A DNA stretch of 64,000 nucleotides from Sphingomonas cavernae (GTDB taxonomy: Bacteria > Pseudomonadota > Alphaproteobacteria > Sphingomonadales > Sphingomonadaceae). The stretch is from positions 808,501 to 872,500 of the forward strand of contig NZ_QYUM01000003.1 in assembly GCF_003590775.1 (NCBI RefSeq). The letters run 5' to 3'. The translations under genes were made by a program, and so were the position numbers. Within the stretch, counting starts at the first letter, position 1; each line of letters begins with the position of its first letter. Below are positions 1 to 64,000 of this stretch, one piece after another. The notes beneath the pieces were generated by a model, which saw nothing but the letters and a program-made list of their open reading frames with translations, made no database searches and had not been told where the DNA came from.

Positions 1-927
1 GCCGACTGCCACGTCAGCGACTTGCCGCAGCAGTTGCGCGCAGGTGACATGCTCGTCTTCAACGACACCCGCGTGATCCCCGCGCAGCTTGAGGGCATCC
101 GCGGCCAGGCGCGGATCGGTGCGACACTTCACAAGCGCGAGGGACTGAGACGCTGGCGCGCCTTCATTCGCAATGCGAAGCGGCTGCGCGAGGGCGACGA
201 GATCGATTTCGGCGCCGGCGTGTTCGCAACCGCCACCGATCGCGACGAGGATGGCAGCTTCGCGCTGGACTTTGGCGGCGATGAACCCGTTGAAGTGCTG
301 CTCGAGCGCGCGGGCACGATGCCGTTGCCGCCCTATATCGCGGGCAAGCGCGCCACCGACGCCCAGGACCGCGAGGACTATCAGACGATGTTCGCGCGCG
401 AAGCGGGGGCGGTTGCCGCGCCTACCGCGGCGCTGCACTTCACGCCGGGGCTGATCGCCGCGCTCGAGGCCGCGGGCGTCGAGACCGCGACGCTGACGCT
501 GCATGTCGGTGCGGGCACCTTCTTGCCCGTCAAGGTCGAGGATACCGAGGCGCATCGGATGCATGCCGAATGGGGGCGGATCGACGCCGTGACCGCAGAA
601 CGGCTCAACGCGGTGCGTGCCGGCGGTGGCCGGCTGATAGCGGTCGGGACGACGTCGCTTCGCCTGATCGAAAGCGCCGCCGGCGAAGACGGCCTTGTAC
701 GGCCCTTCGACGGAGACACTGCGATCTTCATCACTCCCGGTTATCGGTTCAAGGCGATCGACGGGCTCATGACCAATTTCCATCTGCCGCGTTCGACGCT
801 GTTCATGCTCGTGTCCGCGCTGATGGGGCGCGAGCGGATGCAGGCGGCCTATGCCCATGCGATCGCGAGCGGCTATCGCTTCTATTCCTATGGCGATGCC
901 AGTTTGCTGCTGCCGGAGGAGCCATGA
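1..927 (+). CDS. queA: S-adenosylmethionine:tRNA ribosyltransferase-isomerase (QueA), 5' partial
   Basis: Makes epoxyqueuosine in tRNA by moving the ribosyl group of S-adenosylmethionine onto preQ1 at the wobble base; cytoplasmic. The reading frame is open from base 1, and the residues before the first possible start (TTG at 22) already read as QueA family sequence, so the true start lies outside the window. Visible family signatures are [13 protein letters not shown] near the N-terminus, [12 protein letters not shown] in the middle and [17 protein letters not shown] near the C-terminus. The gene ends in an ATGA overlap with the ankyrin-type gene, so the two are probably co-transcribed. tgt, the other queuosine gene, follows after three unrelated genes. 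Identification is firm. Confidence 0.96.
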
Positions 928-2435
928 TCCAGTTGCTGCTGCTCAGCCTGCAAGTGGCGCCTGAGGCAGCGCCGCCAAATTCCTGGATGGCAGACACTTC
1001 AACCGTCGTTGAGCTGACACTTGACGAGAAGCGATCGATCTCCGCCTGCAGGCTGGTAAAGCGAACCAATATTGCGCGTTATGATGACGAGGCATGCGAG
1101 CGCGTGCTGGCGCACCCGGATGTTGCCCCGGCTGTGAAAAATGTGCCGAAGGCGCGCAGCACGTTTCAGTTCGAGCTGGTTTCGCAGGTTCGGGTCAGGC
1201 TGCCTGAGCCAGACGCGGACGCGCTGGAGGCAGAGCATGCGTTGCGACCGCTGACCGACGGCTGGGGCTACACGCCGGGGCTGACCTGCATCGGCCCCTT
1301 GTCGCTACGTCCGGTCAGCGCCTTTCTTGGGAATAATCCGGCGATTTCCTTACGCCCTGTCACGCGCGCCGATGTCCAAGCCCAAGGGCAGGCACTGGCC
1401 AGCTACGGTCGTTCATACAACCTCCTCGCCTTTGGCGATCGACGTTTCGCTTTTCCCGACCTCTGCCGCCGGGGCGAGAACTTGGCTGCCACCGCGATCA
1501 TCGGCGATTTGCCAAAAGGCTCTTCGCTTGATGACGGCAGCGTCTTCGGGGCCATCAGGCTTGGGGATCGCGCCTCGCTTGCCGCGCGGCTTCGCGCAGG
1601 GACCCAGTCTCTGGACAGGGTCGACCCCATGTTGAGACTGACGGCCGTGCAGCTCGCTGCGGCCAAAGGGCGCCTCGATATGATCCGTATCCTCACCGAC
1701 GGCGGTGCAAGGCTCTTCCCGCCTCCGGGGCAAAGTGCGCCTTGGCCGATATTCGAGTTGGCGGTTCGCTTCGGTCATCGCGAGTTAGCGAACTGGCTCC
1801 TGGCGCGCGTGCCGGTCGACCCCATGATGCCGGGGAGCATGAGGGCCGTGCTCAGCGCAGACCAGAATATCGGTACCGCATTTGCGCAATCGACGCTCCA
1901 TTCCATCCTAGGCCGCCAACCGGCGTTTATCACCCATGCTGCCTATGCGCCGTCGGGATCGGATTGGAAAAATGCCTCGGTCGAAACGCGTCGCGCGATT
2001 CTGACTAATGGGGCCTGGCGATCCGAATGCAGCGACTCCGCGAAGCTTCACGGTTGCATGCAAATGGCGCAGTCGCTGTTCGATAGTCCCGAGTTCCTCG
2101 ATCTGTTCCTGTCAAAGGGAGCGTCGCTGGATCGGCAGGAAATCGGCAAGTTAATCGCGATTGCCGCGGGGACCCTCCGTGCCCCCGCGCTCAAGGTCCT
2201 GGTCAAATACCCGTTTGACATGACGAACATCGCCAAATTTGCACCGACACGGGGCGTCACCCTGCCCGTTCCCGAACTCGCTGCGCGGCCGAGCCTCGAC
2301 GAGCAAGCGGAGGAAGAGCGACTGGCGAAAGAGAAGCGAGCCAAGGAACACGTGCGCGCGCAGCGGGATCTTGCCGAGACATTGGACGCCCTCAAGGCCG
2401 CCGGCATAGCCGTCACTTACGCGGAGCTCTTATGA
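924..2435 (+). CDS. Exported ankyrin-repeat-like protein of unknown function
   Basis: 503 residues starting at the ATG inside the queA stop (ATGA overlap); the frame is open further upstream, but that part only shadows queA. Residues 1-18 look like a short signal peptide (hydrophobic [12 protein letters not shown], then APEAAP). Around residues 205-300 there are two to three ankyrin-like units ([19 protein letters not shown] and [20 protein letters not shown]). Eight or so scattered cysteines suggest a periplasmic, possibly disulfide-bonded protein. The C-terminus is a charged E/K/R-rich helix (about residues 450-485). No catalytic motif was recognised. It forms a tight unit with queA and the EF-hand gene, but no link to queuosine is apparent. 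Confidence 0.75.
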
Positions 2436-2944
2436 AGCATGCATTAACGATGACAATCGTGACGCTTCTGCTGTCCACTGGGGTTAGTGAGGCGCGCAAG
2501 CCGCCGCCGATCGATCCAGCGCTGCTAAGCGCGCCGACGATTTCGGCGACCCCGGCGGCTGTCATGATCGCCGGGTTCGACCGCGACCAGGATACCCGCG
2601 TGACCCGCGCTGAATTCGATGCGGGGCTCGATCGCTCGTTCAAGCATGGCGACACCAACGCCGACGCACAGATTTCGCTGATCGAGCTCAGTGGCTGGGC
2701 ACAAAGCTGGCTGGGTCATTCGGGGGCGTTGCCGGGGCAATATGATTTCGACCGCGACGGCGACGACCGCGTGTCGCGCGACGAGTATCGCGTCGAGTTC
2801 AACCGTCGCTTTGCAGAGATGGACAAGGACAAGGACGGCGTGTTGGTCCGTGCCGAGCTGATCACCCTGAGCAGCCCGCGTTTCCAGCCGCGCCAGCCCG
2901 AAAAGCCGCCGCAAAAGCCCAATGAGGGAAAGAAGGCCAGGTAA
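2432..2944 (+). CDS. Exported EF-hand calcium-binding protein
   Basis: 170 residues, starting at an ATGA overlap with the preceding gene. An N-terminal signal peptide (about residues 1-21, ending VSEA) points to the periplasm. Four EF-hand-like loops can be read: DRDQDTRVTRAE, DTNADAQISLIE, DRDGDDRVSRDE and DKDKDGVLVRAE. The third and fourth fit the canonical DxDxDG pattern best. The C-terminal tail is rich in Pro and Lys. Such small secreted EF-hand proteins are common in sphingomonads and are usually annotated only as EF-hand domain-containing; a calcium buffer or sensor role is inference. Confidence 0.88.
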   Translation: MKHALTMTIVTLLLSTGVSEARKPPPIDPALLSAPTISATPAAVMIAGFDRDQDTRVTRAEFDAGLDRSFKHGDTNADAQISLIELSGWAQSWLGHSGALPGQYDFDRDGDDRVSRDEYRVEFNRRFAEMDKDKDGVLVRAELITLSSPRFQPRQPEKPPQKPNEGKKAR

Positions 2945-2976
2945 GGTAGGACAGCGAAGCTCGGCCGGAACAATAG

Positions 2977-2989
2977 TTGACATGGTCAA
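2977..2989. promoter_or_regulatory. Palindrome TTGACATGGTCAA before the MarR-GNAT gene
   Basis: A perfect 5-3-5 inverted repeat (TTGAC-ATG-GTCAA) lies 24 bases before the ATG of the MarR-GNAT gene. The flanks extend the symmetry imperfectly to about 8 of 10 positions per arm. MarR proteins commonly bind such palindromes at their own promoters, so autoregulation is a reasonable inference. No protein-DNA evidence is available. Confidence 0.45.
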
Positions 2990-3012
2990 GTAATGGAGGC
3001 AGGGACGGTCGC

Positions 3013-3939
3013 ATGACCGATCCTGCGATGCGCGACGCCGTGACGGCCTATCGCGCTTTCAACCGCTTCCACACCCAACTCGTCGGCGCGCTCGACCCGC
3101 ATTATATGGGCAGCGACCTGACGCTGATCGAGGCACGGCTGTTCTACGAAATCCTCAACCGCGAGGCGCCGCTGGCGTCGGAATTGCAGGAGGCGCTGGG
3201 GCTCGACGCTGGCTATGCCAGCCGCATCCTCCGCCGCTTTGAAGCACAGGGCTGGATCGTGCGCGGCCGCGGCGCCGATGCACGGCAACGGCCAATCTCT
3301 CCGACTGATGCCGGCAAGCTGATGTTCGGCGCACTCGACGACCGTACGCGCGCCGAAATCGAGCTTCAGCTCGAGCCGCTGGGTGCCGCCGGACGCGCGA
3401 CGCTGGTTTCGGCGCTCGACACCGCACGCGCGTTGCTCGGCGACGTCAATGCGCGCCACTGGACGCTGCGTAGCTTCCGCGCTGGCGACATGGGCATGAT
3501 CGCGGGGCGGCAATCCGCGCTCTATGCCGAACATCATGGCTGGGGACGTCCGATGGAAATTCTCCAGGGCGAAGTCACGACCAGTTTCCTGCGCGATTTC
3601 AGGCAGGGTCGCGAGCAATGCTGGGTCGCCGAGCGGGCGGGTCGGATGCTGGGCTCGATCTTCTGCTGCGATTCCGGTGACAATGCCGCGCAGTTGCGTC
3701 TGCTCTATGTCGAACCCGATGCGCGCGGACTGGGGATCGGAGAGGCGCTGGTGCACGAATGCGTCGAATTCGCCCGCGCTTCGGGTTACGCAAAGATCTG
3801 GCTGTGGACACACAGCGTGCTGTTGAGCGCACGGCGCATCTATGCTGCGGTGGGCTTCGAGATCGTCTCGGTCGACATGCACGACGCCTTTGGAGAGCCC
3901 GAACAAGGCGAAACCTGGGAGATGGCGTTGGGCGGATGA
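3013..3939 (+). CDS. MarR-family regulator fused to GNAT acetyltransferase
   Basis: 308 residues from the ATG at 3013, with GGAGG about 14 bases upstream; a TTG 36 bases earlier lies inside a palindrome and is less likely. Residues 1-150 are a winged-helix MarR domain ([30 protein letters not shown] is the recognition region). Residues 155-308 are a GNAT N-acetyltransferase with the acetyl-CoA loop [10 protein letters not shown] and the following YAAVGFEIV strand. This two-domain arrangement is a known bacterial architecture; substrate and effector are unknown. The domains are joined without a frameshift. It sits between the EF-hand gene and tgt, 19 bases before the latter. Confidence 0.9.
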
Positions 3940-3958
3940 CGCCGCTATAGGCGCGCGG

Positions 3959-5095
3959 ATGACCGAAGCCCCCCGTTTCCAGTTCACGATCTCCGCCATC
4001 GACGGCAAGGCGCGCACCGGCACGGTCCGGATGCAGCGCGGCGAGATTCGCACGCCTGCTTTCATGCCCGTGGGCACCGCCGCCACCGTCAAGGCGGTGA
4101 AACCTGCCGATGTGCGTGCCGCGGGCGCGGACATCATCCTCGGCAACACCTATCACCTGATGCTGCGCCCCGGCGCCGAACGCATGGCGAAGCTGGGTGG
4201 ACTGCACGGCTTCATGGGCTGGGAACGCCCGATCCTGACCGACAGCGGCGGATATCAGGTGATGAGCCTGTCCGACCTGACCAAGGTCACCGAGGAAGGC
4301 GTTGCCTTTCGCAGCCATCTCGACGGTTCGAAACACATGCTCAGCCCCGAGCGCTCGATGGAGATCCAGCGGCTGCTGGGTTCAGATATCGTCATGGCCT
4401 TCGACCAGCTTGTGCCGACGACCGCGACCAGGGACAAGCAGGCCGCGGCGATGGAACGATCAATGCGCTGGGCAAGGCGTTCGCGCGAGGGCTTTGACGC
4501 GGGCGGCGAACATGCTGGCCGCGCGGCGCTGTTCGGCATCCAGCAAGGGGCGCTCGATCAAGGCTTGCGCAAGGCTTCGGCTGATGCGCTGATCGATGTC
4601 GGCTTCGACGGCTATGCCGTGGGCGGGCTCGCCGTGGGTGAGGGGCAGGCAGCGATGTTCGGGTGTCTCGACTTCGCACCCGACCAGTTGCCATTCGACA
4701 AGCCGCGCTACCTGATGGGTGTGGGGAAGCCCGACGACATCGTCGGCGCGGTCGAGCGCGGGATCGACATGTTCGATTGCGTGCTGCCGACGCGCAGCGG
4801 ACGGACGGGGCAGGCCTTCACCTGGGACGGACCGATCAACATCCGCAACGCGAAACACGCGGAGGACCTCAACCCGATCGATCCGGAGTCGCCGACCGCC
4901 GGCTGGTCGCGCGCCTATCTTCATCATCTGGTCAAATCGGGCGAGATCCTGGGCGCGATGCTGATGACCGAGCACAACCTCTGGTTCTACCAGCGACTCA
5001 TGCAGGAATTGCGCGCCGCAATCGCCGAAGGACGGCTCAAGGCATTCGCGAACGGTTTCAGGGCACGCTACACGGCAAGAAATACAGGCGCTTAG
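3959..5095 (+). CDS. tgt: tRNA-guanine transglycosylase lacking the usual zinc cysteines
   Basis: 378 residues from the ATG at 3959. Swaps guanine 34 for preQ1 in tRNAs with GUN anticodons, the step before QueA. The base-binding [12 protein letters not shown] and the nucleophile region [20 protein letters not shown] are intact, as is the C-terminal WSRAYLHHL. The stretch between them is odd. Bacterial Tgt, including the Zymomonas enzyme as I recall it, carries a CxCxxC zinc motif just before WSRAY. Here the equivalent residues 308-316 read DPESPTAGW, with no cysteine and about three residues fewer. The reading frame is uninterrupted on both sides. The enzyme may be active without zinc or be altered; see findings. 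Confidence 0.95.
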
Positions 5096-5133
5096 CGAAG
5101 GGCCTCAAGACGCGATTCCCTTAGCCTCCGCGA

Positions 5134-5153
5134 CGTGTCAGAATTGTGACACG
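5134..5153. promoter_or_regulatory. Inverted repeat CGTGTCA-N6-TGACACG
   Basis: A perfect 7-base inverted repeat around GAATTG, 15 bases before the start of the 76-residue protein and 38 bases after tgt. The TGTCA-N6-TGACA layout resembles operators of dimeric regulators, and it shares the AATTG-centred TGACA half-sites of the palindrome at 49396-49411. It could also fold as a small hairpin without a T-run. Function unknown. Confidence 0.4.
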
Positions 5154-5168
5154 AGCGGGAGTGGGACA

Positions 5169-5399
5169 ATGCCATTTGATTCGATGCCGCAGGGGAAGCC
5201 CTGGGGTGAACCTTGGTTGCCGCAGTGCAAAAGCTGCCGTCAGCCGATTGCAAATAATGAGCCGGTCGAGAATTTGCGGTTCGACAATTTTTCGGACCAC
5301 AAGCTTGCGGAACTGAGCGGGGCTTATCATGCCGCTTGCGCCAAGCCCTTTATGAGCCTTGCGCGCGCGCTCAAGATGATGTCGTCGCGTCCCTTCTAG
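5169..5399 (+). CDS. Small conserved cysteine-containing protein, unknown function
   Basis: 76 residues with GGGAGTGGG a few bases before the ATG. It has a CKSC pair near residues 18-21 followed by HAAC near residues 56-59, the spacing of a possible single zinc-ribbon site (Cys2-HisCys). The rest is soluble, with no signal peptide or membrane segment. It lies 73 bases downstream of tgt and converges with the antiporter gene. Small proteins of this kind accompany tgt in some sphingomonads, but I cannot name a family. The start is supported by the Shine-Dalgarno-like sequence and by the palindrome just upstream. Confidence 0.65.
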   Translation: MPFDSMPQGKPWGEPWLPQCKSCRQPIANNEPVENLRFDNFSDHKLAELSGAYHAACAKPFMSLARALKMMSSRPF

Positions 5400-5475
5400 G
5401 GATTGATCCGAACGGCACACATGCGCGTCCCGTCGCGACGCGTCGCCTGACCCGTTGTCCCTTGCGAGGTAGAGG

Positions 5476-6756
5476 TTACGCCTCGACAAGCGTCGGCAGC
5501 GGGTGCCCTGACCTGCGCAAGAGACGTTTGAGCAGTGGCCCCGTCATGATCGTGGTCCCCACCGCCATGATGACCAACATGGTGAACACATCCTGCGGGA
5601 TGAAGCCGAGGTCGAGGCCGATGTTGAGGACGATGAGTTCCATCAGCCCCCGCGTGTTCATCGACACGCCGATGGTCGCCGACTTTTCCGGCGAAAGCCC
5701 CGCGAGCCGCGAAGCCAGATAGACCGGCATGACCTTGCTTGCGACTGCTGCGAGAAAGATTGCCGCGCACCATGACCAGTCCGACAGCGAGTCAAGGCCG
5801 AAGATGTTGGTTCTGAGGCCCGTGCAGGTGAAGAAAATGGGGAGGAAGAACACCAGAATGAACTTGCCGACCTGGCGCTGCCACGTTTCGACGAATTCGC
5901 GATGCCTGTGGAACAGCAGCCCGAGCATAAACCCGCCGAAGATCGTGAATATTCCCAGCTTCTGCGTGACGATGCCCGCAGCGAAAACGGCGGCTAGGAC
6001 GATTGCCACGAGTTGGGCGGGGATTTGTCCCTCGCTGATCGGCATTCGCCGCAACAGCCAATCGACGAGTGGGCGACCACCATACCAAAACCCTGCCGCG
6101 AGAATCAGCAAGCCGACGAGTTGCAGCGCCGAATTCGCCATCGAAAGCTGCGCCGATGCAAAGGCCGTGATTCCGGCGAGCAAGATCCAGCCGACCACGT
6201 CATTGGCCGCAGCGGCGGAAATAGCGATCACGCCGGTGTCGGAGCGCGTCAGCGAATATTCCCTGAGGATGCGGCCGAGCACCGGAACCGCGGTGATGGC
6301 GAGCGCGATCGCCACGAAGAGGCTATAGATCAGCGGATCTATGCCAGGCGCGAGAACGGGCGCGGTCAGTCGTCCGAGCGCAAAGCCGACGCATAGCGGT
6401 GCGAAGACGCTCGCAACCGACACGAACACCGCGGCCTTGCGGTTCTGCTGCGTGCGCAGATGGCCGAACTCGAAGTCGCTCCCGATCTGGAACATCAGAA
6501 GCACCAGCCCGATCTGGCTGAGAATCTGGACCGAAGGAGCCGCCGAGGCGTTGAAGATCGTCGCTGAAGCCTCGGGGAAAGCCGCTGTCAGGAAGGATGG
6601 CCCCAACAGCAATCCGGCGATGATCTCGCCGACAACGCGCGGCTGCCGGACCGCGGCGGCGGCGTTTCCTGCAATTCTTGCTGCCAGAATGATCACGATC
6701 AGTTGGATCAGCGTCGCAACCAGCGTTTCTTCCATCTGATGCACGGAGCTATGCAT
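5476..6756 (-). CDS. Monovalent cation:proton antiporter (CPA2/Kef type)
   Basis: 426 residues starting at the ATG at 6756, preceded by GGGGAGG at good spacing; ATGs further upstream lack one. Integral inner-membrane protein with about 12-13 hydrophobic segments. Family features are QPRVVGEIIAGLLLGPS near residue 30-50, the IGLVLLMFQIGSDFE segment, and AANDVVGWILLAG in the middle membrane region. It is shorter than KefB/KefC and has no C-terminal TrkA-N domain, so it resembles the short sodium or potassium/proton exchangers. It is transcribed away from lacI 1 and converges with the small zinc-ribbon-like gene. Ion specificity cannot be read from the sequence. Confidence 0.9.
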   Translation of the reverse strand: MHSSVHQMEETLVATLIQLIVIILAARIAGNAAAAVRQPRVVGEIIAGLLLGPSFLTAAFPEASATIFNASAAPSVQILSQIGLVLLMFQIGSDFEFGHLRTQQNRKAAVFVSVASVFAPLCVGFALGRLTAPVLAPGIDPLIYSLFVAIALAITAVPVLGRILREYSLTRSDTGVIAISAAAANDVVGWILLAGITAFASAQLSMANSALQLVGLLILAAGFWYGGRPLVDWLLRRMPISEGQIPAQLVAIVLAAVFAAGIVTQKLGIFTIFGGFMLGLLFHRHREFVETWQRQVGKFILVFFLPIFFTCTGLRTNIFGLDSLSDWSWCAAIFLAAVASKVMPVYLASRLAGLSPEKSATIGVSMNTRGLMELIVLNIGLDLGFIPQDVFTMLVIMAVGTTIMTGPLLKRLLRRSGHPLPTLVEA

Positions 6757-6794
6757 GCCCGGCCTCCCCATCGCAGCGAATCTCACGGCCGCTT

Positions 6795-6808
6795 GTCTAA
6801 CGTTGTCA
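6795..6808. promoter_or_regulatory. Putative LacI-type operator (AACGTT core)
   Basis: GTCTAACGTTGTCA lies in the divergent interval between the antiporter and the lacI 1 gene. The core AACGTT and the right half GTTGTCA equal those of the site at 19988-20001, while the left arm is imperfect. A likely autoregulatory site for the adjacent LacI protein; based on resemblance only. Confidence 0.4.
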
Positions 6809-6934
6809 ATAATCATTACACTTGGCGCTGACGACCTGCAACGGTGACGCATCGCTGTATTCGCGAATGCCGGTAGCGCTTTGCGTTTGCTCTAGTATCT
6901 CAACAGGGGGCTTTCACAGGTGAGGCAGGCGGGA

Positions 6935-7960
6935 ATGTCGGGCAAAAAGCGTGCAACGATCGTCGATGTTGCTGAAGCCGCCGGCGTGTCGATGAAGACC
7001 GTCTCCCGCGTCTTCAACAACGAGCCCCATGTCCGCAAGGCGCTGAAGGACAAGGTGCTTCGTGCTGCAAAGGCGTTGAACTATCAGCCCAATGTCGTTG
7101 CCCAGGGATTGGTGGGCCGACGGTCCTATCTGATCGGGCTCGTCTACGAAAATCCAAGCCCCAACTATGTCGTCGAGCTTCAGCACGGAGCGCTCGACCG
7201 GCTTCATGGCGAGCGATACCGGCTGGTCGTGCTGCCGGTCGAATCCGTGGCAAATGTTGCGGGCAAAATGTTGGGGTTGCTGCGGTCCGCGGCGCTGGAC
7301 GGGGTCGTCCTGACTCCCCCGGCGTCGGACCATCGCCAGATCCTCGACGAGCTGAGCGAAAGCGGGTTTCCATTCGTGCGGGTTGCCCCCACGCGCTACC
7401 CGGATATCGGCCCGAGTACCATGACCGACGACGTCGCGGCGGCGTGTGACATGACCCGCTATCTGATCGAGCTGGGGCATCGCGACATCGGGCTCATCAA
7501 GGGCGATCCGACGCACTCGGCGACCGAGGCGCGGCTGTTCGGCTTCTCCAAAGCGCTGGCGGAGGCCGGAATCGCTCCACGGCTCGACCTCATCGAGCAG
7601 GGCATGTTCACCTATGAATCGGGGATCGAGGCAGCGCGGCGTTTGCTGGACCGCAGCGATCGGCCCACGGCCATCTTCGCGCAGAACGACGACATGGCGG
7701 GGGGCGCGATCATGGCGGCGCATGAACTGGACCTCGATGTGCCACGCGATGTTTCGATCGTCGGGTTCGATGACAGCCAGATCGCCAAAGTGACCTGGCC
7801 TCGCATCACGACGGTGCATCAGCCCGTTTATGAAATGGCGCGCTCAGCCACGGACATGCTGGTCGCGATGCTGGAAAACAAGCCATATGAGAACAAGCTC
7901 GAGCATCCCTATGAGCTTGTGGTCAGGCAATCGGCGGCCGCGCCCGGAAGCTCCGGATGA
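6935..7960 (+). CDS. LacI-family transcriptional regulator 1
   Basis: 341 residues from the ATG at 6935; a GTG five codons earlier is an alternative. The N-terminal helix-turn-helix (TIVDVAEAAGVSMKTVSRVF) is followed by the hinge and a periplasmic-binding-protein-like sugar-binding domain (about residues 62-341), with the usual IFAQNDDMAGGAIMAAHE and VSIVGFDDSQIAK segments. It overlaps the downstream GPH symporter by ATGA, so the pair is an operon. It probably senses a sugar or oligosaccharide and represses the TonB receptor locus via the palindromes at 9580-9631; ligand unknown. Confidence 0.93.
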   Translation: MSGKKRATIVDVAEAAGVSMKTVSRVFNNEPHVRKALKDKVLRAAKALNYQPNVVAQGLVGRRSYLIGLVYENPSPNYVVELQHGALDRLHGERYRLVVLPVESVANVAGKMLGLLRSAALDGVVLTPPASDHRQILDELSESGFPFVRVAPTRYPDIGPSTMTDDVAAACDMTRYLIELGHRDIGLIKGDPTHSATEARLFGFSKALAEAGIAPRLDLIEQGMFTYESGIEAARRLLDRSDRPTAIFAQNDDMAGGAIMAAHELDLDVPRDVSIVGFDDSQIAKVTWPRITTVHQPVYEMARSATDMLVAMLENKPYENKLEHPYELVVRQSAAAPGSSG

Positions 7961-9264
7961 TCACGCGGCGCCAGGAACTGAGCTATGCAGCCGGCGATGT
8001 CGGTTTCAATCTCATCTGGCAGTCGATCGAACTCTATCTGCTGTTCTTCTACATCGAGACAGCGGGCCTGCCATTGGCGGTAGCGGCCGGCATATTCCTG
8101 CTCGGCGCCATGGTCGACTGGCTCGCGGATCCAGTCATAGGGACATTGGCCGACAGGTTCGCGGGACGCTATCCGCTGCGCGTGTGGGTGCTGCTGAGCG
8201 GACCTTTTGCGGGGGTGGCGCTGGCTTTGGCCTTTTCGGTTCCGCCGCTCGCTCCCGGCCCGCTCGCCATCTACGCCGCCGCCACACATGTCCTTCTGCG
8301 CTTTGCCTATAGTTGCGGGAACATTCCCTATGCCGCGCTGACCGCACGGATGACCGATGATCCATTTGCGCACGCCAGACTGACCGGCGTCCGGATGCAG
8401 GGAGCGGCGATTGGCGGTCTTCTGGCGGCGCTGGTCTATGCGCTCGAATCCGCGTGGAGCGAGAGTGGGACGCACCAGTTCTTCATGGGAGCGCTCGTGC
8501 TGGGAATGCTCGCGCAGCCCTGTTTCTACATGACATGGGCGGGCGTGCGCGAACAGATTGTGACGGGACGTCCGCAGTCGCCGCTATCGATCGCGGGCGA
8601 GTTCCGGACCTACCTCACGATGGTCAGCCGAAGCGCGGAGCTTCGTCGCGTGCTCGCGACGATCCTTGCCGCAGGGCTGAGCACCACGGTGACCTTCAAG
8701 TCGATCCTCTTCCTGTTCGATCGCGATATGCAACAGGGAGCATGGGGGTATTGGGCGGCGCTTCTTCCCTCCATCGCGCTGCTGACGACGGCGCCGGTCT
8801 GGGTAGCACTCTCAAGGCGCCTGGGGCGAGCGCGCTCACTCGCGATTGCCGCTGCGATCCACTGCGCGGCTCTGTTGTTAATTGCGGTCATGCCCGCGCG
8901 TGACATGGGGTCGGTGACGCTGTTGCTGGCAATCGCGATTACCGCGAGCTGCGGCATGTCGGTGATGTTCTGGGCGCTGGTGCCAGCGGCAATCCAGGAT
9001 CTGGAGGCCGATCCGGGCTCGGAGCCATGCGCCGCGCGGGCATACGCATTATCGACCACCACCCGAAAGCTTGGCCAGGCCCTGGCGCCTCAGCTTATTG
9101 CGCTTAGTCTGGCGGTTACGCGCAGCGACGATGCTGCGAAGGGCGGCGGGTCCGTGATTCCCGCGCTTGTGGCCGGCGCCGCCGTGTGTCTTGTCATGAT
9201 GCTGCTCTATCGCCCCGGCAGGATGCGAAGCGACAGGGGGAACGGGCCGCCCGCCGCAGCGTGA
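7957..9264 (+). CDS. GPH-family (MelB-like) sugar:cation symporter
   Basis: 435 residues, about 12 transmembrane segments, inner membrane. The N-terminal LSYAAGDVGFNLIW followed by MVDWLADPVIGTLADRF is the signature of the glycoside-pentoside-hexuronide:cation symporter family (MelB, XynB/XylP-like). Members take up galactosides, xylosides or glucuronides with sodium or protons. It is translationally coupled to lacI 1 and lies upstream of TonB receptor 1, so it is the likely inner-membrane step for the oligosaccharide that the receptor imports. The exact substrate is not readable. Confidence 0.88.
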   Translation: MITRRQELSYAAGDVGFNLIWQSIELYLLFFYIETAGLPLAVAAGIFLLGAMVDWLADPVIGTLADRFAGRYPLRVWVLLSGPFAGVALALAFSVPPLAPGPLAIYAAATHVLLRFAYSCGNIPYAALTARMTDDPFAHARLTGVRMQGAAIGGLLAALVYALESAWSESGTHQFFMGALVLGMLAQPCFYMTWAGVREQIVTGRPQSPLSIAGEFRTYLTMVSRSAELRRVLATILAAGLSTTVTFKSILFLFDRDMQQGAWGYWAALLPSIALLTTAPVWVALSRRLGRARSLAIAAAIHCAALLLIAVMPARDMGSVTLLLAIAITASCGMSVMFWALVPAAIQDLEADPGSEPCAARAYALSTTTRKLGQALAPQLIALSLAVTRSDDAAKGGGSVIPALVAGAAVCLVMMLLYRPGRMRSDRGNGPPAAA

Positions 9265-9579
9265 GGGCCCGCGATGCGTAATCAAGATGACGTTCTGCGC
9301 CGCAGCACAATGACCCGCCATCCGAGCTTGCTCGCCAGCGGAGAGGTTCGGCCACGCCTGTATCGCGGGCCATATCAAAGATTCTGCACATCGATACCAT
9401 GACGAAACTGCTATCGTTGTCATTCAAACCTTTTTGAAATCTTGCTTCACCGCAGGCGAGACACGCGCGATGGGAGCATTTGCGCCGAAATTTTAATATA
9501 ATAAACGCAATGATATAAAGCAAATATCTGGCAATATACTCCGTCGGCTCACATGTGGGCTTGACTGAATCACTGGTTA

Positions 9580-9593
9580 TGGTAGCGATACCG
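9580..9593. promoter_or_regulatory. Putative LacI-type operator upstream of TonB receptor 1
   Basis: TGGTAGCGATACCG is a near-palindrome (GGTA-N4-TACC) 14 bases downstream of a TTGACT -35-like element, where bound protein would block initiation. It matches the TGGTAGCG half found at the xylD and xylX promoters (37125 and 47564 regions). Confidence 0.5.
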
Positions 9594-9617
9594 CTGTTAA
9601 AAAAGTGCGCCGCAATT

Positions 9618-9631
9618 TGACAGCGCTGTCA
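9618..9631. promoter_or_regulatory. Perfect 14-bp palindrome TGACAGCGCTGTCA, LacI-type operator
   Basis: A perfectly self-complementary 14-mer, 38 bases before the ATG of TonB receptor 1. It is the best-formed member of the palindrome family in this window (core AGCGCT). LacI-family sugar regulators of alphaproteobacteria and xanthomonads bind this type of site near TonB receptor genes. The regulator is inferred to be lacI 1 or lacI 2. Confidence 0.6.
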
Positions 9632-9669
9632 GCGATCTTGAGAATCGCGTTATTGGGAGAGGGGGAGTT

Positions 9670-12600
9670 ATGAAGACCCTGATGTCGACCTTCGCAATTT
9701 GCCGTTCGGCTTCCGTGATAGCTATTTCGACCTGCCTCGCTGCGCCATGCTTCGCGCAGGCCGAGGCGACACCCGTTGCCGACGAAGAGGAGATCATCGT
9801 CACGGGCATCCGCGCCAGCCTTGAGGCGGCAATGGATATCAAGCGCGAGTCGACGGGGGTGGTCGACGCGATCTCGGCGGAAGATATCGGCAAATTCCCC
9901 GACACCAACATCGCCGAGTCGCTGCAGCGCATTCCGGGCGTGTCGATCGACCGCGTGAACGGCGAAGGCTCGAAGGTGACGGTGCGCGGCTTCGGCCCCC
10001 AGTTCAACCTCATCACTCTCAACGGCCGCCAGCTTGCGACATCCAGCGTTGGCGTCGTGGGCGGCGACCAGGATGTTGAAAACCAGCAGCCCACCAGCCG
10101 CTCGTTCGACTTCTCGAACCTTGCGCCCGAAGGCGTTCGCACGCTTGAAGTCTACAAGACCGCCCGCACCGCACTGCCGTCCGGCGGCATCGGCGCCACC
10201 ATCAACATCAGAACGCAGCGTCCGCTGGAAACTGGCGAAACGGGTCTGCGCGGCAGCGTCGGCGCCAAGGCTGTTTACGATACAAGCGTGGATGGCTTCG
10301 AGGTCACTCCCGAATTCTCCGGCATTGTCGGCTGGTCCAACGATTCAGAAACCTTCGGCGTGTCGCTGTTCGGCTCTTATCAGGATCGCAAGAGCGCGGC
10401 TCCCAGCGCAACGTCGAACGACTGGAATATCCGGACGTTCGGGGACTTTCTCAATCCGGACAACGGTTTTGTCCGCCGGGACGGTACGACGCAGATCGAG
10501 AATGCGCCGACCGATCTCAGCACGCTCGTGGCGGTGCCCAATGACAGCCGCTATCACTATTCGGAATCGCAGCGCGAACGCATCAATGGGCTGCTGACGC
10601 TGCAGTTCAAGCCGATGGAAACGCTGACGCTGACAGCCGATGCGCTTTACGCGCAGAACAAGGTCAAGGAGGAGCGCTCTGACCAGGGGAACTGGTTCAA
10701 CCGCCCCTTCAACCAGGTGCGGTTTGACGACAATCCCACCGTGGCGACGACGGTTTTCCTTCAGGAAACGCTGACCGGGGTGAAGGACATCGGCTTTGAG
10801 CAGCAATATCGCGCGACCAAGTCCGATCTTTACTCCTTCGGTTTCAATGCGAATTGGGAGATCAGCGACGGTTTCACGCTGACCCTCGATGCCAACACGT
10901 CCAAGGCAAAGGACCGGCCCGATTCACCCAATGGCGCGAGCTCAACGCTGGTCGGAATTGGCGCTCCGGTCGTTTCGGCGCACTCGGTCGATTACAGCGG
11001 GGCCATCCCGGTTCAGGAATGGACGCTCAACGACGCGCTTCGCGGCAACAACAATGGCGTCCTCGACATCGGCGATTTGGGAACGCAGGTGGCGCGCACT
11101 GTCACCGCCCGTCAGGAGCATCGCATCAACCAGTTCGCCGCCGACCTGGGCTGGGAGTTCGATGGCGGCGGCCGTTTCGACCTCGGCGTGAACTATATCG
11201 ACTCCAAGATGGAGAGCCAGCGCAGCCAGACGCAACAGACGCTCGGCGACTGGGGCATCAATAATGTCGGCGACGTTTCGGCGCTTGCCGGCGACCTGAT
11301 CGAGCAGTTCTGCATGGCGTGCAAGTTCGATCACTACAAGCCCGGCAATGCGGCGATCGCCTTCCGCGGCAACGCGGTCGACCTTTATGAGGTGCTTTCG
11401 GCGGCGTACCTGACCGATGCCGATCCACGGGACCCCGACCTTGATGACGCTGATCCGAATACGCCGGGGCAACAAGGGCGTCCCATCGATGCTACGGCCG
11501 GCTTGGATGACGAGGTCAAGGAGAAGATCTGGGCCGGCTATGTCCAGTTCACCTGGAAGGGTGAGTTCATGGGGCGGCCGGCAGGCGTGGTCGCTGGTGT
11601 CCGCTATGAGAACACTAAGGTAACCTCCAATTCCTTGATCAGGCAGCCAGCCAGGATCGCGTGGGTTGCCGACAATGATTTCACGACAGTGCTTTCCGAC
11701 GATGTCGTGCCGATTCAGGCTGAAGGTGAATATAACAACCTTCTGCCGGCAATCGACTTCCAGATCGAGCCGATGGACAATCTCCTTGCGCGCGTGTCCT
11801 ACAGCCGGACGCTGGCCCGGCCCGACTATGGAAACCTGTTTGCGTCCGTGTCGGTCGATAACAACAACCCCAACCGGCCGACAGCGGCTGGTGGCGTCGC
11901 GACGGCCAACGCGGGCAATCCCAGCCTCAAGCCGCTCGTCTCGGACAATTTCGACGTGTCGCTTGAATGGTATTTCGACAAGTCCAGCTATATTTCGGCC
12001 GCATTCTTCTACAAGAAGGTGAAGAACTTCCCCGGCGCCGGCCAGGTGGAGCAAGAGCTGTTCGGTCTGCGTGACCCGAGCTCCGGCGCGGCCGGAACCC
12101 GGTCGGGCGCGGCATTGGCCGAGCTTCAGAGGCTCGGTCTCGATACCAGCGACGTGAACCTGTTCACGATGACGGCGCTTATTGTCGAGCAGGGTGGCGG
12201 CATCGATCCCACCACGGTCGCCAATGCTTCGGCCGTATTTCAGGCCAACCTGACCGGCGGCTCGCTTAACCAGACCTTTGTTGACCAGGTGCTGGGACGG
12301 ACGGATGTTATTGCGAACTCCTCTGATCCCTTGTTCAACTTCTCGGTGGACACGCCCGTCAACACCGAGACCGGCAACATTCACGGCTTCGAGCTTCAGG
12401 GTCAGTATTTCTTCGGAGACAGCGGCTTCGGCATCGCCGGCTCGTACACCAATGTGAACGGCGATGTGGGCTTCGATATCGGGGCCGATCCGAACACGGA
12501 CCAGTTCGCGCTGACTGGCCTTGCCAACAGCTACAATATCACCGGCATCTTCGAGAAATATGGCGTCTCGGCGCGTGTCGCCTACAACTGGCGCGACAAA

Positions 12601-12831
12601 TATCTGAGCCGGCTCAACCGTCAGGGGAGCCGGAACCCGGTGTTTGTTGCGCCATTCGGCACGCTGGACGTGAGCGTCACCTACGATGTCACCGAAAATA
12701 TCCAGGTGTCGTTCGAAGGGGTGAACCTGCTCAGCGAGCCGATCCGGACCTATGCCCGCGACAGGGACGAGTTGTGGTTCGCGCAAGAGCTGAGCCCGCG
12801 TTTCTACCTGGGGGCCCGGTACAGGTTCTGA
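9670..12831 (+). CDS. TonB-dependent receptor 1 (oligosaccharide-type)
   Basis: 1053 residues, outer membrane. Signal peptide about residues 1-31 (CFAQA), TonB box EIIVTG at 41-46, plug domain beginning with the conserved ISAEDIGKFPDTNIAESLQRIPG, and a long beta-barrel ending in an aromatic residue (FYLGARYRF). Length and plug motif match the sugar-importing TonB receptors of sphingomonads and Caulobacter rather than siderophore receptors. A Rho-independent terminator follows at 12853. Downstream on the same strand are SapC, cupin, halogenase-like and lactonase genes that typically accompany this receptor type. Ligand unknown; a plant-wall oligosaccharide is likely from context. Confidence 0.95.
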   Translation: MKTLMSTFAICRSASVIAISTCLAAPCFAQAEATPVADEEEIIVTGIRASLEAAMDIKRESTGVVDAISAEDIGKFPDTNIAESLQRIPGVSIDRVNGEGSKVTVRGFGPQFNLITLNGRQLATSSVGVVGGDQDVENQQPTSRSFDFSNLAPEGVRTLEVYKTARTALPSGGIGATINIRTQRPLETGETGLRGSVGAKAVYDTSVDGFEVTPEFSGIVGWSNDSETFGVSLFGSYQDRKSAAPSATSNDWNIRTFGDFLNPDNGFVRRDGTTQIENAPTDLSTLVAVPNDSRYHYSESQRERINGLLTLQFKPMETLTLTADALYAQNKVKEERSDQGNWFNRPFNQVRFDDNPTVATTVFLQETLTGVKDIGFEQQYRATKSDLYSFGFNANWEISDGFTLTLDANTSKAKDRPDSPNGASSTLVGIGAPVVSAHSVDYSGAIPVQEWTLNDALRGNNNGVLDIGDLGTQVARTVTARQEHRINQFAADLGWEFDGGGRFDLGVNYIDSKMESQRSQTQQTLGDWGINNVGDVSALAGDLIEQFCMACKFDHYKPGNAAIAFRGNAVDLYEVLSAAYLTDADPRDPDLDDADPNTPGQQGRPIDATAGLDDEVKEKIWAGYVQFTWKGEFMGRPAGVVAGVRYENTKVTSNSLIRQPARIAWVADNDFTTVLSDDVVPIQAEGEYNNLLPAIDFQIEPMDNLLARVSYSRTLARPDYGNLFASVSVDNNNPNRPTAAGGVATANAGNPSLKPLVSDNFDVSLEWYFDKSSYISAAFFYKKVKNFPGAGQVEQELFGLRDPSSGAAGTRSGAALAELQRLGLDTSDVNLFTMTALIVEQGGGIDPTTVANASAVFQANLTGGSLNQTFVDQVLGRTDVIANSSDPLFNFSVDTPVNTETGNIHGFELQGQYFFGDSGFGIAGSYTNVNGDVGFDIGADPNTDQFALTGLANSYNITGIFEKYGVSARVAYNWRDKYLSRLNRQGSRNPVFVAPFGTLDVSVTYDVTENIQVSFEGVNLLSEPIRTYARDRDELWFAQELSPRFYLGARYRF

Positions 12832-12852
12832 GGCCAAGGTCGCAAAGGGGGG

Positions 12853-12880
12853 CAAAGGCCGCTGTGCGCAGCGGCCTTTG
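12853..12880 (+). terminator. Rho-independent terminator after TonB receptor 1
   Basis: A perfect 11-bp stem (CAAAGGCCGCT / AGCGGCCTTTG) around a six-base loop, 21 bases after the receptor stop codon. The descending arm supplies only a short T-run, so readthrough into the sapC-like gene is possible. Confidence 0.75.
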
Positions 12881-13009
12881 TCCTGCCGGAATTGAGTGAA
12901 GCGTTATATTGGTTCATCATCGCGACTGCCGGCTCCCCATTGCGTCCGATATTCGGCCGCAATCGTGGACTGGCGGCAACGTAGGACGATCAAGGCCCGG
13001 GTGCTCCGC

Positions 13010-13750
13010 ATGACCAATATCGTGTTGCTGAACAATGTGGATCATCACGGTCTTCGCGTCGTCACGCGGCACGCCGCGCAGTTCGGGGACAGCGTCAACC
13101 AGATGCTGATCTTTCCCACCGAATATGACGAGGTTCAGCGGGAATATCCGATCCTGTTTCGCAAGGATGCGAACGGAGAGTTCCAGTCGGTCGCTCTGCT
13201 GGGTCTGGAACGCGATGAGAATCTGTTTCTCGGCGAGCATGGTTGGGAGGGGCGTTATGTTCCGGCGGTGCAGCAACGCGGTCCCTTCTCGATCGCGCTT
13301 CCCGCTGGTGACGACGCCGGCCGCGCGGAACCGATGATCCATGTCGATCTGGATGATCCGCGGATTAGCGATAAGAGCGGCGAACCGCTCTTTCTGCCCC
13401 ATGGCGGAAACGCGCCGCAGCTCGAGCGCGTCGCGGCGGCGCTCCGGACGATCTATTCGGGGCTTGAAGTCAGCAAACCCATGTTCGCGGCTTTTGAGGA
13501 GGCCGGGTTGATCGAGCCGGTCCTGCTGGAAATCAAGCTCAGCGACGCCGAACAGTATAATGTGTCCAACTATTACACCATCGGCGAGGACAGGCTGGCC
13601 GCACTCGATGCGGCATGGCTTGATCGGTTGCACCGGGGGGGATTCCTGCGCTCTGCGTTCTCGGTCGTCTCGTCGCTCCGCAATGTCAGCCGGCTGATCG
13701 ACATCAAGAATCGAAAGCGGGGCATTTCGGCGCCGCCTGTCGCAGCATGA
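13010..13750 (+). CDS. SapC family protein 1
   Basis: 246 residues from the ATG at 13010 (MTNIVLLNNVDHHGLRVV); the open frame extends 38 codons upstream, but that part has no family character. The SapC core is recognisable in LIFPTEYDEVQREYPILF, ALLGLERDENLFL and the GRYVPAVQQRGPFSI segment. The family is named after a Campylobacter S-layer-associated protein, but its biochemical role is unknown. In sphingomonads and Caulobacter it recurs beside TonB receptors with cupin_8 and halogenase-like genes, exactly as here. No signal peptide, so probably cytoplasmic. A second SapC lies at 54000-54770. Confidence 0.87.
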   Translation: MTNIVLLNNVDHHGLRVVTRHAAQFGDSVNQMLIFPTEYDEVQREYPILFRKDANGEFQSVALLGLERDENLFLGEHGWEGRYVPAVQQRGPFSIALPAGDDAGRAEPMIHVDLDDPRISDKSGEPLFLPHGGNAPQLERVAAALRTIYSGLEVSKPMFAAFEEAGLIEPVLLEIKLSDAEQYNVSNYYTIGEDRLAALDAAWLDRLHRGGFLRSAFSVVSSLRNVSRLIDIKNRKRGISAPPVAA

Positions 13751-13766
13751 GGATGATGCGTCACCC

Positions 13767-14798
13767 ATGGCGGGCCTGATGCGCACTACTCGCGAAATAA
13801 AAGGCCTGGCGCCCGATGCCATTCCTTACGGCGAACTGCTGGAGGCGCAGGAGCCGGTGATCCTGAAGGGAGTGGTGCGCCAATGGCCACTCGTCCAAAC
13901 GGGATACGAAGGCCCCGAGGCCGCGATGGATTATCTCCTGCCGTTCTACAATGGTCGCCCGATCGCGGGCTATACCGGGCGACCGGAGATCAAGGGGCGC
14001 TATTTCTATAATGACGACGTGAGCGGCCTCAATTTCGAGGGTGAGCGCGTGCCGCTCGACGAATATCTGGGACGCATCCGGGAGCATCTTCACCAGGCAG
14101 ATCCGCCCTCTTTCTATATCGGCTCCACCGATGTGGACGGCCATTTGCCCGGGCTCCGCAACGAGAATGAGCTCGTGCTCGATGATCCGATGTTCGCCGC
14201 CAATCCCCCGATAGTCAGCATCTGGATCGGCAACCGCACGATTGCGTCGGCGCATCATGACATGTCGAACAACCTGGCCTGCTGCATGGTAGGCCGTCGG
14301 CGTTTCACGCTGTTCCCGCCGGAGCAGATCGCCAACCTCTATCCCGGCCCGCTGGAGCCGACACCGGGCGGTCAGGTGGTCAGCATGGTTGATTTTGGCG
14401 CCCCCGATCTCGACCGCTATCCGCGCTTCCGAGAAGCGCTTGCGGCTGCCGAGGTCGCGGAGCTCGAACCCGGTGATGCGCTCTTCTATCCCGCGATGTG
14501 GTGGCATCAGGTGGAGGCGCTCGACGCCTTCAACGTCATGATCAACTATTGGTGGAACACGTCACCGGCGTTCATGGACACACCGATGACCACGCTGCTG
14601 CACGGGCTTTTGAGCCTGCGCGATCGTCCAGAGCCCGAAAAGCGCGCCTGGCAGGCCCTGTTCGATTATTATGTCTTTGGACCTGCCGGGCGCGCCGCCG
14701 AACATCTTCCTGAACATGCGCGCGGAAATCTTGCGCCGCTGGACGAACTCAAGGCGAGGCGGTTGCGCGCCTATCTGCTCAACCGGCTCAACAGATAA
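13767..14798 (+). CDS. Cupin_8 / JmjC-like 2-oxoglutarate-type oxygenase homologue
   Basis: 343 residues, cytoplasmic. The cupin-like fold resembles factor-inhibiting-HIF hydroxylases: EPVILKGVVRQWPL at residues 28-41, then the iron-binding HxD (His163, Asp165 in SAHHDMSNNL) and the distal His247 (YPAMWWHQVEAL). With all three ligands present it should bind Fe(II). Proteins of this fold hydroxylate protein or tRNA side chains, but the substrate here is unknown. It lies 16 bases after sapC 1 and directly before the halogenase homologue, with which it forms a recurrent cassette next to TonB receptors. Confidence 0.88.
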   Translation: MAGLMRTTREIKGLAPDAIPYGELLEAQEPVILKGVVRQWPLVQTGYEGPEAAMDYLLPFYNGRPIAGYTGRPEIKGRYFYNDDVSGLNFEGERVPLDEYLGRIREHLHQADPPSFYIGSTDVDGHLPGLRNENELVLDDPMFAANPPIVSIWIGNRTIASAHHDMSNNLACCMVGRRRFTLFPPEQIANLYPGPLEPTPGGQVVSMVDFGAPDLDRYPRFREALAAAEVAELEPGDALFYPAMWWHQVEALDAFNVMINYWWNTSPAFMDTPMTTLLHGLLSLRDRPEPEKRAWQALFDYYVFGPAGRAAEHLPEHARGNLAPLDELKARRLRAYLLNRLNR

Positions 14799-14815
14799 TG
14801 ACAGGGGAGGGGTGC

Positions 14816-16306
14816 GTGGCAGAACAGATCGTAAGGCGCGTCGTCATTGCAGGAGGAGGGACGGCAGGCTGGATCGCGGCAGTGGCGCTGTCGAAGCAAC
14901 TCGGGACGTTGCTGGACATCACGCTTGTCGAGTCCGACCAGATCAGGACCGTGGGGGTCGGCGAGTCCACGGTTCCGACCGCGCACACCTTCCATCACCT
15001 GATCGGAATCGACGAGCAGGAGTTCATGCGCGAGACCGGCTCAAGCTTCAAGCTGGGCATCAACTTCGAGAATTGGGGCGAGATCGGCGACCGTTACATC
15101 CATTCCTTTGGCACGCTCGGCAAATCGACATGGATGGCAGACTTTCATCACCTCTGGCTCCACGCGCGCGGGGAGGGGCTTGCGGGCGAGTTGGAGGACT
15201 ATTGTCTTGAGTTGCAGGCGGCCGAACAGGGGAAGTTCGCCACGTCTGATCAGTTCAAGGTCAACTACGCCTATCATCTGGATGCGGGCTATTATGCGCG
15301 GTATCTGAGGCGGCTCAGCGAGGCCGCGGGCGTCCGCCGCGTCGAGGGCAAGATCGCCTCGGTCGAGCAGCATCCCCAGACGGGGTTCATCCAGTCGCTC
15401 CTCCTTGAGTCCGGCGAGCGGATCGAGGGGGACCTGTTCATCGACTGCACGGGTTTTCGCGGGCTGCTGATCGAGCAGACGCTGAAGGCGGGCTTCGAGG
15501 ACTGGTCTCACTGGCTGCCCAACAACAGCGCGCTTCCGGTCCAGACGCGCTCCGTCGGGCCCGCAATGCCCTATACCAGCGCGATCGCGCACGACGCCGG
15601 CTGGCTGTGGCGGATTCCGCTCCAGCACAGGGTAGGCACGGGGCTGGTCTATTGCAGCGACTATCTCTCCGACGATGAGGCGCTCGCGAGGCTCCATCAG
15701 ATGATCGAAGGTGAGATTCTGATCGAGCCATGGTCCATACGCTTCAAGGCCGGGCGTCGCCTCAAGGTCTGGGAGAAGAACTGCATCGCGCTCGGCTTGG
15801 CGAGTGGCTTCGTCGAGCCGCTGGAATCGACCAGCATTCACATGATCATGATCGCGGTGACGCGGCTTATCCAGTTGTTCCCGTTCAACGGGTGCGACGA
15901 TGCGCTTCAGCGCCGGTACAACGACCTTTCGCAGAATGAGATCGAAAAAATCCGCGATTTCATTATCTTGCACTATCATCTCACCGAACGCGACGACAGC
16001 CCCTTCTGGCGCCAGGTCCGCACCATGGAAATTCCCGATACGCTTGCGCAGCGCCTCGCGCTGTTCGGGGAGAATGCGCATGCCTATCAGATCACCGAGG
16101 AACTGTTTCGAATCGATTCCTGGGTACAGGTCATGCTGGGACAGCGTCTTCGACCTGCAGGACATCACCAGCTCGGCCGGCTGATGCGTCCCGAGCAACT
16201 GCGCCAGGCATTGCTCGATCTCAAGACCAACATTGGCAAGGCCGTGGCGGGCATGCCGAGCCACCAGGATTTCCTCAACCGCTATTGCCCGGCAGCGATG
16301 GCCTGA
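14816..16306 (+). CDS. Flavin-dependent tryptophan halogenase family protein
   Basis: 496 residues from the GTG at 14816, preceded by AGGGGAGGG at ideal spacing; an ATG at 14798 overlapping the cupin stop is an alternative. The FAD-binding GGGTAGW (residues 13-19), a lysine at position 79 (GSSFKLGINF) corresponding to catalytic Lys79 of PrnA/RebH, the WLWRIP motif (263-268) and FVEPLESTSIHM are all present. A functional flavin oxidation/halogenation centre therefore seems intact. It is not in a natural-product cluster: its neighbours are a TonB receptor, SapC and a cupin oxygenase. The true substrate of this receptor-linked subgroup is, to my knowledge, not established. Confidence 0.9.
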   Translation: MAEQIVRRVVIAGGGTAGWIAAVALSKQLGTLLDITLVESDQIRTVGVGESTVPTAHTFHHLIGIDEQEFMRETGSSFKLGINFENWGEIGDRYIHSFGTLGKSTWMADFHHLWLHARGEGLAGELEDYCLELQAAEQGKFATSDQFKVNYAYHLDAGYYARYLRRLSEAAGVRRVEGKIASVEQHPQTGFIQSLLLESGERIEGDLFIDCTGFRGLLIEQTLKAGFEDWSHWLPNNSALPVQTRSVGPAMPYTSAIAHDAGWLWRIPLQHRVGTGLVYCSDYLSDDEALARLHQMIEGEILIEPWSIRFKAGRRLKVWEKNCIALGLASGFVEPLESTSIHMIMIAVTRLIQLFPFNGCDDALQRRYNDLSQNEIEKIRDFIILHYHLTERDDSPFWRQVRTMEIPDTLAQRLALFGENAHAYQITEELFRIDSWVQVMLGQRLRPAGHHQLGRLMRPEQLRQALLDLKTNIGKAVAGMPSHQDFLNRYCPAAMA

Positions 16307-16365
16307 AGCGCGCCGGGAAAGAGCCGCGCGCCTTCCGCCTCGCTCAGCACAAGGACCATTGTCGC

Positions 16366-17391
16366 ATGAGCCCGTTGATACGGTCGCGTCGTCAGTTGCT
16401 CGGCGGCCTTGCAGCATGCGCGCTGGCCGGCCCCGCTCTCGCCAAAAAGCCGCAGCATGTCGGCGGCATCAAGCGCATGGACGCGCGACTCGACGCCATT
16501 ATTGACCCGTCTCAGCCCATCGAGATTCTGTCGGAAGGCTATCGCTGGGCGGAAGGCCCGGTTTGGGTCGAGCGCGGCGGTTATCTGCTGTTCTCTGACG
16601 TGCCCGCCAATGTCGCTTATCGCTGGTCGTCGGGGCGAGGCGTCCAGCCTTTCCTGACGCCCTCGGGTTTGGCGGGCGCGATCCCGCCCGGCGTTCGCGA
16701 AGCCGGGTCCAACGGCCTTGCCATCGACGGCGCCGGTCGGCTGGTCCTGGCCGATAGCGGCACGCGCGCGATCGCCACGATTGATCTCGCGACGCGCCGG
16801 AAGATGATTCTTGTCGATCGCTATGAGGGTAAGCGTTTCAACAGCCCCAACGATCTCGCCATCGCGCGTTCGGACGCGATCTATTTCACCGATCCGCCCT
16901 ATGGGCTCGACAATGGAGACGAGTCACCTTTGCGCGAATTGTCCTTCAACGGCCTCTATCGCCTCGCACCCGACGGATCGCTCGCGCTTCTCGACGGCAG
17001 TCATCGGCGGCCCAATGGCGTCGCGCTGTCACCCGATGAGCGCACGCTGTATCTCGCGTTGTCCGAAGAAAAACGCCCGGAGGTGCTTGCCTATTCGCTC
17101 GACGCGCGCGGCTTTCCTACGGGCATGCGCCGGTTCCGCGACATGCGGTCCGAGCTGAAAATGGGATGGCCAGGCCTTCCCGACGGCATCAAATGCGATC
17201 CTGCGGGCAATGTCTTTGCTACGGGTCCCGGGGGGCTGCATGTCTGTTCGCGCGAGGGGCAATTGCTCGGTATCGTCATGACCGGCAAGCCGATCGCAAA
17301 TTGCGCCTTTGGCGAGGACGGTCGCTCGCTATTCCTGACATCAAGCGACATGCTCGCGCGGATCCGCCTGAAGCGCGGTCGCGGGCGCTGA
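16366..17391 (+). CDS. Exported SMP-30/gluconolactonase-family protein (Tat signal)
   Basis: 341 residues from the ATG at 16366, with AAGGA ten bases upstream. Residues 1-27 form a twin-arginine-type signal (SRRQLLGGLAACALAGPALA), so the enzyme acts in the periplasm. The rest is a six-bladed propeller with EGPVWVERGGYLLFSDVPAN, FNSPNDLAIARSDAIYFTDPPYG and RRPNGVALSPDERTLYLA, holding the metal-binding Glu, Asn and Asp of SMP-30 lactonases. It probably opens a sugar lactone. It closes the TonB receptor/SapC/cupin/halogenase cluster and ends five bases before the converging GH3 gene. It is distinct from the cytoplasmic XylC-like paralogue at 43254. Confidence 0.9.
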   Translation: MSPLIRSRRQLLGGLAACALAGPALAKKPQHVGGIKRMDARLDAIIDPSQPIEILSEGYRWAEGPVWVERGGYLLFSDVPANVAYRWSSGRGVQPFLTPSGLAGAIPPGVREAGSNGLAIDGAGRLVLADSGTRAIATIDLATRRKMILVDRYEGKRFNSPNDLAIARSDAIYFTDPPYGLDNGDESPLRELSFNGLYRLAPDGSLALLDGSHRRPNGVALSPDERTLYLALSEEKRPEVLAYSLDARGFPTGMRRFRDMRSELKMGWPGLPDGIKCDPAGNVFATGPGGLHVCSREGQLLGIVMTGKPIANCAFGEDGRSLFLTSSDMLARIRLKRGRGR

Positions 17392-17396
17392 TCGCC

Positions 17397-19925
17397 TCAA
17401 GGTGCTGGCGCTGCGGTGCCACAGGGCAAGACGTCATCGGCGACCGTGCCGAGCGCGACCCGCGAAATGCTCAAATCCATCCGGCCAGCCGTCGTCAGGC
17501 GAAACGGTGCGTCCAGCCGCGCCATGTCAGCGCCCCCGCGCGCGAAGCATTTGAGGGGAATGCCCGCGGTGCGCCATTGTCCGGGCTTGATCGTGTCCGC
17601 GAAGCGCAAGGACGCGGTGCCTCCGCAATCGTTGCCGCACCGTGCGCCCAGCATGACGTCCTTCGTGGGCATGCCGTCGATGCGCATGGTGATGAGCAGC
17701 ATCACATCGCCATTGGTTTCGCGCGTGACGTCCACGGGCGCATGTGTGACGAGTTCGACCGTGGCGGCGCCGTCTCCGCTCCAGACAAAGCGGCGCGCAC
17801 CCTCCTGCGTCAGATGATTGACGGCAGTCACGCGCACGCGTCCGCCGGCGGCTGTGACCGGGGTGGTCGTGATCCGTGTGGTGTCGGCCTTTCCGTCGGT
17901 CACCTGGAGGGACCAGGAGGCGATCGGCAGGCCATTGTCGAAATAGAGACCCGTCGCGGCTTGATCGGCGGACACACCGGGATCTTCGGAGAGCGCGACG
18001 AGGGTTCCGCTGTCGGTCGTCTTGAGTCCATAGCCGAGCGGGAACAGGCTTGTGCCGTCCGCAGCGGCTGTACGCGGCCACGTATAGCCGAGCCGGCCCT
18101 GAAACTCATAGGCCGGGTCGCCGTCCGTCTTTCGGAACAGCATATCGGCGATGCCGCCGCCTTCGGAACCCGGCAGCCACGCAGCGACAAAGGCATTGGA
18201 GGCGTTGAGCTCGCGGTTCATCCAGAGCGGGCGCCCAGATATGAAGACCGCGACCACGGGAATGCCGTCGGCGCGCAGGCGGCGCATTGCGCCCAGTGCA
18301 CGGTCGTCGCCTTTCAGGCGAAGCGATTTTATGTCTCCCTGAAATTCCGCATAGGGCGTTTCCCCGAAGACGACGATCGCCGCATCGGGCTTTTCGCGAT
18401 AGCCGCCGTCGACGGACAGGGTTGCGGTGCCGCCCCCCGCTGACACCGCGTCGCTGATACCCTTCCAGATCGACGTGGCCTTGGGAAAGCGGGCATTGGT
18501 CACCCCTGTGCCTTGCCAGGTCAGCGTCCACCCGCCCGATTGCCGCCCGATATCGTCGGCTCCGTCTCCGACGACGAGAATTTTCTTGTTGCGGGCAAGC
18601 GGTAGCAGCGCGCGTTCGTTCTTGAGCAGCACAAGCGATTTGCGCACCGCTTCGCGTGCGAGCGCGCGGTGCTCGGCGCTGCCGAGGAGATCGAAGCGCC
18701 CTGACAGTGCCCGCTGCGAGGGACGACCCGCCTCGAACAGGCCGGCGCGGATCTTGACGCGGAGGATATTGGAGACAGCGTTGTCAAGGCGCGTGGTCGA
18801 AACGGTGCCGTCTTTCACCTGCGCAACAAGGCTGTTCCATAGTGGTTTCCAACTGTCGGGGGCCATATACATGTCCAGCCCCGCGTTGATCGCCTGAGGG
18901 CAACTGGCATTGGTGCAGCCGGCGACCTGCCCATGCGCATTCCAGTCGCTGATGATGAAGCCGCCAAATCCCATGCGCTTTCGCAAGACGTCGGTCAGCA
19001 GGCCCTTGTGCCCGGTCAGCTTCTCCCCGTTCCAACTGGAAAAGCTCGCCATCACGGTCTGCACCCCCGCGTCGATGGCGGCGACATAGGGTGCGCCATG
19101 GATGTCGCGCAGCGCCTCCTCGCTGATCCGGGCATCGCCCTGGTCACGCCCTTCGAAGGTGCCGCCGTCCGCGAGGAAATGCTTGGTGCTGGCAAGCACA
19201 TGCGGCCCCCCAAGAATCGGGGCCTTTCCGGGTGCTCCCTGCAGCCCCTTTATGAAGCGGCCGACATAGCTGGTCACGAGCTTTGGGTCTTCGGAATAAC
19301 CCTCATAGGTCCGTCCCCAGCGGACGTCCTGCGGGACGGTGACGGTGGGCGCAAAGGTCCATTCCATACCCGTTGTGCGCAGTTCCACGGCGGTTGCGGC
19401 CGCGATCCGTTCCAGAAGATCGGGATCGCGTGCCGCGCCCAGCCCGATATTGTGCGGAAATATGGTGGCGCCGACGATGTTGCTGTGTCCATGCACCGCA
19501 TCGGTGCCCCAGATAATGGGTATCGCGGCTCGTCCGCCCGTCTTGTCGACCGAGGCATCGTAGAACGCGTCGGCCAGTGCGAGCCATTTTTCGGCGGGCG
19601 CGAACTCGTCGCCGCCGGGCGCGGAATTGCCGCCGTTAAGGATCGAGCCGAGATGGTAACGCCGAACGTCGTCGGGGGTGACGCTGGCAATATCGGCCTG
19701 CACGACCTGACCGACCTTTTCCTCGAGCGTCATCATTGCGAGTAGCGCCGCAATGCGCGCCTCGAGCGCGGGATCCGGCTGATAGGGCCAATGCGGCCGC
19801 GGCCAGATTTCGGGATGAACTATGGGCGCTGGCCCGGTCTGCCCGTTTGCCGATGCGACTGTTGCGACGGCAAGGACGGCTGTCACGGCGAAGACAGAGG
19901 CGAGGGGCGCGGCTCGGAATGCCAA
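17397..19925 (-). CDS. Glycoside hydrolase family 3 enzyme with C-terminal accessory domain
   Basis: 842 residues, exported (signal peptide about 1-29). The start is a TTG at 19925 with GGAGAGG about ten bases upstream; no ATG is available before the conserved domain. GH3 N-domain: LEEKVGQVVQADI, AIPIIWGTDAVHGH, DVRWGRTYEGYSEDP, and the nucleophile Asp in GFIISDWNAHGQV. The GH3 C-domain begins around LVLLKNERALLPL and ends with the GFGYGLK-like turn. The last about 170 residues look like a beta-sandwich with CGNDC, as in ExoP-type beta-glucan/beta-xylan exo-hydrolases. An exo-1,3/1,4-beta-glucosidase or xylosidase is likely. Its own promoter and operator lie at 19988-20013. Confidence 0.92.
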   Translation of the reverse strand: MAFRAAPLASVFAVTAVLAVATVASANGQTGPAPIVHPEIWPRPHWPYQPDPALEARIAALLAMMTLEEKVGQVVQADIASVTPDDVRRYHLGSILNGGNSAPGGDEFAPAEKWLALADAFYDASVDKTGGRAAIPIIWGTDAVHGHSNIVGATIFPHNIGLGAARDPDLLERIAAATAVELRTTGMEWTFAPTVTVPQDVRWGRTYEGYSEDPKLVTSYVGRFIKGLQGAPGKAPILGGPHVLASTKHFLADGGTFEGRDQGDARISEEALRDIHGAPYVAAIDAGVQTVMASFSSWNGEKLTGHKGLLTDVLRKRMGFGGFIISDWNAHGQVAGCTNASCPQAINAGLDMYMAPDSWKPLWNSLVAQVKDGTVSTTRLDNAVSNILRVKIRAGLFEAGRPSQRALSGRFDLLGSAEHRALAREAVRKSLVLLKNERALLPLARNKKILVVGDGADDIGRQSGGWTLTWQGTGVTNARFPKATSIWKGISDAVSAGGGTATLSVDGGYREKPDAAIVVFGETPYAEFQGDIKSLRLKGDDRALGAMRRLRADGIPVVAVFISGRPLWMNRELNASNAFVAAWLPGSEGGGIADMLFRKTDGDPAYEFQGRLGYTWPRTAAADGTSLFPLGYGLKTTDSGTLVALSEDPGVSADQAATGLYFDNGLPIASWSLQVTDGKADTTRITTTPVTAAGGRVRVTAVNHLTQEGARRFVWSGDGAATVELVTHAPVDVTRETNGDVMLLITMRIDGMPTKDVMLGARCGNDCGGTASLRFADTIKPGQWRTAGIPLKCFARGGADMARLDAPFRLTTAGRMDLSISRVALGTVADDVLPCGTAAPAP

Positions 19926-19987
19926 AGTTCTTTTCCTCTCCAGCAGATGCGCGCCGCTGACGGCGCTATCATCGAACGCGTCATCTT

Positions 19988-20013
19988 TGACAACGTTGCC
20001 AATGAAGAGTCAA
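19988..20013 (-). promoter_or_regulatory. Operator and -35 element for the GH3 gene at 17397
   Basis: TGACAACGTTGCCA (19988-20001) is a near-perfect palindrome with an AACGTT core. On the minus strand it lies just downstream of a TTGACT -35-like hexamer (20008-20013), that is between -35 and -10. The position suits repression by a LacI-family protein. Confidence 0.5.
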
Positions 20014-20067
20014 CTTATCTATTGCTTGAAATTGCGCGGTTTCGTCCTGGGTGCTGCTGAGGTCTCG

Positions 20068-21528
20068 CTACAAAACAAGCGCGGCGAGCGCGCCGCGTTC
20101 GAACAGCCTGTTCAGATGCATGGATAGAATGTCGCGCAGACGGCCGTCGGCGGCCAGCGAGGGCGGAAAGATCGCTTCGATCGAGAGCAGCGCGTCGACC
20201 TGATCGCGAGGTGTGGAGAGGCCAACCAATCGGCCGGCGGTCACCTCGGCGAGCGGATCGTCGACGGCGAAGTCTGTGCCCGCATCGTCACGCCCGACCT
20301 GCCAGCGCATCCATGCCGCCACCGCGAGCGCGAGGCGATCGATCGATTGGCCGCGCTCGAGCCGCGCCGCGATTGGGGCCAGAAGCCGCTGCGGCAGCTT
20401 CTGCGAACCATCCATCGCGATCTGGTGCGTCCGATGCTGAAGCGCGGGGTTGGCGAAGCGCGCCATCAGCGCCTCGCGATATGCGGCAATGTCGAGCTCC
20501 GGCGGTGGCGAAAGCGTCGTTTCGGCCTCGTTCCACAGCGCCTCGACAAAGGCGCGACCTTCAGGGCGGGCGACGAACTGATCGACGAACGCGATCCCCG
20601 CGAGGCCGCCGAGATAGGCGATACCCGAATGCGCGCCGTTGAGCAGCCGCAGCTTCGCTTCCTCCCAGGGCGCGACTGTCGCAGTGAGCTGGACGCCGAG
20701 CGCTTCGAAATCGGGGCGGGGACCACTGAACCAGTCCTCGATGACCCATTGCGTGAAAGGCTCGGCCTTGACCATTGCACGATCCTCGTCTCCGAGCCGC
20801 TGAGCGAGCGCAACGCGCTCATCCTCGGTGGTAGCGGGCACGATCCGATCGATCATCGTCTGCGGAAAGGCGATCGCTGTCTCGATCCATCGCGCGAGGT
20901 CAGGATCATGCCGCCGGGTGACGCCGAGCACCGCCGCCCGCAACCGCTGGCCATTATGCGGCAGGTTGTCGCACGAAATGATCGTGAGCGGGTCCAGCCC
21001 GCGTTCGCGCCTCAGCGCCAGCCCTGCAACAAGAAAACCGGGCGCGGTGCGTGGCACCGCGAGCGACGCGAGGTCAGCCGCAAGATCGGCGTCGCTCTCG
21101 ATCAGCCCGCCCGTTGCGGGATCGAGCTTATAGCCCTTTTCCGTGATGGTGAGCGTGACGATATGCGTGTCGGGGCTGGCGAGCGCTTCGATGACCGCGA
21201 CAGGATCGTTCGGCGCCACAAGCACGTCGCCTACCGCGCCGATCACGCGAACCGACTGGCTCGCGCCGTCGCGCACGACAAGGCTGTAGAGTCCGTCTTG
21301 CGGGTTCATCTGCTCGGCCACGTCGGGCGACCGAAGCGAAACACCGCGCACGCCCCAGCGCATATCGCCCCGTCGCGCCGCATCATCGAAATAGACGGCC
21401 TGGTGCGCGCGGTGAAAAGCGCCGATGCCGAAATGCACCACGCCATATTTGAGTAATGCGCGGTCATAGCCGGGACGCTCGACATCGGCGGGAAGCGCAT
21501 CGAGCGTGCTGTTCGCGAGGCGGCTCAC
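20068..21528 (-). CDS. uxuB: Mannitol dehydrogenase family: fructuronate reductase (UxuB-like)
   Basis: 486 residues, GTG start overlapping the uxaC stop (GTGA). Long-chain mannitol-dehydrogenase family: N-terminal nucleotide-binding VVHFGIGAFHRAHQAVYFDD and the catalytic KLRLLNGAHSGIAYLG with Lys, Asn and His in place. The family reduces D-fructuronate, tagaturonate or fructose. Its position directly after uxaC and in one operon with manD supports fructuronate to D-mannonate with NADH; mannitol dehydrogenase is the fallback. Last gene of the minus-strand glucuronate operon. Confidence 0.9.
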   Translation of the reverse strand: MSRLANSTLDALPADVERPGYDRALLKYGVVHFGIGAFHRAHQAVYFDDAARRGDMRWGVRGVSLRSPDVAEQMNPQDGLYSLVVRDGASQSVRVIGAVGDVLVAPNDPVAVIEALASPDTHIVTLTITEKGYKLDPATGGLIESDADLAADLASLAVPRTAPGFLVAGLALRRERGLDPLTIISCDNLPHNGQRLRAAVLGVTRRHDPDLARWIETAIAFPQTMIDRIVPATTEDERVALAQRLGDEDRAMVKAEPFTQWVIEDWFSGPRPDFEALGVQLTATVAPWEEAKLRLLNGAHSGIAYLGGLAGIAFVDQFVARPEGRAFVEALWNEAETTLSPPPELDIAAYREALMARFANPALQHRTHQIAMDGSQKLPQRLLAPIAARLERGQSIDRLALAVAAWMRWQVGRDDAGTDFAVDDPLAEVTAGRLVGLSTPRDQVDALLSIEAIFPPSLAADGRLRDILSMHLNRLFERGALAALVL

Positions 21529-22937
21529 AGCTTGTACGCCTGCTTTGCCAGCGAATAGCTCAGGGCGTGTGCGACTTCGTGCGCCTCGTCCTCTTCGAGC
21601 CTGTGCTCGGCGACGAGCTTAGCGAGGAAGCCGCAATCCATGCGGCGCGCGACGTCATGACGCGCAGGGATCGACAGAAAGGCGCGCGTGTCGTCGTTGA
21701 AACCGACGGTGTTATAGAACCCCGCGGTCTCGGTTGCCTGTTCGCGGAATCGGCGCATGCCTTCGGGGCTGTCGTGAAACCACCAGGGCGGGCCGAGACG
21801 GAGCGCGGGATAATGGCCGGCAAGCGGCGCAAGTTCGCGGCTGTAGCTCGTCTCGTCCAGTGTGAAGAGGATGATCGTCAGGTCTCGCTCGTTGCCGAAA
21901 CGGTCGAGCAGCGGTTTCAGGGCCTCGACATAGCCGGTGAGGATCGGAATATCAGCGCCCTTGTCGCGCCCGAAGCGCGCCAGCACCGAGGGATTGTGGC
22001 TGCGGTGAACGCCGGGATGGATCTGCATGACCATGCCGTCCTCAAGGCTCATCCGCGCCATCTCGATCAGCATGTGTCCACGGAACAGCTCGGCCTCGGA
22101 GGGCGAGGCAAGGCCGCCCAGCACGCTGGCGTAGAGCGCCTCGATCTCGGCGCGCGGCAGATCGGCGGTGAAGGCCGAGGGATGGCCGTGATCGGTCGAG
22201 GTCGCGCCAGCCTCGCGGAAATATGCGCGGCGATTCTCGTGCGCGCGAAGATAGCCCGCAAAGGTCGATATGTCCTCGCGCGCCACCTCGCAGAAGCGGT
22301 GGAGATTGTCGAGGAAGCCCGCGTGCTCGGGGTCCATCACCGGATCGGGGCGGTAAGCTGTGACGACGCGGCCGCTCCAGCCGCTTTCCCGGATTGCGCG
22401 GTGGTGATCGAGTGGGTCGAGCGGGCTTTCGGTCGTGGCAATCACCTCGATGCCGAAGCGCTCGAACAGCGCGCGCGGGCGAAAAGCGTCGGTCGCGAGC
22501 GCGGCGTCGATCGTGTCGTAATATAGATCGGCGGTTTCGGATGAGAGGCGTACCTTCAATCCGAATACCTCGGCGAACACCCAGTCGAGCCAAAGCCGCG
22601 ACGGTGTTCCGCGGAACAGATGATAATGCCCCGCGAAACACCGCCAGATCTTGCGCGGATCCTGCTCGGTTTCGCCGCCATCGATCGTCGGGATGCCGAG
22701 CGCCTCGAGCGGCACGCCCTGGCTGTAGAGCATGCGGAAGACATAATGATCGGGGACGATCAGCAGCTCGGATGGGTTGGCGAAGGGCTGGTTGTAAGCG
22801 AACCAGGCCGGATCGGTATGACCGTGCGGGCTGACGATCGGCAGATCCTTGATGCCATTGTAAAGCCGCCGCGCGATGTCGCGGGTACCGGTGTCAGCGG
22901 GGAAAAGCCGATCAGGATGCAGATAGAGCCTGGTCAT
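21525..22937 (-). CDS. uxaC: Glucuronate/uronate isomerase
   Basis: 470 residues from the ATG at 22937, which overlaps the transporter stop (ATGA). The open frame runs on upstream for some 390 codons, but there it only shadows the transporter. Converts D-glucuronate to D-fructuronate (and galacturonate to tagaturonate). N-terminus LYLHPDRLFPADTGTRDIAR and metal-site VSPHGHTDPAWFAYN are typical, as are HHRAIRESGWSGRVVTAYRPD and MVMQIHPGVHRSHNP. It takes glucuronate released by the GH67 enzyme encoded upstream and passes fructuronate to UxuB. Confidence 0.97.
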   Translation of the reverse strand: MTRLYLHPDRLFPADTGTRDIARRLYNGIKDLPIVSPHGHTDPAWFAYNQPFANPSELLIVPDHYVFRMLYSQGVPLEALGIPTIDGGETEQDPRKIWRCFAGHYHLFRGTPSRLWLDWVFAEVFGLKVRLSSETADLYYDTIDAALATDAFRPRALFERFGIEVIATTESPLDPLDHHRAIRESGWSGRVVTAYRPDPVMDPEHAGFLDNLHRFCEVAREDISTFAGYLRAHENRRAYFREAGATSTDHGHPSAFTADLPRAEIEALYASVLGGLASPSEAELFRGHMLIEMARMSLEDGMVMQIHPGVHRSHNPSVLARFGRDKGADIPILTGYVEALKPLLDRFGNERDLTIILFTLDETSYSRELAPLAGHYPALRLGPPWWFHDSPEGMRRFREQATETAGFYNTVGFNDDTRAFLSIPARHDVARRMDCGFLAKLVAEHRLEEDEAHEVAHALSYSLAKQAYKL

Positions 22938-24268
22938 GCCGGCGTAGGAGCTCCATTTTCGCGCATGGGCGCCCGCTCGAGACGTGGCACCAGCACCTGG
23001 ATGATGGTCAGCGCGATCAAATATCCGAACGCGGCGTAGGTGACGATTGGCACATAGCTGCCCGCGAGCTCCAGCGTCCAGCCCGTCGCCTGCGCCATCA
23101 GGATGCCGCCTATCGACCCCGCCGCACCGCCGATGCCCGCGACCGTTGCCACTGCGCGGCGCGGGTACATGTCGGAGATCAGCGTGAAAATATTGGACGA
23201 GAAGGCCTGGTGCCCCGCGGTGGCAAGGCCGATAATCAGCACGGCAACGCCGGGATTGGGCGCGTCCACGACGAACAGCAGCGGCAAGGCGCAACAGGCG
23301 GCAATCAGCAGCGTGACCTTGCGCGCGGGATTCACCGCCCAGCCGCGCTTGATGAGATGGCTCGAAAGCCATCCGCCCGCGATCGAGCCGACATCGGCAA
23401 GCAGATAGACCCCGATCAGTGCCGGCCCGATCGTGGCGAGAATGCCGCTGTCTCCCTTGGGGAACAGCTCCATGCCCTGCGTCTTGGCGAGGAAGTCCGG
23501 CAGCCAGAACAGGAAGAGATACCAGACGGGATCGGTGAAGAACTTGCCGGCCGCGAACGCCCAGGTCTGACGATGGCGCAGGGCCTCCCGCCAGGTCAGC
23601 TTCGGCCCCGCCGCGTCCTCGCCATCCTGCTCGATATAGGCGCGCTCGGCGGCCGACAGGCGCGGATGCTCCTCGGGCGGCCGATAGAGCTTCAGCCAGG
23701 CAAAGAGGAGGACGAAGCCGAGCGCGCCGGTCGCCACGAAGGCCGCGCGCCAGCCATAAATGGCAGCAACCCAAAGACCGACGATGGGCGTCATCAGGAC
23801 GCCGACATTGGCGCCCGCATTGAGAATGCCGACACCCAATGCGCGTTCCTTGCGCGGGAACCACTCGGCGACCGATTTGACCGCGCCGGGATAGGCGCCC
23901 GCCTCGGCAAAACCGAGGCCAATGCGAGCCAGGACGAAATGGAGAACGGTGTGCGCCGCACCATGCAGCGCTGCCGCGAGGCTCCACAGGCAAATCGTGA
24001 TTGCAAGGCCAAGGCGCGTCCCCACGCGGTCGAGCAGCCGCCCGACGACGAGCAGTCCAATCGCGTAGCTCGCCTGGAAGGCCGTCACGATGTTGCCGTA
24101 ATCGACCTCGCTCCAACCCAGGTCATCCTCGATGATCGGCTTCAGGACGCCGATGACCTGCCGGTCGACATAGTTGATCGTGATGACGAAGAAGAGCAGC
24201 GCGCAGATCGCCCAGCGAAAGCGGCCGCCCGCCGGCTGCGTCCCGGCTTCCCGGGCGGCCGCCGCCAT
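22934..24268 (-). CDS. MFS hexuronate transporter (ACS family, ExuT-like)
   Basis: 444 residues from the ATG at 24268 with GGAGAG eight bases upstream; an open extension further upstream only shadows manD. Twelve transmembrane segments, inner membrane. Family marks are NYVDRQVIGVLKPIIEDDLGWSE at the N-terminus and GFAEAGAYPGAVKSVAEWFP around residue 130. Related proteins (ExuT, GudP) co-transport hexuronates or sugar acids with protons. It sits between manD and uxaC, overlapping uxaC by ATGA, which supports glucuronate or aldobiouronate uptake. Confidence 0.9.
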   Translation of the reverse strand: MAAAAREAGTQPAGGRFRWAICALLFFVITINYVDRQVIGVLKPIIEDDLGWSEVDYGNIVTAFQASYAIGLLVVGRLLDRVGTRLGLAITICLWSLAAALHGAAHTVLHFVLARIGLGFAEAGAYPGAVKSVAEWFPRKERALGVGILNAGANVGVLMTPIVGLWVAAIYGWRAAFVATGALGFVLLFAWLKLYRPPEEHPRLSAAERAYIEQDGEDAAGPKLTWREALRHRQTWAFAAGKFFTDPVWYLFLFWLPDFLAKTQGMELFPKGDSGILATIGPALIGVYLLADVGSIAGGWLSSHLIKRGWAVNPARKVTLLIAACCALPLLFVVDAPNPGVAVLIIGLATAGHQAFSSNIFTLISDMYPRRAVATVAGIGGAAGSIGGILMAQATGWTLELAGSYVPIVTYAAFGYLIALTIIQVLVPRLERAPMRENGAPTPA

Positions 24269-24282
24269 GTCGCTCTCTCCGC

Positions 24283-25494
24283 TCACCAGTGCCACATCGA
24301 GCCGTCTTCGAGACGGTTTACCGGCAGATAGGCGCGCTTGTATTCGTATTTTGCGGCGAGATCCTCGTCGATCTCGACGCCGAGTCCCGGCGCATCGCCG
24401 GGATGCATCATACCGTCGGCGAAGCTGTAGGCATGTGGGAAAACCGCGTCGGTTTCGGCCGTGTGCCGCATATATTCCTGGACCCCGAAATTGGAGACCG
24501 AGAGATCGAAATGGAGCGCGGCCGCCATGCATATGGGCGACAGGTCGGTCGCGCCATGACAGCCGGTGCGGACATTGTAGAGGTCGGCGAAGCCCGCGAT
24601 GCGCCTCAGATGCGTGATCCCGCCCGCATGGACCACGGTCGCGCGGATATAGTCGATCAACTGTTCCTCGATGAGCTGCTTGCAGTCCCAGATCGAGTTG
24701 AAGATCTCGCCGACCGCGAGCGGGCTGGTGGTGTGCTGGCGGATCAGGCGGAAATTGGCCTGGTTCTCGGCGGGCGTCGCGTCCTCCAGCCAGAAGGGGC
24801 GGTAAGGCTCCAGATCCTTGCCCAGCCGGCCAGCCTCGATCGGGGTCAGCCGGTGGTGGATGTCGTGGAGCAGATGGACATCCCAGCCCAACGCCTCACG
24901 CGCCTTTTCAAAGAGTGGCGGCACCGAGCGGAGATACTTCTCGCTCGACCAGAGATTTTCGGTGGGCAGGTCGGCATCGGCAGGTTCGTAGAAATAGCGG
25001 TCCTTCGAAACGCCATAGGTGGATGCGAGACCGGGCACGCCCGACTGAAGCCGGATCGCCTTGTAACCCTGCTGCTGATAGTGAAGCGCGTTCTCTACCG
25101 TTTCCTCGATCGTCTTGCCATTGGCATGGCCATAGACCATCACCCCGTCACGGCACGCGCCGCCGAGGAGCTGGTAGACGGGCAGCCCGGCGATCTTGCC
25201 CTTGATGTCCCAGAGCGCGGTGTCGACCGCGGCAATCGCCGACATCGTCACGGGGCCGCGCCGCCAATAGGCGCCCTTGTAGAGATACTGCCAGATATCC
25301 TCGATCCGGTGCGCATCGCGGCCGATCAGGCAGGGGATGACATGATCGGTGAGGTAGCTTGCGACCGAAAGCTCGCGCCCGTTGAGCGTGGCGTCGCCAA
25401 GACCGTAGACGTCGTCGTCGGTCTCGATCTTCAAGGTGACGAAGTTGCGGCCGGGGCAGGTGACGATGACTTTGGCTGACGTAATCCTTGGCAT
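24283..25494 (-). CDS. manD: D-mannonate dehydratase, enolase superfamily (ManD)
   Basis: 403 residues from the ATG at 25494 ([18 protein letters not shown]). Dehydrates D-mannonate to 2-keto-3-deoxy-D-gluconate. It belongs to the mandelate racemase/enolase superfamily, not the UxuA family; length and sequence look close to the structurally studied ManD of Novosphingobium aromaticivorans. Visible metal and catalytic regions: [24 protein letters not shown] and [12 protein letters not shown] (Asp, Glu, Glu ligands), then [12 protein letters not shown] and HGATDLSPI. It lies 14 bases upstream of the transporter start, inside the glucuronate operon. Confidence 0.95.
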
Positions 25495-25508
25495 ATTGCG
25501 GTATCCGG

Positions 25509-27905
25509 TTAAGCGGTGATGGTGAGCGTCGTGGTCTTGAGATCGACCGAATTGGGACCGGCCATGATGTCGAAATCGCCGGGTTCGACGACGCGTTTCA
25601 TACTGCTGTCCCACATGTGGAAGGCGTCGGGGCCGAGCGTGAAGCGAACGGTTCGCCGCTCTCCCGGCTTCAACGTGACGCGCTCAAAGCCCTTCAGCTC
25701 CTTGAGCGGACGGGTGATCGAGGCGATGCGGTCGCGCACATAGAGCTGGACGACCTCGTCACCCGCGCGGTCGCCGGCATTGCGGACCTCGACCGACACA
25801 GTGACGCTGTCGTCCCTGCCCATCCGCGTGGCGGAAAGGCGGGGCGCGCTTAACTCGAAGCGCGTGTAGCTGAGCCCGTGGCCGAACGGAAAGAGCGGGT
25901 CGGTCGTGTCGAACAGATAGCCGCGGCGCGCGCTGGGCTTTGCATTATAGAAGATCGGGATCTGCCCCGCGTGGCGCGGCACCGAGACGGGCAGCTTGCC
26001 GCCGGGATTGACATGGCCGAACAGGATATCGGCCATAGCGGTCCCGCCTTCCTGGCCGGGATACCACGCCTCCAGCAGCGCATTGGCGCGCTCGGCGACG
26101 ATGGGCCAGGAAGGCGGGCGCCCGTTGACCGCGACCACGACAACGGGCTTACCCAGCGCGAACAGCGCGCTTGCAAGTTCATTCTGTTCACCGACCAGAT
26201 CGAGGCTGGTGCGATCGCCGAGATGGTTCCTGGCGAACGCCTCGCGGCTCGTTTGCTCGGTGTCGCCAATCGCGAGAATGACGATCTCGGCGGTTTTCGC
26301 GACCGCGACGGCTTCGGCGATGAGCTGGCGATTTTTGATGGGATCGGCGAGCAGCACTTCGTCGGCCGAACGGTCCTCGCTCTGCGTGATGAAGACGCCC
26401 TGCGCGTGGAGAACCTCCGCCTTGCCCGCGAGCTTGGCCTTGATCGCGTCGAGCAGGGTGACCGACTGGCGCGGAAAGCTCGAATAGCCGCCCAGCCGCG
26501 TGATCGCGGCATTGGGACCGATCACGGCGACGCGCTTGTGTGCGCCCGCTGCGAGTGGAAGCACCCCGTCATTCTTGAGTAGCACCATCGAGCGATGCGC
26601 GGCCTTCAGCGCGAGCGCGCGCGCCTCGGCATTGCCCGTGATCGCGTCCGAACGCGCGAAATCGGCATAGGGCCGTTCGAACAGGCCCGCGCGGAATTTG
26701 AGCGTCAGCATGCGGCGCACCGCCGCGTCGATCATGGCCTCGCTGACCTTGCCCGCACGCACCGAGTCGGCGAGCGTGCGAAAGGCGACGCCGTCGGGGA
26801 GGTCCGAGTCCACCCCCGCCTGCAGCGCGCGGATCGCAGCGGCGGGGATGTCGGGCTCGACATGGTGGAGCGTCGAAAGCTCGTCGATCGCGAAATAGTC
26901 GCTGACCACCGCGCCCTTAAAGCCCCATTCGCCGCGCAGCACGTCGGTGATCAGCCATTTGTTGGCGTGAGAGGGCACACCGTCGATCTCGTTATAGGAG
27001 GGCATGACCGCCGCGACGCTCGTCCGGCGGACGATCTGCTCGAACGGCGGGAAGAAGTTTTCGCGCAGATCGCGTTCGGAAAGTTGCGCGGGGGCGACAT
27101 TGACCCCGCTCTCGGGCTGGCCGTGTCCGGTCATGTGCTTCAGCGTCGCGAAGACCTTGTCGGGCGCCAGCGTCTCCCCCTTGCCTTGCAGCCCTTCGAC
27201 CGCCGCCACGCCCATTTCGGCGACCAGATAGGGATCCTCGCCGAAGGTCTCCTCGATCCGGCCCCAGCGCGGATCGCGCACGATGTCCACGACGGGAGAA
27301 AGCGCCAGATGCACGCCGCGCGAACGCACCTCGCGCGCGATCACGCTGCTGACGTCGCGCATCAGGCCGGTGTCGAAGCTGCTCGCCAGCGCGATCGCCT
27401 GCGGGAACATGGTGGCGTCGGTCGCCATATAGCCGTGCAGCGCCTCCTCATGGAACAGCACGGGGATGCCGAGACGAGTCTCGGTAACCGCGTGGCGCTG
27501 GACCGCATTGACGAAGTCGACGGTGTCCTTGGGGCTGCGCCAGCGCGCGCCCGTGCCGCCGGCGGGGCCGATCCCGGCCGGCGTCGCGCCGCGGCGGTCC
27601 GACGGGCGGCCCACCTGACCGAAGCCATGGGGATAGGCGGCCCTGGCCTTGGCGGGATTGAAGGCAAGCTCGTCCATGATATCGCGCTTGGTTGCCCATA
27701 ACGTGATGATCTGCGCGACCTTTTCGTCGAGCGTCATGCGGTCGAGCAGATCCTCGACGCGCGCCGCGACCGGAGCCTTGGCATCCTTGTAAAGCGGACG
27801 GCCCTGCGCGAATGCAAAAGGCCCGAACGCCACCGTACCCGTGGCCAGCGCGGTGACGAGCCCCAGCGTTCTCAGGACATCGCGACGGGAAGCAGACGCC
27901 ACCAC
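25509..27905 (-). CDS. GH3 beta-xylosidase/beta-glucosidase, Tat-type export signal
   Basis: About 798 residues. The start is uncertain: GTG at 27905 or 27902, or TTG at 27920 overlapping the upstream gene. Any of these keeps the twin-arginine-like leader [20 protein letters not shown]3 N-domain with [45 protein letters not shown], the [12 protein letters not shown] motif and nucleophile Asp in [13 protein letters not shown]. The C-domain and a fibronectin-III-like domain ([15 protein letters not shown]) complete the xylosidase-type architecture. It is a clear tandem paralogue of the next gene upstream. In context it removes xylose from xylo-oligosaccharides. Confidence 0.93.
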
Positions 27906-27909
27906 CGCC

Positions 27910-30303
27910 TCAACCTGCAACGGTCAGCGTGACGGTCTTCAGATCGACCGAATTGGGACCGACCATGATATCGAACTCGCCGGGTTCGACGACGCGTTCC
28001 ATCTTGTCGTTCCACATGCGGAAAGCCCGCTCGTCGAGCGTGAAGGTGAGCGTGCGGCTTTCACCCGGTTTCAGCGTCACGCGCTGGAAGCCCTTGAGCT
28101 CCTTGAGCGGGCGCGTGACCGAACTCACCTTGTCGCGGATGTAGAGCTGGACGATCTCATCGCCGACACGCTGGCCGGTGTTGCGGACCGCAACCGAGAC
28201 GTTGACCGTGCCCTTGGGCGCGATCCGCTCCTGCGACAGTTGCGGCGCGCCGATATCGAAGGTCGTGTAGCTGAGGCCGTGGCCAAAGGCGAACAGCGGA
28301 TCGGTCGTGTCGAAGAGATAGCCGCGGCGCGCGCTCGGCTTGGCATTGTAGAACATGGGAAGCTGGCCGACCGAGCGCGGGATGGTGAGCGTCAGCTTGC
28401 CGCCCGGATTGACGTCGCCGAACAAAATGTCGGCCACCGCATTCCCGCCCTGTTCGCCGAGATACCATCCCTCGATCAGTGCATTGGCCTGTTCGGCGAT
28501 CTTGACTGTCGAGGCGGGACGGCCGTTGATCAGGATCACCGTGATCGGCTTGCCCAGCGCCTTCAGCGCGTCGAACAGCTCCTGTTGCTCGCCGACAAGA
28601 TCCAGGCTGGGGCGGTCGCCGAGATGCGACTTGGCCCAGCCTTCGCGGCTTGTCTGCTCGGTATCGCCCAGGGTGAGAATGATCTGGTCGACGCCCTTGG
28701 CGGCTTCCACCGCTTCGGCGATCAGCCGGCGGTTTTCCGCGGGGTCGCTGAGCTTGACCTCATCGGCCCACCAGTCGTCATTCTCGGTGATCTTCACGCC
28801 CTGCGCGAAGACGATGTCGGCATTCTTGCCGACCTTCGCCTTAATCCCCTCAAGGATTGATATCTTGACGGGGGGCTCGCCATAATAGCCGCCAAGGCGC
28901 GCGACCGCTGCACTTGGCCCGATCACTGCGATCCTTGGCTTCGCGCTCCCCGCCTTCGGCTTGGCGAGCGGCAGCGTGCCGTCATTCTTCAAGAGGATGA
29001 TCGCCCGCTGCGCGGCCTTGAGCGCCAGCGCGCGCGCTTCCGTGTTGTTGGTGACCGCCTTGGCCTCATCAATGTCGGCAAAGGGGTTTTCGAACAGACT
29101 CGCGCGGAACTTCAGCGTCAGCATCTTGCGCGTCGCGTCGTCGATGCGCGCCTCGGATACGCGGCCCTCGCGCACAGCCTTGGCCAGTGACGCGAAGGAG
29201 AGCCCGTCGGGCATGTCGGAATCGACGCCCGCGTTGAGCGACATCACCGCCGCATCCTCAAGATTGGCCGCGACCTTGTGCAGGTTCATGAGGTCGTCGA
29301 TCGCCGAATAGTCGGAGATGATCGCGCCCTTGAAGCCCCATTCGCCGCGCAGCACATCGGTCAGCAGCCATTTGTTCGCGTGGGAGGGAACGCCGTCGAT
29401 CTCGTTGTACGAGGGCATTACCGCGCTGATCTTCGTCCGGCGCACCACCTCCTCGAAGGGCGGGAAGAAATTCTCGCGCAGCGTGCGCTCGGAAATCTGC
29501 GCGGGGCCGACATTGGTGCCGCTTTCGGGCTGTCCGTGCCCGGTCAGGTGCTTCAACGTGGCGAACACCTTGCCGGGGGCCAGATTGTCGCTGTTGCCTT
29601 GCAATCCCTCGACCGCGGCCACGCCCATTTCGCCCGCCAGATAGGGATCTTCGCCAAAGGTTTCCTCGATCCGGCCCCAGCGTGGATCGCGCGCAACGTC
29701 GACCACCGGCGACAGGACCAGATGCACGCCGCGCGCGCGAATTTCACGCGCGATGACGGCATTGATCTCGCGCATCAGCTCGGGATCCCAGGTGGAGGCG
29801 AGACCGATCGCCTGCGGAAAGCTCGTGGCGCCTTTCGCGGCAAATCCGTGTAGCCCCTCCTCATGGAACAGCAGCGGTATCCCAAGCCGCGTCTTCTCGA
29901 TCGCCCAGTGCTGGAGCGCATTGGCGATCTTCACCGATTGTTCGGCCGTATGCCGCGGGACAACCCGCGGGCTGAAGGCGCCCTTCACATCCGACGGCCG
30001 CGTGAACTGGCCGAGCCCATGCGGATAGCGCGCGGACATCTTTGCGGGATCGAACTGGAGATTGGCGTCGAGCACCTCGGGCTTGCCCTGCCAGACCGCC
30101 AGGAGTTGCGCGACCTTCTCTTCGAGCGTCATGCGTTTGAGCAGGTCGTCGACGCGCGCTTCCACCGGCGCGCGCGCATTCTTGTAGAGGGGCGCTGCCG
30201 AACCCGATTGGGCAGCCGCGGGTGCTATGCCGAGAGGCAATGATGCGATGGCCAGCGCGGCGGCGGCGATTCCCGGATAACGAACGAGCGCGGTCAAACG
30301 CAT
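27910..30303 (-). CDS. GH3 beta-xylosidase/beta-glucosidase (tandem paralogue)
   Basis: 797 residues from an ATG preceded by GGGAGAGGGAGG. A Sec-type signal (about residues 1-31, APAAAQ) exports it, unlike the Tat-like leader of its neighbour. Same domain order: GH3 N ([53 protein letters not shown]), nucleophile Asp in GAIISDYSAIDDL, GH3 C (RAIILLKNDGTLPLA), and FnIII-like C-terminus. First gene of the minus-strand glucuronate operon; the operator and promoter at 30365-30404 precede it. Beta-xylosidase is favoured because of the GH67, ManD and Xyl genes around it. Confidence 0.93.
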   Translation of the reverse strand: MRLTALVRYPGIAAAALAIASLPLGIAPAAAQSGSAAPLYKNARAPVEARVDDLLKRMTLEEKVAQLLAVWQGKPEVLDANLQFDPAKMSARYPHGLGQFTRPSDVKGAFSPRVVPRHTAEQSVKIANALQHWAIEKTRLGIPLLFHEEGLHGFAAKGATSFPQAIGLASTWDPELMREINAVIAREIRARGVHLVLSPVVDVARDPRWGRIEETFGEDPYLAGEMGVAAVEGLQGNSDNLAPGKVFATLKHLTGHGQPESGTNVGPAQISERTLRENFFPPFEEVVRRTKISAVMPSYNEIDGVPSHANKWLLTDVLRGEWGFKGAIISDYSAIDDLMNLHKVAANLEDAAVMSLNAGVDSDMPDGLSFASLAKAVREGRVSEARIDDATRKMLTLKFRASLFENPFADIDEAKAVTNNTEARALALKAAQRAIILLKNDGTLPLAKPKAGSAKPRIAVIGPSAAVARLGGYYGEPPVKISILEGIKAKVGKNADIVFAQGVKITENDDWWADEVKLSDPAENRRLIAEAVEAAKGVDQIILTLGDTEQTSREGWAKSHLGDRPSLDLVGEQQELFDALKALGKPITVILINGRPASTVKIAEQANALIEGWYLGEQGGNAVADILFGDVNPGGKLTLTIPRSVGQLPMFYNAKPSARRGYLFDTTDPLFAFGHGLSYTTFDIGAPQLSQERIAPKGTVNVSVAVRNTGQRVGDEIVQLYIRDKVSSVTRPLKELKGFQRVTLKPGESRTLTFTLDERAFRMWNDKMERVVEPGEFDIMVGPNSVDLKTVTLTVAG

Positions 30304-30364
30304 GAAGCCTCCCTCTCCCGGGCGGCGAGCGCCCGTTTCAAAACATCTTTGCGATGTTCTCTAT

Positions 30365-30404
30365 TGATAGCGCTAACATGATATGCTCTTCATGGGCTTG
30401 TCAA
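30365..30404 (-). promoter_or_regulatory. Promoter and LacI-type operator between the GH3 operon and GH67
   Basis: On the minus strand a perfect TTGACA (30399-30404) and TATCAT (30378-30383) are 15 bases apart, a slightly short but good promoter for the GH3/manD/uxaC operon. The near-palindrome TGATAGCGCTAACA (30365-30378) abuts the -10 element. The same site lies 86 bases before the divergent GH67 start and could control both directions. Confidence 0.6.
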
Positions 30405-30463
30405 TGCCCGTCGAGACGGGAGGTGCACGCCGGCAACCGGTGGCGTCGTTGGAGAGGGACGAT

Positions 30464-32614
30464 ATGTTTCGCACGCTGTTTCATGGATTGCTGGCGCTTG
30501 CGCTGCTCGGTCTGGCCGGCGCTGCGCGCGCTGAGGACGGCTACGATCTCTGGCTGCGCTATCGCCCGATCGAGGCGGAATGGCAGGCGCGCTATCGCCC
30601 CGTCGCCGCATCGATCGTCGTCGCGGGCGATTCGCCGACGATGCGAATCGCCTCGGCCGAACTGAAGCGGGGACTGGACGGTTTGCTGGGCGGCGCAGTG
30701 GCTGAGGACCAGCCAGCAGGCGCGGGCGCGATCCTTGTCGGCACGCCCGAGGAATCCCCGATGATCGACGCGCTCGGCTTGCCGTTGGAGAGCATGGGAC
30801 GTGAAGGCTATCTGATCCGAAGCATCCGCATCGGTGGCAAGCCGATGACGGTGATCGCAGCCAACGACGATGTAGGCGCATTGTACGGCGCATTCCATTT
30901 CCTCCGCCTCATCCAGACCCGCCAGCCGATCGAGGCGCTGGACATTCGCTCGACCCCCAAGGTGCAACTCCGACTGCTCAATCACTGGGACAATCTCGAT
31001 CGCAGCGTCGAGCGCGGCTATGCGGGCCAGTCGATCTGGGACTGGTGGAAGCTGCCGGACTTCAAGGACCCGCGCTACACCGACTATGCCCGCGCCAACG
31101 CCTCGATCGGGATCAATGGCACCGTCCTCAACAATGTGAACGCCAAGGCGGACAGCCTGACCGCGCCGTGGATCGGCAAGGCGGCGGCGCTGGCCGACAT
31201 ATTCCGTCCGTACGGCATCCGCGTCTATCTTTCGGCGCGTTTCTCTGCACCGATCGAGATTGGCGGACTCAAGACCGCTGACCCGCTCGATCCGCAGGTT
31301 CGCGCATGGTGGAAAGCGAAGGCCGACGAGATCTATCGGGCAATCCCCGACTTCGGCGGCTTCCTCGTCAAGGCAAACTCCGAAGGCCAGCCGGGCCCGC
31401 AGGATTACAAACGCACCCATGCAGACGGCGCCAACATGCTCGCCGAAGCGGTCGCGCCGCACGGCGGCGTCGTGATGTGGCGCGCCTTTGTCTACAGCCA
31501 CGAAACGCCCGATGATCGCGCCAAGCAGGCCTATAACGAATTCAAGCCCTTTGATGGGCGGTTCGCCGACAATGTGATCGTGCAGGTCAAGAACGGCGCG
31601 ATCGACTTCCAGCCGCGCGAACCTTTTCATCCGCTGTTCGGCGCCATGCCGAAGACGCCGCTGATGATGGAGTTCCAGATCACCAAGGAGTATCTGGGCT
31701 TCGCGACGCACCTTGCCTATCTGGGGACGTTGTTCGAGGAAACGCTTGCCGCCGATACCCGCGCCAAGGGCGAAGGCTCGACCGTGGCGAAGGTGATCGA
31801 CGGCAGCCTGCACGGCTACAGGCTGACTGGCATGGCGGGGGTCGCCAATATCGGGAGCGACCGCAACTGGTCGGGATCGCATTTCGATCAGGCCAACTGG
31901 TACGCCTTTGGCCGTATGGCCTGGAACCCGGACATGAAGGCCCGCCCCATCGCCGAGGAGTGGGCGCGCATGACCTTCTCCAATCAGCAGGGCTTCGTGT
32001 CGCCTGCGGTGGACATGATGATGGGCTCGCGTGAGATCGTCGTCGATTACATGACGCCGCTGGGGCTGCATCACCTGATGGCATCGGGACACCATTATGG
32101 ACCTGGCCCCTGGGTCGATGATCTCGAGCGTGCCGACTGGAACCCGGTCTATTATCACCGCGCCGACGCCGCGGGCATCGGTTTCGACCGGACGAAGGCG
32201 GGCAGCGATGCGGTCTCGCAATATGCGCCGCCCGTCGCGCGGATGTTCGGCGACATCGATACGGTGCCCGAGCGCGACCTGCTCTGGTTCCACCATGTCG
32301 GCTGGGATCGCCGCATGGCCTCCGGGCGCACGCTATGGGACGAACTGGTCGCGCGTTATGGACGCGGCGTGCGGGGCGTCGAGTCGATGCAGCGCGACTG
32401 GACGCGTTTGGCGCCGTTCGTCGATGCCGAACGTCATCGCGAGGTTGCGACCTTTCTCGCTATCCAGCGCCACGAGGCCAAATGGTGGCGCGATGCAAGC
32501 ATCGCCTATTTCCAGACCATCTCGAAACGCCCCTTGCCCGCCGGCGAGGCGCCGCCGGAGCATCCGCTGTCATGGTATCGAGCGCTTAACTTTCCCTTTG
32601 CTCCGGGGCATTAA
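30464..32614 (+). CDS. aguA: Alpha-glucuronidase, glycoside hydrolase family 67
   Basis: 716 residues from the ATG at 30464 with GGAGAGGGA just upstream; signal peptide about residues 1-22 (ARA). Releases (4-O-methyl-)glucuronic acid from the non-reducing end of glucuronoxylo-oligosaccharides. GH67 marks are [10 protein letters not shown] at the mature N-terminus, [24 protein letters not shown], and the catalytic region [18 protein letters not shown] with MWRAFVY, plus [26 protein letters not shown]. Length is normal for the family. Divergent from the GH3/ManD/UxaC operon that uses its product, and followed by TonB receptor 2. Confidence 0.97.
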
Positions 32615-32656
32615 GTTAGCGCAAACAAACGCGCGTATCAGCCATAAATAACGATA

Positions 32657-32705
32657 TTGACATTGCCATGCAAGCTCGATAGCCCTTGTAATGTGACCGC
32701 TAACA
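32657..32705 (+). promoter_or_regulatory. Promoter element and LacI-type operator before TonB receptor 2
   Basis: A perfect TTGACA (32657-32662) with only a weak -10 at 17 bases, followed by TGTGACCGCTAACA (32692-32705). The latter differs at two positions from the symmetric TGTTAGCGCTAACA and shares its right half with the 30365 site. It lies 58 bases before the receptor start. Confidence 0.45.
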
Positions 32706-32762
32706 TAAGCGGATACCCAATAACAACGACTGTTCAGCAGTCGAACAGGAGGGGAAGGAACG

Positions 32763-35700
32763 ATGACCAAGGGACAATTGCGCCCGCGCGCCGGCCGCTG
32801 GGGATTGCTCGCCGCCACGATGCTCGCAACGAGCATGGCTTCAGCAGCATTTGCGCAGACCGAAGCACCGGGCCAGGACGTGCCGCAGGCCGCGCCCGCG
32901 GAAGACGAAATCATCGTCACGGGCTTTCGCAAGAGCCTTCAGGAATCGGCGGATCTGAAGCGTGACTCGGTTGGATTCATCGACGCTATCTCGGCAGAGG
33001 ACATCGGCAAATTCCCCGACACCAATATCGCTGAATCGTTCAACCGCATTCCCGGCATCACCATCACGCGCGAGATCACGGGCGAGGGTGTCCAGGTTGC
33101 GATCCGCGGCCTTGGCACCAACTTTACCAAGGTGCTGCTCAACGGCGCGCCCGTCGCGGTTTCCTCGACCGGCCGCACCGACGCGCAGAGCACCAATCGC
33201 GAGGTCGATCTCGACCTGTTCCCGACCGAGCTGTTCAGTTCGCTCACCGTTATCAAGACCTCGATGGCGAGCATGCTCGAGGGCGGCGCCGCAGGCACCG
33301 TCAACATGCGCAGCGCACGGCCGTTCGACAATCCGGGCAAGCATCTGACCTATTCGCTGCAGGGCACCAAGAACAGCAATGCCGATAGCTGGGGCTATCG
33401 CGGTTCGCTGATCGGGAGCGCCACCTTCGGCGATTTCGGCATCCTCGCGGGCGCCGCTTACGTGAAGAACAAGGTGCGCGTCACTGGCTTCGAGACGATC
33501 GGGTGGACCAATCCCAATCTCAGCGCCGCCCAATGCGGCGCCACCAGCGGCTGCAACTCGACGGGCGGCGGCAACTGGACCATTCCCGGAACCGTACCCG
33601 CCAATGCCGGCAACGGTCTGACGACCGGGGCGACAATCGACCGGGCGTTCCTGCTTGCCAACAATCCGGGCCTGACGATCCAGCAGATCGACAATGCGAT
33701 CATCCCGCGCCTCGGGCGCCCGTCCGACGAGTTCGGGTCCAAGGAGCGGCTGAGCGCCATTGTCAGCCTCGAATACCGGCCCGCTGATTCGCTGCGCTTC
33801 TATGTGGACTCGATGTACGGACGTAAGGAGAATGATCTCGAACGCATCGATATGAACTGGGTCGGCCGCAACGGTGCGTCGATCCCGCTCAACATGAAGG
33901 TCGATCGCACCGATTGCGCCGCGGGCTGCGTCGTCACCGAGGGCACCTTCGCGAACGCGCAATGGTTTCTGGAATACCGCCCCTTCATCGAAGATGTCGA
34001 ATTCTGGGGCGTGAACCCGGGGTTTGAATGGGATATTTCGGACAAGTTCAAGCTCGATATTTCGGGTAACTGGACCGAAAGCAAATTCCATCGTGAATCG
34101 CCGTCGGTGCTCGTCTCCACCGTGCTGGGCTCCGGAGTCACCGTCGACTATCTCAACAGCGGTTCGGTCCCGACGATCTCAACCAACATCGACCTCAACA
34201 ATCCCGCCAATTTTGGCTGGAACGCTGGCAGCCGCGTCAATATTCAGGACGAAAGGCGCAAGACGGAAACCAAGGGCGTGCGCGGCAACCTCACTTATGG
34301 GGATGAAGAACTGAACCTTCGCGTTGGCGGTGCCTATGACGACATCTCACGCAGGATTCGCGCGTTCGACAACAGCCAAGCCTGGCAGAACGCAGTGTGC
34401 GGCAACAACCCCAACGTCTTCTTGCCCAATCCCAACACTCAACCGCAATGCCGCGGACTCAATGCGCCGGGCGGAGCCGCGGCGGGTGATCCGACCTATC
34501 CATTGCTGGGCAGCGGCTTCAGCGCGGGTATGGGGCCGCTCGTCTACCAGGGCTCGTTGATCCCGACCGCAGCGCTGCCGTCTTATTTGCGGGCGGGGCC
34601 GAGCGGTTTCGTCACGGTCGACTGGGACCGTTTCAAGGCCGACACCAATTACGATGCGTTCCATGACGGGGCTCCCGAAGTGGGCGCGGCTAACACCGGC
34701 GCGAGCGGCGGATTTGTCCGCGAAAAGACGACCGGTGCCTATATGGAGGTCAACGGGAATACCGACCTTGGCGGGAATGCACTGCGCTGGAATATCGGCC
34801 TGCGCTACGTTCATACCGATCAGACGATCGGCGGAAACGTATCGATCCCCGATCCGCGCAACTCGCGCGATCCCGACGGCGCGGGGCCGCTGCCAGCGGC
34901 CTGCCCGGGTGGCGGCAACCTTACGCCGCCCAATCCGCGGGACGGTTCCTGCTTCCCGAACATCGTGAACTTTGCCACGACCAACAACACATATGACAAC
35001 TGGCTGCCATCGGCGACGGTGTCGTACAATGTGTCGGAGAACGCGCTGGTCCGCTTTGCGCTTTCGAAGACGATGACTCGCCCCGATCCCAACGCGATGC
35101 TGCCAGGCCTGAATTTCAGCACTCCGTCGGCGGACGTCGGCACAGTCGGCAACTCGGCGCTGAAGCCCTTCATTTCGAAGAATATCGACTTCGGCTTCGA
35201 ATATTATACCGGTGGCCCCGGCTATGTGAGCGTGGCCGCATTCCGCAAGAGCGTTACGGGCTTCACGGTTCCCGGAACGGCGACGGTGCCGTTCACCGAT
35301 CTTGCGCAATATGGCGTGACCTTCGACACGCTGACACCCGCGCAGCAGACCGCGATCAACGCGCGTGGCGGGCCTAATGTGGCGACGGTGGTGCTCCAGC
35401 AGCAGGTCAACGCCAGCGGCTCGCTTACCGTCAATGGCCTGGAGTTTGGCTGGGTCCAGCCGCTCGACTTCCTGTTGAGCGAGTACGGCATGGACGGCTT
35501 CGGCTTCACCGCGAACCTGACGATCATCGATCAGAAGGGTAAGGGGGCCGCACCCGCGGTGGCGCTCGGCGTGGCGCCATACACGTGGAATGCCACGGCC
35601 TATTACGAGAACCACGGCATCAGCGCGCGGATCTCGATGACCCATGCCGATGGTTCGCAGGTGTCGGGTCTCAACCAGAACGGCATCCCCAGCGCCGCGC

Positions 35701-35909
35701 TGTTCTCGGACGACTATGAACAGTGGGATTTCTCGTCGAGCTTCGATCTTTCGGAGATACTGGACAGCGAATGGGCGCCTGAACTGACCTTCGATGTGGT
35801 CAACATCTTTGATGCCGACCAGCGCACCTACTTCCAGTTCCCCAATGCCACATTCACCCGGTACAAGCCGGGCACGCAGTTCATGGTCGGCCTCCGCGGC
35901 CGGTTCTGA
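32763..35909 (+). CDS. TonB-dependent receptor 2 (glucuronoxylan oligosaccharide type)
   Basis: 1048 residues, outer membrane. Signal peptide about residues 1-32 (AFAQT), TonB box EDEIIVTG at 47-54, plug with ISAEDIGKFPDTNIAESFNRIPG, barrel ending GLRGRF. It shares the plug signature with receptor 1, but the barrel is clearly different. It lies between GH67 and the xylose genes and is preceded by a LacI-type operator, so xylo- or glucuronoxylo-oligosaccharides are the likely cargo. Extracellular loops contain Asn/Gly-rich segments and a few cysteines. A terminator hairpin follows at 35938. Confidence 0.95.
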   Translation: MTKGQLRPRAGRWGLLAATMLATSMASAAFAQTEAPGQDVPQAAPAEDEIIVTGFRKSLQESADLKRDSVGFIDAISAEDIGKFPDTNIAESFNRIPGITITREITGEGVQVAIRGLGTNFTKVLLNGAPVAVSSTGRTDAQSTNREVDLDLFPTELFSSLTVIKTSMASMLEGGAAGTVNMRSARPFDNPGKHLTYSLQGTKNSNADSWGYRGSLIGSATFGDFGILAGAAYVKNKVRVTGFETIGWTNPNLSAAQCGATSGCNSTGGGNWTIPGTVPANAGNGLTTGATIDRAFLLANNPGLTIQQIDNAIIPRLGRPSDEFGSKERLSAIVSLEYRPADSLRFYVDSMYGRKENDLERIDMNWVGRNGASIPLNMKVDRTDCAAGCVVTEGTFANAQWFLEYRPFIEDVEFWGVNPGFEWDISDKFKLDISGNWTESKFHRESPSVLVSTVLGSGVTVDYLNSGSVPTISTNIDLNNPANFGWNAGSRVNIQDERRKTETKGVRGNLTYGDEELNLRVGGAYDDISRRIRAFDNSQAWQNAVCGNNPNVFLPNPNTQPQCRGLNAPGGAAAGDPTYPLLGSGFSAGMGPLVYQGSLIPTAALPSYLRAGPSGFVTVDWDRFKADTNYDAFHDGAPEVGAANTGASGGFVREKTTGAYMEVNGNTDLGGNALRWNIGLRYVHTDQTIGGNVSIPDPRNSRDPDGAGPLPAACPGGGNLTPPNPRDGSCFPNIVNFATTNNTYDNWLPSATVSYNVSENALVRFALSKTMTRPDPNAMLPGLNFSTPSADVGTVGNSALKPFISKNIDFGFEYYTGGPGYVSVAAFRKSVTGFTVPGTATVPFTDLAQYGVTFDTLTPAQQTAINARGGPNVATVVLQQQVNASGSLTVNGLEFGWVQPLDFLLSEYGMDGFGFTANLTIIDQKGKGAAPAVALGVAPYTWNATAYYENHGISARISMTHADGSQVSGLNQNGIPSAALFSDDYEQWDFSSSFDLSEILDSEWAPELTFDVVNIFDADQRTYFQFPNATFTRYKPGTQFMVGLRGRF

Positions 35910-35937
35910 AGGCCATATTTCTCTGGCTGAAATCATG

Positions 35938-35978
35938 GGAGCGGACCATGCTTCGGGATGGTTCCGCTCCTACTTTTT
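35938..35978 (+). terminator. Rho-independent terminator after TonB receptor 2
   Basis: GGAGCGGA pairs with TCCGCTCC (8 bp), with an inner CCAT/ATGG extension, a TTCG-containing loop and TACTTTTT after the stem; 28 bases beyond the receptor stop. This separates the receptor from the lacI 2/xylD genes. Confidence 0.75.
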
Positions 35979-36028
35979 GCAAGCACACAATATTGTAGTA
36001 GTGGCCCGATAACAGTTCGGAGATCCGC

Positions 36029-37117
36029 GTGGAGCTAAAGCCCAACAGACGCCAGCGAGGCGCTTCGACGATCCATGACGTCGCGCGCCGGGCGGGGGTA
36101 TCTCCGATGACCGTTTCACGCGTCATCAACGGCGAAAAGAACGTCAAGCCGTCGACCCGCGAGCTGGTCGAGACCGCGATCCGCGAACTCAACTATGCGC
36201 CCAACCCTGCAGCGCGCAGCCTTGCCAGCGCCGACCTGATCCGTATCGGCCTGCTCTACAGCAATCCGAGCGCCGCCTATCTGAGCGAGTTTCTCGTCGG
36301 CGGGCTCGATCAGTGCAGCCGCAACAATGTCCAGCTCGTCGTCGCGAAATGCGAACCCGGAACCGACGAGGAAGTGGTGGCCGAGAGGCTGATCGCAAGT
36401 GGTATCGACGGAATCATCTTGCCTCCCCCCTTGTGCGACGCGACCGCGGTCATCGAGATTTTGGCGCGCGCGCACACTCCTGCGGTGGCGGTCGCGACCG
36501 GGAAACCGGCGGATACCGTTTCAGCGGTGAGCATCGACGATCGCAAGGCCGCGATGCAAATGACGCAGCACCTGATCGCGCTCGGCCATCAGCGCATCGG
36601 CTTCATTATCGGTCACCCGAACCAGACCGCGAGCGCGCGGCGGCTCGATGGTTATCGCACCGCGCTCGCCCAGGCGGGCATTGCCGAGACGGAAGAGCTG
36701 ATTACGCAGGGCTTTTTCACCTATCGCTCGGGGCTCGACGCCGCAGAACAATTGCTGCGGCTGACCGATCCGCCATCCGCCATATTCGCGAGCAATGACG
36801 ACATGGCTGCGGCCAGCGTGGCCGTCGCGCATCGTCACGGGCTCGATGTCCCCGGGGACATCACGGTTTGCGGTTTCGACGATACCGCGCTCGCCACGAC
36901 GATCTGGCCCGAACTCACCACGATCCACCAACCGATCACCGACATGTCGCGCGCCGCCGTCGACATGCTGATCGAGGAGATTCGCCGCAGGCGGACCAAG
37001 CAAAAGGAGCGCCATCCGCACACGCTTCTCGACTTCACGTTGGTGCGGCGTCAGTCGGACGCGGCGCCGCGGCGCCGTCCGCCCACATCGCGCGCGAGGC
37101 TTGACAAGGCGCGCTGA
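36029..37117 (+). CDS. LacI-family transcriptional regulator 2 (probable xylose regulator)
   Basis: 362 residues from a GTG at 36029. HTH region STIHDVARRAGVSPMTVSRV, hinge to about residue 70, then the sugar-binding domain with IFASNDDMAAASVAVAH and ITVCGFDDTALATTIWPELTTI. The C-terminal about 30 residues are basic and Pro-rich, a tail absent from lacI 1. It directly precedes xylD; the xylD -35 element lies inside its last codons. By position it is the analogue of the LacI-type XylR that represses the Caulobacter xylose operon, and likely binds the palindromes described here. Confidence 0.92.
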   Translation: MELKPNRRQRGASTIHDVARRAGVSPMTVSRVINGEKNVKPSTRELVETAIRELNYAPNPAARSLASADLIRIGLLYSNPSAAYLSEFLVGGLDQCSRNNVQLVVAKCEPGTDEEVVAERLIASGIDGIILPPPLCDATAVIEILARAHTPAVAVATGKPADTVSAVSIDDRKAAMQMTQHLIALGHQRIGFIIGHPNQTASARRLDGYRTALAQAGIAETEELITQGFFTYRSGLDAAEQLLRLTDPPSAIFASNDDMAAASVAVAHRHGLDVPGDITVCGFDDTALATTIWPELTTIHQPITDMSRAAVDMLIEEIRRRRTKQKERHPHTLLDFTLVRRQSDAAPRRRPPTSRARLDKAR

Positions 37118-37138
37118 AGCGCCATGGTAGCGTTACCA
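37101..37138 (+). promoter_or_regulatory. xylD promoter with overlapping operator TGGTAGCGTTACCA
   Basis: TTGACA at 37101-37106 (inside the 3' end of lacI 2), 17 bases, then ATGGTA at 37124. The near-palindrome TGGTAGCGTTACCA (37125-37138) covers the -10 position. The xylX promoter on the other strand has the same TTGACA, 17-18 base spacing and TGGTAGCG, so the two appear co-regulated. Confidence 0.6.
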
Positions 37139-37178
37139 TAAAAAGCGTCCGGCGCGCCGCCGGAGTGTGGAGGATTGC

Positions 37179-38957
37179 ATGGAAGCCCGCAGCCCCGCGC
37201 GTTCCTTCCGGTCGCGTGACTGGTTCGCCGATCCGGCCCGCAGCGACATGACCGCGCTCTATCTGGAGCGCTTCATGAACTATGGCATCACGCCCGTGGA
37301 GCTTCGTTCAGGGCGACCTATCATCGGTATTGCGCAGACGGGAAGCGACCTGTCTCCCTGCAACCGCATCCATCTGGAACTTGCGCGACGCGTGCGCGAC
37401 GGAATCCGCGATGCCGGCGGCATCGCGATGGAATATCCGGTCCACCCGATCTTCGAGAATTGCCGTCGGCCGACCGCGGCGCTCGACCGGAACCTTTCCT
37501 ATCTGGGGCAGGTCGAGATCATGCACGGCTATCCCATCGACGCCGTTGTGCTGACCACCGGCTGCGACAAGACGACGCCCGCGGGCATCATGGCGGCCAC
37601 CACCGTCGATATCCCCGCGATCGTGCTTTCGGGCGGACCGATGCTCGACGGCTGGCACGAAGGCGATCTCGTGGGCTCAGGCACCGTCATCTGGCGCAGC
37701 CGGCGCAAGTTGGCTGCGGGGGAGATCACCGAGGAAGAATTCCTCGATGCCGCCTGTGCGTCGGCCCCGTCCGCCGGGCATTGCAATACCATGGGCACGG
37801 CTTCGACGATGAACGCGATTGCTGAGGCGCTGGGATTGTCGCTCCCCGGCTGCGCGGCGATCCCTGCGCCCTATCGCGAGCGCGGCCAGATCGCCTATGA
37901 GACGGGCCGCCGCATCGTCGAGATGGCTTATGAAGACCTGCGGCCCTCGAAGATCCTGACGCGGCAGGCATTTCTCAATGCGATTGCGGTCACGACCGCT
38001 ATTGGCGGCTCGAGCAACGCCCAGCCGCATATCGTCGCGATGGCGCGCCACGCGGGACTGGAGATCAGGCCCGAGGACTGGATGGGGGCCTATGACCTGC
38101 CGCTGCTGGTCAACATGCAACCCGCAGGCAAGTATCTCGGCGAACGATTCCATCGCGCAGGCGGCGTGCCCGCTGTGATGTGGGAGCTGCTTGAGAAGGC
38201 CAGGATCGACGGCGGCTGCCTGACCGTCACCGGCCGGAGCATCTCTGAAAATGTCGCGGAGCGCGAGGCGTGCGACCGCGAGGTGATCCTCCCCTATGAT
38301 GCACCACTGCGCGAGCGCGCCGGCTTCCTCGTCCTCAAGGGCAACTTGTTCGATTGTGCGATTATGAAGACCAGCGTGATCTCGGAAGAGTTTCGCACGC
38401 GCTATCTTTCGGTGGCCGGGCGCGAAGGGGTCTTCGAGGGCCGGGCGATCGTCTTCGACGGGTCGGACGATTATCACCACCGGATCAATGATCCCGCGCT
38501 CGACATCGACGAGAATTGTATATTGGTCATCCGCGGATCAGGGCCGCTGGGCTGGCCGGGCTCCGCCGAGGTCGTCAACATGCAACCGCCCGATACGCTG
38601 ATCCGCCGGGGCATCATGAGCCTGCCGACCCTCGGCGACGGACGCCAGTCGGGCACGTCGGACAGTCCCTCGATCCTCAACGCATCGCCCGAAAGCGCGG
38701 CGGGCGGCGGGCTGGCCTGGCTGGCTACGGATGACATCATCCGCATCGACCTTAACACCGGTCGCTGTGATGCGCTGGTGGCGGAGGACGAGATCGCGCG
38801 CCGTCGCGCCGAGCCGCCACCGCCCGTGCCAGCGAGCCAGACGCCGTGGGAAGAGATCTACCGCGAGAAGACGGGACAACTCGCCGACGGCGCGGTGCTC
38901 GAAATGGCGCTCAAATATCGGGCGACATCCGAGCGGACGCCGCGGCACAACCATTGA
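37179..38957 (+). CDS. xylD: D-xylonate dehydratase (IlvD/Edd family)
   Basis: 592 residues from the ATG at 37179 preceded by GGAGGAT. Third step of the Weimberg route: D-xylonate to 2-keto-3-deoxy-D-xylonate. Sequence is very close to Caulobacter XylD over its whole length as I recall it (RSRDWFADP, MTALYLERFMNYGITPVELRSG, IAQTGSDLSPCNRIHLEL, terminal PRHNH). Iron-sulfur and metal cysteines are visible in SPCNRIH, TTGCDKTTP and AGHCNTMGTAST. It is transcribed apart from the other xyl genes, converging on the aldose epimerase 21 bases downstream. Confidence 0.97.
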   Translation: MEARSPARSFRSRDWFADPARSDMTALYLERFMNYGITPVELRSGRPIIGIAQTGSDLSPCNRIHLELARRVRDGIRDAGGIAMEYPVHPIFENCRRPTAALDRNLSYLGQVEIMHGYPIDAVVLTTGCDKTTPAGIMAATTVDIPAIVLSGGPMLDGWHEGDLVGSGTVIWRSRRKLAAGEITEEEFLDAACASAPSAGHCNTMGTASTMNAIAEALGLSLPGCAAIPAPYRERGQIAYETGRRIVEMAYEDLRPSKILTRQAFLNAIAVTTAIGGSSNAQPHIVAMARHAGLEIRPEDWMGAYDLPLLVNMQPAGKYLGERFHRAGGVPAVMWELLEKARIDGGCLTVTGRSISENVAEREACDREVILPYDAPLRERAGFLVLKGNLFDCAIMKTSVISEEFRTRYLSVAGREGVFEGRAIVFDGSDDYHHRINDPALDIDENCILVIRGSGPLGWPGSAEVVNMQPPDTLIRRGIMSLPTLGDGRQSGTSDSPSILNASPESAAGGGLAWLATDDIIRIDLNTGRCDALVAEDEIARRRAEPPPPVPASQTPWEEIYREKTGQLADGAVLEMALKYRATSERTPRHNH

Positions 38958-38978
38958 TGCGCTGGCTTTTCGCTGCCT

Positions 38979-39839
38979 CTACAGGCGTTCGACGGCGATC
39001 CGCATCGACACTGTGCCACACTCACCCGGTCGCAGCATCGGCATCTCCTCTTCCGGACGGTTGAGCGCATCGGGCATGTGGTTGACGGGTTCGACGCAGA
39101 AATAGTCGCAGTTCGGCGGGATAAAGACATGAAGCCAGTCGAGCCCGGCGGAGGCGGTCATCCTGATGGTCATGCCCGCGTCGGTGATGTCCAGGCTACG
39201 CTCCCACGCTTCATGGCAATGATCGACCAGCGTCTCACGGCGGACGCGCGGGCGCGATCGCCAATCGGCGAAATGGTCGGGCGCTGCTCGGTGCGTCGGC
39301 AGGCAATCGTCATCCGCCAACCAGACAGCGCCAAGCGCTGCGCGCAGCCGCGTGTGATCGCTGAGTGGGAATGCGGGATGAAAACCAAGGCCGGCGGGCA
39401 TCGCCGTGTCGTCGAGATTTTCAAGCGACAGGGTGAAGTCGACGCCGTCGTCGCCCAATGTGATCCGCTGTTCCGCCCGGTAGCGCCAGGGCCATGCCGG
39501 GCCGCCGTCATGCTCGTGCCGCATCAAGACGCTGACGGGGTCCTGATCGACGACATCCCACTGCGCCTGCCATCCGACGCCGTGAAGCGCGTGCGGATGG
39601 GATCCGAAGTTGAGCGGGACGCGCACCTCTCGTCCTTCCAGCACGAATCGTCCCCGCGCAATGCGATTGGCGTAGGGCAGAAGCGGAAAGCATGCGCTGT
39701 CGAGCACATTGTCGATAGCCGCATCGCAGGCGCGCAGAACGCTATGCCCGCGGTAGTGCAATCCGGTCACAGCGCCACCCAGTTCCGGCTTCAACGCAAT
39801 CGCCCATGGACCCGCTGACACTGTCGTGATTACCCTCAT
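38979..39839 (-). CDS. Aldose 1-epimerase family protein
   Basis: 286 residues, ATGA overlap with the esterase upstream. Galactose-mutarotase-like fold: RIARGRFVLEGREVRVPLNFGSHPHALHG contains the substrate-binding Arg and His, LGFHPAFPL the second catalytic His region, and VFIPPNCDYFCVEPVNHMPDALN the C-terminal acid. It would interconvert alpha and beta anomers of xylose (or another released sugar) before oxidation by XylB. No signal peptide, so cytoplasmic. Last gene of the minus-strand xyl operon. Confidence 0.9.
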   Translation of the reverse strand: MRVITTVSAGPWAIALKPELGGAVTGLHYRGHSVLRACDAAIDNVLDSACFPLLPYANRIARGRFVLEGREVRVPLNFGSHPHALHGVGWQAQWDVVDQDPVSVLMRHEHDGGPAWPWRYRAEQRITLGDDGVDFTLSLENLDDTAMPAGLGFHPAFPLSDHTRLRAALGAVWLADDDCLPTHRAAPDHFADWRSRPRVRRETLVDHCHEAWERSLDITDAGMTIRMTASAGLDWLHVFIPPNCDYFCVEPVNHMPDALNRPEEEMPMLRPGECGTVSMRIAVERL

Positions 39840-41785
39840 TGGGCGATGGGAAGCTCAAATGGTCCGACTGGCAGCCCCGAGCCGTCGTACAGATTGCAGA
39901 CCGGACTGTCGGCCCAGCAGAAGCGTACGCGTTCGGCCGGCCCGCCGCGCGCGTCAAGAGTCACGCTGTCGCCCACCGCACCGGCATCGACGAAACGGCA
40001 GGTGCGCGCCGCGGCGTCGCACAACTCGAAACCAATGGGCCGCGCCGCGCTGTAGCTGACGAGCGCTCGTTCGACTTCGCCAAAGCGCACGATCACGCCT
40101 TCAGCAGCGCGCGTCGCAGAGAGTGGCCTTGGCCCCGATGGCGACAAAGCGGCTTCACCGTAGATCAGATGGCGCGCGGCGCGCGCGAGGCGGCGCGCGA
40201 GTTCCTGCTTGTTGGCAGGGTGAATATCGGTGCGCTCGCCGATATCGATCGTAACCGCAAGCGCGGCATTGCCGTCCGCCTCGACCGCCCGGCGTTGCGC
40301 CTCGCGCAGCCGGGCCGAACTGCTATCGGCGGGCGCTGCCGTCGCGGCGCCATAGCCGGCGATCTGAACGATCAGGAAGGGAAGGTCCGCACCGAAGCGC
40401 TGGCGCCAGTCGCGCATCAGGCCAGCCAGGCGAACGGCATAGCTGTCCGCGCGCTCCACATCGCTTTCGCCCTGATACCAGAGCGCGCCCTTGAACGCAT
40501 ATTGGCCGAGCGGTGCGATCATCGCATTGCCGATCGTCGAAAGTCCGCCGGTCGCCTCCCATGGCGTCCGCGGCGGATAGCCAGTCGCGGTCGGCACGGC
40601 GCGATAAAACCAGCCGGTGTCGAGGGGGAGGGCCGTACCGTCGGCGAGGTGCAGCGCACGCTTGCCGGCGGGACCTGTCATGCCGCCCGTGCCATAGGTG
40701 TCCAGCACGTTCACCGTGATGCTGTTCTCGCCCGGGCGGAGGAGGCCGGCGGGCAGCGCGTACTCGCGGTCGGCGCCGGGAGCGGACGTGTTGCCGATCG
40801 GCTGCCCGTTGACGAAGCTCTGGTCGACATCCTCGATACTGCCCAACCTCAGCGTCGCGCCACCCGCAGCCTGGGCGGCGGTCAGCATCACGCTCGTGCG
40901 ATACCAGAGCATTCCGTTGAAGCTGCCGAGACCGGCGTCCGGCCAGTTTTCCCACGGGGTGAAGGCGGGAACGGGTTTCCACATGCCGTCGACCGGCGTG
41001 CTCCAGGGCTCGGCGCCTGGTGCGTCGCCACTGCGCGCGCGCCACCATTTTTGCCACAGCGCGCCCCAGCGGGCGTTGCCGCGCTCTGGATCGGCCCGGT
41101 AGTCAGCGAGTACCGAGAGCGGCTCCTCAAGCCCCTCGATGCGGCGAAGCGCGGCCTCGTCCATCCAGCTCGAAATCGCCGAACCGCCCCAGGACGCGTT
41201 GACCAGTCCCATCGGGACCTTGACGGTCTTCCGCAACTCGCTCGCGAAGAAGTAACAGGCGGCGGAGAATTCGGGAACGGTTGCGGGCGAGGTGAGCTGC
41301 CATGATACCGGCCGCTTGAACCCGTCGATCGGAACGAGGCTTGTGTCGTTGGGCACGGTCATCATGCGGATATCGGAATCGGACGCGCCAGCGATTTCGA
41401 CGCGTGAATCGAGCGCGCGGTGGACCTGCAACACCATGTTGGACTGGCCCGAGCAGAGCCAGACATCGCCGATCAGAATGTCGTCCAGCTTTTGTTCGGC
41501 GCCCCCGGCGGTGCGGACCGTGAGGCGGTAGGGACCACCCGCCTTCATGGCGGGAAGGCTCGCGCGCCATTTTCCGTCGGCGCCTGCACGCGCTGTGGTT
41601 CGACTTTCGCCAAGCGCGATCGACAATCGCTCGCCCGGTGCAGCCTGGCCCCACAGCGCGACCGGTTTGTCGCGTTGGAGAACGGCGCGATCCTGGAAGG
41701 GATCGGCGAGCAGTCTGGGCGGGCTCGCCGCCGCCGTGGATGCGATCGGAAACGCCACCGCGACGGCGAGTATCGCCAGCCTCAT
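39836..41785 (-). CDS. Exported SASA-domain carbohydrate acetylesterase
   Basis: 649 residues from the ATG at 41785, overlapping the transporter stop; signal peptide about residues 1-21 (STAAAS). Sialate O-acetylesterase/SGNH fold with the nucleophile Ser115 in DVWLCSGQSNM and the catalytic Asp-His in RTDIHPANKQELARR near residue 560. The middle (about residues 290-390) is a beta-rich insert like a GH2 sugar-binding jelly roll, as seen in CE20-type acetylesterases. In a xylan locus it most likely removes acetyl groups from xylo-oligosaccharides rather than from sialic acid. The upstream open frame beyond 41785 only shadows the transporter. Confidence 0.88.
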   Translation of the reverse strand: MRLAILAVAVAFPIASTAAASPPRLLADPFQDRAVLQRDKPVALWGQAAPGERLSIALGESRTTARAGADGKWRASLPAMKAGGPYRLTVRTAGGAEQKLDDILIGDVWLCSGQSNMVLQVHRALDSRVEIAGASDSDIRMMTVPNDTSLVPIDGFKRPVSWQLTSPATVPEFSAACYFFASELRKTVKVPMGLVNASWGGSAISSWMDEAALRRIEGLEEPLSVLADYRADPERGNARWGALWQKWWRARSGDAPGAEPWSTPVDGMWKPVPAFTPWENWPDAGLGSFNGMLWYRTSVMLTAAQAAGGATLRLGSIEDVDQSFVNGQPIGNTSAPGADREYALPAGLLRPGENSITVNVLDTYGTGGMTGPAGKRALHLADGTALPLDTGWFYRAVPTATGYPPRTPWEATGGLSTIGNAMIAPLGQYAFKGALWYQGESDVERADSYAVRLAGLMRDWRQRFGADLPFLIVQIAGYGAATAAPADSSSARLREAQRRAVEADGNAALAVTIDIGERTDIHPANKQELARRLARAARHLIYGEAALSPSGPRPLSATRAAEGVIVRFGEVERALVSYSAARPIGFELCDAAARTCRFVDAGAVGDSVTLDARGGPAERVRFCWADSPVCNLYDGSGLPVGPFELPIAQ

Positions 41786-43191
41786 CCAGCCATTTCCTCC
41801 AGTTCGAGCCCGCGGGTCTCGTGAACCATTGCGCGCACGAAGAAGAAGGAGACGAGCGCCGAGAGCGCATAGAAGCCGTAGGTTACGACCAGTCCGATCG
41901 ATGCGGCGAGCGCGGGGAAGCTCACGCTGATCCCGAAATTCGCGATCCACTGCGCGAAGCCCGCGACCGCGAGGCCCGAGCCGCGGATCTGGTTGGGGAA
42001 CATCTCGCCAAGCATCACCCACATCACCGGGCCCCAGCTCAGGTTGAAGAAGATGACGTAGAGATTGGCGGCGATCAGCGCGACCGTGCCCGTCTGGTCC
42101 GAAAGCTTGAGGCCCCCGTCGACCAGCGCGCCGGTAGAGAAGCAGATCGCCATCACACCCAGCGTTACCGCCATCCCCGCCGATCCGATCAGCAGCAGCG
42201 GCTTGCGCCCGATCTTGTCGATCACGAGCACGGTGAACAGGCAGGCGAGAATCGAGAGCGAGCCCGAAAGGATGTTGATCAGCAGCGCGTCATTCTCGCT
42301 GAAGCCCACCGACTGCCACAGCACCGCACCATAGTAGAACACGATGTTGATGCCCACGAGCTGCTGGAAAACGGCAAGCCCGATGCCTGCCCAGACGATC
42401 TTGCGCACCTTGCCCGTCGACTTGTCGACAAGGTCCGAGAGCTGGGGGCGGTGGTGGTCGGCGGCGAGCGAGCCTTCGATCTCTTTCACCTTACGCGCGG
42501 CCTCGTCTGCGCCGAACAGACGCGTCAGAACAAGCGCCGCACGCTCCTTCTGCCCTTTTGCGACCAGGTAGCGGGGGCTTTCGGGGATGAAGAGCAGCGC
42601 GATGAAATAGACCGCGGCGGGGATCGCCTGCATCCAGAACATCCAGCGCCAGGCGGGATAGTCGAGCCACAGAATCGCCTGCGATCCGCCTGCCGAGGCT
42701 GCGAGCGCATAATTGGCCACGAACGCGCCGGTAAGACCGGTAATGATCATGATCTGCTGAATGCTCGACAGGCGGCCGCGGATGTTCGCGGGCGTCACCT
42801 CGCTGATATAAACGGGGGAGAGCACGCTCGCCGCACCCACGCCAAGCCCGCCGATGAAGCGCGCGATGATGAAGATCGCCGAAGAGCCCGCCGCGCCGGC
42901 ACCGAGCGCGCTGAGCAGGAAGAGGACGGCGGCGATCATCATCACGCTGCGCCGACCGATCATATCGGCAAGTCGCCCCGCCACGAAGGCACCAAAGGCG
43001 CAGCCGATGAGGATCGCACCGACATTGAAGCCCGTACCGAGCTTGCTGAGATCGAACGCCTTTTCCAGCCCGTCCTGCGTGCCGTTGATGACGCCGCTGT
43101 CGTAGCCGAACATGAATCCGCCGATGGTGGCGACCGCGACAATGGCCGCGATGAACGCGATGTTCACCTGACCCGTTGTATTTCTATCCAT
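41782..43191 (-). CDS. MFS sugar porter (XylE/GLUT-like), probable D-xylose:proton symporter
   Basis: 469 residues, 12 transmembrane segments, inner membrane. Sugar-porter signatures are complete: GGFMFGYDSGVINGT in TM1, RLADMIGRRSVM, RFIGGLGVGAASVLSPVYISEVTP, PESPRYLVAKGQ, FQQLVGINIVFYYGAVLWQ in TM7 and VIDKIGRKPLL. The QQLVGIN segment holds sugar-contacting glutamines of XylE. It lies between xylC and the acetylesterase in the xyl operon, which makes xylose the obvious cargo. A possible internal operator precedes it. Confidence 0.93.
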   Translation of the reverse strand: MDRNTTGQVNIAFIAAIVAVATIGGFMFGYDSGVINGTQDGLEKAFDLSKLGTGFNVGAILIGCAFGAFVAGRLADMIGRRSVMMIAAVLFLLSALGAGAAGSSAIFIIARFIGGLGVGAASVLSPVYISEVTPANIRGRLSSIQQIMIITGLTGAFVANYALAASAGGSQAILWLDYPAWRWMFWMQAIPAAVYFIALLFIPESPRYLVAKGQKERAALVLTRLFGADEAARKVKEIEGSLAADHHRPQLSDLVDKSTGKVRKIVWAGIGLAVFQQLVGINIVFYYGAVLWQSVGFSENDALLINILSGSLSILACLFTVLVIDKIGRKPLLLIGSAGMAVTLGVMAICFSTGALVDGGLKLSDQTGTVALIAANLYVIFFNLSWGPVMWVMLGEMFPNQIRGSGLAVAGFAQWIANFGISVSFPALAASIGLVVTYGFYALSALVSFFFVRAMVHETRGLELEEMAG

Positions 43192-43253
43192 CCTTGTCGG
43201 CTCCCTCCCGTTGTGCGCGCCATGGTTTTTTGTCTGGGCGCTTTGATTGCTTT

Positions 43254-44135
43254 TCAGTGTCCGATTGATATCGCTGTCATAGCCAGGCCCGGCACGTCAA
43301 CTCCGAACGAAAAAAGGTCCCCGGCATGGGGTTGCTCGATCAGTGCTGCGGGCGAAAGACCCTTGCGCGCAGTGGTTGTGTAGGCCGTGCGAAGATCATC
43401 GCCGCCAAAGGCGACTTTGGTCACATTGGCGACGGGAAAGCGGATAAATTCGAGCAATTCGCCTGCGGGCGAATAGCGCCGTACGCCCCAGCCTCCGAAC
43501 AGAGCGATCCAGAGACATCCCTCGCTATCCACTGTCGGCCCGTCGGGATAGCCGTCGTCCGGTGCGATGCGGGCAAATATTCGATGGCCCTTCAAGCTTC
43601 CGTCAGGGGCGACATCGAATGCGTGGATCGTACGCGCGAGCGTATCGACATGATAAAGGGTCGCGCCGTCAGGCGAGAAAGCCGGGCCATTGGTGATGGT
43701 GACCGGCGCAATGTCGGCGCGCGCAAGAGCTCCGCGATCGAGGCGGTAGACCTGTCCCGTGGGCGCAGCTTCCTTGTCGTCCATACTGCCGAACCACAGG
43801 CGCCCGGCTTGATCGACGGTCGCGTCATTGAGGCGGTTGTCCGGCACATCGGGCTCGACCTCGATTATCAAGTCGAACGTGCCGCCCAGCGGGTCGAAGC
43901 GGTGCAGGCCCGTATCCAGGCCCGTCATCAGCGTGCCGTCGTCTACGGGCAGGATCCAGCCGGGTTGCGCTGGCGCGGCCCAGCTCTCAAGCGCATCCGT
44001 CGCCGGGTTGAACCGATGAACCTGCGCGCGCTTGATATCGACGAACCAGAGCATACGGTCGGCAACCGACCAGCATGGGCCCTCGCCGAGCATGGCGCCC
44101 ACACTGCAAACCACTGCAGGTGCGCCGCGCATCAT
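43254..44135 (-). CDS. xylC: Xylonolactonase, SMP-30 family
   Basis: 293 residues; start ATG at 44135, or the adjacent ATG at 44132. Opens D-xylono-lactone made by XylB; cytoplasmic. SMP-30 propeller with GEGPCWSVADRMLWFVDIKR, NRLNDATVDQAGRLWFGSMDD, ITNGPAFSPDGATLYHVDTL and YPDGPTVDSEGCLW, containing the metal-binding Glu, Asn and Asp. Closely similar to Caulobacter XylC as recalled, including the final TTARKGLS region. The start lies 2 bases after the xylB stop, so the genes are translationally coupled. Confidence 0.95.
   Translation of the reverse strand: MMRGAPAVVCSVGAMLGEGPCWSVADRMLWFVDIKRAQVHRFNPATDALESWAAPAQPGWILPVDDGTLMTGLDTGLHRFDPLGGTFDLIIEVEPDVPDNRLNDATVDQAGRLWFGSMDDKEAAPTGQVYRLDRGALARADIAPVTITNGPAFSPDGATLYHVDTLARTIHAFDVAPDGSLKGHRIFARIAPDDGYPDGPTVDSEGCLWIALFGGWGVRRYSPAGELLEFIRFPVANVTKVAFGGDDLRTAYTTTARKGLSPAALIEQPHAGDLFSFGVDVPGLAMTAISIGH
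43266..43279. promoter_or_regulatory. Possible internal operator before the xylose transporter
   Basis: TGATATCGCTGTCA, a partial palindrome of the same family, sits in the last codons of xylC, 75 bases upstream of the transporter start. A TTGACG-like hexamer precedes it on the minus strand. It may mark an internal promoter; resemblance only. Confidence 0.3.
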
Positions 44136-44137
44136 CG

Positions 44138-44941
44138 TCAACGCCAGCCGGCGTCGACGAAATATTCGTGCCCGGTACACATCCGCGCATCGTCCGAAGC
44201 GAGGAAAAGCACGAGCGCCGCCACGTCGGCGGGCTCGATGCGCGCTTCAAGGCATTGCGCCGCCACAATCTCGGCCTCGCCCTCGGGCGTGTACCATTTC
44301 ATCTGGCGCGGGGTCTTCACATTGCCGGGAACGATCGTGTTGACGCGGATATTGTCGCGTCCCAGATCACGAGCAAGCGAGCGCGTCAGCCCCTCAATTC
44401 CCGCCTTGGCGGTCTGGTAAAGCACCAGATCGGCGAGCGCGAGGTGCCAGCTTATCGAACCGAAGTTGAGGATGACGCCACCGCCAGCCCGCTTCATCGA
44501 AGGGATCACCGCCTGCGCCGCGAAGAACAGGTGCCGCAGATTCACAGCAATCCGTTCGTCCCAATATTCAGGGGTCACATCGGCGATGGCATGGCGGTCA
44601 TCGTTGGCGGCGTTGTTTATCAGCACATCAATGCCGCCTAGATTTTCTTCGATCCTGGCGATGGTCGCACGCAGCGCCGCGACGTCGGTCAGGTCGCAAT
44701 GTTCGAAGCATGGCGCATCGACGGAGTCGATCGCCAGCCGTGCCGCAAGCGCCCGCGAGGGCGCATCCGCGATGTCGATAAAAGCGACGCGCGCGCCCTG
44801 GCGGACGAACGCCTCGACAAGGCCTTCACCTATTCCCGTGCCGCCGCCCGTCACCAGTATTCGCTTGCCCGCAAGGCTTGGATAGATGGCGCTCGTCGCG
44901 GCCAGCGTTGTCGTTCGCAGCAAGGATTCAGTCTCCGACAT
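44138..44941 (-). CDS. xylB: D-xylose 1-dehydrogenase, SDR family
   Basis: 267 residues from the ATG at 44941, which overlaps the end of the aldehyde dehydrogenase gene by 14 bases; a TTG at 44923 with GGAG upstream would give a shorter protein closer to Caulobacter XylB. Oxidises D-xylose to xylonolactone with NAD(P)+. Rossmann TGGGTGIGEG, NNAANDDRH, catalytic Ser in FGSISWH and the YQTAK Tyr-Lys pair are all present. The match to Caulobacter XylB extends through the substrate loop VPGNVKTPRQMKWYTPEGEA and the C-terminal GHEYFVDAGWR. First Weimberg step. Confidence 0.95.
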   Translation of the reverse strand: MSETESLLRTTTLAATSAIYPSLAGKRILVTGGGTGIGEGLVEAFVRQGARVAFIDIADAPSRALAARLAIDSVDAPCFEHCDLTDVAALRATIARIEENLGGIDVLINNAANDDRHAIADVTPEYWDERIAVNLRHLFFAAQAVIPSMKRAGGGVILNFGSISWHLALADLVLYQTAKAGIEGLTRSLARDLGRDNIRVNTIVPGNVKTPRQMKWYTPEGEAEIVAAQCLEARIEPADVAALVLFLASDDARMCTGHEYFVDAGWR

Positions 44942-46358
44942 AGACGGTCTTGGTCTGAGTGTAGAATTCGATCGCGGCAAAGCCCTGCTCGCGCGCGCCG
45001 TAGCTTGATTTGCGCGTACCGCCGAAGGGGACATGATAGTCGACGCCGGCGGTGGGCAGGTTGACCATCACCATCCCCGCGCGGACATTGCGACGGAAGT
45101 CGCGCGCATGTTTCAGCGAGGTGGTGACGATGCCCGCCGACAGCCCGAATTCGCCCTGATTGGCGATGTCGAGCGCTTCCCCGTAGCTTTTGACGCGGAT
45201 GGTGCTGGCGACGGGGCCGAACACCTCTTCATTGTTGATCCGCATCCTGGGATCGGTATCGGCGATCACCGCGGGGCTCATGAAATAGCCCGGCGTCGCA
45301 AGGCTCAGCGCTTCGCCGCCCGTCACTAACCGCCCGCCCTCCTCGGTGGCGATCTGGACATAGCGCAAATTCTGCTCGAACTGGCTCTCGCTTGAGGCGG
45401 GACCGAGCTGGGTCGAGGGATCGAGCGCATTGCCCACCTTGAGCGAAGCCGCGCGTTCCGCGAGCGCGGCGACGAAACGGTCGTGGATGCCGTCCTGGAC
45501 GATGATCCGGCTCGACGCGGTGCAGCGCTGGCCGGTCTGGAAGAAGGCGCCATCGAGCGCGATCGCGACCGCACGGTCGAGATCGGCATCGTCGAGGATG
45601 ACGAGCGGGTTCTTACCGCCCATTTCGAGCTGAACGCGCGCCTGACGCGCGATCGCTCCCATGCCGACCTTCGCGCCTACGCCTTGCGATCCGGTGAAGG
45701 AGACGCCGTCGATATCGGGGTGGTCGACGATCGCCGAGCCGACGCCGCCGGTGCCCAGAACCATGTTGAACACGCCCGCGGGCGCTCCCGACTCGTGAAT
45801 GATCGTCGCCAGCGCATGCGCGATTGCGGGCGTGGGGTTGGCGGGCTTGAGCACGACCGTATTGCCGAAGGCGAGCGCGGGGGCGGACTTCCATGCGGGG
45901 ATCGCGATCGGGAAGTTCCACGGCGTGATCAGCCCGTACACGCCGACCGCCTCCCGATAGGTTGAGACATCGAGTCCCGGTCGCGTCGATTCGAGGGTCT
46001 GACCGTGGCGACGCAGCGCCTCGCCCGCAAAATATTTGAAGATGCGCGCGGCACGCATCACCTCGCCGGTCGCCTCGGCAAGGGTCTTGCCCTCCTCACG
46101 CGCCAGCAACTCGCCCAATTCCTTGGCGCGTGCCATCACCGTTGCGCCGACCTTGTCGAGCAGGTCCGAGCGCACTTCGGGCGATGCCGAGGCCCACCCC
46201 GGAAAGGCCTTGCGTGCGGCCTGGACCGCTTGGTCGACCTCGGCCGCGCCGCCATCGGGGAAATGCGCGACGACCTCGTCGGTATTCGAGGGGTTGATGC
46301 TGGCGTTCGGCGCATCTGCGCTGACCGCCTCGCCGCCAATGAAATGGGTGAGTTTCAT
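44928..46358 (-). CDS. xylA: Alpha-ketoglutarate semialdehyde dehydrogenase, ALDH family
   Basis: 476 residues from the ATG at 46358 (GAAAGAAGG upstream), overlapping the xylX stop by ATGA. Final Weimberg step: 2,5-dioxopentanoate to 2-oxoglutarate with NAD(P)+. ALDH motifs: [22 protein letters not shown], the Rossmann FTGSQGVG, catalytic Glu in LEMGGKNP and Cys in [11 protein letters not shown]. The symbol xylA is used in the Caulobacter sense and must not be confused with xylose isomerase. Close paralogues oxidise succinate semialdehyde or betaine aldehyde, but position in the xyl operon decides the role. Confidence 0.93.
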
Positions 46359-47503
46359 GAGCCTTCTTTCGGTTGTTGGTCGGCTGCAGCCAGCAGACCG
46401 CGCCCCGCAAGATTGGTCATCAGAGCGCCGATTCCAAGGGTCCACGGCGCGGCGGCCTTGGATGTGGTGACGCGGTTGACGAGCGTGCCGAGCCGCTGCG
46501 TCGAAATGCGCACCACGTCGCCGGGCTTGTGCGTGAATCCGCGGCCTGGTTCGTCGCGATCCTGCACCGGCGCGAACAGCGTGCCGAGGAAGAGCGCGAA
46601 GCCGTCGGGATACTGATGTTCGCTGAGCGCTTGCGCGATCAGTGCGTCAGGATCGCGGCTGATCTCGCGCATCGAAGATGTTCCCTCCAGCCGATATCCA
46701 TCCTCGCCCTCGATGAGCAGATCGACCTTTGCGCCGCGCACATCGTCCATTGTGAATTTGTCGTCGAACAGGCGGATGAAGGGGCCGATCGCGCACGACG
46801 CATTGTTGTCCTTGGCCTTGCCCAGCAGCAGTGCGCTGCGCCCTTCGAAATCACGCAGGTTGACGTCGTTGCCGAGCGTGGCGCCGACCGCGCGCCCGGC
46901 CGAATTGACGACGAGCACGATCTCGGGTTCCGGGTTGTTCCAGGTCGAGTCCGAACGAACGCCTATGTCTGCGCCCCAGCCCACGCTGGCGAGCACGGGC
47001 GCCTTGGTGAAAATCTCTGCATCGGGGCCGATCGCGACTTCCAGATATTGCGACCACAGTGCTTCGTCGATCAGCGCTGCCTTGAGCTCGGCGGCCTCGG
47101 GCGAGCCGGGGATCACGGCGCGAATGCTTCCGCCGACTCGTGCCTCAAGCTTGCCGCGAACCGCACTCGCAGCGCTGGCGTCGCCTCGCGCGCGTTCCTC
47201 GATCACGCGTTCGATCGCCGAAACCGCGAAGGTGACTCCCGCAGCCTTGATGCATTGCAGATCAAGTGGCGGGAGCAGGCCGGGCGCACCGTCGATTGAA
47301 GCGGAAATGTCGAGCTCTTCAAGTGTGCCGAGGGGCGATCCGACAACGTTGTCCAAGTCGCGTCGATCAAGCAGGCCGGAAACGGTGGGCGCTACTGTCG
47401 CCATGTCATGGACGACACCGCCGCGCACCAGCACCGGGCTGGGGCCGGCTGCAGTTTCGATTCGGCCGATCAAGGTGGCCGATCGCCAATCTTCGGGCAG
47501 CAT
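46355..47503 (-). CDS. xylX: 2-keto-3-deoxy-xylonate dehydratase, FAH family
   Basis: 382 residues from the ATG at 47503, chosen because GAGG lies eight bases upstream and MLPEDWRSATLIGRI resembles the Caulobacter XylX N-terminus. Longer starts (TTG 47533 or 47548, ATG 47578) exist, but the last is inside the operator. Fourth Weimberg step: 2-keto-3-deoxy-D-xylonate to 2,5-dioxopentanoate. Fumarylacetoacetate-hydrolase-like fold with GWGADIGVRSDSTWNNPEPE (metal-binding acids), ATLGNDVNLRDFEGRSALLLGKAKDNN and CAIGPFIRL. First gene of the seven-gene minus-strand xyl operon. Confidence 0.93.
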   Translation of the reverse strand: MLPEDWRSATLIGRIETAAGPSPVLVRGGVVHDMATVAPTVSGLLDRRDLDNVVGSPLGTLEELDISASIDGAPGLLPPLDLQCIKAAGVTFAVSAIERVIEERARGDASAASAVRGKLEARVGGSIRAVIPGSPEAAELKAALIDEALWSQYLEVAIGPDAEIFTKAPVLASVGWGADIGVRSDSTWNNPEPEIVLVVNSAGRAVGATLGNDVNLRDFEGRSALLLGKAKDNNASCAIGPFIRLFDDKFTMDDVRGAKVDLLIEGEDGYRLEGTSSMREISRDPDALIAQALSEHQYPDGFALFLGTLFAPVQDRDEPGRGFTHKPGDVVRISTQRLGTLVNRVTTSKAAAPWTLGIGALMTNLAGRGLLAAADQQPKEGS

Positions 47504-47563
47504 TTCCGCCGCCTCGAACTCGCACCACGCCAAATCCCGCTCTCCCAAAACTATTCCTTCTTG

Positions 47564-47602
47564 TGATAGCGCTACCATCGTTGGCAATAGGCCATCTGTC
47601 AA
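47564..47602 (-). promoter_or_regulatory. xylX operon promoter with operator TGATAGCGCTACCA
   Basis: On the minus strand a perfect TTGACA (47597-47602) is followed after 17-18 bases by (G)ATGGTA, and the palindrome TGGTAGCGCTATCA (plus-strand 47564-47577) covers the -10 region. The layout is the same as at xylD. About 60 bases of leader remain before the chosen xylX start. Confidence 0.65.
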
Positions 47603-47675
47603 GCGTCGAGATGCGTGGACGCGGAGCAGGAAAACGTCATTGCGGACATCCGGGGCGGACGGATTACACTGGGCC

Positions 47676-48308
47676 ATGGTCAAACGATTCGCCCCGCTCA
47701 TATTGTTTCTTGGGTTCGCTGCGCCGGTCGCTGCGCAGGAGGCGCCGCCAGCCGCGCCCGCGCAGTCGGCGGTGACGCCGATTCCCAAGGCCGTAACCGT
47801 GCGCGTCAGCCTGGAGACGGGGGCGGGAGCGATCGTGCTCGAGCTCGAAAAGGAACGGGCTCCCATCACCACCGCCAACTTCCTGCGCTATGTCGATCAG
47901 AAGAAGTTCGACGGCGCGACCTTTTACCGTGCGATGAAGGCCGGATCGGCCGGATTGATCCAGGGTGGCGCGAAGAACGCGCTGCCGCCGATCGCGCACG
48001 AGCCGACCACGGTGACCAGGCTGCAGCATGTCGAAGGCACGATCTCGATGGCGCGCTACGCGCCGGGGACTGCAACGGGCGACTTCTTCATCACCGTTGG
48101 CGGCATGCCATCGCTCGATGCCAATCCAGCGGCGCCAGGTGACAATCAGGGCTTCGCAGCGTTCGGGCGTGTTGTCGAGGGAATGGACGTGGTGCGCAAA
48201 ATCCTCGAGGCCCCAATCTCACCGACCGCAGGCGAGGGCGTGATGAAGGGGCAGATGCTCGCCGATCCCGTGAAGATCGTGGCCGCGCGCCGTGTGGCAC
48301 CGAAATGA
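47676..48308 (+). CDS. Exported peptidyl-prolyl cis-trans isomerase, cyclophilin type
   Basis: 210 residues from the ATG at 47676; the frame is open far upstream, but there it only shadows xylX. A signal peptide (about residues 1-20, APVAAQ) followed by a Pro/Ala-rich linker places it in the periplasm. Cyclophilin domain: ERAPITTANFLRYVDQKKFDGATFYRAM, a GLIQGG loop and the GTISMARYAPGTATGDFFITVG active-site segment, then GFAAFGRVVEGMDVV. It helps proline isomerisation in exported proteins. Divergent from the xyl operon; ATGA overlap with the next gene. Confidence 0.93.
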   Translation: MVKRFAPLILFLGFAAPVAAQEAPPAAPAQSAVTPIPKAVTVRVSLETGAGAIVLELEKERAPITTANFLRYVDQKKFDGATFYRAMKAGSAGLIQGGAKNALPPIAHEPTTVTRLQHVEGTISMARYAPGTATGDFFITVGGMPSLDANPAAPGDNQGFAAFGRVVEGMDVVRKILEAPISPTAGEGVMKGQMLADPVKIVAARRVAPK

Positions 48309-48610
48309 CAGCCTATGTGATCGTCTGGGAATTCGAAGTGCCAGCGATGCGTGTTGCGGAGTTTGAGCAAGCCTATGGTTCGGGCGGCCCCTGGGCGGCG
48401 CTCTTTGCGCGCGCGGACGGCTATCTTGGTACCGAATTGCTGTGCTGCGCCGAGCGTCCCGGGCGCTATCTCACGATCGACCGCTGGGAGTCGGAGACCG
48501 CGTTCGAGATGTTCAAGCGGCTTTTCGGCGCGGAATATGTTGCGCTCGACAAGAGCCTTGAAGGCATTGCCTCGACCGAGACGCGGATCGGCGCCTTCAA
48601 CCTTCCGTAA
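48305..48610 (+). CDS. Small ABM-like (dimeric ferredoxin-fold) protein
   Basis: 101 residues, starting in the cyclophilin stop (ATGA). YVIVWEFEVPAMRVAEFEQAY and YLTIDRWESETAFEMFKR match the antibiotic-biosynthesis-monooxygenase/heme-degrading dimeric alpha-beta-barrel pattern. Such proteins are often oxygenases or merely dimerisation folds; no activity can be assigned. Cytoplasmic and translationally coupled to the cyclophilin gene. Its 3' end overlaps the converging racemase gene by 14 bases. Confidence 0.72.
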   Translation: MTAYVIVWEFEVPAMRVAEFEQAYGSGGPWAALFARADGYLGTELLCCAERPGRYLTIDRWESETAFEMFKRLFGAEYVALDKSLEGIASTETRIGAFNLP

Positions 48611-49328
48611 CCGGCCCGCCGCGCCATGTTGGCATGGCTCGCTCGCCAAGCGAAACCGCGAAGCCCGCGGTGGCGAGCAGGTGCGTGGAATTGAGCGTGG
48701 GCAGAGGGGATATCTCAGGCGTGATGAGCAGCGGGATTTCGGTGCAGACCAGCGCCACGGCATCGCAGCCCTGCGCCTTCAGCCGCTCGATAATATTGAG
48801 ATAGACGGCGCGCGAGGAATCGGTGACGATACCGACGCAGAGTTCCTCGAAAATGACGCGGTTGATCACTTCGCGCTCGGCGGGCTCGGGGACGACGTGA
48901 TCAATCCCGCGCGCGCCAAGGGCACGCGGGTAGACTGGGCCTTCCATTGTGTAGGCGGTGCCGAGAATGCCAACCCGGCTATATCCTTCCTCCGCCGCCC
49001 GATCGGCCACGACCTCGGCAATATTGAGCCCGGGCAACGCGAAATCCGGGCCGGGCGTCTCGAGCGCGATATGCGCAGTGTTGTCGGGGCAGATAAAGAA
49101 TTGTGCTCCTGCGGCTTTCAGCCGCGCGATGCTCACCGCGAAGGTTTGGCGGATCGCGGCGTGATCGCCTGTATCCCAGGCTGCGATGCTGCGGCCCATG
49201 GGGACATAGTCGAGCGTCAGATCAGCATGATCGTGTGCGCCGAAGCGCTCATAGCCCAGGTGGCAGAAGGTCAGGTAGCACAGCGCGGACCCGTCGGGGC
49301 TATGTGCGAGGATGCCGGTATGGATCAT
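48597..49328 (-). CDS. Aspartate/glutamate racemase family protein
   Basis: 243 residues from the ATG at 49328, with GGGAG seven bases upstream. Cofactor-independent Asp/Glu/hydantoin racemase fold with two catalytic cysteines: FFICPDNTAHI and ALVCTEIPLL. The VGILGTAYTMEGPVYPRAL segment is the conserved phosphate/substrate loop. It would interconvert L- and D-aspartate or a related amino acid. A solitary gene on the minus strand, divergent from the sulfotransferase, with a perfect 16-bp palindrome in the interval. Confidence 0.9.
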   Translation of the reverse strand: MIHTGILAHSPDGSALCYLTFCHLGYERFGAHDHADLTLDYVPMGRSIAAWDTGDHAAIRQTFAVSIARLKAAGAQFFICPDNTAHIALETPGPDFALPGLNIAEVVADRAAEEGYSRVGILGTAYTMEGPVYPRALGARGIDHVVPEPAEREVINRVIFEELCVGIVTDSSRAVYLNIIERLKAQGCDAVALVCTEIPLLITPEISPLPTLNSTHLLATAGFAVSLGERAMPTWRGGPVTEG

Positions 49329-49395
49329 CTTGAACTCCCGATCGCAGTGGTGCCCGGCTTCATAAACGCTGAGCCGCTTCAATTCGATGCGCTGG

Positions 49396-49411
49396 TGTGA
49401 CAATTGTCACA
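49396..49411. promoter_or_regulatory. Perfect 16-bp palindrome TGTGACAATTGTCACA
   Basis: Fully self-complementary, located between the divergent racemase and sulfotransferase genes, 68 bases from one start and 101 from the other. The TGTGA...TCACA ends recall CRP/FNR-family half-sites, but the spacing is also compatible with GntR or AsnC proteins. A likely operator for one or both genes. Confidence 0.5.
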
Positions 49412-49511
49412 GCAGGTTTGCGGCAAGATGTGGAATGGGGCGCCGCGACCTGTTGGCGACAGCCGATACGGGAAGGCCGTGGGGGCATTCCCGTCGTGAC
49501 CGGAGACATCA

Positions 49512-50423
49512 ATGCACACGCAGCACGCATGGCCGCGCAAGACGCGCGAAATGTGCAATCATCACATGGATTCCACGATCTGGAATGATTTCCGGTTTCG
49601 CGACAACGACATCGTGATCGCCACTTACGCGAAATCGGGTACGACGTGGACGCAGCAGATCGTGGGGCAACTGCTCAATGCGGGCATTGAGGACGTGCCC
49701 GTCGCCGAGCTTTCGCCCTGGCTCGATCTGCGCATTCCACCCAAGGCGGAAAAGCTGGCGCTGGTCGAGGCACAGGTGCAGCGCCGCTTCGTCAAGACAC
49801 ATTTGCCCGTCGACGCGCTCGTTTTCAGCCCCAGCGCAAAATATCTCTACATCGGACGCGACGGGCGCGATGTGGTGTGGAGCCTGTTCAACCATTTCAG
49901 CAATGCGAATGACGATTTCTACGCTGCCCTCAACGACACGCCCGGCCGCGTCGGGCCGCCGGTGCCACGTCCGCCCGAGGATGTCGTGCAGTATTTCCGC
50001 GAATGGCTGGACGGTGACGGCTATCCGTTATGGCCGTTCTGGGAAAATATCCGGAGCTGGTGGGACGTCCGCGATCTGCCCAATGTCATGCTGCTCCATT
50101 TTGCCGATCTGCGCGCCGACCTTCCCGGGCAGATCCGCCTGATCGCGGACTTTCTCGAGATCGACGTCGATGAGGAGCGCTTTGACATGATCGTCGAGCA
50201 TTGCTCGTTCGACTATATGAAGAAACATGCAGCCAATGCTGCGCCACTGGGCGGCATCTTCTGGCGGGGAGGGGCGCAGACCTTCATCCACAAGGGCACC
50301 AACGGCCGCTGGCGCGACGCGCTTAGCGCCGAGGACAATGCGCGTTACACGGCGCTGGCCAACGAAAAGCTCGGGCCGGATTGTGCGCGGTGGCTGGCCG
50401 GCGCTGGGGTGCCCGCGCTCTGA
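49512..50423 (+). CDS. Sulfotransferase, cytosolic (SULT-like) type
   Basis: 303 residues from an ATG at 49512. Transfers sulfate from PAPS to an acceptor. The 5'-phosphosulfate loop YAKSGTTWTQQIV (about residues 39-51), the catalytic-His region FVKTHLPVD and the 3'-phosphate-binding YIGRDGRDVVWS with the later HKGTNGRWRD (in the place of the RKGxxGDW motif) are visible. The family resembles eukaryotic cytosolic sulfotransferases; bacterial members often act on small alcohols, phenols or steroids. The acceptor is unknown. It converges on the helicase gene. Confidence 0.92.
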   Translation: MHTQHAWPRKTREMCNHHMDSTIWNDFRFRDNDIVIATYAKSGTTWTQQIVGQLLNAGIEDVPVAELSPWLDLRIPPKAEKLALVEAQVQRRFVKTHLPVDALVFSPSAKYLYIGRDGRDVVWSLFNHFSNANDDFYAALNDTPGRVGPPVPRPPEDVVQYFREWLDGDGYPLWPFWENIRSWWDVRDLPNVMLLHFADLRADLPGQIRLIADFLEIDVDEERFDMIVEHCSFDYMKKHAANAAPLGGIFWRGGAQTFIHKGTNGRWRDALSAEDNARYTALANEKLGPDCARWLAGAGVPAL

Positions 50424-50432
50424 CCGAATCAC

Positions 50433-50454
50433 CGGTCGGAGCCTGCTCCGACCG
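50433..50454. terminator. Hairpin between convergent sulfotransferase and helicase genes
   Basis: A perfect 9-bp stem (CGGTCGGAG / CTCCGACCG) with a four-base loop in the 39-base gap between two converging genes. There is no strong T-run. Probably a shared bidirectional transcription stop. Confidence 0.55.
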
Positions 50455-50462
50455 ACGGTGTC

Positions 50463-51818
50463 TCAGCTACACAATTTGACGCTGAGGAAGCTCGGCATCG
50501 GACCGTTCCAGCCGTCATCGGGTTCGTTATCCGCGCTTTCGCGGTGCCGCTCGCGCGGGGCCCGGGCTTCGGGCCTGGGCTTCTTCTTTTCGTCTGCGGG
50601 ACGTGCGGCAGGCTCCACCTTTTCGGGCTTTGCCTTCTCAGACCTGACCTTTTCAGGTCTCGCCTTGGCACGCACTTCCTTCGCTTCGGTCTCGGCGGCT
50701 TTCGCCTTGCCGGCGACGCGCTCGATCTTCTGGCCGATCAGCTTCTCGATATTCTCGATCGCCTCGACATCGTCCTTCGTGATGAAGGTGAAGGCCTTGC
50801 CTGTCGCGCCCGCGCGGCCGGTGCGGCCGATGCGGTGGACATAGTCGTCGGGATGCCAGGGTGCGTCGAAATTGAATACGTGGCTCACGCCCTTCACGTC
50901 GAGGCCGCGCGCGGCGACGTCGGAGGCGACGAGCAGGTTGATCTCGCCCTTCTTGAACAGCTCAAGCTCGGCGAGGCGCGCGGGCTGATCCATGTCGCCA
51001 TGAATCTCTCCGGCCTTGTAGCCGTGGCGCTTCAGGCTTTTGGCGAGTTCGCGCACCGTGGTCTTGCGGTTGCAGAAGATGATCGCGGTGTTGACGTCTT
51101 CGGCGTCGATCACCGAACGGAGCACCTCGCGCTTCTTGCGCGCGTCTACCTCGACCAGCCGCTGCGTGATCTGCAGGTTGGCGCTCGCCGGACGCGATAC
51201 CTCGATCGACTTGGGGTTGGTCAGGAACTTGTCGGCCAGCTTCTTGATCGGCGGCGGCATGGTTGCGGAGAACAGCAGCGTCTGCCGGTTCTTGGGCAGC
51301 TTGGTGCAGATTTCCTCGATATCGGGAATGAACCCCATGTCGAGCATCCGGTCAGCCTCGTCGATCACGAGCAGGCCGCAGCCGGTGAGCAGGATGTTGC
51401 CGCGGCCGAACAAGTCCATCAGCCGTCCGGGCGTGGCGATCAGCACGTCGACGCCCTTTTCGAGCGCCTTGATCTGATCGCCCATCGACACGCCGCCAAT
51501 AAGCAGCGCCATCGAGAGCTTGTGATATTTTCCGTACTTCTCGAAATTCTCTGCCACCTGCGCGGCGAGTTCGCGCGTGGGCTCGAGGATCAGCGAGCGC
51601 GGCATGCGCGCACGGCTGCGGCCATGCGCAAGAATGTCGATCATGGGGAGGACGAAGGAGGCGGTCTTGCCCGTACCCGTCTGCGCGATGCCGATCAGGT
51701 CCTTCATCATGAGGACGGGCGGAATCGCCTGGCGCTGGATCGGCGTGGGTTCGTCATAGCCCGACTCGGCCACCGCGCGCAGAAGTTCGTCAGAAAGGCC
51801 GAGATCGGCAAAGCTCAT
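50463..51818 (-). CDS. DEAD-box RNA helicase (RhlE-like)
   Basis: 451 residues from the ATG at 51818 (MSFADLGLSDELL). ATP-dependent RNA unwinding in ribosome assembly or RNA decay. Q motif GYDEPTPIQRQAIP, Walker A AQTGTGKT, PTRELAAQ, DEAD in VIDEADRMLDMGF, SAT in FSATMPP, and C-domain motifs IIFCNRKTT, ASDVAARGLDV and HRIGRTGRAG are all intact. The last about 85 residues are a low-complexity Lys/Glu/Pro/Arg-rich tail typical of RNA-binding extensions. A nine-residue-longer start is possible. Confidence 0.96.
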   Translation of the reverse strand: MSFADLGLSDELLRAVAESGYDEPTPIQRQAIPPVLMMKDLIGIAQTGTGKTASFVLPMIDILAHGRSRARMPRSLILEPTRELAAQVAENFEKYGKYHKLSMALLIGGVSMGDQIKALEKGVDVLIATPGRLMDLFGRGNILLTGCGLLVIDEADRMLDMGFIPDIEEICTKLPKNRQTLLFSATMPPPIKKLADKFLTNPKSIEVSRPASANLQITQRLVEVDARKKREVLRSVIDAEDVNTAIIFCNRKTTVRELAKSLKRHGYKAGEIHGDMDQPARLAELELFKKGEINLLVASDVAARGLDVKGVSHVFNFDAPWHPDDYVHRIGRTGRAGATGKAFTFITKDDVEAIENIEKLIGQKIERVAGKAKAAETEAKEVRAKARPEKVRSEKAKPEKVEPAARPADEKKKPRPEARAPRERHRESADNEPDDGWNGPMPSFLSVKLCS

Positions 51819-51899
51819 ATTGTGTCCGGAAGCTGGGCGGGCCACATTCGCCGCCGAATGAGCGTGCGCGTGGCGGAAAAGCCTGTGAATGTCAAGATT

Positions 51900-52391
51900 T
51901 CAGCGGTCGGGCACCAGTGTACGAAAGCGCGATATCTCGCACTGGCCGCCAGAACGCGAATGGATCGTGTCGCGTTCGGCGCACATTTGGCCGTCCTGCG
52001 TCGGCTTGATGTAAAAGCCGTCGTAGAAATCGAGCGCGGGGCAATCATTTCCGAGCTTGGCGCGCATCCGCGTGCCGCCGCGCAACACGATGTCGACGCT
52101 GTCGCGCTTCGTAACCGACGCACCTGCGAGCGATTTGAGGGGGATGCAGCGCGGCGCCTTCTTCTCTTTCCATTTGATCGCCGACGCCGGAGGCATGACC
52201 TTGTTCGTGGCGGCGAGCGTTTGCGGCGAGCGGCGCTGCGGCTGGGTCTGGACGCGGATGATGACCTGCTCGCGCACCGTTACCTGCGCCAGGCGCATGG
52301 CGTTCGACGCGCGCGCGCCTCCCTCCGCCGCGATCGCGGATGTCGCGCTGCTTCCCGCCATCAACAAAACGGCGAGGCGAAGGCCAGTCAC
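51900..52391 (-). CDS. Exported hypothetical protein
   Basis: 163 residues from a GTG with GGGA upstream. Signal peptide about residues 1-22 (LLMAGSSATSAIAA). The mature part is basic and ends with a domain holding three cysteines (NDCPALDFYDGFYIKP, GQMCAERDTIHSR, CEISRF) and a preceding PRCIPLKSL. The pattern resembles small exported proteins widely annotated as hypothetical in Sphingomonas. No function can be given. It lies between the helicase and the divergent FAD dehydrogenase. Confidence 0.65.
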   Translation of the reverse strand: MTGLRLAVLLMAGSSATSAIAAEGGARASNAMRLAQVTVREQVIIRVQTQPQRRSPQTLAATNKVMPPASAIKWKEKKAPRCIPLKSLAGASVTKRDSVDIVLRGGTRMRAKLGNDCPALDFYDGFYIKPTQDGQMCAERDTIHSRSGGQCEISRFRTLVPDR

Positions 52392-52486
52392 GTATCAAGT
52401 CCCATGTCAGCCAACCCCAATGGCCCTTCCCGGTTGAACGCGCGATTAATTCCCTTCATCCCGACTATTGTCTAAATGCAAGCGTC

Positions 52487-53935
52487 ATGACTGCACCAGA
52501 CCCCCAGTTGCTCGATCGACTCGCCCGATTGCTCGGCCCCAAGGGCTATACGACCGACCGCGAGGTGATCGCGCCATGGCTGACCGACTGGCGCGGCCGC
52601 TTCCATGGCGACAGCGTCGCACTGCTCTCACCGGCTGACTCCGAAGAGGTCGCGGCGGTGGTGCGGCTTGCGGGCGAATATAATGCGCCGTTGGTGCCGC
52701 AGGGCGGAAACAGTTCGATGGTAGGCGGCGCCACCCCGCCAGCCGACGGATCGGCGCTGATCCTTTCACTCAGGCGGATGAACCGGATCCGCTCGATTTC
52801 CTCCGACGACGGTGTTGTCGTCGCAGAAGCCGGCGTGATTCTCGCCAATCTGCACGATGCAGTGGCGCAGCGCGGCATGCGCTTTCCGCTCACGCTGGGC
52901 GGCAAGGGATCCGCCACGGTCGGAGGGCTCGTGTCCACCAATGCCGGGGGCACGCAAGTGTTGCGCTTCGGCACGATGCGCGCGCTGACGCTGGGAATAG
53001 AGGCGATCCTCCCCGACGGTTCGCGCTTCGATGGGCTCAATCCGCTCAAAAAGGACAACCGCGGCTATGACATCCGCCATCTGCTGGTGGGCGCCGAAGG
53101 CACGCTTGGCATCATTACCGCGGCGAGCCTCAGGCTCGTGCCCGCGATCCTCGACCGCGCGGTTGGCTGGATCGGTGTCGACAGCCCGCATCAGGCGCTC
53201 AAATTGTTGCGGCTGATAGAGGGGCGGGCGGGGGACGCGATCGAAGGGTTCGAAATCGTGCCCGCCGATTCGCTTTCACTGGTGCTGCGGCATATCCCCG
53301 GAACACGCGCGCCGCTTGCTGGCGAGCACCCGTGGCATGTTCTTGTCGAACTCGACCGCAGCGATCCCGCCGCGGAGGCTCCCGCGTCCCAGCTCGAGGC
53401 ACTGCTCGCCGCCGCATTGGCCGAAGGGCTGTGCCGCGACGCGACGATCGCTGTCAGCGAGGCGCAGGCCGAGGCGTTCTGGAAGCTGCGCGATTCGATC
53501 TCCGAGGCCGAGCGCGCGAACGGTCCGGCGCTGCAGCACGACATCTCGGTGCCAGTGTCGGGAATGCCCGATTTCATGCTGTCCGCCGCCGACGAGATCC
53601 GGCGCACCTATCCCGGCGTCAGCGTCAGTGCCTATGGGCACCTGGGCGATGGCAATGTCCATTTTCACGTTCGCGCGCCCGATGATGCACCCACAGAGTG
53701 GCAGACAAGCGCAGGACCGACGATCAGTCCGCACGTCCACGACCTTGTCGTGGCGGCGGGCGGGTCGATTTCCGCGGAGCACGGAATCGGGCAGATGAAG
53801 CTGGCGGAGAATGTGCGGCTCGCCGATCCGGCGCGGCTGATGGCGCTCTCAGCGATCAAGGCGGCGATCGATCCCAAGCATTTGCTCAACCCTGGGAAAT
53901 TAGTCCCGCTTGCAACGGACGAAGCAGCGCCATAA
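52487..53935 (+). CDS. FAD-binding 2-hydroxyacid dehydrogenase (GlcD/D-2-hydroxyglutarate type)
   Basis: 482 residues from the ATG at 52487; the frame is open upstream without family sequence. N-terminal FAD_binding_4 (PCMH) domain with LVPQGGNSSMVGGATPP and GKGSATVGGLVSTNAGGTQVLRFG. The C-terminal FAD-oxidase domain has HLGDGNVHFHV (metal-binding histidines), SISAEHGIGQMK and DPKHLLNPGKL. The set is characteristic of D-lactate/glycolate/D-2-hydroxyglutarate dehydrogenases, and the HGIGxxK ending fits the last best. Electron acceptor unknown. Not linked to neighbours by overlap. Confidence 0.9.
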   Translation: MTAPDPQLLDRLARLLGPKGYTTDREVIAPWLTDWRGRFHGDSVALLSPADSEEVAAVVRLAGEYNAPLVPQGGNSSMVGGATPPADGSALILSLRRMNRIRSISSDDGVVVAEAGVILANLHDAVAQRGMRFPLTLGGKGSATVGGLVSTNAGGTQVLRFGTMRALTLGIEAILPDGSRFDGLNPLKKDNRGYDIRHLLVGAEGTLGIITAASLRLVPAILDRAVGWIGVDSPHQALKLLRLIEGRAGDAIEGFEIVPADSLSLVLRHIPGTRAPLAGEHPWHVLVELDRSDPAAEAPASQLEALLAAALAEGLCRDATIAVSEAQAEAFWKLRDSISEAERANGPALQHDISVPVSGMPDFMLSAADEIRRTYPGVSVSAYGHLGDGNVHFHVRAPDDAPTEWQTSAGPTISPHVHDLVVAAGGSISAEHGIGQMKLAENVRLADPARLMALSAIKAAIDPKHLLNPGKLVPLATDEAAP

Positions 53936-53999
53936 ACGGCGCAATCAAAGTTCTGCCCGACGGGGCATCCCAGAGCACGTAATTTCAGGAGAATGGTAA

Positions 54000-54770
54000 A
54001 TGGCCAGCGCGCCGCAGGCGAACAATCTGCCGCTTTTGTTCAAGGAACTCGTCCCGCTCTCGACCAATGAGCACAAGGACTGGAAGGCGCGCAACGTCGA
54101 AAACGCGCCGTGGATCGTAGGGCAGCATGCCGTGCCGATCGCCATCGACGAGTTCGTCCATGCACAGCGTTTCTACCCTATCGTCTTTTCGACGGGCGAG
54201 GAGCCGGTGCCGCTGGCGTTGATGGGGCTCAACGAGGGCGTCAACATGTTCGTCGACGATGAGGGCAAGCTCATCGATCGGCCCTATGTTCCCGCCTACA
54301 TCCGTCGCTATCCCTTCATGCTCGCGCGTCTGCGTCCCGACACCGACGATCTGTCGCTCTGCTTCGATCCGACGGCGGGGGTCATCGGCGAGTTCGACGA
54401 AGGTGCGCCGCTCTTTGAGAATGGCGAAATGGGCGAGCCGGTGAAAAGCGTCCTCGGTTTCTGCGAGCAGTGGGAACAGAGCTGGCAGCGCACCCAGGCG
54501 TTCATGCAGGAGGTGAAGGAGGCCAAGCTGCTGATCGACGGCGAAGTCGCGATCCAGCCCCCCGGCGCCGACAAGCCGTTCATCTATCGCGGGTTCCAGA
54601 TGGTCGCAGAAGAAAAGCTGCGCGAGATGCGCGGCGACCAGGCGCGCAAGCTGCTGGGCAACGGCGTGCTTCCGCTGCTCTACGCTCACATTTTCTCGCT
54701 CTCGCTGATGAGCGAGCTGTTCCAGAAGCAGATGGCGGCAGGCAAGGTTCCCGTGCAGCCCGTGGCCTGA
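54000..54770 (+). CDS. SapC family protein 2
   Basis: 256 residues from the ATG at 54000, with AGGAG ten bases upstream. SapC core HKDWKARNVENAPWIVGQHA, AVPIAIDEFVHAQRFYPIVF, ALMGLNEGVNMFVDDEGK and PAYIRRYPFML is better conserved than in SapC 1. No signal peptide. Unlike SapC 1 it is not next to a TonB receptor or halogenase; its neighbours are the FAD dehydrogenase and a small RNA. A terminator hairpin follows at 54819. Role unknown; possibly the ancestral copy. Confidence 0.9.
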   Translation: MASAPQANNLPLLFKELVPLSTNEHKDWKARNVENAPWIVGQHAVPIAIDEFVHAQRFYPIVFSTGEEPVPLALMGLNEGVNMFVDDEGKLIDRPYVPAYIRRYPFMLARLRPDTDDLSLCFDPTAGVIGEFDEGAPLFENGEMGEPVKSVLGFCEQWEQSWQRTQAFMQEVKEAKLLIDGEVAIQPPGADKPFIYRGFQMVAEEKLREMRGDQARKLLGNGVLPLLYAHIFSLSLMSELFQKQMAAGKVPVQPVA

Positions 54771-54818
54771 CGCATCGCTTTTTTCGCCGGGGCTACAGGT
54801 CCCGGCGACCGGACGAGG

Positions 54819-54850
54819 AACCGCTGCCCCGCGAGCGCAGGGCGGCGGTT
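54819..54850 (+). terminator. Terminator after sapC 2
   Basis: AACCGCTGCCC pairs with GGGCGGCGGTT (10 of 11) around a ten-base loop, followed by TTCGTTTTG. It lies 48 bases after the sapC 2 stop and separates that gene from the small RNA unit. Confidence 0.7.
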
Positions 54851-54912
54851 TTCGTTTTGTAGCACCGAAATCAGACGTCGCCCGCGATGCGAATTGCGTA
54901 ATCGCAACCATC

Positions 54913-54941
54913 TTGAAAGCCGGTTTGGAGCGTCCTATCTT
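54913..54941 (+). promoter_or_regulatory. Sigma-70-type promoter of the small RNA
   Basis: TTGAAA (54913-54918) and TATCTT (54936-54941) are exactly 17 bases apart, 5 of 6 and 4 of 6 matches to consensus. Transcription would begin near 54949. No plausible ORF follows; the next elements are hairpins and a terminator. Confidence 0.55.
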
Positions 54942-54948
54942 GCTGTTG

Positions 54949-55054
54949 ATGCGGTGACCGTGCTCCCCCTTTCGCGGTCCCACATTAACACGCTTCGGCG
55001 TGTTCCTCCCTGAACCTTGGCCACCTCGTGCCCATAAGCGCGAGGTGGTTTTTT
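54949..55054 (+). ncRNA. Small RNA with exposed CCUCCC, candidate mmgR/alpha-r8 family
   Basis: A self-contained unit: promoter at 54913-54941, about 105 nt, and an intrinsic terminator. It holds a hairpin GACCG/CGGTC (54956-54979) whose loop exposes CTCCCCC, a 7-bp AACACGC/GCGTGTT stem capped by TTCG (54987-55004), an unpaired TTCCTCCCTGAACC (55003-55016) and the terminator stem (55021-55048). The C-rich single-stranded tract can pair with Shine-Dalgarno sequences. The 3' three quarters resemble, from memory, the alphaproteobacterial MmgR (suhB, alpha-r8) RNA with its conserved UUUCCUCCCU. If so, the mature 5' end may be nearer 54980. No ORF of note is present. Confidence 0.6.
55021..55054 (+). 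terminator. Intrinsic terminator of the small RNA
   Basis: CCACCTCG pairs with CGAGGTGG (8 bp) across a 12-base loop, then six T residues (55049-55054). Because the T-run is on the plus strand, it terminates rightward transcription, not the converging amidohydrolase gene. Confidence 0.85.
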
Positions 55055-55910
55055 ATTCGGCGGCGATCGCTTGGGCGGTGCCCAGCGCCTCGGCGCTGAG
55101 GGCCTGCGCCATTGCGGAGACGAGCGAATCGATCGCGCCGAGGCCGGTACGCGGCGTTCGCAGATCCTCGGCCAGATAGAGCGACCGATCGATTTCAAGC
55201 TGCAGCGCATGGACGCCGCGCGCGGGTCTTGCATGAGCGGCAAGGATATGACCGCCGGCATAGGGCACGTTGCTCGCGGTCCGATAACCTGCATCGCGCG
55301 CGATCTGGTCGAGCAGCGCAGTGTAGCGCGCAGCCGCGCTCTGGCCGAAGCGATCCCCAAGCACGATCTGCGCAGCATCCGGGTTGAGCGGCGGCATGGA
55401 GTGAACGTCGAGCAGGATCGCGACCCCGAAACGATCGCGTGCATGCGCCAGCAGGTCTGAGATCCGGGCGTGATAGGGACGATGATCCGCTTCGATGCGG
55501 CGTTCCAGATCGCCGTGCGCTACGCGGCCGCGCAGGATATCCCCTCCATCGCGCAGTCGCCGTGGCAACAGACCGAGCCCGCCCGTGACCTTCGCCGACC
55601 GAATCAGCGTCTCGCGGCGCATTGCAGGCATGATCATGTCGGGGTCAACCTCACGCTCGTGGCGGTTGAGGTCGATCCAGGCGCGTGCGCGCCGTGCTAC
55701 GATCGCGGTAAAACCGCAGTCGATCGCATGGCCCACCAGCATGTCGGCGTGGCGATCCTCGAGCTGCTCCAGTCGTTCGTGCGGCAATCGGCTCGCGGCC
55801 ATCAGTTCCTTGGGATAGTCGCGTCCGGCATGCGGGACAGACAGAATCACGGGAAATCGCGGAGTCTCTGGCCCCAAAAGCTGGAAGGGCGGTGAAATAG
55901 GGGCGGCCAT
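55053..55910 (-). CDS. N-formylglutamate amidohydrolase family protein
   Basis: 285 residues from the ATG at 55910. FGase family: VILSVPHAGRDYP near residue 22, DRHADMLVGHA, IDLNRHEREVDPDM and ILLDVHSMPP carrying the metal-binding residues, with HALQLEIDRSLYL near the C-terminus. It hydrolyses N-formylglutamate or another N-acyl amino acid; whether histidine degradation is involved cannot be told, since no hut genes are present. Divergent from cpdR, a pairing that I recall as common in alphaproteobacteria. Its 3' end touches the small RNA terminator. Confidence 0.9.
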   Translation of the reverse strand: MAAPISPPFQLLGPETPRFPVILSVPHAGRDYPKELMAASRLPHERLEQLEDRHADMLVGHAIDCGFTAIVARRARAWIDLNRHEREVDPDMIMPAMRRETLIRSAKVTGGLGLLPRRLRDGGDILRGRVAHGDLERRIEADHRPYHARISDLLAHARDRFGVAILLDVHSMPPLNPDAAQIVLGDRFGQSAAARYTALLDQIARDAGYRTASNVPYAGGHILAAHARPARGVHALQLEIDRSLYLAEDLRTPRTGLGAIDSLVSAMAQALSAEALGTAQAIAAE

Positions 55911-56011
55911 GGATTTCGACGCTAAAGAACCCCAGGCCGGCTTGCAATCACACAGCCGCGCCGGAAAAGCTGGAAAAAATTAAGGGTCCGGCGCATAATG
56001 CCGCACTACGC

Positions 56012-56044
56012 CGCTCGCGAGACGGGGTTCGCGGGCGTTTTTTT
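56012..56044 (+). terminator. Terminator-like hairpin in the cpdR leader
   Basis: CGCTCGCGA pairs with TCGCGGGCG (9 bp, one G-U) around an eight-base loop, followed by seven T residues, and ends 17 bases before the cpdR ATG. A CATAAT -10-like hexamer at 55994-55999 would start transcription just before the stem. It may act as an attenuator or end a very short transcript. Confidence 0.55.
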
Positions 56045-56060
56045 GTCCCTGGGGTGGTTC

Positions 56061-56438
56061 ATGGTTCGCATTCTGCTTGCCGAAGACGATGATGCGATGC
56101 GCGAATATCTCGCGCGTGCGCTCGAAAAGGCCGGCTATCTCGTCAGCGCGGTCGACCGCGGCACCGCGGCCATTCCGCTGCTGGAATCGGAACATTTCGA
56201 CCTCCTCCTCACCGACATCGTCATGCCTGAGATGGACGGCATCGAACTCGCCCAGAAGGCGGGGGTCATCGCGCCCGATATGCGCGTCATGTTCATCACC
56301 GGATTCGCCGCGGTCACACTCAAGGCGGGCAAGGCGGTGCCGCAGGCCAAGGTGCTCTCCAAGCCCTTTCACTTGCGCGATCTGGTGATGGAGGTCGACC
56401 GGATGTTCGAGGTCGGGAGCGCTACGGGGCTGAGCTGA
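56061..56438 (+). CDS. cpdR: Single-domain response regulator CpdR
   Basis: 125 residues from the ATG at 56061; an upstream open extension would run through the leader hairpin and is rejected. A lone receiver domain: acidic pocket AEDDDAMREYLARALEKAGY, phospho-acceptor Asp52 in LLLTDIVMPEMDG, Thr/Ser switch in MFITGFAAV and Lys in VLSKPFHL. In Caulobacter the unphosphorylated form localises ClpXP and primes degradation of cell-cycle proteins; phosphorylation comes from CckA-ChpT. Length and sequence fit this family closely. Confidence 0.94.
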   Translation: MVRILLAEDDDAMREYLARALEKAGYLVSAVDRGTAAIPLLESEHFDLLLTDIVMPEMDGIELAQKAGVIAPDMRVMFITGFAAVTLKAGKAVPQAKVLSKPFHLRDLVMEVDRMFEVGSATGLS

Positions 56439-56592
56439 CCCGAGAACCTCGCATTCTGGATGATGTTATGGCCGCCGATCGCATAAAATGACGGCGCGTC
56501 GTGTCTGGCGTTGGCATTACGGTAAACGCTTTCGAAACCATGAAGTGCGATAGTCTGCCGCGTGGCGCGGGGCCACGGGGGCGGAAGCAGGA

Positions 56593-57939
56593 ATGCGCGA
56601 CAATATGTGGGATGCGGCCGGCGATGGGCGAGGCAGTGAAAATGTCGCGGCACGTGACCGGTCGGTCTTCCAGCTCCACTGGATATTGATCGCCCTGCTG
56701 CCGGTGATCATGGCGGCGGTGACGTGGGGGCCCGAACACTACCATTACGCGATTCAGGTCTGGCTGCGGTTCTTCTCGTTGCCCGTCCTGCTTGTCGAAG
56801 CGGTGGTGGTCGGAATTGCCCTGGCAACGGGCGTCAGGCCCTTACGCGTATTGCGACACTTGCCGGTACCGGCACAGGCTGGCTTGGCCATGATCGTGAC
56901 GATCGGCCTGGGAACAACCCTATGGGTGGCAGGCGATCCTGCCAGCGCGGCGCTCCGAACGAACACGACGCTGATCCACATCTGTTTTGGGCTGTCCGTA
57001 GCAGGGCTGGTTGGCAAGACCTCCCCGCGCTTCGATCGCGAGATCTGGCCCCTGATCGTCGGCGGGCTGCTCGTCTATCTGCTCATGCTGCTTAGCTATG
57101 TGGCCATGATCGAGGATCCCGATGTCTTCGACTGGGGGCATCTGGGTCTTGGCGTGTCGAACGTTCGGTTCGTTGGATTTTTCGCCGGCATCGGGGCCGC
57201 CGCATCACTGGCGCTCGCGTGCCTGGCGCAACCACGAGTCTATTGGCGCTGGGTGTTGGCTGCCACATTGTTCATGGGACTGATGTTTTGGTCCGGATCC
57301 AGAAATCCCGTCCTCGCAGTATCGACGGCCTGCTTGATCGGGGCCGCGACCATGCCCGCCATGCGCAGAATGAAAACTGCAATCGCCTGGGGATCCAGCG
57401 TCGTTGGCGGTGCACTGATCTCGTTGATCCATGTTCCACAGCATCCGGCATATGGTCTGTACCGGATGATCTTTTCGGTCGCCTCAGGCGACGCGAACAC
57501 GATTTCCAGCGGGCGCCTGGAATTATGGGGTGGAGCCATAAGGGCGTTCGCGCAAAAACCGATCTTCGGTTTTGGTGAAGGACAGTTCATTCACGTGGTC
57601 CCCGAAGCTATGTCAGTATACCATCATCCGCACAATTTCGGTCTTCAGTTCCTTATTCAATGCGGCGCCGTGGGCGGCCTTTGCGCGGTCGGGCTTCTCA
57701 TCTGGGCCTGGTGTCACATCATGAAACTTACGCGGTGTGCCGAAGACCAGCTCTTGCCCGCATATCTCGTGCTGACCGCGCTCATCCTTGCGGCGTGCTT
57801 GGACGGCATCTTCTTCTTCCTCTATCCTGCCGCGATGGTTGCGTTGACGATCGCGCTGACGCTCGGCACTGCCTTGCGAAACCAGCCAGTGCAGGTGGCA
57901 GCGAAAACAGCGAGCCAAGAGGCAGTGGTTGCTGCGTGA
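56593..57939 (+). CDS. O-antigen ligase family membrane protein
   Basis: 448 residues, about 11-12 transmembrane segments, inner membrane. The Wzy_C-type signature is GRLELWGGAIRAFAQKPIFGFGEGQF followed by the periplasmic loop with HHPHNFGLQFLIQCGAVGG, in which the His is important in WaaL-type ligases. Such proteins join polysaccharide chains to lipid A-core or polymerise repeat units. It precedes tRNA-Val and the GDP-mannose enzyme, which suggests a surface-polysaccharide region. No glycosyltransferase lies in the window, so ligase versus polymerase cannot be decided. Confidence 0.85.
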   Translation: MRDNMWDAAGDGRGSENVAARDRSVFQLHWILIALLPVIMAAVTWGPEHYHYAIQVWLRFFSLPVLLVEAVVVGIALATGVRPLRVLRHLPVPAQAGLAMIVTIGLGTTLWVAGDPASAALRTNTTLIHICFGLSVAGLVGKTSPRFDREIWPLIVGGLLVYLLMLLSYVAMIEDPDVFDWGHLGLGVSNVRFVGFFAGIGAAASLALACLAQPRVYWRWVLAATLFMGLMFWSGSRNPVLAVSTACLIGAATMPAMRRMKTAIAWGSSVVGGALISLIHVPQHPAYGLYRMIFSVASGDANTISSGRLELWGGAIRAFAQKPIFGFGEGQFIHVVPEAMSVYHHPHNFGLQFLIQCGAVGGLCAVGLLIWAWCHIMKLTRCAEDQLLPAYLVLTALILAACLDGIFFFLYPAAMVALTIALTLGTALRNQPVQVAAKTASQEAVVAA

Positions 57940-58019
57940 CGCGCGACCTAACGAGCCGATTTTTTGCAAGAGACGGGTTGCGCGAGTCAGAATGCCTCGC
58001 TAAAGCCCGCCCCTCGAGT

Positions 58020-58094
58020 GGGCGTGTAGCTCAGTGGTAGAGCACTGTGTTGACATCGCAGGGGTCGCAAGTTCAATCCTTGCCACGCCCACCA
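58020..58094 (+). tRNA. tRNA-Val (GAC)
   Basis: A complete cloverleaf: acceptor GGGCGTG/CACGCCC, D-arm GCTC-AGTGGTA-GAGC, anticodon arm CTGTG-TTGACAT-CGCAG with anticodon GAC at 58052-58054, T-arm GCAAG-TTCAATC-CTTGC, discriminator A and encoded CCA. It reads valine GUC/GUU codons. Confidence 0.95.
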
Positions 58095-58289
58095 TTTTCC
58101 CGCGTGACGCGTCTATAGACGTTAACGTAGTGGGAAATTAAGCTAAAAGTCGCATAATTGAATATTTGGGCAATTGATTTTAGCAATTGCACGACTGGTT
58201 AGCTTTTTGAAATTTCTCGCTTGCGCATTGAGGGTGCATTCGGGTTAAGCATATTCCTTGAAATCTGAATTTCTGCGATCGCTGTTCTT

Positions 58290-59705
58290 ATGTCACTCTA
58301 CCCGATAGTTCTTTCGGGAGGCTCCGGTACACGATTGTGGCCGCTTTCGCGCCCCCATTATCCCAAGCAGTTGCTTTCACTGGCATCGGAAGCGACTATG
58401 CTTCAGGCCACTGTTGCGCGATCAGCAGCCGATCATTTTTCACCCATCATCGTGACGGGCGAAGAGCATCGCTTTCATATCGTCGACCAGTTGAAGGCAA
58501 TCGGTGTGAGCCCGGCGGCCATTCTTCTGGAACCTGAACGTCGCAATACGGCCGCGGCGATCGCGTTCGCGGCGGAATCGCTCCTGGCAACCGATTCCGA
58601 TGCAGTGATGCTTGTCATGCCGTCCGATCATGTCATTCTCGACGAGGGGGCATTTCACGATGCTATCCGCAAAGGACTTCCTGCGGCAAAGGCTGGCCTG
58701 ATCGTAACGTTCGGCATCTCGCCCGACCGGCCGGAAACGGGCTATGGCTATATCGAAGCGGCGCATGCGCTTGGCGAGCATCCAGGCGTGCACGCGGTCG
58801 AGTGCTTCACGGAGAAGCCCGATGCTAAAACGGCTCAAGCCTATGTTGCGGGCGGACAACATTACTGGAACAGCGGCATCTTCCTCTTAATGGCGCGCGC
58901 TTATCTCCAGGAACTGGAGCGGCATGCGCCGGCAGTCGCGGAGAGTTGTCGCGCCGCAATGACCAGCGCCGTCACGGACGGGTGCTTTGTTCGGCCGAAC
59001 CGTGACAATTTCATCGCCAGCATCAACATTTCGATCGACCACGCCGTGATGGAACGGACGAACAAGGCTGCGGTCGTTCCCGTTGCGATGGGCTGGTCCG
59101 ACCTCGGTTCCTGGGACTCTGTGTGGGACATTGGAGGCAAGGATCAGAACGGTAATATTACCAAGGGCGATGTCGTTGCGATCGACAGCCATAACAGCCT
59201 GTTCCGATCTGAAAATGGTCCGGCTATCGCAGCGCTTGGGGTGTCCGATCTCGTGGTTGTGTCCGCGCGCGATGTAGTGCTGATTCTGCCCCGCGATCGT
59301 GCGCAGGACGTTCGTCAGATCGTGGATGTCATTGGTGCATCAGGTAGCGCCGACGCCTTGCACGCGATCGTGCACCGACCCTGGGGCACCTATGAAACGA
59401 CCGATCGTGGTGATCGATTCCAGACCAAGCGGATTGTGGTGAAGCCCGGGCAGAAACTTTCGCTTCAAATGCATCATCATCGCGCGGAACACTGGATTGT
59501 CGTGTCTGGTACAGCGCGCGTGGTGATCAACGATGAAGTGTTCCTGCTCCAGGAGAACCAGTCAACCTATGTGCCTGCCGGCGCAACGCATCGTCTCGAA
59601 AATCCCGGCCACATCCCGCTCCACCTGATCGAGGTCCAATGCGGTCCCTACCTTGGCGAGGATGACATCGTCCGCTTCGAGGACAACTACGGACGCGTCG
59701 GATAG
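58290..59705 (+). CDS. manC: Mannose-1-phosphate guanylyltransferase / mannose-6-phosphate isomerase
   Basis: 471 residues. Bifunctional ManC/AlgA/XanB-type enzyme making GDP-mannose. N-terminal nucleotidyltransferase: PIVLSGGSGTRLWPLSRPHYPKQ (pyrophosphorylase loop), LEPERRNTAAAIA, VMPSDHVI, and FTEKPDAKTA with YWNSGIFL. The C-terminal cupin isomerase domain starts about residue 355 with HRPWGTYET and contains GQKLSLQMHHHRAEHWIVVSG and PAGATHRLENPG. Provides precursor for mannose- or fucose-containing surface polysaccharide. The AT-rich 195-base interval after tRNA-Val probably carries its promoter. Confidence 0.95.
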   Translation: MSLYPIVLSGGSGTRLWPLSRPHYPKQLLSLASEATMLQATVARSAADHFSPIIVTGEEHRFHIVDQLKAIGVSPAAILLEPERRNTAAAIAFAAESLLATDSDAVMLVMPSDHVILDEGAFHDAIRKGLPAAKAGLIVTFGISPDRPETGYGYIEAAHALGEHPGVHAVECFTEKPDAKTAQAYVAGGQHYWNSGIFLLMARAYLQELERHAPAVAESCRAAMTSAVTDGCFVRPNRDNFIASINISIDHAVMERTNKAAVVPVAMGWSDLGSWDSVWDIGGKDQNGNITKGDVVAIDSHNSLFRSENGPAIAALGVSDLVVVSARDVVLILPRDRAQDVRQIVDVIGASGSADALHAIVHRPWGTYETTDRGDRFQTKRIVVKPGQKLSLQMHHHRAEHWIVVSGTARVVINDEVFLLQENQSTYVPAGATHRLENPGHIPLHLIEVQCGPYLGEDDIVRFEDNYGRVG

Positions 59706-59719
59706 GCGCACACTTGAAT

Positions 59720-59752
59720 GCGGGTGTAGTTCAGCGGTAGAGCACTACCTTG
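59720..59752 (+). pseudogene. 5' fragment of a tRNA gene (tRNA-Gly-like)
   Basis: GCGGGTGTAGTTCAGCGGTAG and the next bases reproduce the acceptor strand, D-arm and 5' anticodon strand of an alphaproteobacterial tRNA-Gly, with similarity also to tRNA-Val at 58020. After CTACCTTG the sequence no longer pairs: there is no matching 3' anticodon strand, T-arm or CACCCGC acceptor strand. A truncated tRNA relic, 14 bases after the manC stop. Confidence 0.55.
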
Positions 59753-60191
59753 ATGTACCGAGCAAATTTGGTGGCGACCCTCGCCAATTGCGTACGACGT
59801 GGTCTCGCGTGGTGGGCTGCCGCCCGCAATTCTGTGTCTTTGCGGTCCGCGCTGCGGCCAAAACACGGAGTGCAGGAAGGATCCAAGATGGAGGCGAAGT
59901 TATACCGGTCGCGGCTCAGCCATTCGGCGCACTCGCCGTCAACCATCCTCAACCGCTAACGATCGGGTCTGACGTCGCCAAGCGCAGCGCGCGATCGACG
60001 AAGCCGGGGCTGGCGATGTACAAACGCGTTCCAACCGGCATCCTTTGAGTGCAGAATATCCCATCTCGTATTGTCAATTTTTAGTGACCGGCTTAACTAA
60101 CCAAAAGACGATTTTGTAAAAATTATTTGTTTTCAGTAGGCTGATGGAAACCATGCGAGTCGTTGATAACGCTCGCTATTACGAGTGGACT

Positions 60192-60258
60192 AAGCGTGTC
60201 GGTAGCTGGTGGCGCACAGCGCTACTTTGCAGGCCGCGCAACTTCAATCCCGGACCAG
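60192..60258 (+). pseudogene. Degenerate tRNA-Val-like sequence
   Basis: GCGTGT, a GGTGGCGCAC D-arm-like stretch, GCAGG and CTTCAATCCC with a following ACCA align loosely with tRNA-Val at 58020-58094, mainly in the 3' half. Neither the acceptor nor the T-stem pairs. It may be a decayed tRNA copy or chance resemblance; low confidence. Confidence 0.25.
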
Positions 60259-60368
60259 TACAGCATATTTCCCCAGCATATGACGTTGCTGTTGACCGCC
60301 TTGGACAGGGCCTTTGGCGATCAAACTCGTGACGTACATGCAATTGACTGATATTCGGAAAGCTTTGA

Positions 60369-62126
60369 ATGCGTTTGATTTTGGGACGGAACCTGCCCCG
60401 AGCGTTGCGGGAGGCGCTTGATGCCTGTCGAGAGCATCTATTGCTGGCCGCCGGCCTGAGCGCGCTTATCAATCTCCTCTATCTCGCTCCCACGCTGTAC
60501 ATGATGCAGGTCTACGATCGCGTCGTTCCAACCTCGGGCACGTTGACCCTGTTCTGGATTACCCTGGTCGTCGCATTTGCGCTGGTGACACTGGCAGTGC
60601 TCGACAACATTCGCTCGCGCATTCTCATCCGCGCGTCGCTGCGTGTCGAGCGTGCGCTTGCAGAGCATATTCTGGATTGCCAGCTAGCGGCGCAGCCCTC
60701 GACGGAAGACCGGCAGGCGAACATGCAGGCGATGCGCGAGTTCGACGCGCTGCGCCAGTTCATTGGCGGTGCCGGTCTCGCCGTCATCTTCGACATTCCC
60801 TGGCTGCCGATCTTCGTTCTGGTGGCCTTCCTCCTGCACCCCCTGTTGGGTGCGCTGATCCTGGTCGGCGGCGCATTGCTGGCCGGGATCACGTGGTTCA
60901 ACGAGCGTGCGACGCGCGAGCGTCTGCGTGAAGGCCTGTTGGCGACCGCACAGTTTCATGCGGCGCAGGACCGGATTTCCGCGCGATCGGAGACAGTTCG
61001 CGCTCTCGGCATGCGTCGGGCACTGGTGAAGCGGCAATTGGGATTGCGTAGCCGGGGTCTTTCGATGTCGGTTGCCGCACAGTTTGATGGCGGGCGCTAT
61101 ACGGCCGCGGCCAAGTTCCTCAGGCTGCTGCTACAATCGCTTGCGCTGGGTATGGCAGCATGGCTTGCCGTCGAGCGCGAGATTTCGGTCGGCGCGATCA
61201 TCGCGGGGTCGGTTCTGTTGAGCCGTGCGCTTCAACCTGTGGAGCAACTCGTTGCAGCATGGCCTTCGATCGCACAGGCGCGCCAGGCGGTCGTCACGCT
61301 GGGTCAGCTCTTCGCGCGGTCGCAGACCTCAGACACGGCACGCACAATGTTGCCGCGCCCGGCAGGCAGGATTGATGTCCAGCGCCTTTTTGTCAGCGCT
61401 CCGCAGGGCGACGCGTTATTATTGAAGGACGTCAGCTTTGTCAGTGCGCCAGGCCAGGTCATTGGCGTTATCGGTCCGTCGGGCGCGGGCAAGACCACGT
61501 TGGCGCGCGTATTGGCGGGCGCGGTCCGACCGGACGGAGGAAACGTGCGGTTCGATGGCGCGAGCATGCAGGATTGGGATCCTGAAGTTCTGGCCGCGCA
61601 CATCGGTTATCTGCCGCAGGATTATTTGCTGTTTGCGGGTACCGTTGCCGAAAACATATCGCGTTTTGCAGCCGCGTCTGGCGCAAGCGCCAAAACGGTC
61701 TCGAACGAAGTGATTGCAGCGGCCAAGATGGCGGGTGCGCACGACATGATCCTTGCGCTTCCCGGTGGCTATGACGCTTATGTCGGATTTGATGGCGAAG
61801 GGCTCTCGGCCGGCCAGAGGCAACGCATCGCGCTGGCTCGTGCGCTTTATGGGGATCCTTCGATCGTCATTCTGGACGAACCCAACGCAGCGCTTGACGC
61901 CGAAGGAGAGGCGGCACTGGCGCGCGCGATCCAGACGCTGCGAAACCGCGGCGCGACCGTCGTCATCGTCGCGCATCGCGCAGGAATATTGAGTGTGGCC
62001 GACTGGTTGCTTGTGCTCGCCAGGGGGACGGTCGAGCGCTACGGGCCGCGCTCCGACGTGCTTGCTGCATTGGCAGCGCGGTCTGAGCGTTCCAACGTGG
62101 TCACCATGACGAGCGGGCAGCACTGA
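60369..62126 (+). CDS. Type I secretion ABC exporter (PrtD/AprD type)
   Basis: 585 residues. Inner-membrane half of a type I secretion system. About residues 1-310 form the six-helix membrane domain (LYLAPTLYMMQVYDRVVPTSGTLTL is typical for PrtD proteins); the ATPase follows with Walker A GPSGAGKTTL, Q-loop GYLPQDYLLFAG, a signature written LSAGQRQR instead of LSGGQ, Walker B SIVILDEPN and the H-loop VAHRAG. No C39 peptidase domain, so cargo would carry a C-terminal uncleaved signal. TGATG overlap with the HlyD-type gene. No TolC and no RTX substrate gene in the window. Confidence 0.94.
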   Translation: MRLILGRNLPRALREALDACREHLLLAAGLSALINLLYLAPTLYMMQVYDRVVPTSGTLTLFWITLVVAFALVTLAVLDNIRSRILIRASLRVERALAEHILDCQLAAQPSTEDRQANMQAMREFDALRQFIGGAGLAVIFDIPWLPIFVLVAFLLHPLLGALILVGGALLAGITWFNERATRERLREGLLATAQFHAAQDRISARSETVRALGMRRALVKRQLGLRSRGLSMSVAAQFDGGRYTAAAKFLRLLLQSLALGMAAWLAVEREISVGAIIAGSVLLSRALQPVEQLVAAWPSIAQARQAVVTLGQLFARSQTSDTARTMLPRPAGRIDVQRLFVSAPQGDALLLKDVSFVSAPGQVIGVIGPSGAGKTTLARVLAGAVRPDGGNVRFDGASMQDWDPEVLAAHIGYLPQDYLLFAGTVAENISRFAAASGASAKTVSNEVIAAAKMAGAHDMILALPGGYDAYVGFDGEGLSAGQRQRIALARALYGDPSIVILDEPNAALDAEGEAALARAIQTLRNRGATVVIVAHRAGILSVADWLLVLARGTVERYGPRSDVLAALAARSERSNVVTMTSGQH

Positions 62127-63466
62127 TGCAGCAGGCGTATGTCCAAGTGGCCGAACTTCCCGACGATTCTCCGCGCCTGGAGCGGCGAGCCGCCGCGCTT
62201 GTGGCCGGCGCCTTCTTTGTGCTCTTCCTGGGTTGGGCGGCCTTCACGCCGCTCGATGCCGGCGCGATCGCGCCGGGCACTGTCGTCGTGGCCGGCAACC
62301 GCCAGGCGGTTCAGCACCGTGACGGCGGTATCGTTTCGGCGTTGAATGTGCGTGAGGGGCAGTCGGTCAGGCAGGGGGAGATATTGTTGAAGATCTCCGC
62401 CTCTGAAATTCTGGCCCAGGAACGTGGAGTTGCCGCTGAAGTTTACACGTTGCTTGCCCAGCGCGAACGGTTGAAGGCGGAACGCGATGGCCAGCCGACA
62501 ATGCTGACACCCCCCGAATATGCGGGCATTCCCGAAGGGGATCGCGTCCTTGCGCAGGACGCACTGGCGGCACAACAGAGGCTGCTGGCGGCACGACGTG
62601 GCGCTATGTCTGCGCAAAAAGGCGTGCTGGGTCAGCGCTCGCGACAGACGGTCGAGCAAATATCGGGATATGAGCGCCAGCGCGTGGCCAATCGGGAGCA
62701 ACGACGACTTTTCGCCGATGAAATCGCAGGCATGAAGGAACTCGAACGCAAGGGCTTCGCGGCGACCAACCGGATCCGGGCCCTTGAACGGCAGGCGGCC
62801 GAGCTCGACGGTACATATGGCGCGCTCGGTGCACAGATCGCACGGTCGCGCGAATCGATGGGCGAGTTCTCGATGCAGTCACTGTCGCTCGATCGCGACG
62901 CGCTCGAGAAGGTGTCGGGCGAGCTTCGCGACGTCTCGTTACGTCTGGACGAACTACAGCCCAAACTGACCGCGCTACGCGAGCAACTCGCGCGATCGGA
63001 AGTACGCGCGCCGGCGACGGGCAAAATTGTCGGGCTGAAGGTCTTTACCGTGGGTGGAGTGGTCGCTGCCGGGCAGGTGCTTATGGAAGTCGTGCCCCAC
63101 GATCGCGAACTCGTCATCGAGGCAAAGGCGTCGCCCAACGATGCGGATGATATCCAGATTGGGCTGGAAACGCAGCTCCGCTTCCCGGCGATTCAGGAAC
63201 GAAACCTGCCAATATTGTACGGCAAGGTCGCGAAGGTTTCGGCGGACAGCTTCTCGGACGACAGGACCGGCGCGGAGTTCTTCAAGGTCGAGATCAGGGT
63301 CCCGGTGGCCGAATTGCAGCGTATCAATGCGCTGCGGCCGGGCGGCAACGCATTCCGTCCGGGATTGCCAGCAGAAATCCTCATTCCGTTGAGAAAACGC
63401 TCGGCGCTCGCCTATTTGCTCGAACCGCTTACGCAGCCATTATGGCTCGCAGGCCGCGAGCAATAG
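62126..63466 (+). CDS. Type I secretion membrane-fusion protein, HlyD family (PrtE-like)
   Basis: 446 residues. One N-terminal transmembrane helix (about residues 25-43), then a lipoyl/barrel segment GAIAPGTVVVAGNRQAVQHRDGGIV, a long coiled-coil hairpin (about residues 95-280, rich in ALERQ and REQ repeats), the returning lipoyl half RSEVRAPATGKIVGLKVFTVGGVV and a C-terminal beta-domain with AEILIPLRKRSALAYLLEPL. Bridges the ABC exporter to an outer-membrane TolC. Its start overlaps the exporter stop, giving a two-gene unit; it converges on the cyd genes. Confidence 0.94.
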   Translation: MQQAYVQVAELPDDSPRLERRAAALVAGAFFVLFLGWAAFTPLDAGAIAPGTVVVAGNRQAVQHRDGGIVSALNVREGQSVRQGEILLKISASEILAQERGVAAEVYTLLAQRERLKAERDGQPTMLTPPEYAGIPEGDRVLAQDALAAQQRLLAARRGAMSAQKGVLGQRSRQTVEQISGYERQRVANREQRRLFADEIAGMKELERKGFAATNRIRALERQAAELDGTYGALGAQIARSRESMGEFSMQSLSLDRDALEKVSGELRDVSLRLDELQPKLTALREQLARSEVRAPATGKIVGLKVFTVGGVVAAGQVLMEVVPHDRELVIEAKASPNDADDIQIGLETQLRFPAIQERNLPILYGKVAKVSADSFSDDRTGAEFFKVEIRVPVAELQRINALRPGGNAFRPGLPAEILIPLRKRSALAYLLEPLTQPLWLAGREQ

Positions 63467-63474
63467 GCAGGTGG

Positions 63475-63597
63475 TCAACCCTTCAGCCACCAGCGGATGA
63501 CCGTCGCGACAAGGCCGAGCGCCGCGACGCTTCCCGCCCAGATCAGCGCCATCCAGCCGAGGCGTTTCCACAGCGGGGCGGGTGCGTCACTTTGCAT
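63475..63597 (-). CDS. DUF2474-type small cytochrome bd accessory protein
   Basis: 40 residues, below usual gene-calling limits. ATG at 63597 overlaps the cydB stop (ATGA). The sequence has a basic N-terminal APLWKRLGWMALIW, one transmembrane helix (about residues 14-34) and ends IRWWLKG. This matches the DUF2474 proteins encoded after CioB/CydB in proteobacteria, probable analogues of CydX that stabilise the oxidase. The downstream region converges with the HlyD gene. Confidence 0.8.
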   Translation of the reverse strand: MQSDAPAPLWKRLGWMALIWAGSVAALGLVATVIRWWLKG

Positions 63598-64000
63598 CAA
63601 TGATAGCCCTCATGCCCGACCTTGCCGCGGAAGACCCAGTAGGACCACGCGGTGTAGGCGAGGATCAGCGGCACCATCAGCCCTGCGCCGACGAGCATGA
63701 ATATCTGACTTTTTTCGGGGGCGGCGGCGTCCCAGATCGTCACCGTGCTCGGCACGACATATGGGAACATGCTGATCCCGAGCCCGATGAAGCAGAGCAG
63801 GAAAATGAAGAGCGCGATCAGAAAGGGCGCGCGCTCCCATTTGCGGCGCATCGCGATGAAGAAGACCACCGAGGCGATCGCGACCAGGAGCGGCACCTGC
63901 GCCGTGAACAGGACATTGGGCATGTCGAGCCAGCGCTGCTCATAGCTTGCCCCGAGAAACAGCGTGGCAAAGCTGACAGCGACGATGGCAAGTAGTGTGG
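63597..64000 (-). CDS. cydB: Cytochrome bd ubiquinol oxidase subunit II, partial (CydB/CioB)
   Basis: Only the C-terminal 134 codons are inside the window; the frame is open to base 64000, where it reads TLLAIVAVSFATLFLG and continues past an internal Met. Features are three to four transmembrane segments, ERAPFLIALFIFLLCFIGLGISMFPYVVP and SQIFMLVGAGLMVPLILAYTAWSYWVFRGKV, the conserved end of CydB-type subunits. With CydA (outside the window) and DUF2474 it forms a bd-type quinol oxidase, likely the cyanide-insensitive CioAB type. Confidence 0.93.
   Translation of the reverse strand, partial: TLLAIVAVSFATLFLGASYEQRWLDMPNVLFTAQVPLLVAIASVVFFIAMRRKWERAPFLIALFIFLLCFIGLGISMFPYVVPSTVTIWDAAAPEKSQIFMLVGAGLMVPLILAYTAWSYWVFRGKVGHEGYH

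Follow-up and report, generated by a model that had tools for sequence, protein, structure and literature searches.

A sugar-type TonB-dependent receptor (TBDR), a SapC-family protein, a JmjC-type cupin and a flavin-dependent halogenase probably form one functional module in the 64,000-nucleotide stretch of Sphingomonas cavernae DNA analysed here (the window), and their coupling is seen across genomes: among the named loci whose cupin most resembles the window cupin (the top 80 in a ranking of at least 584 relatives), SapC is present in 80/80, a TBDR in 78/80 (the two loci without one both lie at contig ends) and a halogenase in 77/80. Since the four genes stay together across many bacteria, the enzymes are probably dedicated to this receptor. 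These counts, together with a receptor bound to a single clade, support the proposal of the first-pass annotation that the genes constitute a dedicated system. In the reading that we favour, with a probability of about 40%, cytoplasmic enzymes tailor their own receptor before its export, perhaps at tryptophans of the outer loops; both the substrate and the chemistry are what we infer.

Gene content of the locus

All five genes that had been proposed at 9670-17391 were recovered by profile searches, all on the plus strand (Table 1), and a glucuronoxylan locus encloses the four of them that make up the cassette (9670-16306). The profile scores place the receptor among the TonB-dependent receptors (TIGR01782, 662 bits against a cut-off of 310, with plug and barrel Pfam domains), the second protein in the SapC family (PF07277, 212 against 28.9), the third among the JmjC/cupin_8 oxygenases (PF13621, Cupin_8, 257 against 27.4) and the fourth in the tryptophan-type flavin-dependent halogenase family (PF04820, 629 against 21); the lactonase matched PF08450 (SGL) with 134 bits. 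The Pfam scan covered 38 ORFs, a part of all those in the window. The AlphaFold2 model of the receptor has a pLDDT of 83 and matches known TonB-dependent transporters in Foldseek (E 1e-27). The SapC model is confident (pLDDT 95.5) and, when compared with the PDB (best E 0.41) and with a set of viral models (best E 0.13), found no match; it is to these two libraries that our term unrecognised fold refers. A start for SapC at GTG 12896 was rejected, as its homologues begin at ATG 13010 instead.

Table 1. Features of the cassette and its surroundings in the window
Feature	Position	Strand	Evidence
LacI regulator and GPH-type sugar symporter, upstream glycan-locus context	6920..9264	+	Profile searches
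TonB-dependent receptor of the cassette clade, 1053 aa	9670..12831	+	Plug and barrel Pfam; TIGR01782; AlphaFold2; Foldseek
SapC-family protein, 246 aa	13010..13750	+	PF07277; homologue starts; AlphaFold2
Cupin_8/JmjC-type Fe(II) 2-oxoglutarate oxygenase, 343 aa	13767..14798	+	PF13621; FIH match; triad
Flavin-dependent halogenase, GTG start	14816..16306	+	PF04820; solved relatives; Lys/Glu; start region
SMP-30/gluconolactonase-type protein, signal-like N-terminus, neighbour and non-member	16366..17391	+	PF08450
Glucuronoxylan context: three GH3, fructuronate-reductase-type dehydrogenase, UxaC, MR/MLE enzyme, GH67, second TBDR	17397..35909		

The genes are tightly spaced, with 16 bp between SapC and cupin, an overlap of cupin and halogenase and 178 bp between TBDR and SapC, a gap that has space for a very short ORF only. 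When the block itself was inspected by the criterion used for RiPP clusters, SapC, cupin and halogenase proved too close together in the window to leave space for a precursor-peptide gene. The second TBDR of the window has no adjoining halogenase and places among the unlinked receptors on the tree.

Conservation of the coupling

The gene order of the window recurs in 69 of the 80 named loci, another five (L191, L240, L246, L248 and L249) keep the content in an altered order, and the content is also kept across classes. Among 118 genomes of the same taxonomic order, with up to six candidates scored in each, the cassette receptor forms a sharply separate clade of 30 members, below which the score drops from 909 to 564 bits; 30/30 members adjoin SapC and cupin, and no receptor of this clade without them was found in those genomes. 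A TBDR is also present in 39/40 further halogenase regions. These regions, and also the receptors compared as linked or unlinked, were hand-picked from the listed matches (for the halogenases the 150 best, with at most 12 candidates scored per genome) and are not a random sample. On the receptor tree, halogenase linkage changes 7 times, against a shuffled mean of 37. Of 134 matches in one search, 130 were used and four partial ones dropped, and from the cupin search the 61 best were used and 36 weak partial ones dropped. The co-occurrence of TBDR, SapC, cupin and halogenase goes beyond chance, and because the coupling is both very strong and clade-specific it argues for a dedicated system.

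Three genomes hold two or three complete cassettes, so that every paralogous receptor comes with a separate set, an arrangement that would be odd for enzymes making one diffusible product. The surroundings were compared by BLAST clustering at E 1e-25 with overlapping frames merged, and several unnamed clusters resemble antisense frames; the commonest nameable neighbours outside the core were LacI (19/80), glycan genes and DUF6445 (11/80). The distance matrices of the four families correlate at 0.72 to 0.80, enzyme with enzyme about as highly as enzyme with receptor, and these mirror correlations cannot tell direct action from joint inheritance.

Active sites and solved relatives

The active sites are intact, as had been proposed, with the catalytic residues kept in 81/81 cupins (80 relatives plus the window) and 75/75 halogenases. 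The predicted iron triad of the cupin, His163, Asp165 and His247, was confirmed in 17/17 aligned homologues and then in the larger set of 81. Arg178 is likewise present in 81/81 and aligns with the Lys with which FIH binds 2-oxoglutarate, which makes Arg178 the putative 2-oxoglutarate-binding residue of the cupin. The best PDB sequence match of the cupin is FIH (E 2.7e-18, limited to cupin residues 158-268), followed by JMJD5 (9e-17) and JMJD7 (1e-9).

In the halogenase, both expected motifs are present, the glycine-rich FAD loop and W269-L-W271-R-I-P. The lysine takes number 85 if translation begins at the ATG at 14798, which overlaps the cupin stop, and number 79 if it begins at the in-frame GTG 14816, just upstream of which lies AGGGGAGG, as had been claimed for a start with Shine-Dalgarno support. 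Position 79 is the catalytic residue number in PrnA and RebH; that number carries no weight alone, and the alignment to solved halogenases does. In the 75 cassette halogenases (the window copy and the 74 of 77 relatives of alignable length), Lys85, Glu343, Gly19, Gly21, Gly24, Trp269, Trp271 and Ile273 are present in 75/75 and Pro274 in 72/75; halogenase ORFs outside the cassette entered this comparison if they had at least 480 aa, shorter diverged ones being excluded. Lys and Glu are the residues needed for halogenation. The nearest solved halogenases are Xcc4156 (6y1w, E 1.8e-173, 581 bits), 9luq (1.6e-160, 538 bits) and BrvH (6frl, 4e-131, 441 bits), against about 255 to 300 bits for the halogenases of free tryptophan, the class of PrnA, RebH and PyrH; all three share the motifs of the window protein, and the same three structures are matched at E < 1e-100 by one cassette halogenase each from Xanthomonas and Rheinheimera and by two non-cassette ones. 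SapC and cupin have no signal-like N-terminus, the hydrophobic stretch with which the halogenase begins corresponds to the FAD motif, and the cassette enzymes look cytoplasmic.

Conserved tryptophans of the receptor

Three receptor tryptophans, Trp342, Trp528 and Trp665, are each present in 79/79 sequences of the named set and in 28, 29 and 28 of 29 members of the same-order cassette clade, and the corresponding columns hold Trp in 4, 1 and 0 of 46 halogenase-less receptors. In the AlphaFold2 model all three lie in loops or where strands end, on what is presumably the outer face. No Trp column common to all halogenase-linked receptor clades was found, and the 18 receptors of clade B lack Trp528 and Trp665. 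Private conserved columns are Trp in 3/17 cases in clade A, 2/14 in C and 1/45 in B, and in 1/125 in a less diverged unlinked clade. A Trp528 column common to A and C was not trusted because the loop alignments between these clades are gappy, and lists of invariant loop residues in the named set were left unused, gaps having been counted as letters at some columns. Tryptophan is conserved in diverged sets anyway, and plain sugar stacking would likewise give invariant outer-loop Trp.

Three cassettes (L207, L216 and L219) have no local halogenase, and their receptors retain all three tryptophans. They were rejected as natural knock-outs, because their genomes carry 14, 12 and 15 other PF04820 matches. 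The only receptor change found in all three, Asn956 to Ser, was also discarded as a mark of halogenase loss; it is probably a lineage effect, since L217 and L220 share it and have a halogenase.

Discussion

If the receptor is the substrate, as we tentatively propose, the enzymes would act in the cytoplasm on the nascent chain, ahead of Sec export, with SapC as a possible adaptor that presents it. The cupin, using Fe(II), 2-oxoglutarate and O2, would hydroxylate a side chain, and the halogenase, using FADH2, O2 and halide, would brominate, chlorinate or oxygenate the indole of one or more outer-loop tryptophans, for which Trp342, Trp528 and Trp665 are candidates. The altered aromatic residues could then tune the grip of the exposed vestibule on an oligosaccharide, the window cassette presumably serving a receptor for xylo-oligosaccharides. 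Modification of the receptor fits the sequence evidence: both enzyme families have precedents with protein or peptide substrates, and the window block leaves no space for a precursor-peptide gene from SapC to halogenase, both of which we count in its favour, and the tryptophans shared by halogenase-less cassettes and the absence of Trp528 and Trp665 from clade B count against it. We hold more loosely, as a possible but rather unlikely generalisation, that this is a dedicated maturation of outer-membrane transporters, in which every receptor of the clade is encoded together with SapC as an adaptor whose fold is unrecognised and with the JmjC hydroxylase and Trp halogenase, which edit its aromatic ligand-binding loops in the cytoplasm before export, and that the principle extends, with halogenases alone or in pairs, to the other receptor-linked halogenases of the order.

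Among the precedents, FIH is a protein hydroxylase, and FIH, JMJD5 and JMJD7 belong to the family of the cupin by sequence and keep the facial triad, although the alignable core is of about 110 to 130 residues only. Structure 5uao, which we take to be MibH, matches the window halogenase at E 2e-59. SrpI, likened here by function, is described in the available part of its report as brominating Trp in ribosomal peptides, a precedent for Trp halogenation in a ribosomally made chain (PMC10858898). The substrate of SrpI and MibH is, however, a short precursor peptide with a leader, whereas no precursor gene was seen inside the cassette block and its linked protein is a receptor of 1053 aa. For Xcc4156 and BrvH, a peptide substrate has been proposed and the stabilisation of Trp is said to be lacking (PMC7336383, in excerpt). 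The accessible portions of the Xcc4156 and BrvH papers (PMC7336383, PMC5945002) report structures and test-tube activity, give no native substrate and do not mention TonB or SapC; the brvH gene adjoins a second halogenase gene (PMC5945002, same portion), like many non-cassette halogenases of the window's order. Carbohydrate-utilisation loci of Xanthomonas and Caulobacter resemble the window in joining a TBDR to a LacI regulator, a symporter and glycoside hydrolases, and the main text of the 2007 paper on such loci (PMC1790865) mentions neither halogenase nor SapC.

The constancy of the enzymes beside changing glycan genes bears on whether they act instead on the cargo, an aromatic group on the oligosaccharide or co-imported with it being halogenated or hydroxylated after uptake. 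The TBDR does adjoin catabolic genes in the window, and BrvH halogenates free indole according to the available text of PMC5945002; against this, the glycan neighbours differ among the 80 loci (ExoP-type GH3 in 16/80, GH67 in 7/80, uronate genes in 9/80, none of the chosen markers in 51/80), the enzymes look cytoplasmic, paralogous receptors keep separate enzyme sets and none of the Pfam matches in the 38 scanned ORFs of the window is named as a feruloyl esterase, and we regard action on the cargo as unlikely. The more specific suggestion of a feruloyl group on the glycan found no support, given these varying neighbours and a SapC and cupin without signal-like N-termini. The same several sets per genome also speak against a loop like that of a siderophore, with a small aromatic compound, halogenated or hydroxylated, that serves as signal or co-ligand and returns through the receptor after secretion. 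Tryptophan halogenases in general use free small molecules and TBDRs import small compounds of that kind, and the DUF6445 gene after the halogenase in 11/80 loci could encode a further tailoring enzyme; among the nameable neighbours of the 80 loci, however, any other families for biosynthesis or export are infrequent, and we find such a compound quite unlikely.

A halogenase homologue that does not halogenate in vivo, and that together with the cupin hydroxylates or otherwise oxidises the receptor or another protein, would agree with the oxygenase family of the cupin and with the low halide that we assume for soil, as well as with the weak activity of BrvH on indole, which its authors doubt to be the native substrate (PMC5945002, in part). 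It accords poorly with the Lys and Glu of halogenation being kept in 75/75, with the preference of BrvH for bromide (same source and portion) and with the description of Xcc4156 as a flavin-dependent halogenase (PMC7336383, in part), and is in our opinion rather improbable. Least probable of these alternatives, and in our view very doubtful, is an inherited block held together by co-regulation or linked transfer, whose enzymes have no direct action on the receptor. Blocks do move along with glycan loci, correlations are similar among all four distance matrices, and cupin relatives of 39 to 57% identity occur in 10 plasmid records, in one of which SapC is annotated next to the cupin; yet the content survives changes of order in five loci and spans classes, and the set is tied to a single receptor clade, to the exclusion of the family's unlinked receptors.

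Should receptor tailoring extend to the other receptor-linked halogenases, a purpose would be found for many orphan tryptophan halogenases in bacteria without halogenated products. With the receptor as substrate, outer-membrane proteins would be seen to mature in a new way; if the receptor is not the substrate, the coupling still indicates an aromatic cargo specific to it. The tight, clade-specific coupling narrows the search for the substrate to few proteins and few residues.

The lactonase, which had been counted as part of the cassette, was not borne out as such: we treat it as a neighbour because only 4/80 relatives have one, which in two of them (L218 and L253) directly follows the halogenase in the same orientation. 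In the window its start is the ATG at 16366, and its signal-like N-terminus contains RR.

Genes of the cassette and their surroundings

Features of the window, with the cassette genes and the adjoining lactonase in order (profile matches)
Feature	Position	Strand	Remark
Block of five co-directional genes	9670-17391	+
Gene 1, TonB-dependent receptor (TBDR)	within 9670-17391	+	TIGR01782
Gene 2, SapC-family protein	start 13010	+	start placed where homologues begin
Gene 3, Cupin_8 (JmjC-type) protein		+	stop overlaps ATG at 14798
Gene 4, flavin-dependent halogenase	better start GTG 14816	+	PF04820
Gene 5, SMP-30/gluconolactonase (SGL)-type lactonase	start 16366	+	N-terminus signal-like
IlvD/EDD-type dehydratase, aldose epimerase, aldehyde dehydrogenase, SASA-type acetylesterase	within 36029-46445
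Second SGL lactonase	43257-44180
Sulfotransferase-family gene	49512-50423		downstream of the glycan locus
Second SapC	54000-54770	+	free-standing
Long putative ORFs	570-2435; 50544-52475		no Pfam match

A SapC start at 12896 was ruled out, the homologues beginning at 13010. For the halogenase, AGGGGAGG lies directly 5' of the GTG at 14816, which is favored over the ATG at 14798 and places the catalytic lysine (Lys85 from the ATG) at residue 79, as the first-pass annotation had proposed. Profile searches of the whole genome returned one PF04820, two SapC and two Cupin_8 matches. The surroundings of the cassette are a glucuronoxylan locus, with LacI, a GPH symporter, three GH3, a fructuronate-reductase-type dehydrogenase, UxaC, an MR/MLE enzyme, GH67, a second TBDR and LacI, an IlvD/EDD dehydratase, a second SGL protein and an aldehyde dehydrogenase; the genes at 36029-46445 look like an oxidative pentose route.

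A receptor-clade-specific unit with conserved enzymes

The TBDR, SapC, cupin and halogenase form a four-gene unit specific to one receptor clade, in which the oxygenase and the halogenase are catalytically conserved. Linkage of these genes beyond single loci, and their nearness to receptors, had been proposed for a genome-wide count, and both emerged from a survey of 118 genomes belonging to the same order as the window (probably Sphingomonadales, to judge by its named relatives). With 130 SapC matches, 61 strong cupins, the halogenases listed and a limit of 6 kb, 27/130 SapC (24 genomes) had a cupin as well as a listed halogenase in range, 98/130 had neither, and 33 of the 61 cupins had a SapC. 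A TBDR adjoins the block in all 31 SapC-cupin loci retrieved, lying upstream and co-directional in 29 (eight of these with an extra halogenase between receptor and SapC) and divergently in two. A profile built from 12 cassette receptors and run over the same genomes yielded 30 receptors scoring at least 909 bits, the next score being 564; all 30, including the 18 that had not built the profile, adjoin SapC and cupin by coordinate. They are spread over 26 genomes, three of which hold two or three complete cassettes.

The predicted active-site residues are conserved. The cupin iron triad (His163, Asp165, His247) is kept in 81/81 aligned sequences, as are Arg178, Asn169 and Asn260, and the sequence matches in the PDB are FIH, JMJD5, C2orf60, JMJD7 and a fly protein. 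In the cassette halogenases the lysine, Glu343 and, from the WLWRIP motif, Trp269 and Trp271 are each present in 75/75 and Pro274 in 72/75; the top PDB matches are 6y1w (Xcc4156), 9luq and 6frl (BrvH). When the window's enzyme was set with 74 receptor-linked halogenases of at least 480 aa from outside the cassette (n=75), the lysine was kept in 71 and the glutamate in 72, the four lacking the lysine being low-scoring members of halogenase arrays.

A scan of the cupin alignment against 84,980 species, one genome each, gave at least 584 relatives, the best 80 of which were analyzed (L-numbers denote individual loci). Among these best 80 of at least 584, SapC is present in 80, a TBDR in 78 (the other two lying at contig ends), a halogenase in 77 and the lactonase in four; the order TBDR-SapC-cupin-halogenase holds in 69 and is altered in L191, L240, L246, L248 and L249, L259 has an additional halogenase, and L213 and L267 are truncated where their contigs end. 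L207, L216 and L219 are Sphingomonas cassettes without a local halogenase; their genomes have 14, 12 and 15 PF04820 matches elsewhere. The same best 80 comprise Alphaproteobacteria (54), Gammaproteobacteria (23) and three unplaced records, the orders including Sphingomonadales (38), Caulobacterales (11), Lysobacterales (10), Chromatiales (6), Cellvibrionales (5) and Hyphomonadales (4). Their glycan neighbors vary (ExoP-type GH3 16, GH67 7, uronate genes 9, none 51), a count made with window proteins as the only queries, so that other hydrolases escape it. A DUF6445 (PF20043) gene at L242 (12632-13327, 269 bits) has counterparts that bring the total to 11 of the best 80 (L242, L245, L246, L249, L250, L254, L257, L258, L260, L265, L266), each positioned next to a halogenase; one of these records is unplaced and the others are Gammaproteobacteria. 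It is possibly a fifth member of the unit in part of its range.

The AlphaFold2 model of the cassette SapC (pLDDT 95.5, 57 sequences) had no Foldseek match in the PDB (best E 0.41, TM 0.15) or among viral models. In 25/31 loci (the 30 best-scoring of the order plus the window's second SapC), no receptor, cupin or halogenase lay closer to SapC than 1.5 kb, and therefore a free-standing form of the family exists as well. The second SapC of the window, 21 to 22% identical to that of the cassette, has genes for an FAD-linked oxidase and an N-formylglutamate amidohydrolase in its vicinity.

Halogenases outside the cassette

In 40 regions around non-cassette halogenases, chosen by hand as were the receptor sets, a TBDR is present in 39 (the exception being L304) and as a rule adjacent; by a rough estimate that assumes about 50 receptors, a random gene would lie within 700 bp of one in about 6% of cases. 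In a FastTree phylogeny of 123 receptors (29 from cassettes, two of a second SapC-cupin type, 46 linked to a halogenase, 46 unlinked), halogenase linkage required seven changes, the mean of the shuffles being 37.3 and 0/500 of them as low, and the cassette receptors fell on one side of a single branch (support 99), FastTree warning of long branches among the unlinked rows. L124 and L125 represent a second receptor clade, with a divergent SapC-cupin pair and the halogenase beside the receptor. L127, L128, L129, L292, L297, L306 and L307, with halogenases and Cupin_8 at the receptor and no SapC in the stretch covered, are a SapC-free architecture. A diverged, low-scoring halogenase-like gene lies between or beside intact halogenases in L281, L289, L292, L297, L298, L299, L300, L305, L307 and L316, lacking the catalytic lysine in L289, L297, L300 and L316; it is possibly an inactive partner subunit.

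The receptor as a candidate substrate

We consider it possible, with a probability of about 40%, that the receptor itself is the substrate of the cassette enzymes. Cupin and halogenase would then act on the receptor chain while it is still in the cytoplasm, and SapC would serve as a putative adaptor. Halogenation of Trp within a ribosomal chain has a precedent in SrpI (PMC10858898), and a peptide substrate is proposed for BrvH and Xcc4156 (PMC7336383). Our search of the open literature found no paper joining a receptor, SapC or an operon and a halogenase, and an earlier description may exist elsewhere; the available parts of PMC7336383, PMC8269204, PMC5945002, PMC1790865, PMC7142613, PMC12615548 and PMC10858898 describe no receptor with a linked halogenase. 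PMC4911050 and PMC7333567 were set aside, the matched words there referring to a clay and to a siderophore receptor that is unrelated.

Candidate residues on the receptor are Trp342, Trp528 and Trp665, kept in 79/79 receptors (78 of the best 80 relatives and the window), with Asn669 in 78/79 and Asp670 in 77/79. Among the cassette receptors of the window's order the three tryptophans occur in 28/29, 29/29 and 28/29, and among the 46 unlinked receptors in four, one and none, respectively. In the AlphaFold2 model (pLDDT 83), Trp342 ends strand 319-342, Trp528 stands at the beginning of loop 525-606 and Trp665 closes the leading arm of the long hairpin 636-665/671-702. Long loops on the outer side usually alternate with short turns on the inner one, a pattern which suggests that all three face outside. 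Against tryptophan as the target, two of the three are absent from halogenase-linked clade B (18 receptors), where no enrichment of private Trp was seen (1/45 private columns), and sugar-binding proteins commonly carry Trp on their outer side. A Cys-x-x-Cys (TBDR residues 548 and 551) lies in a large presumed outer loop and is found in 68% of the 79 cassette receptors.
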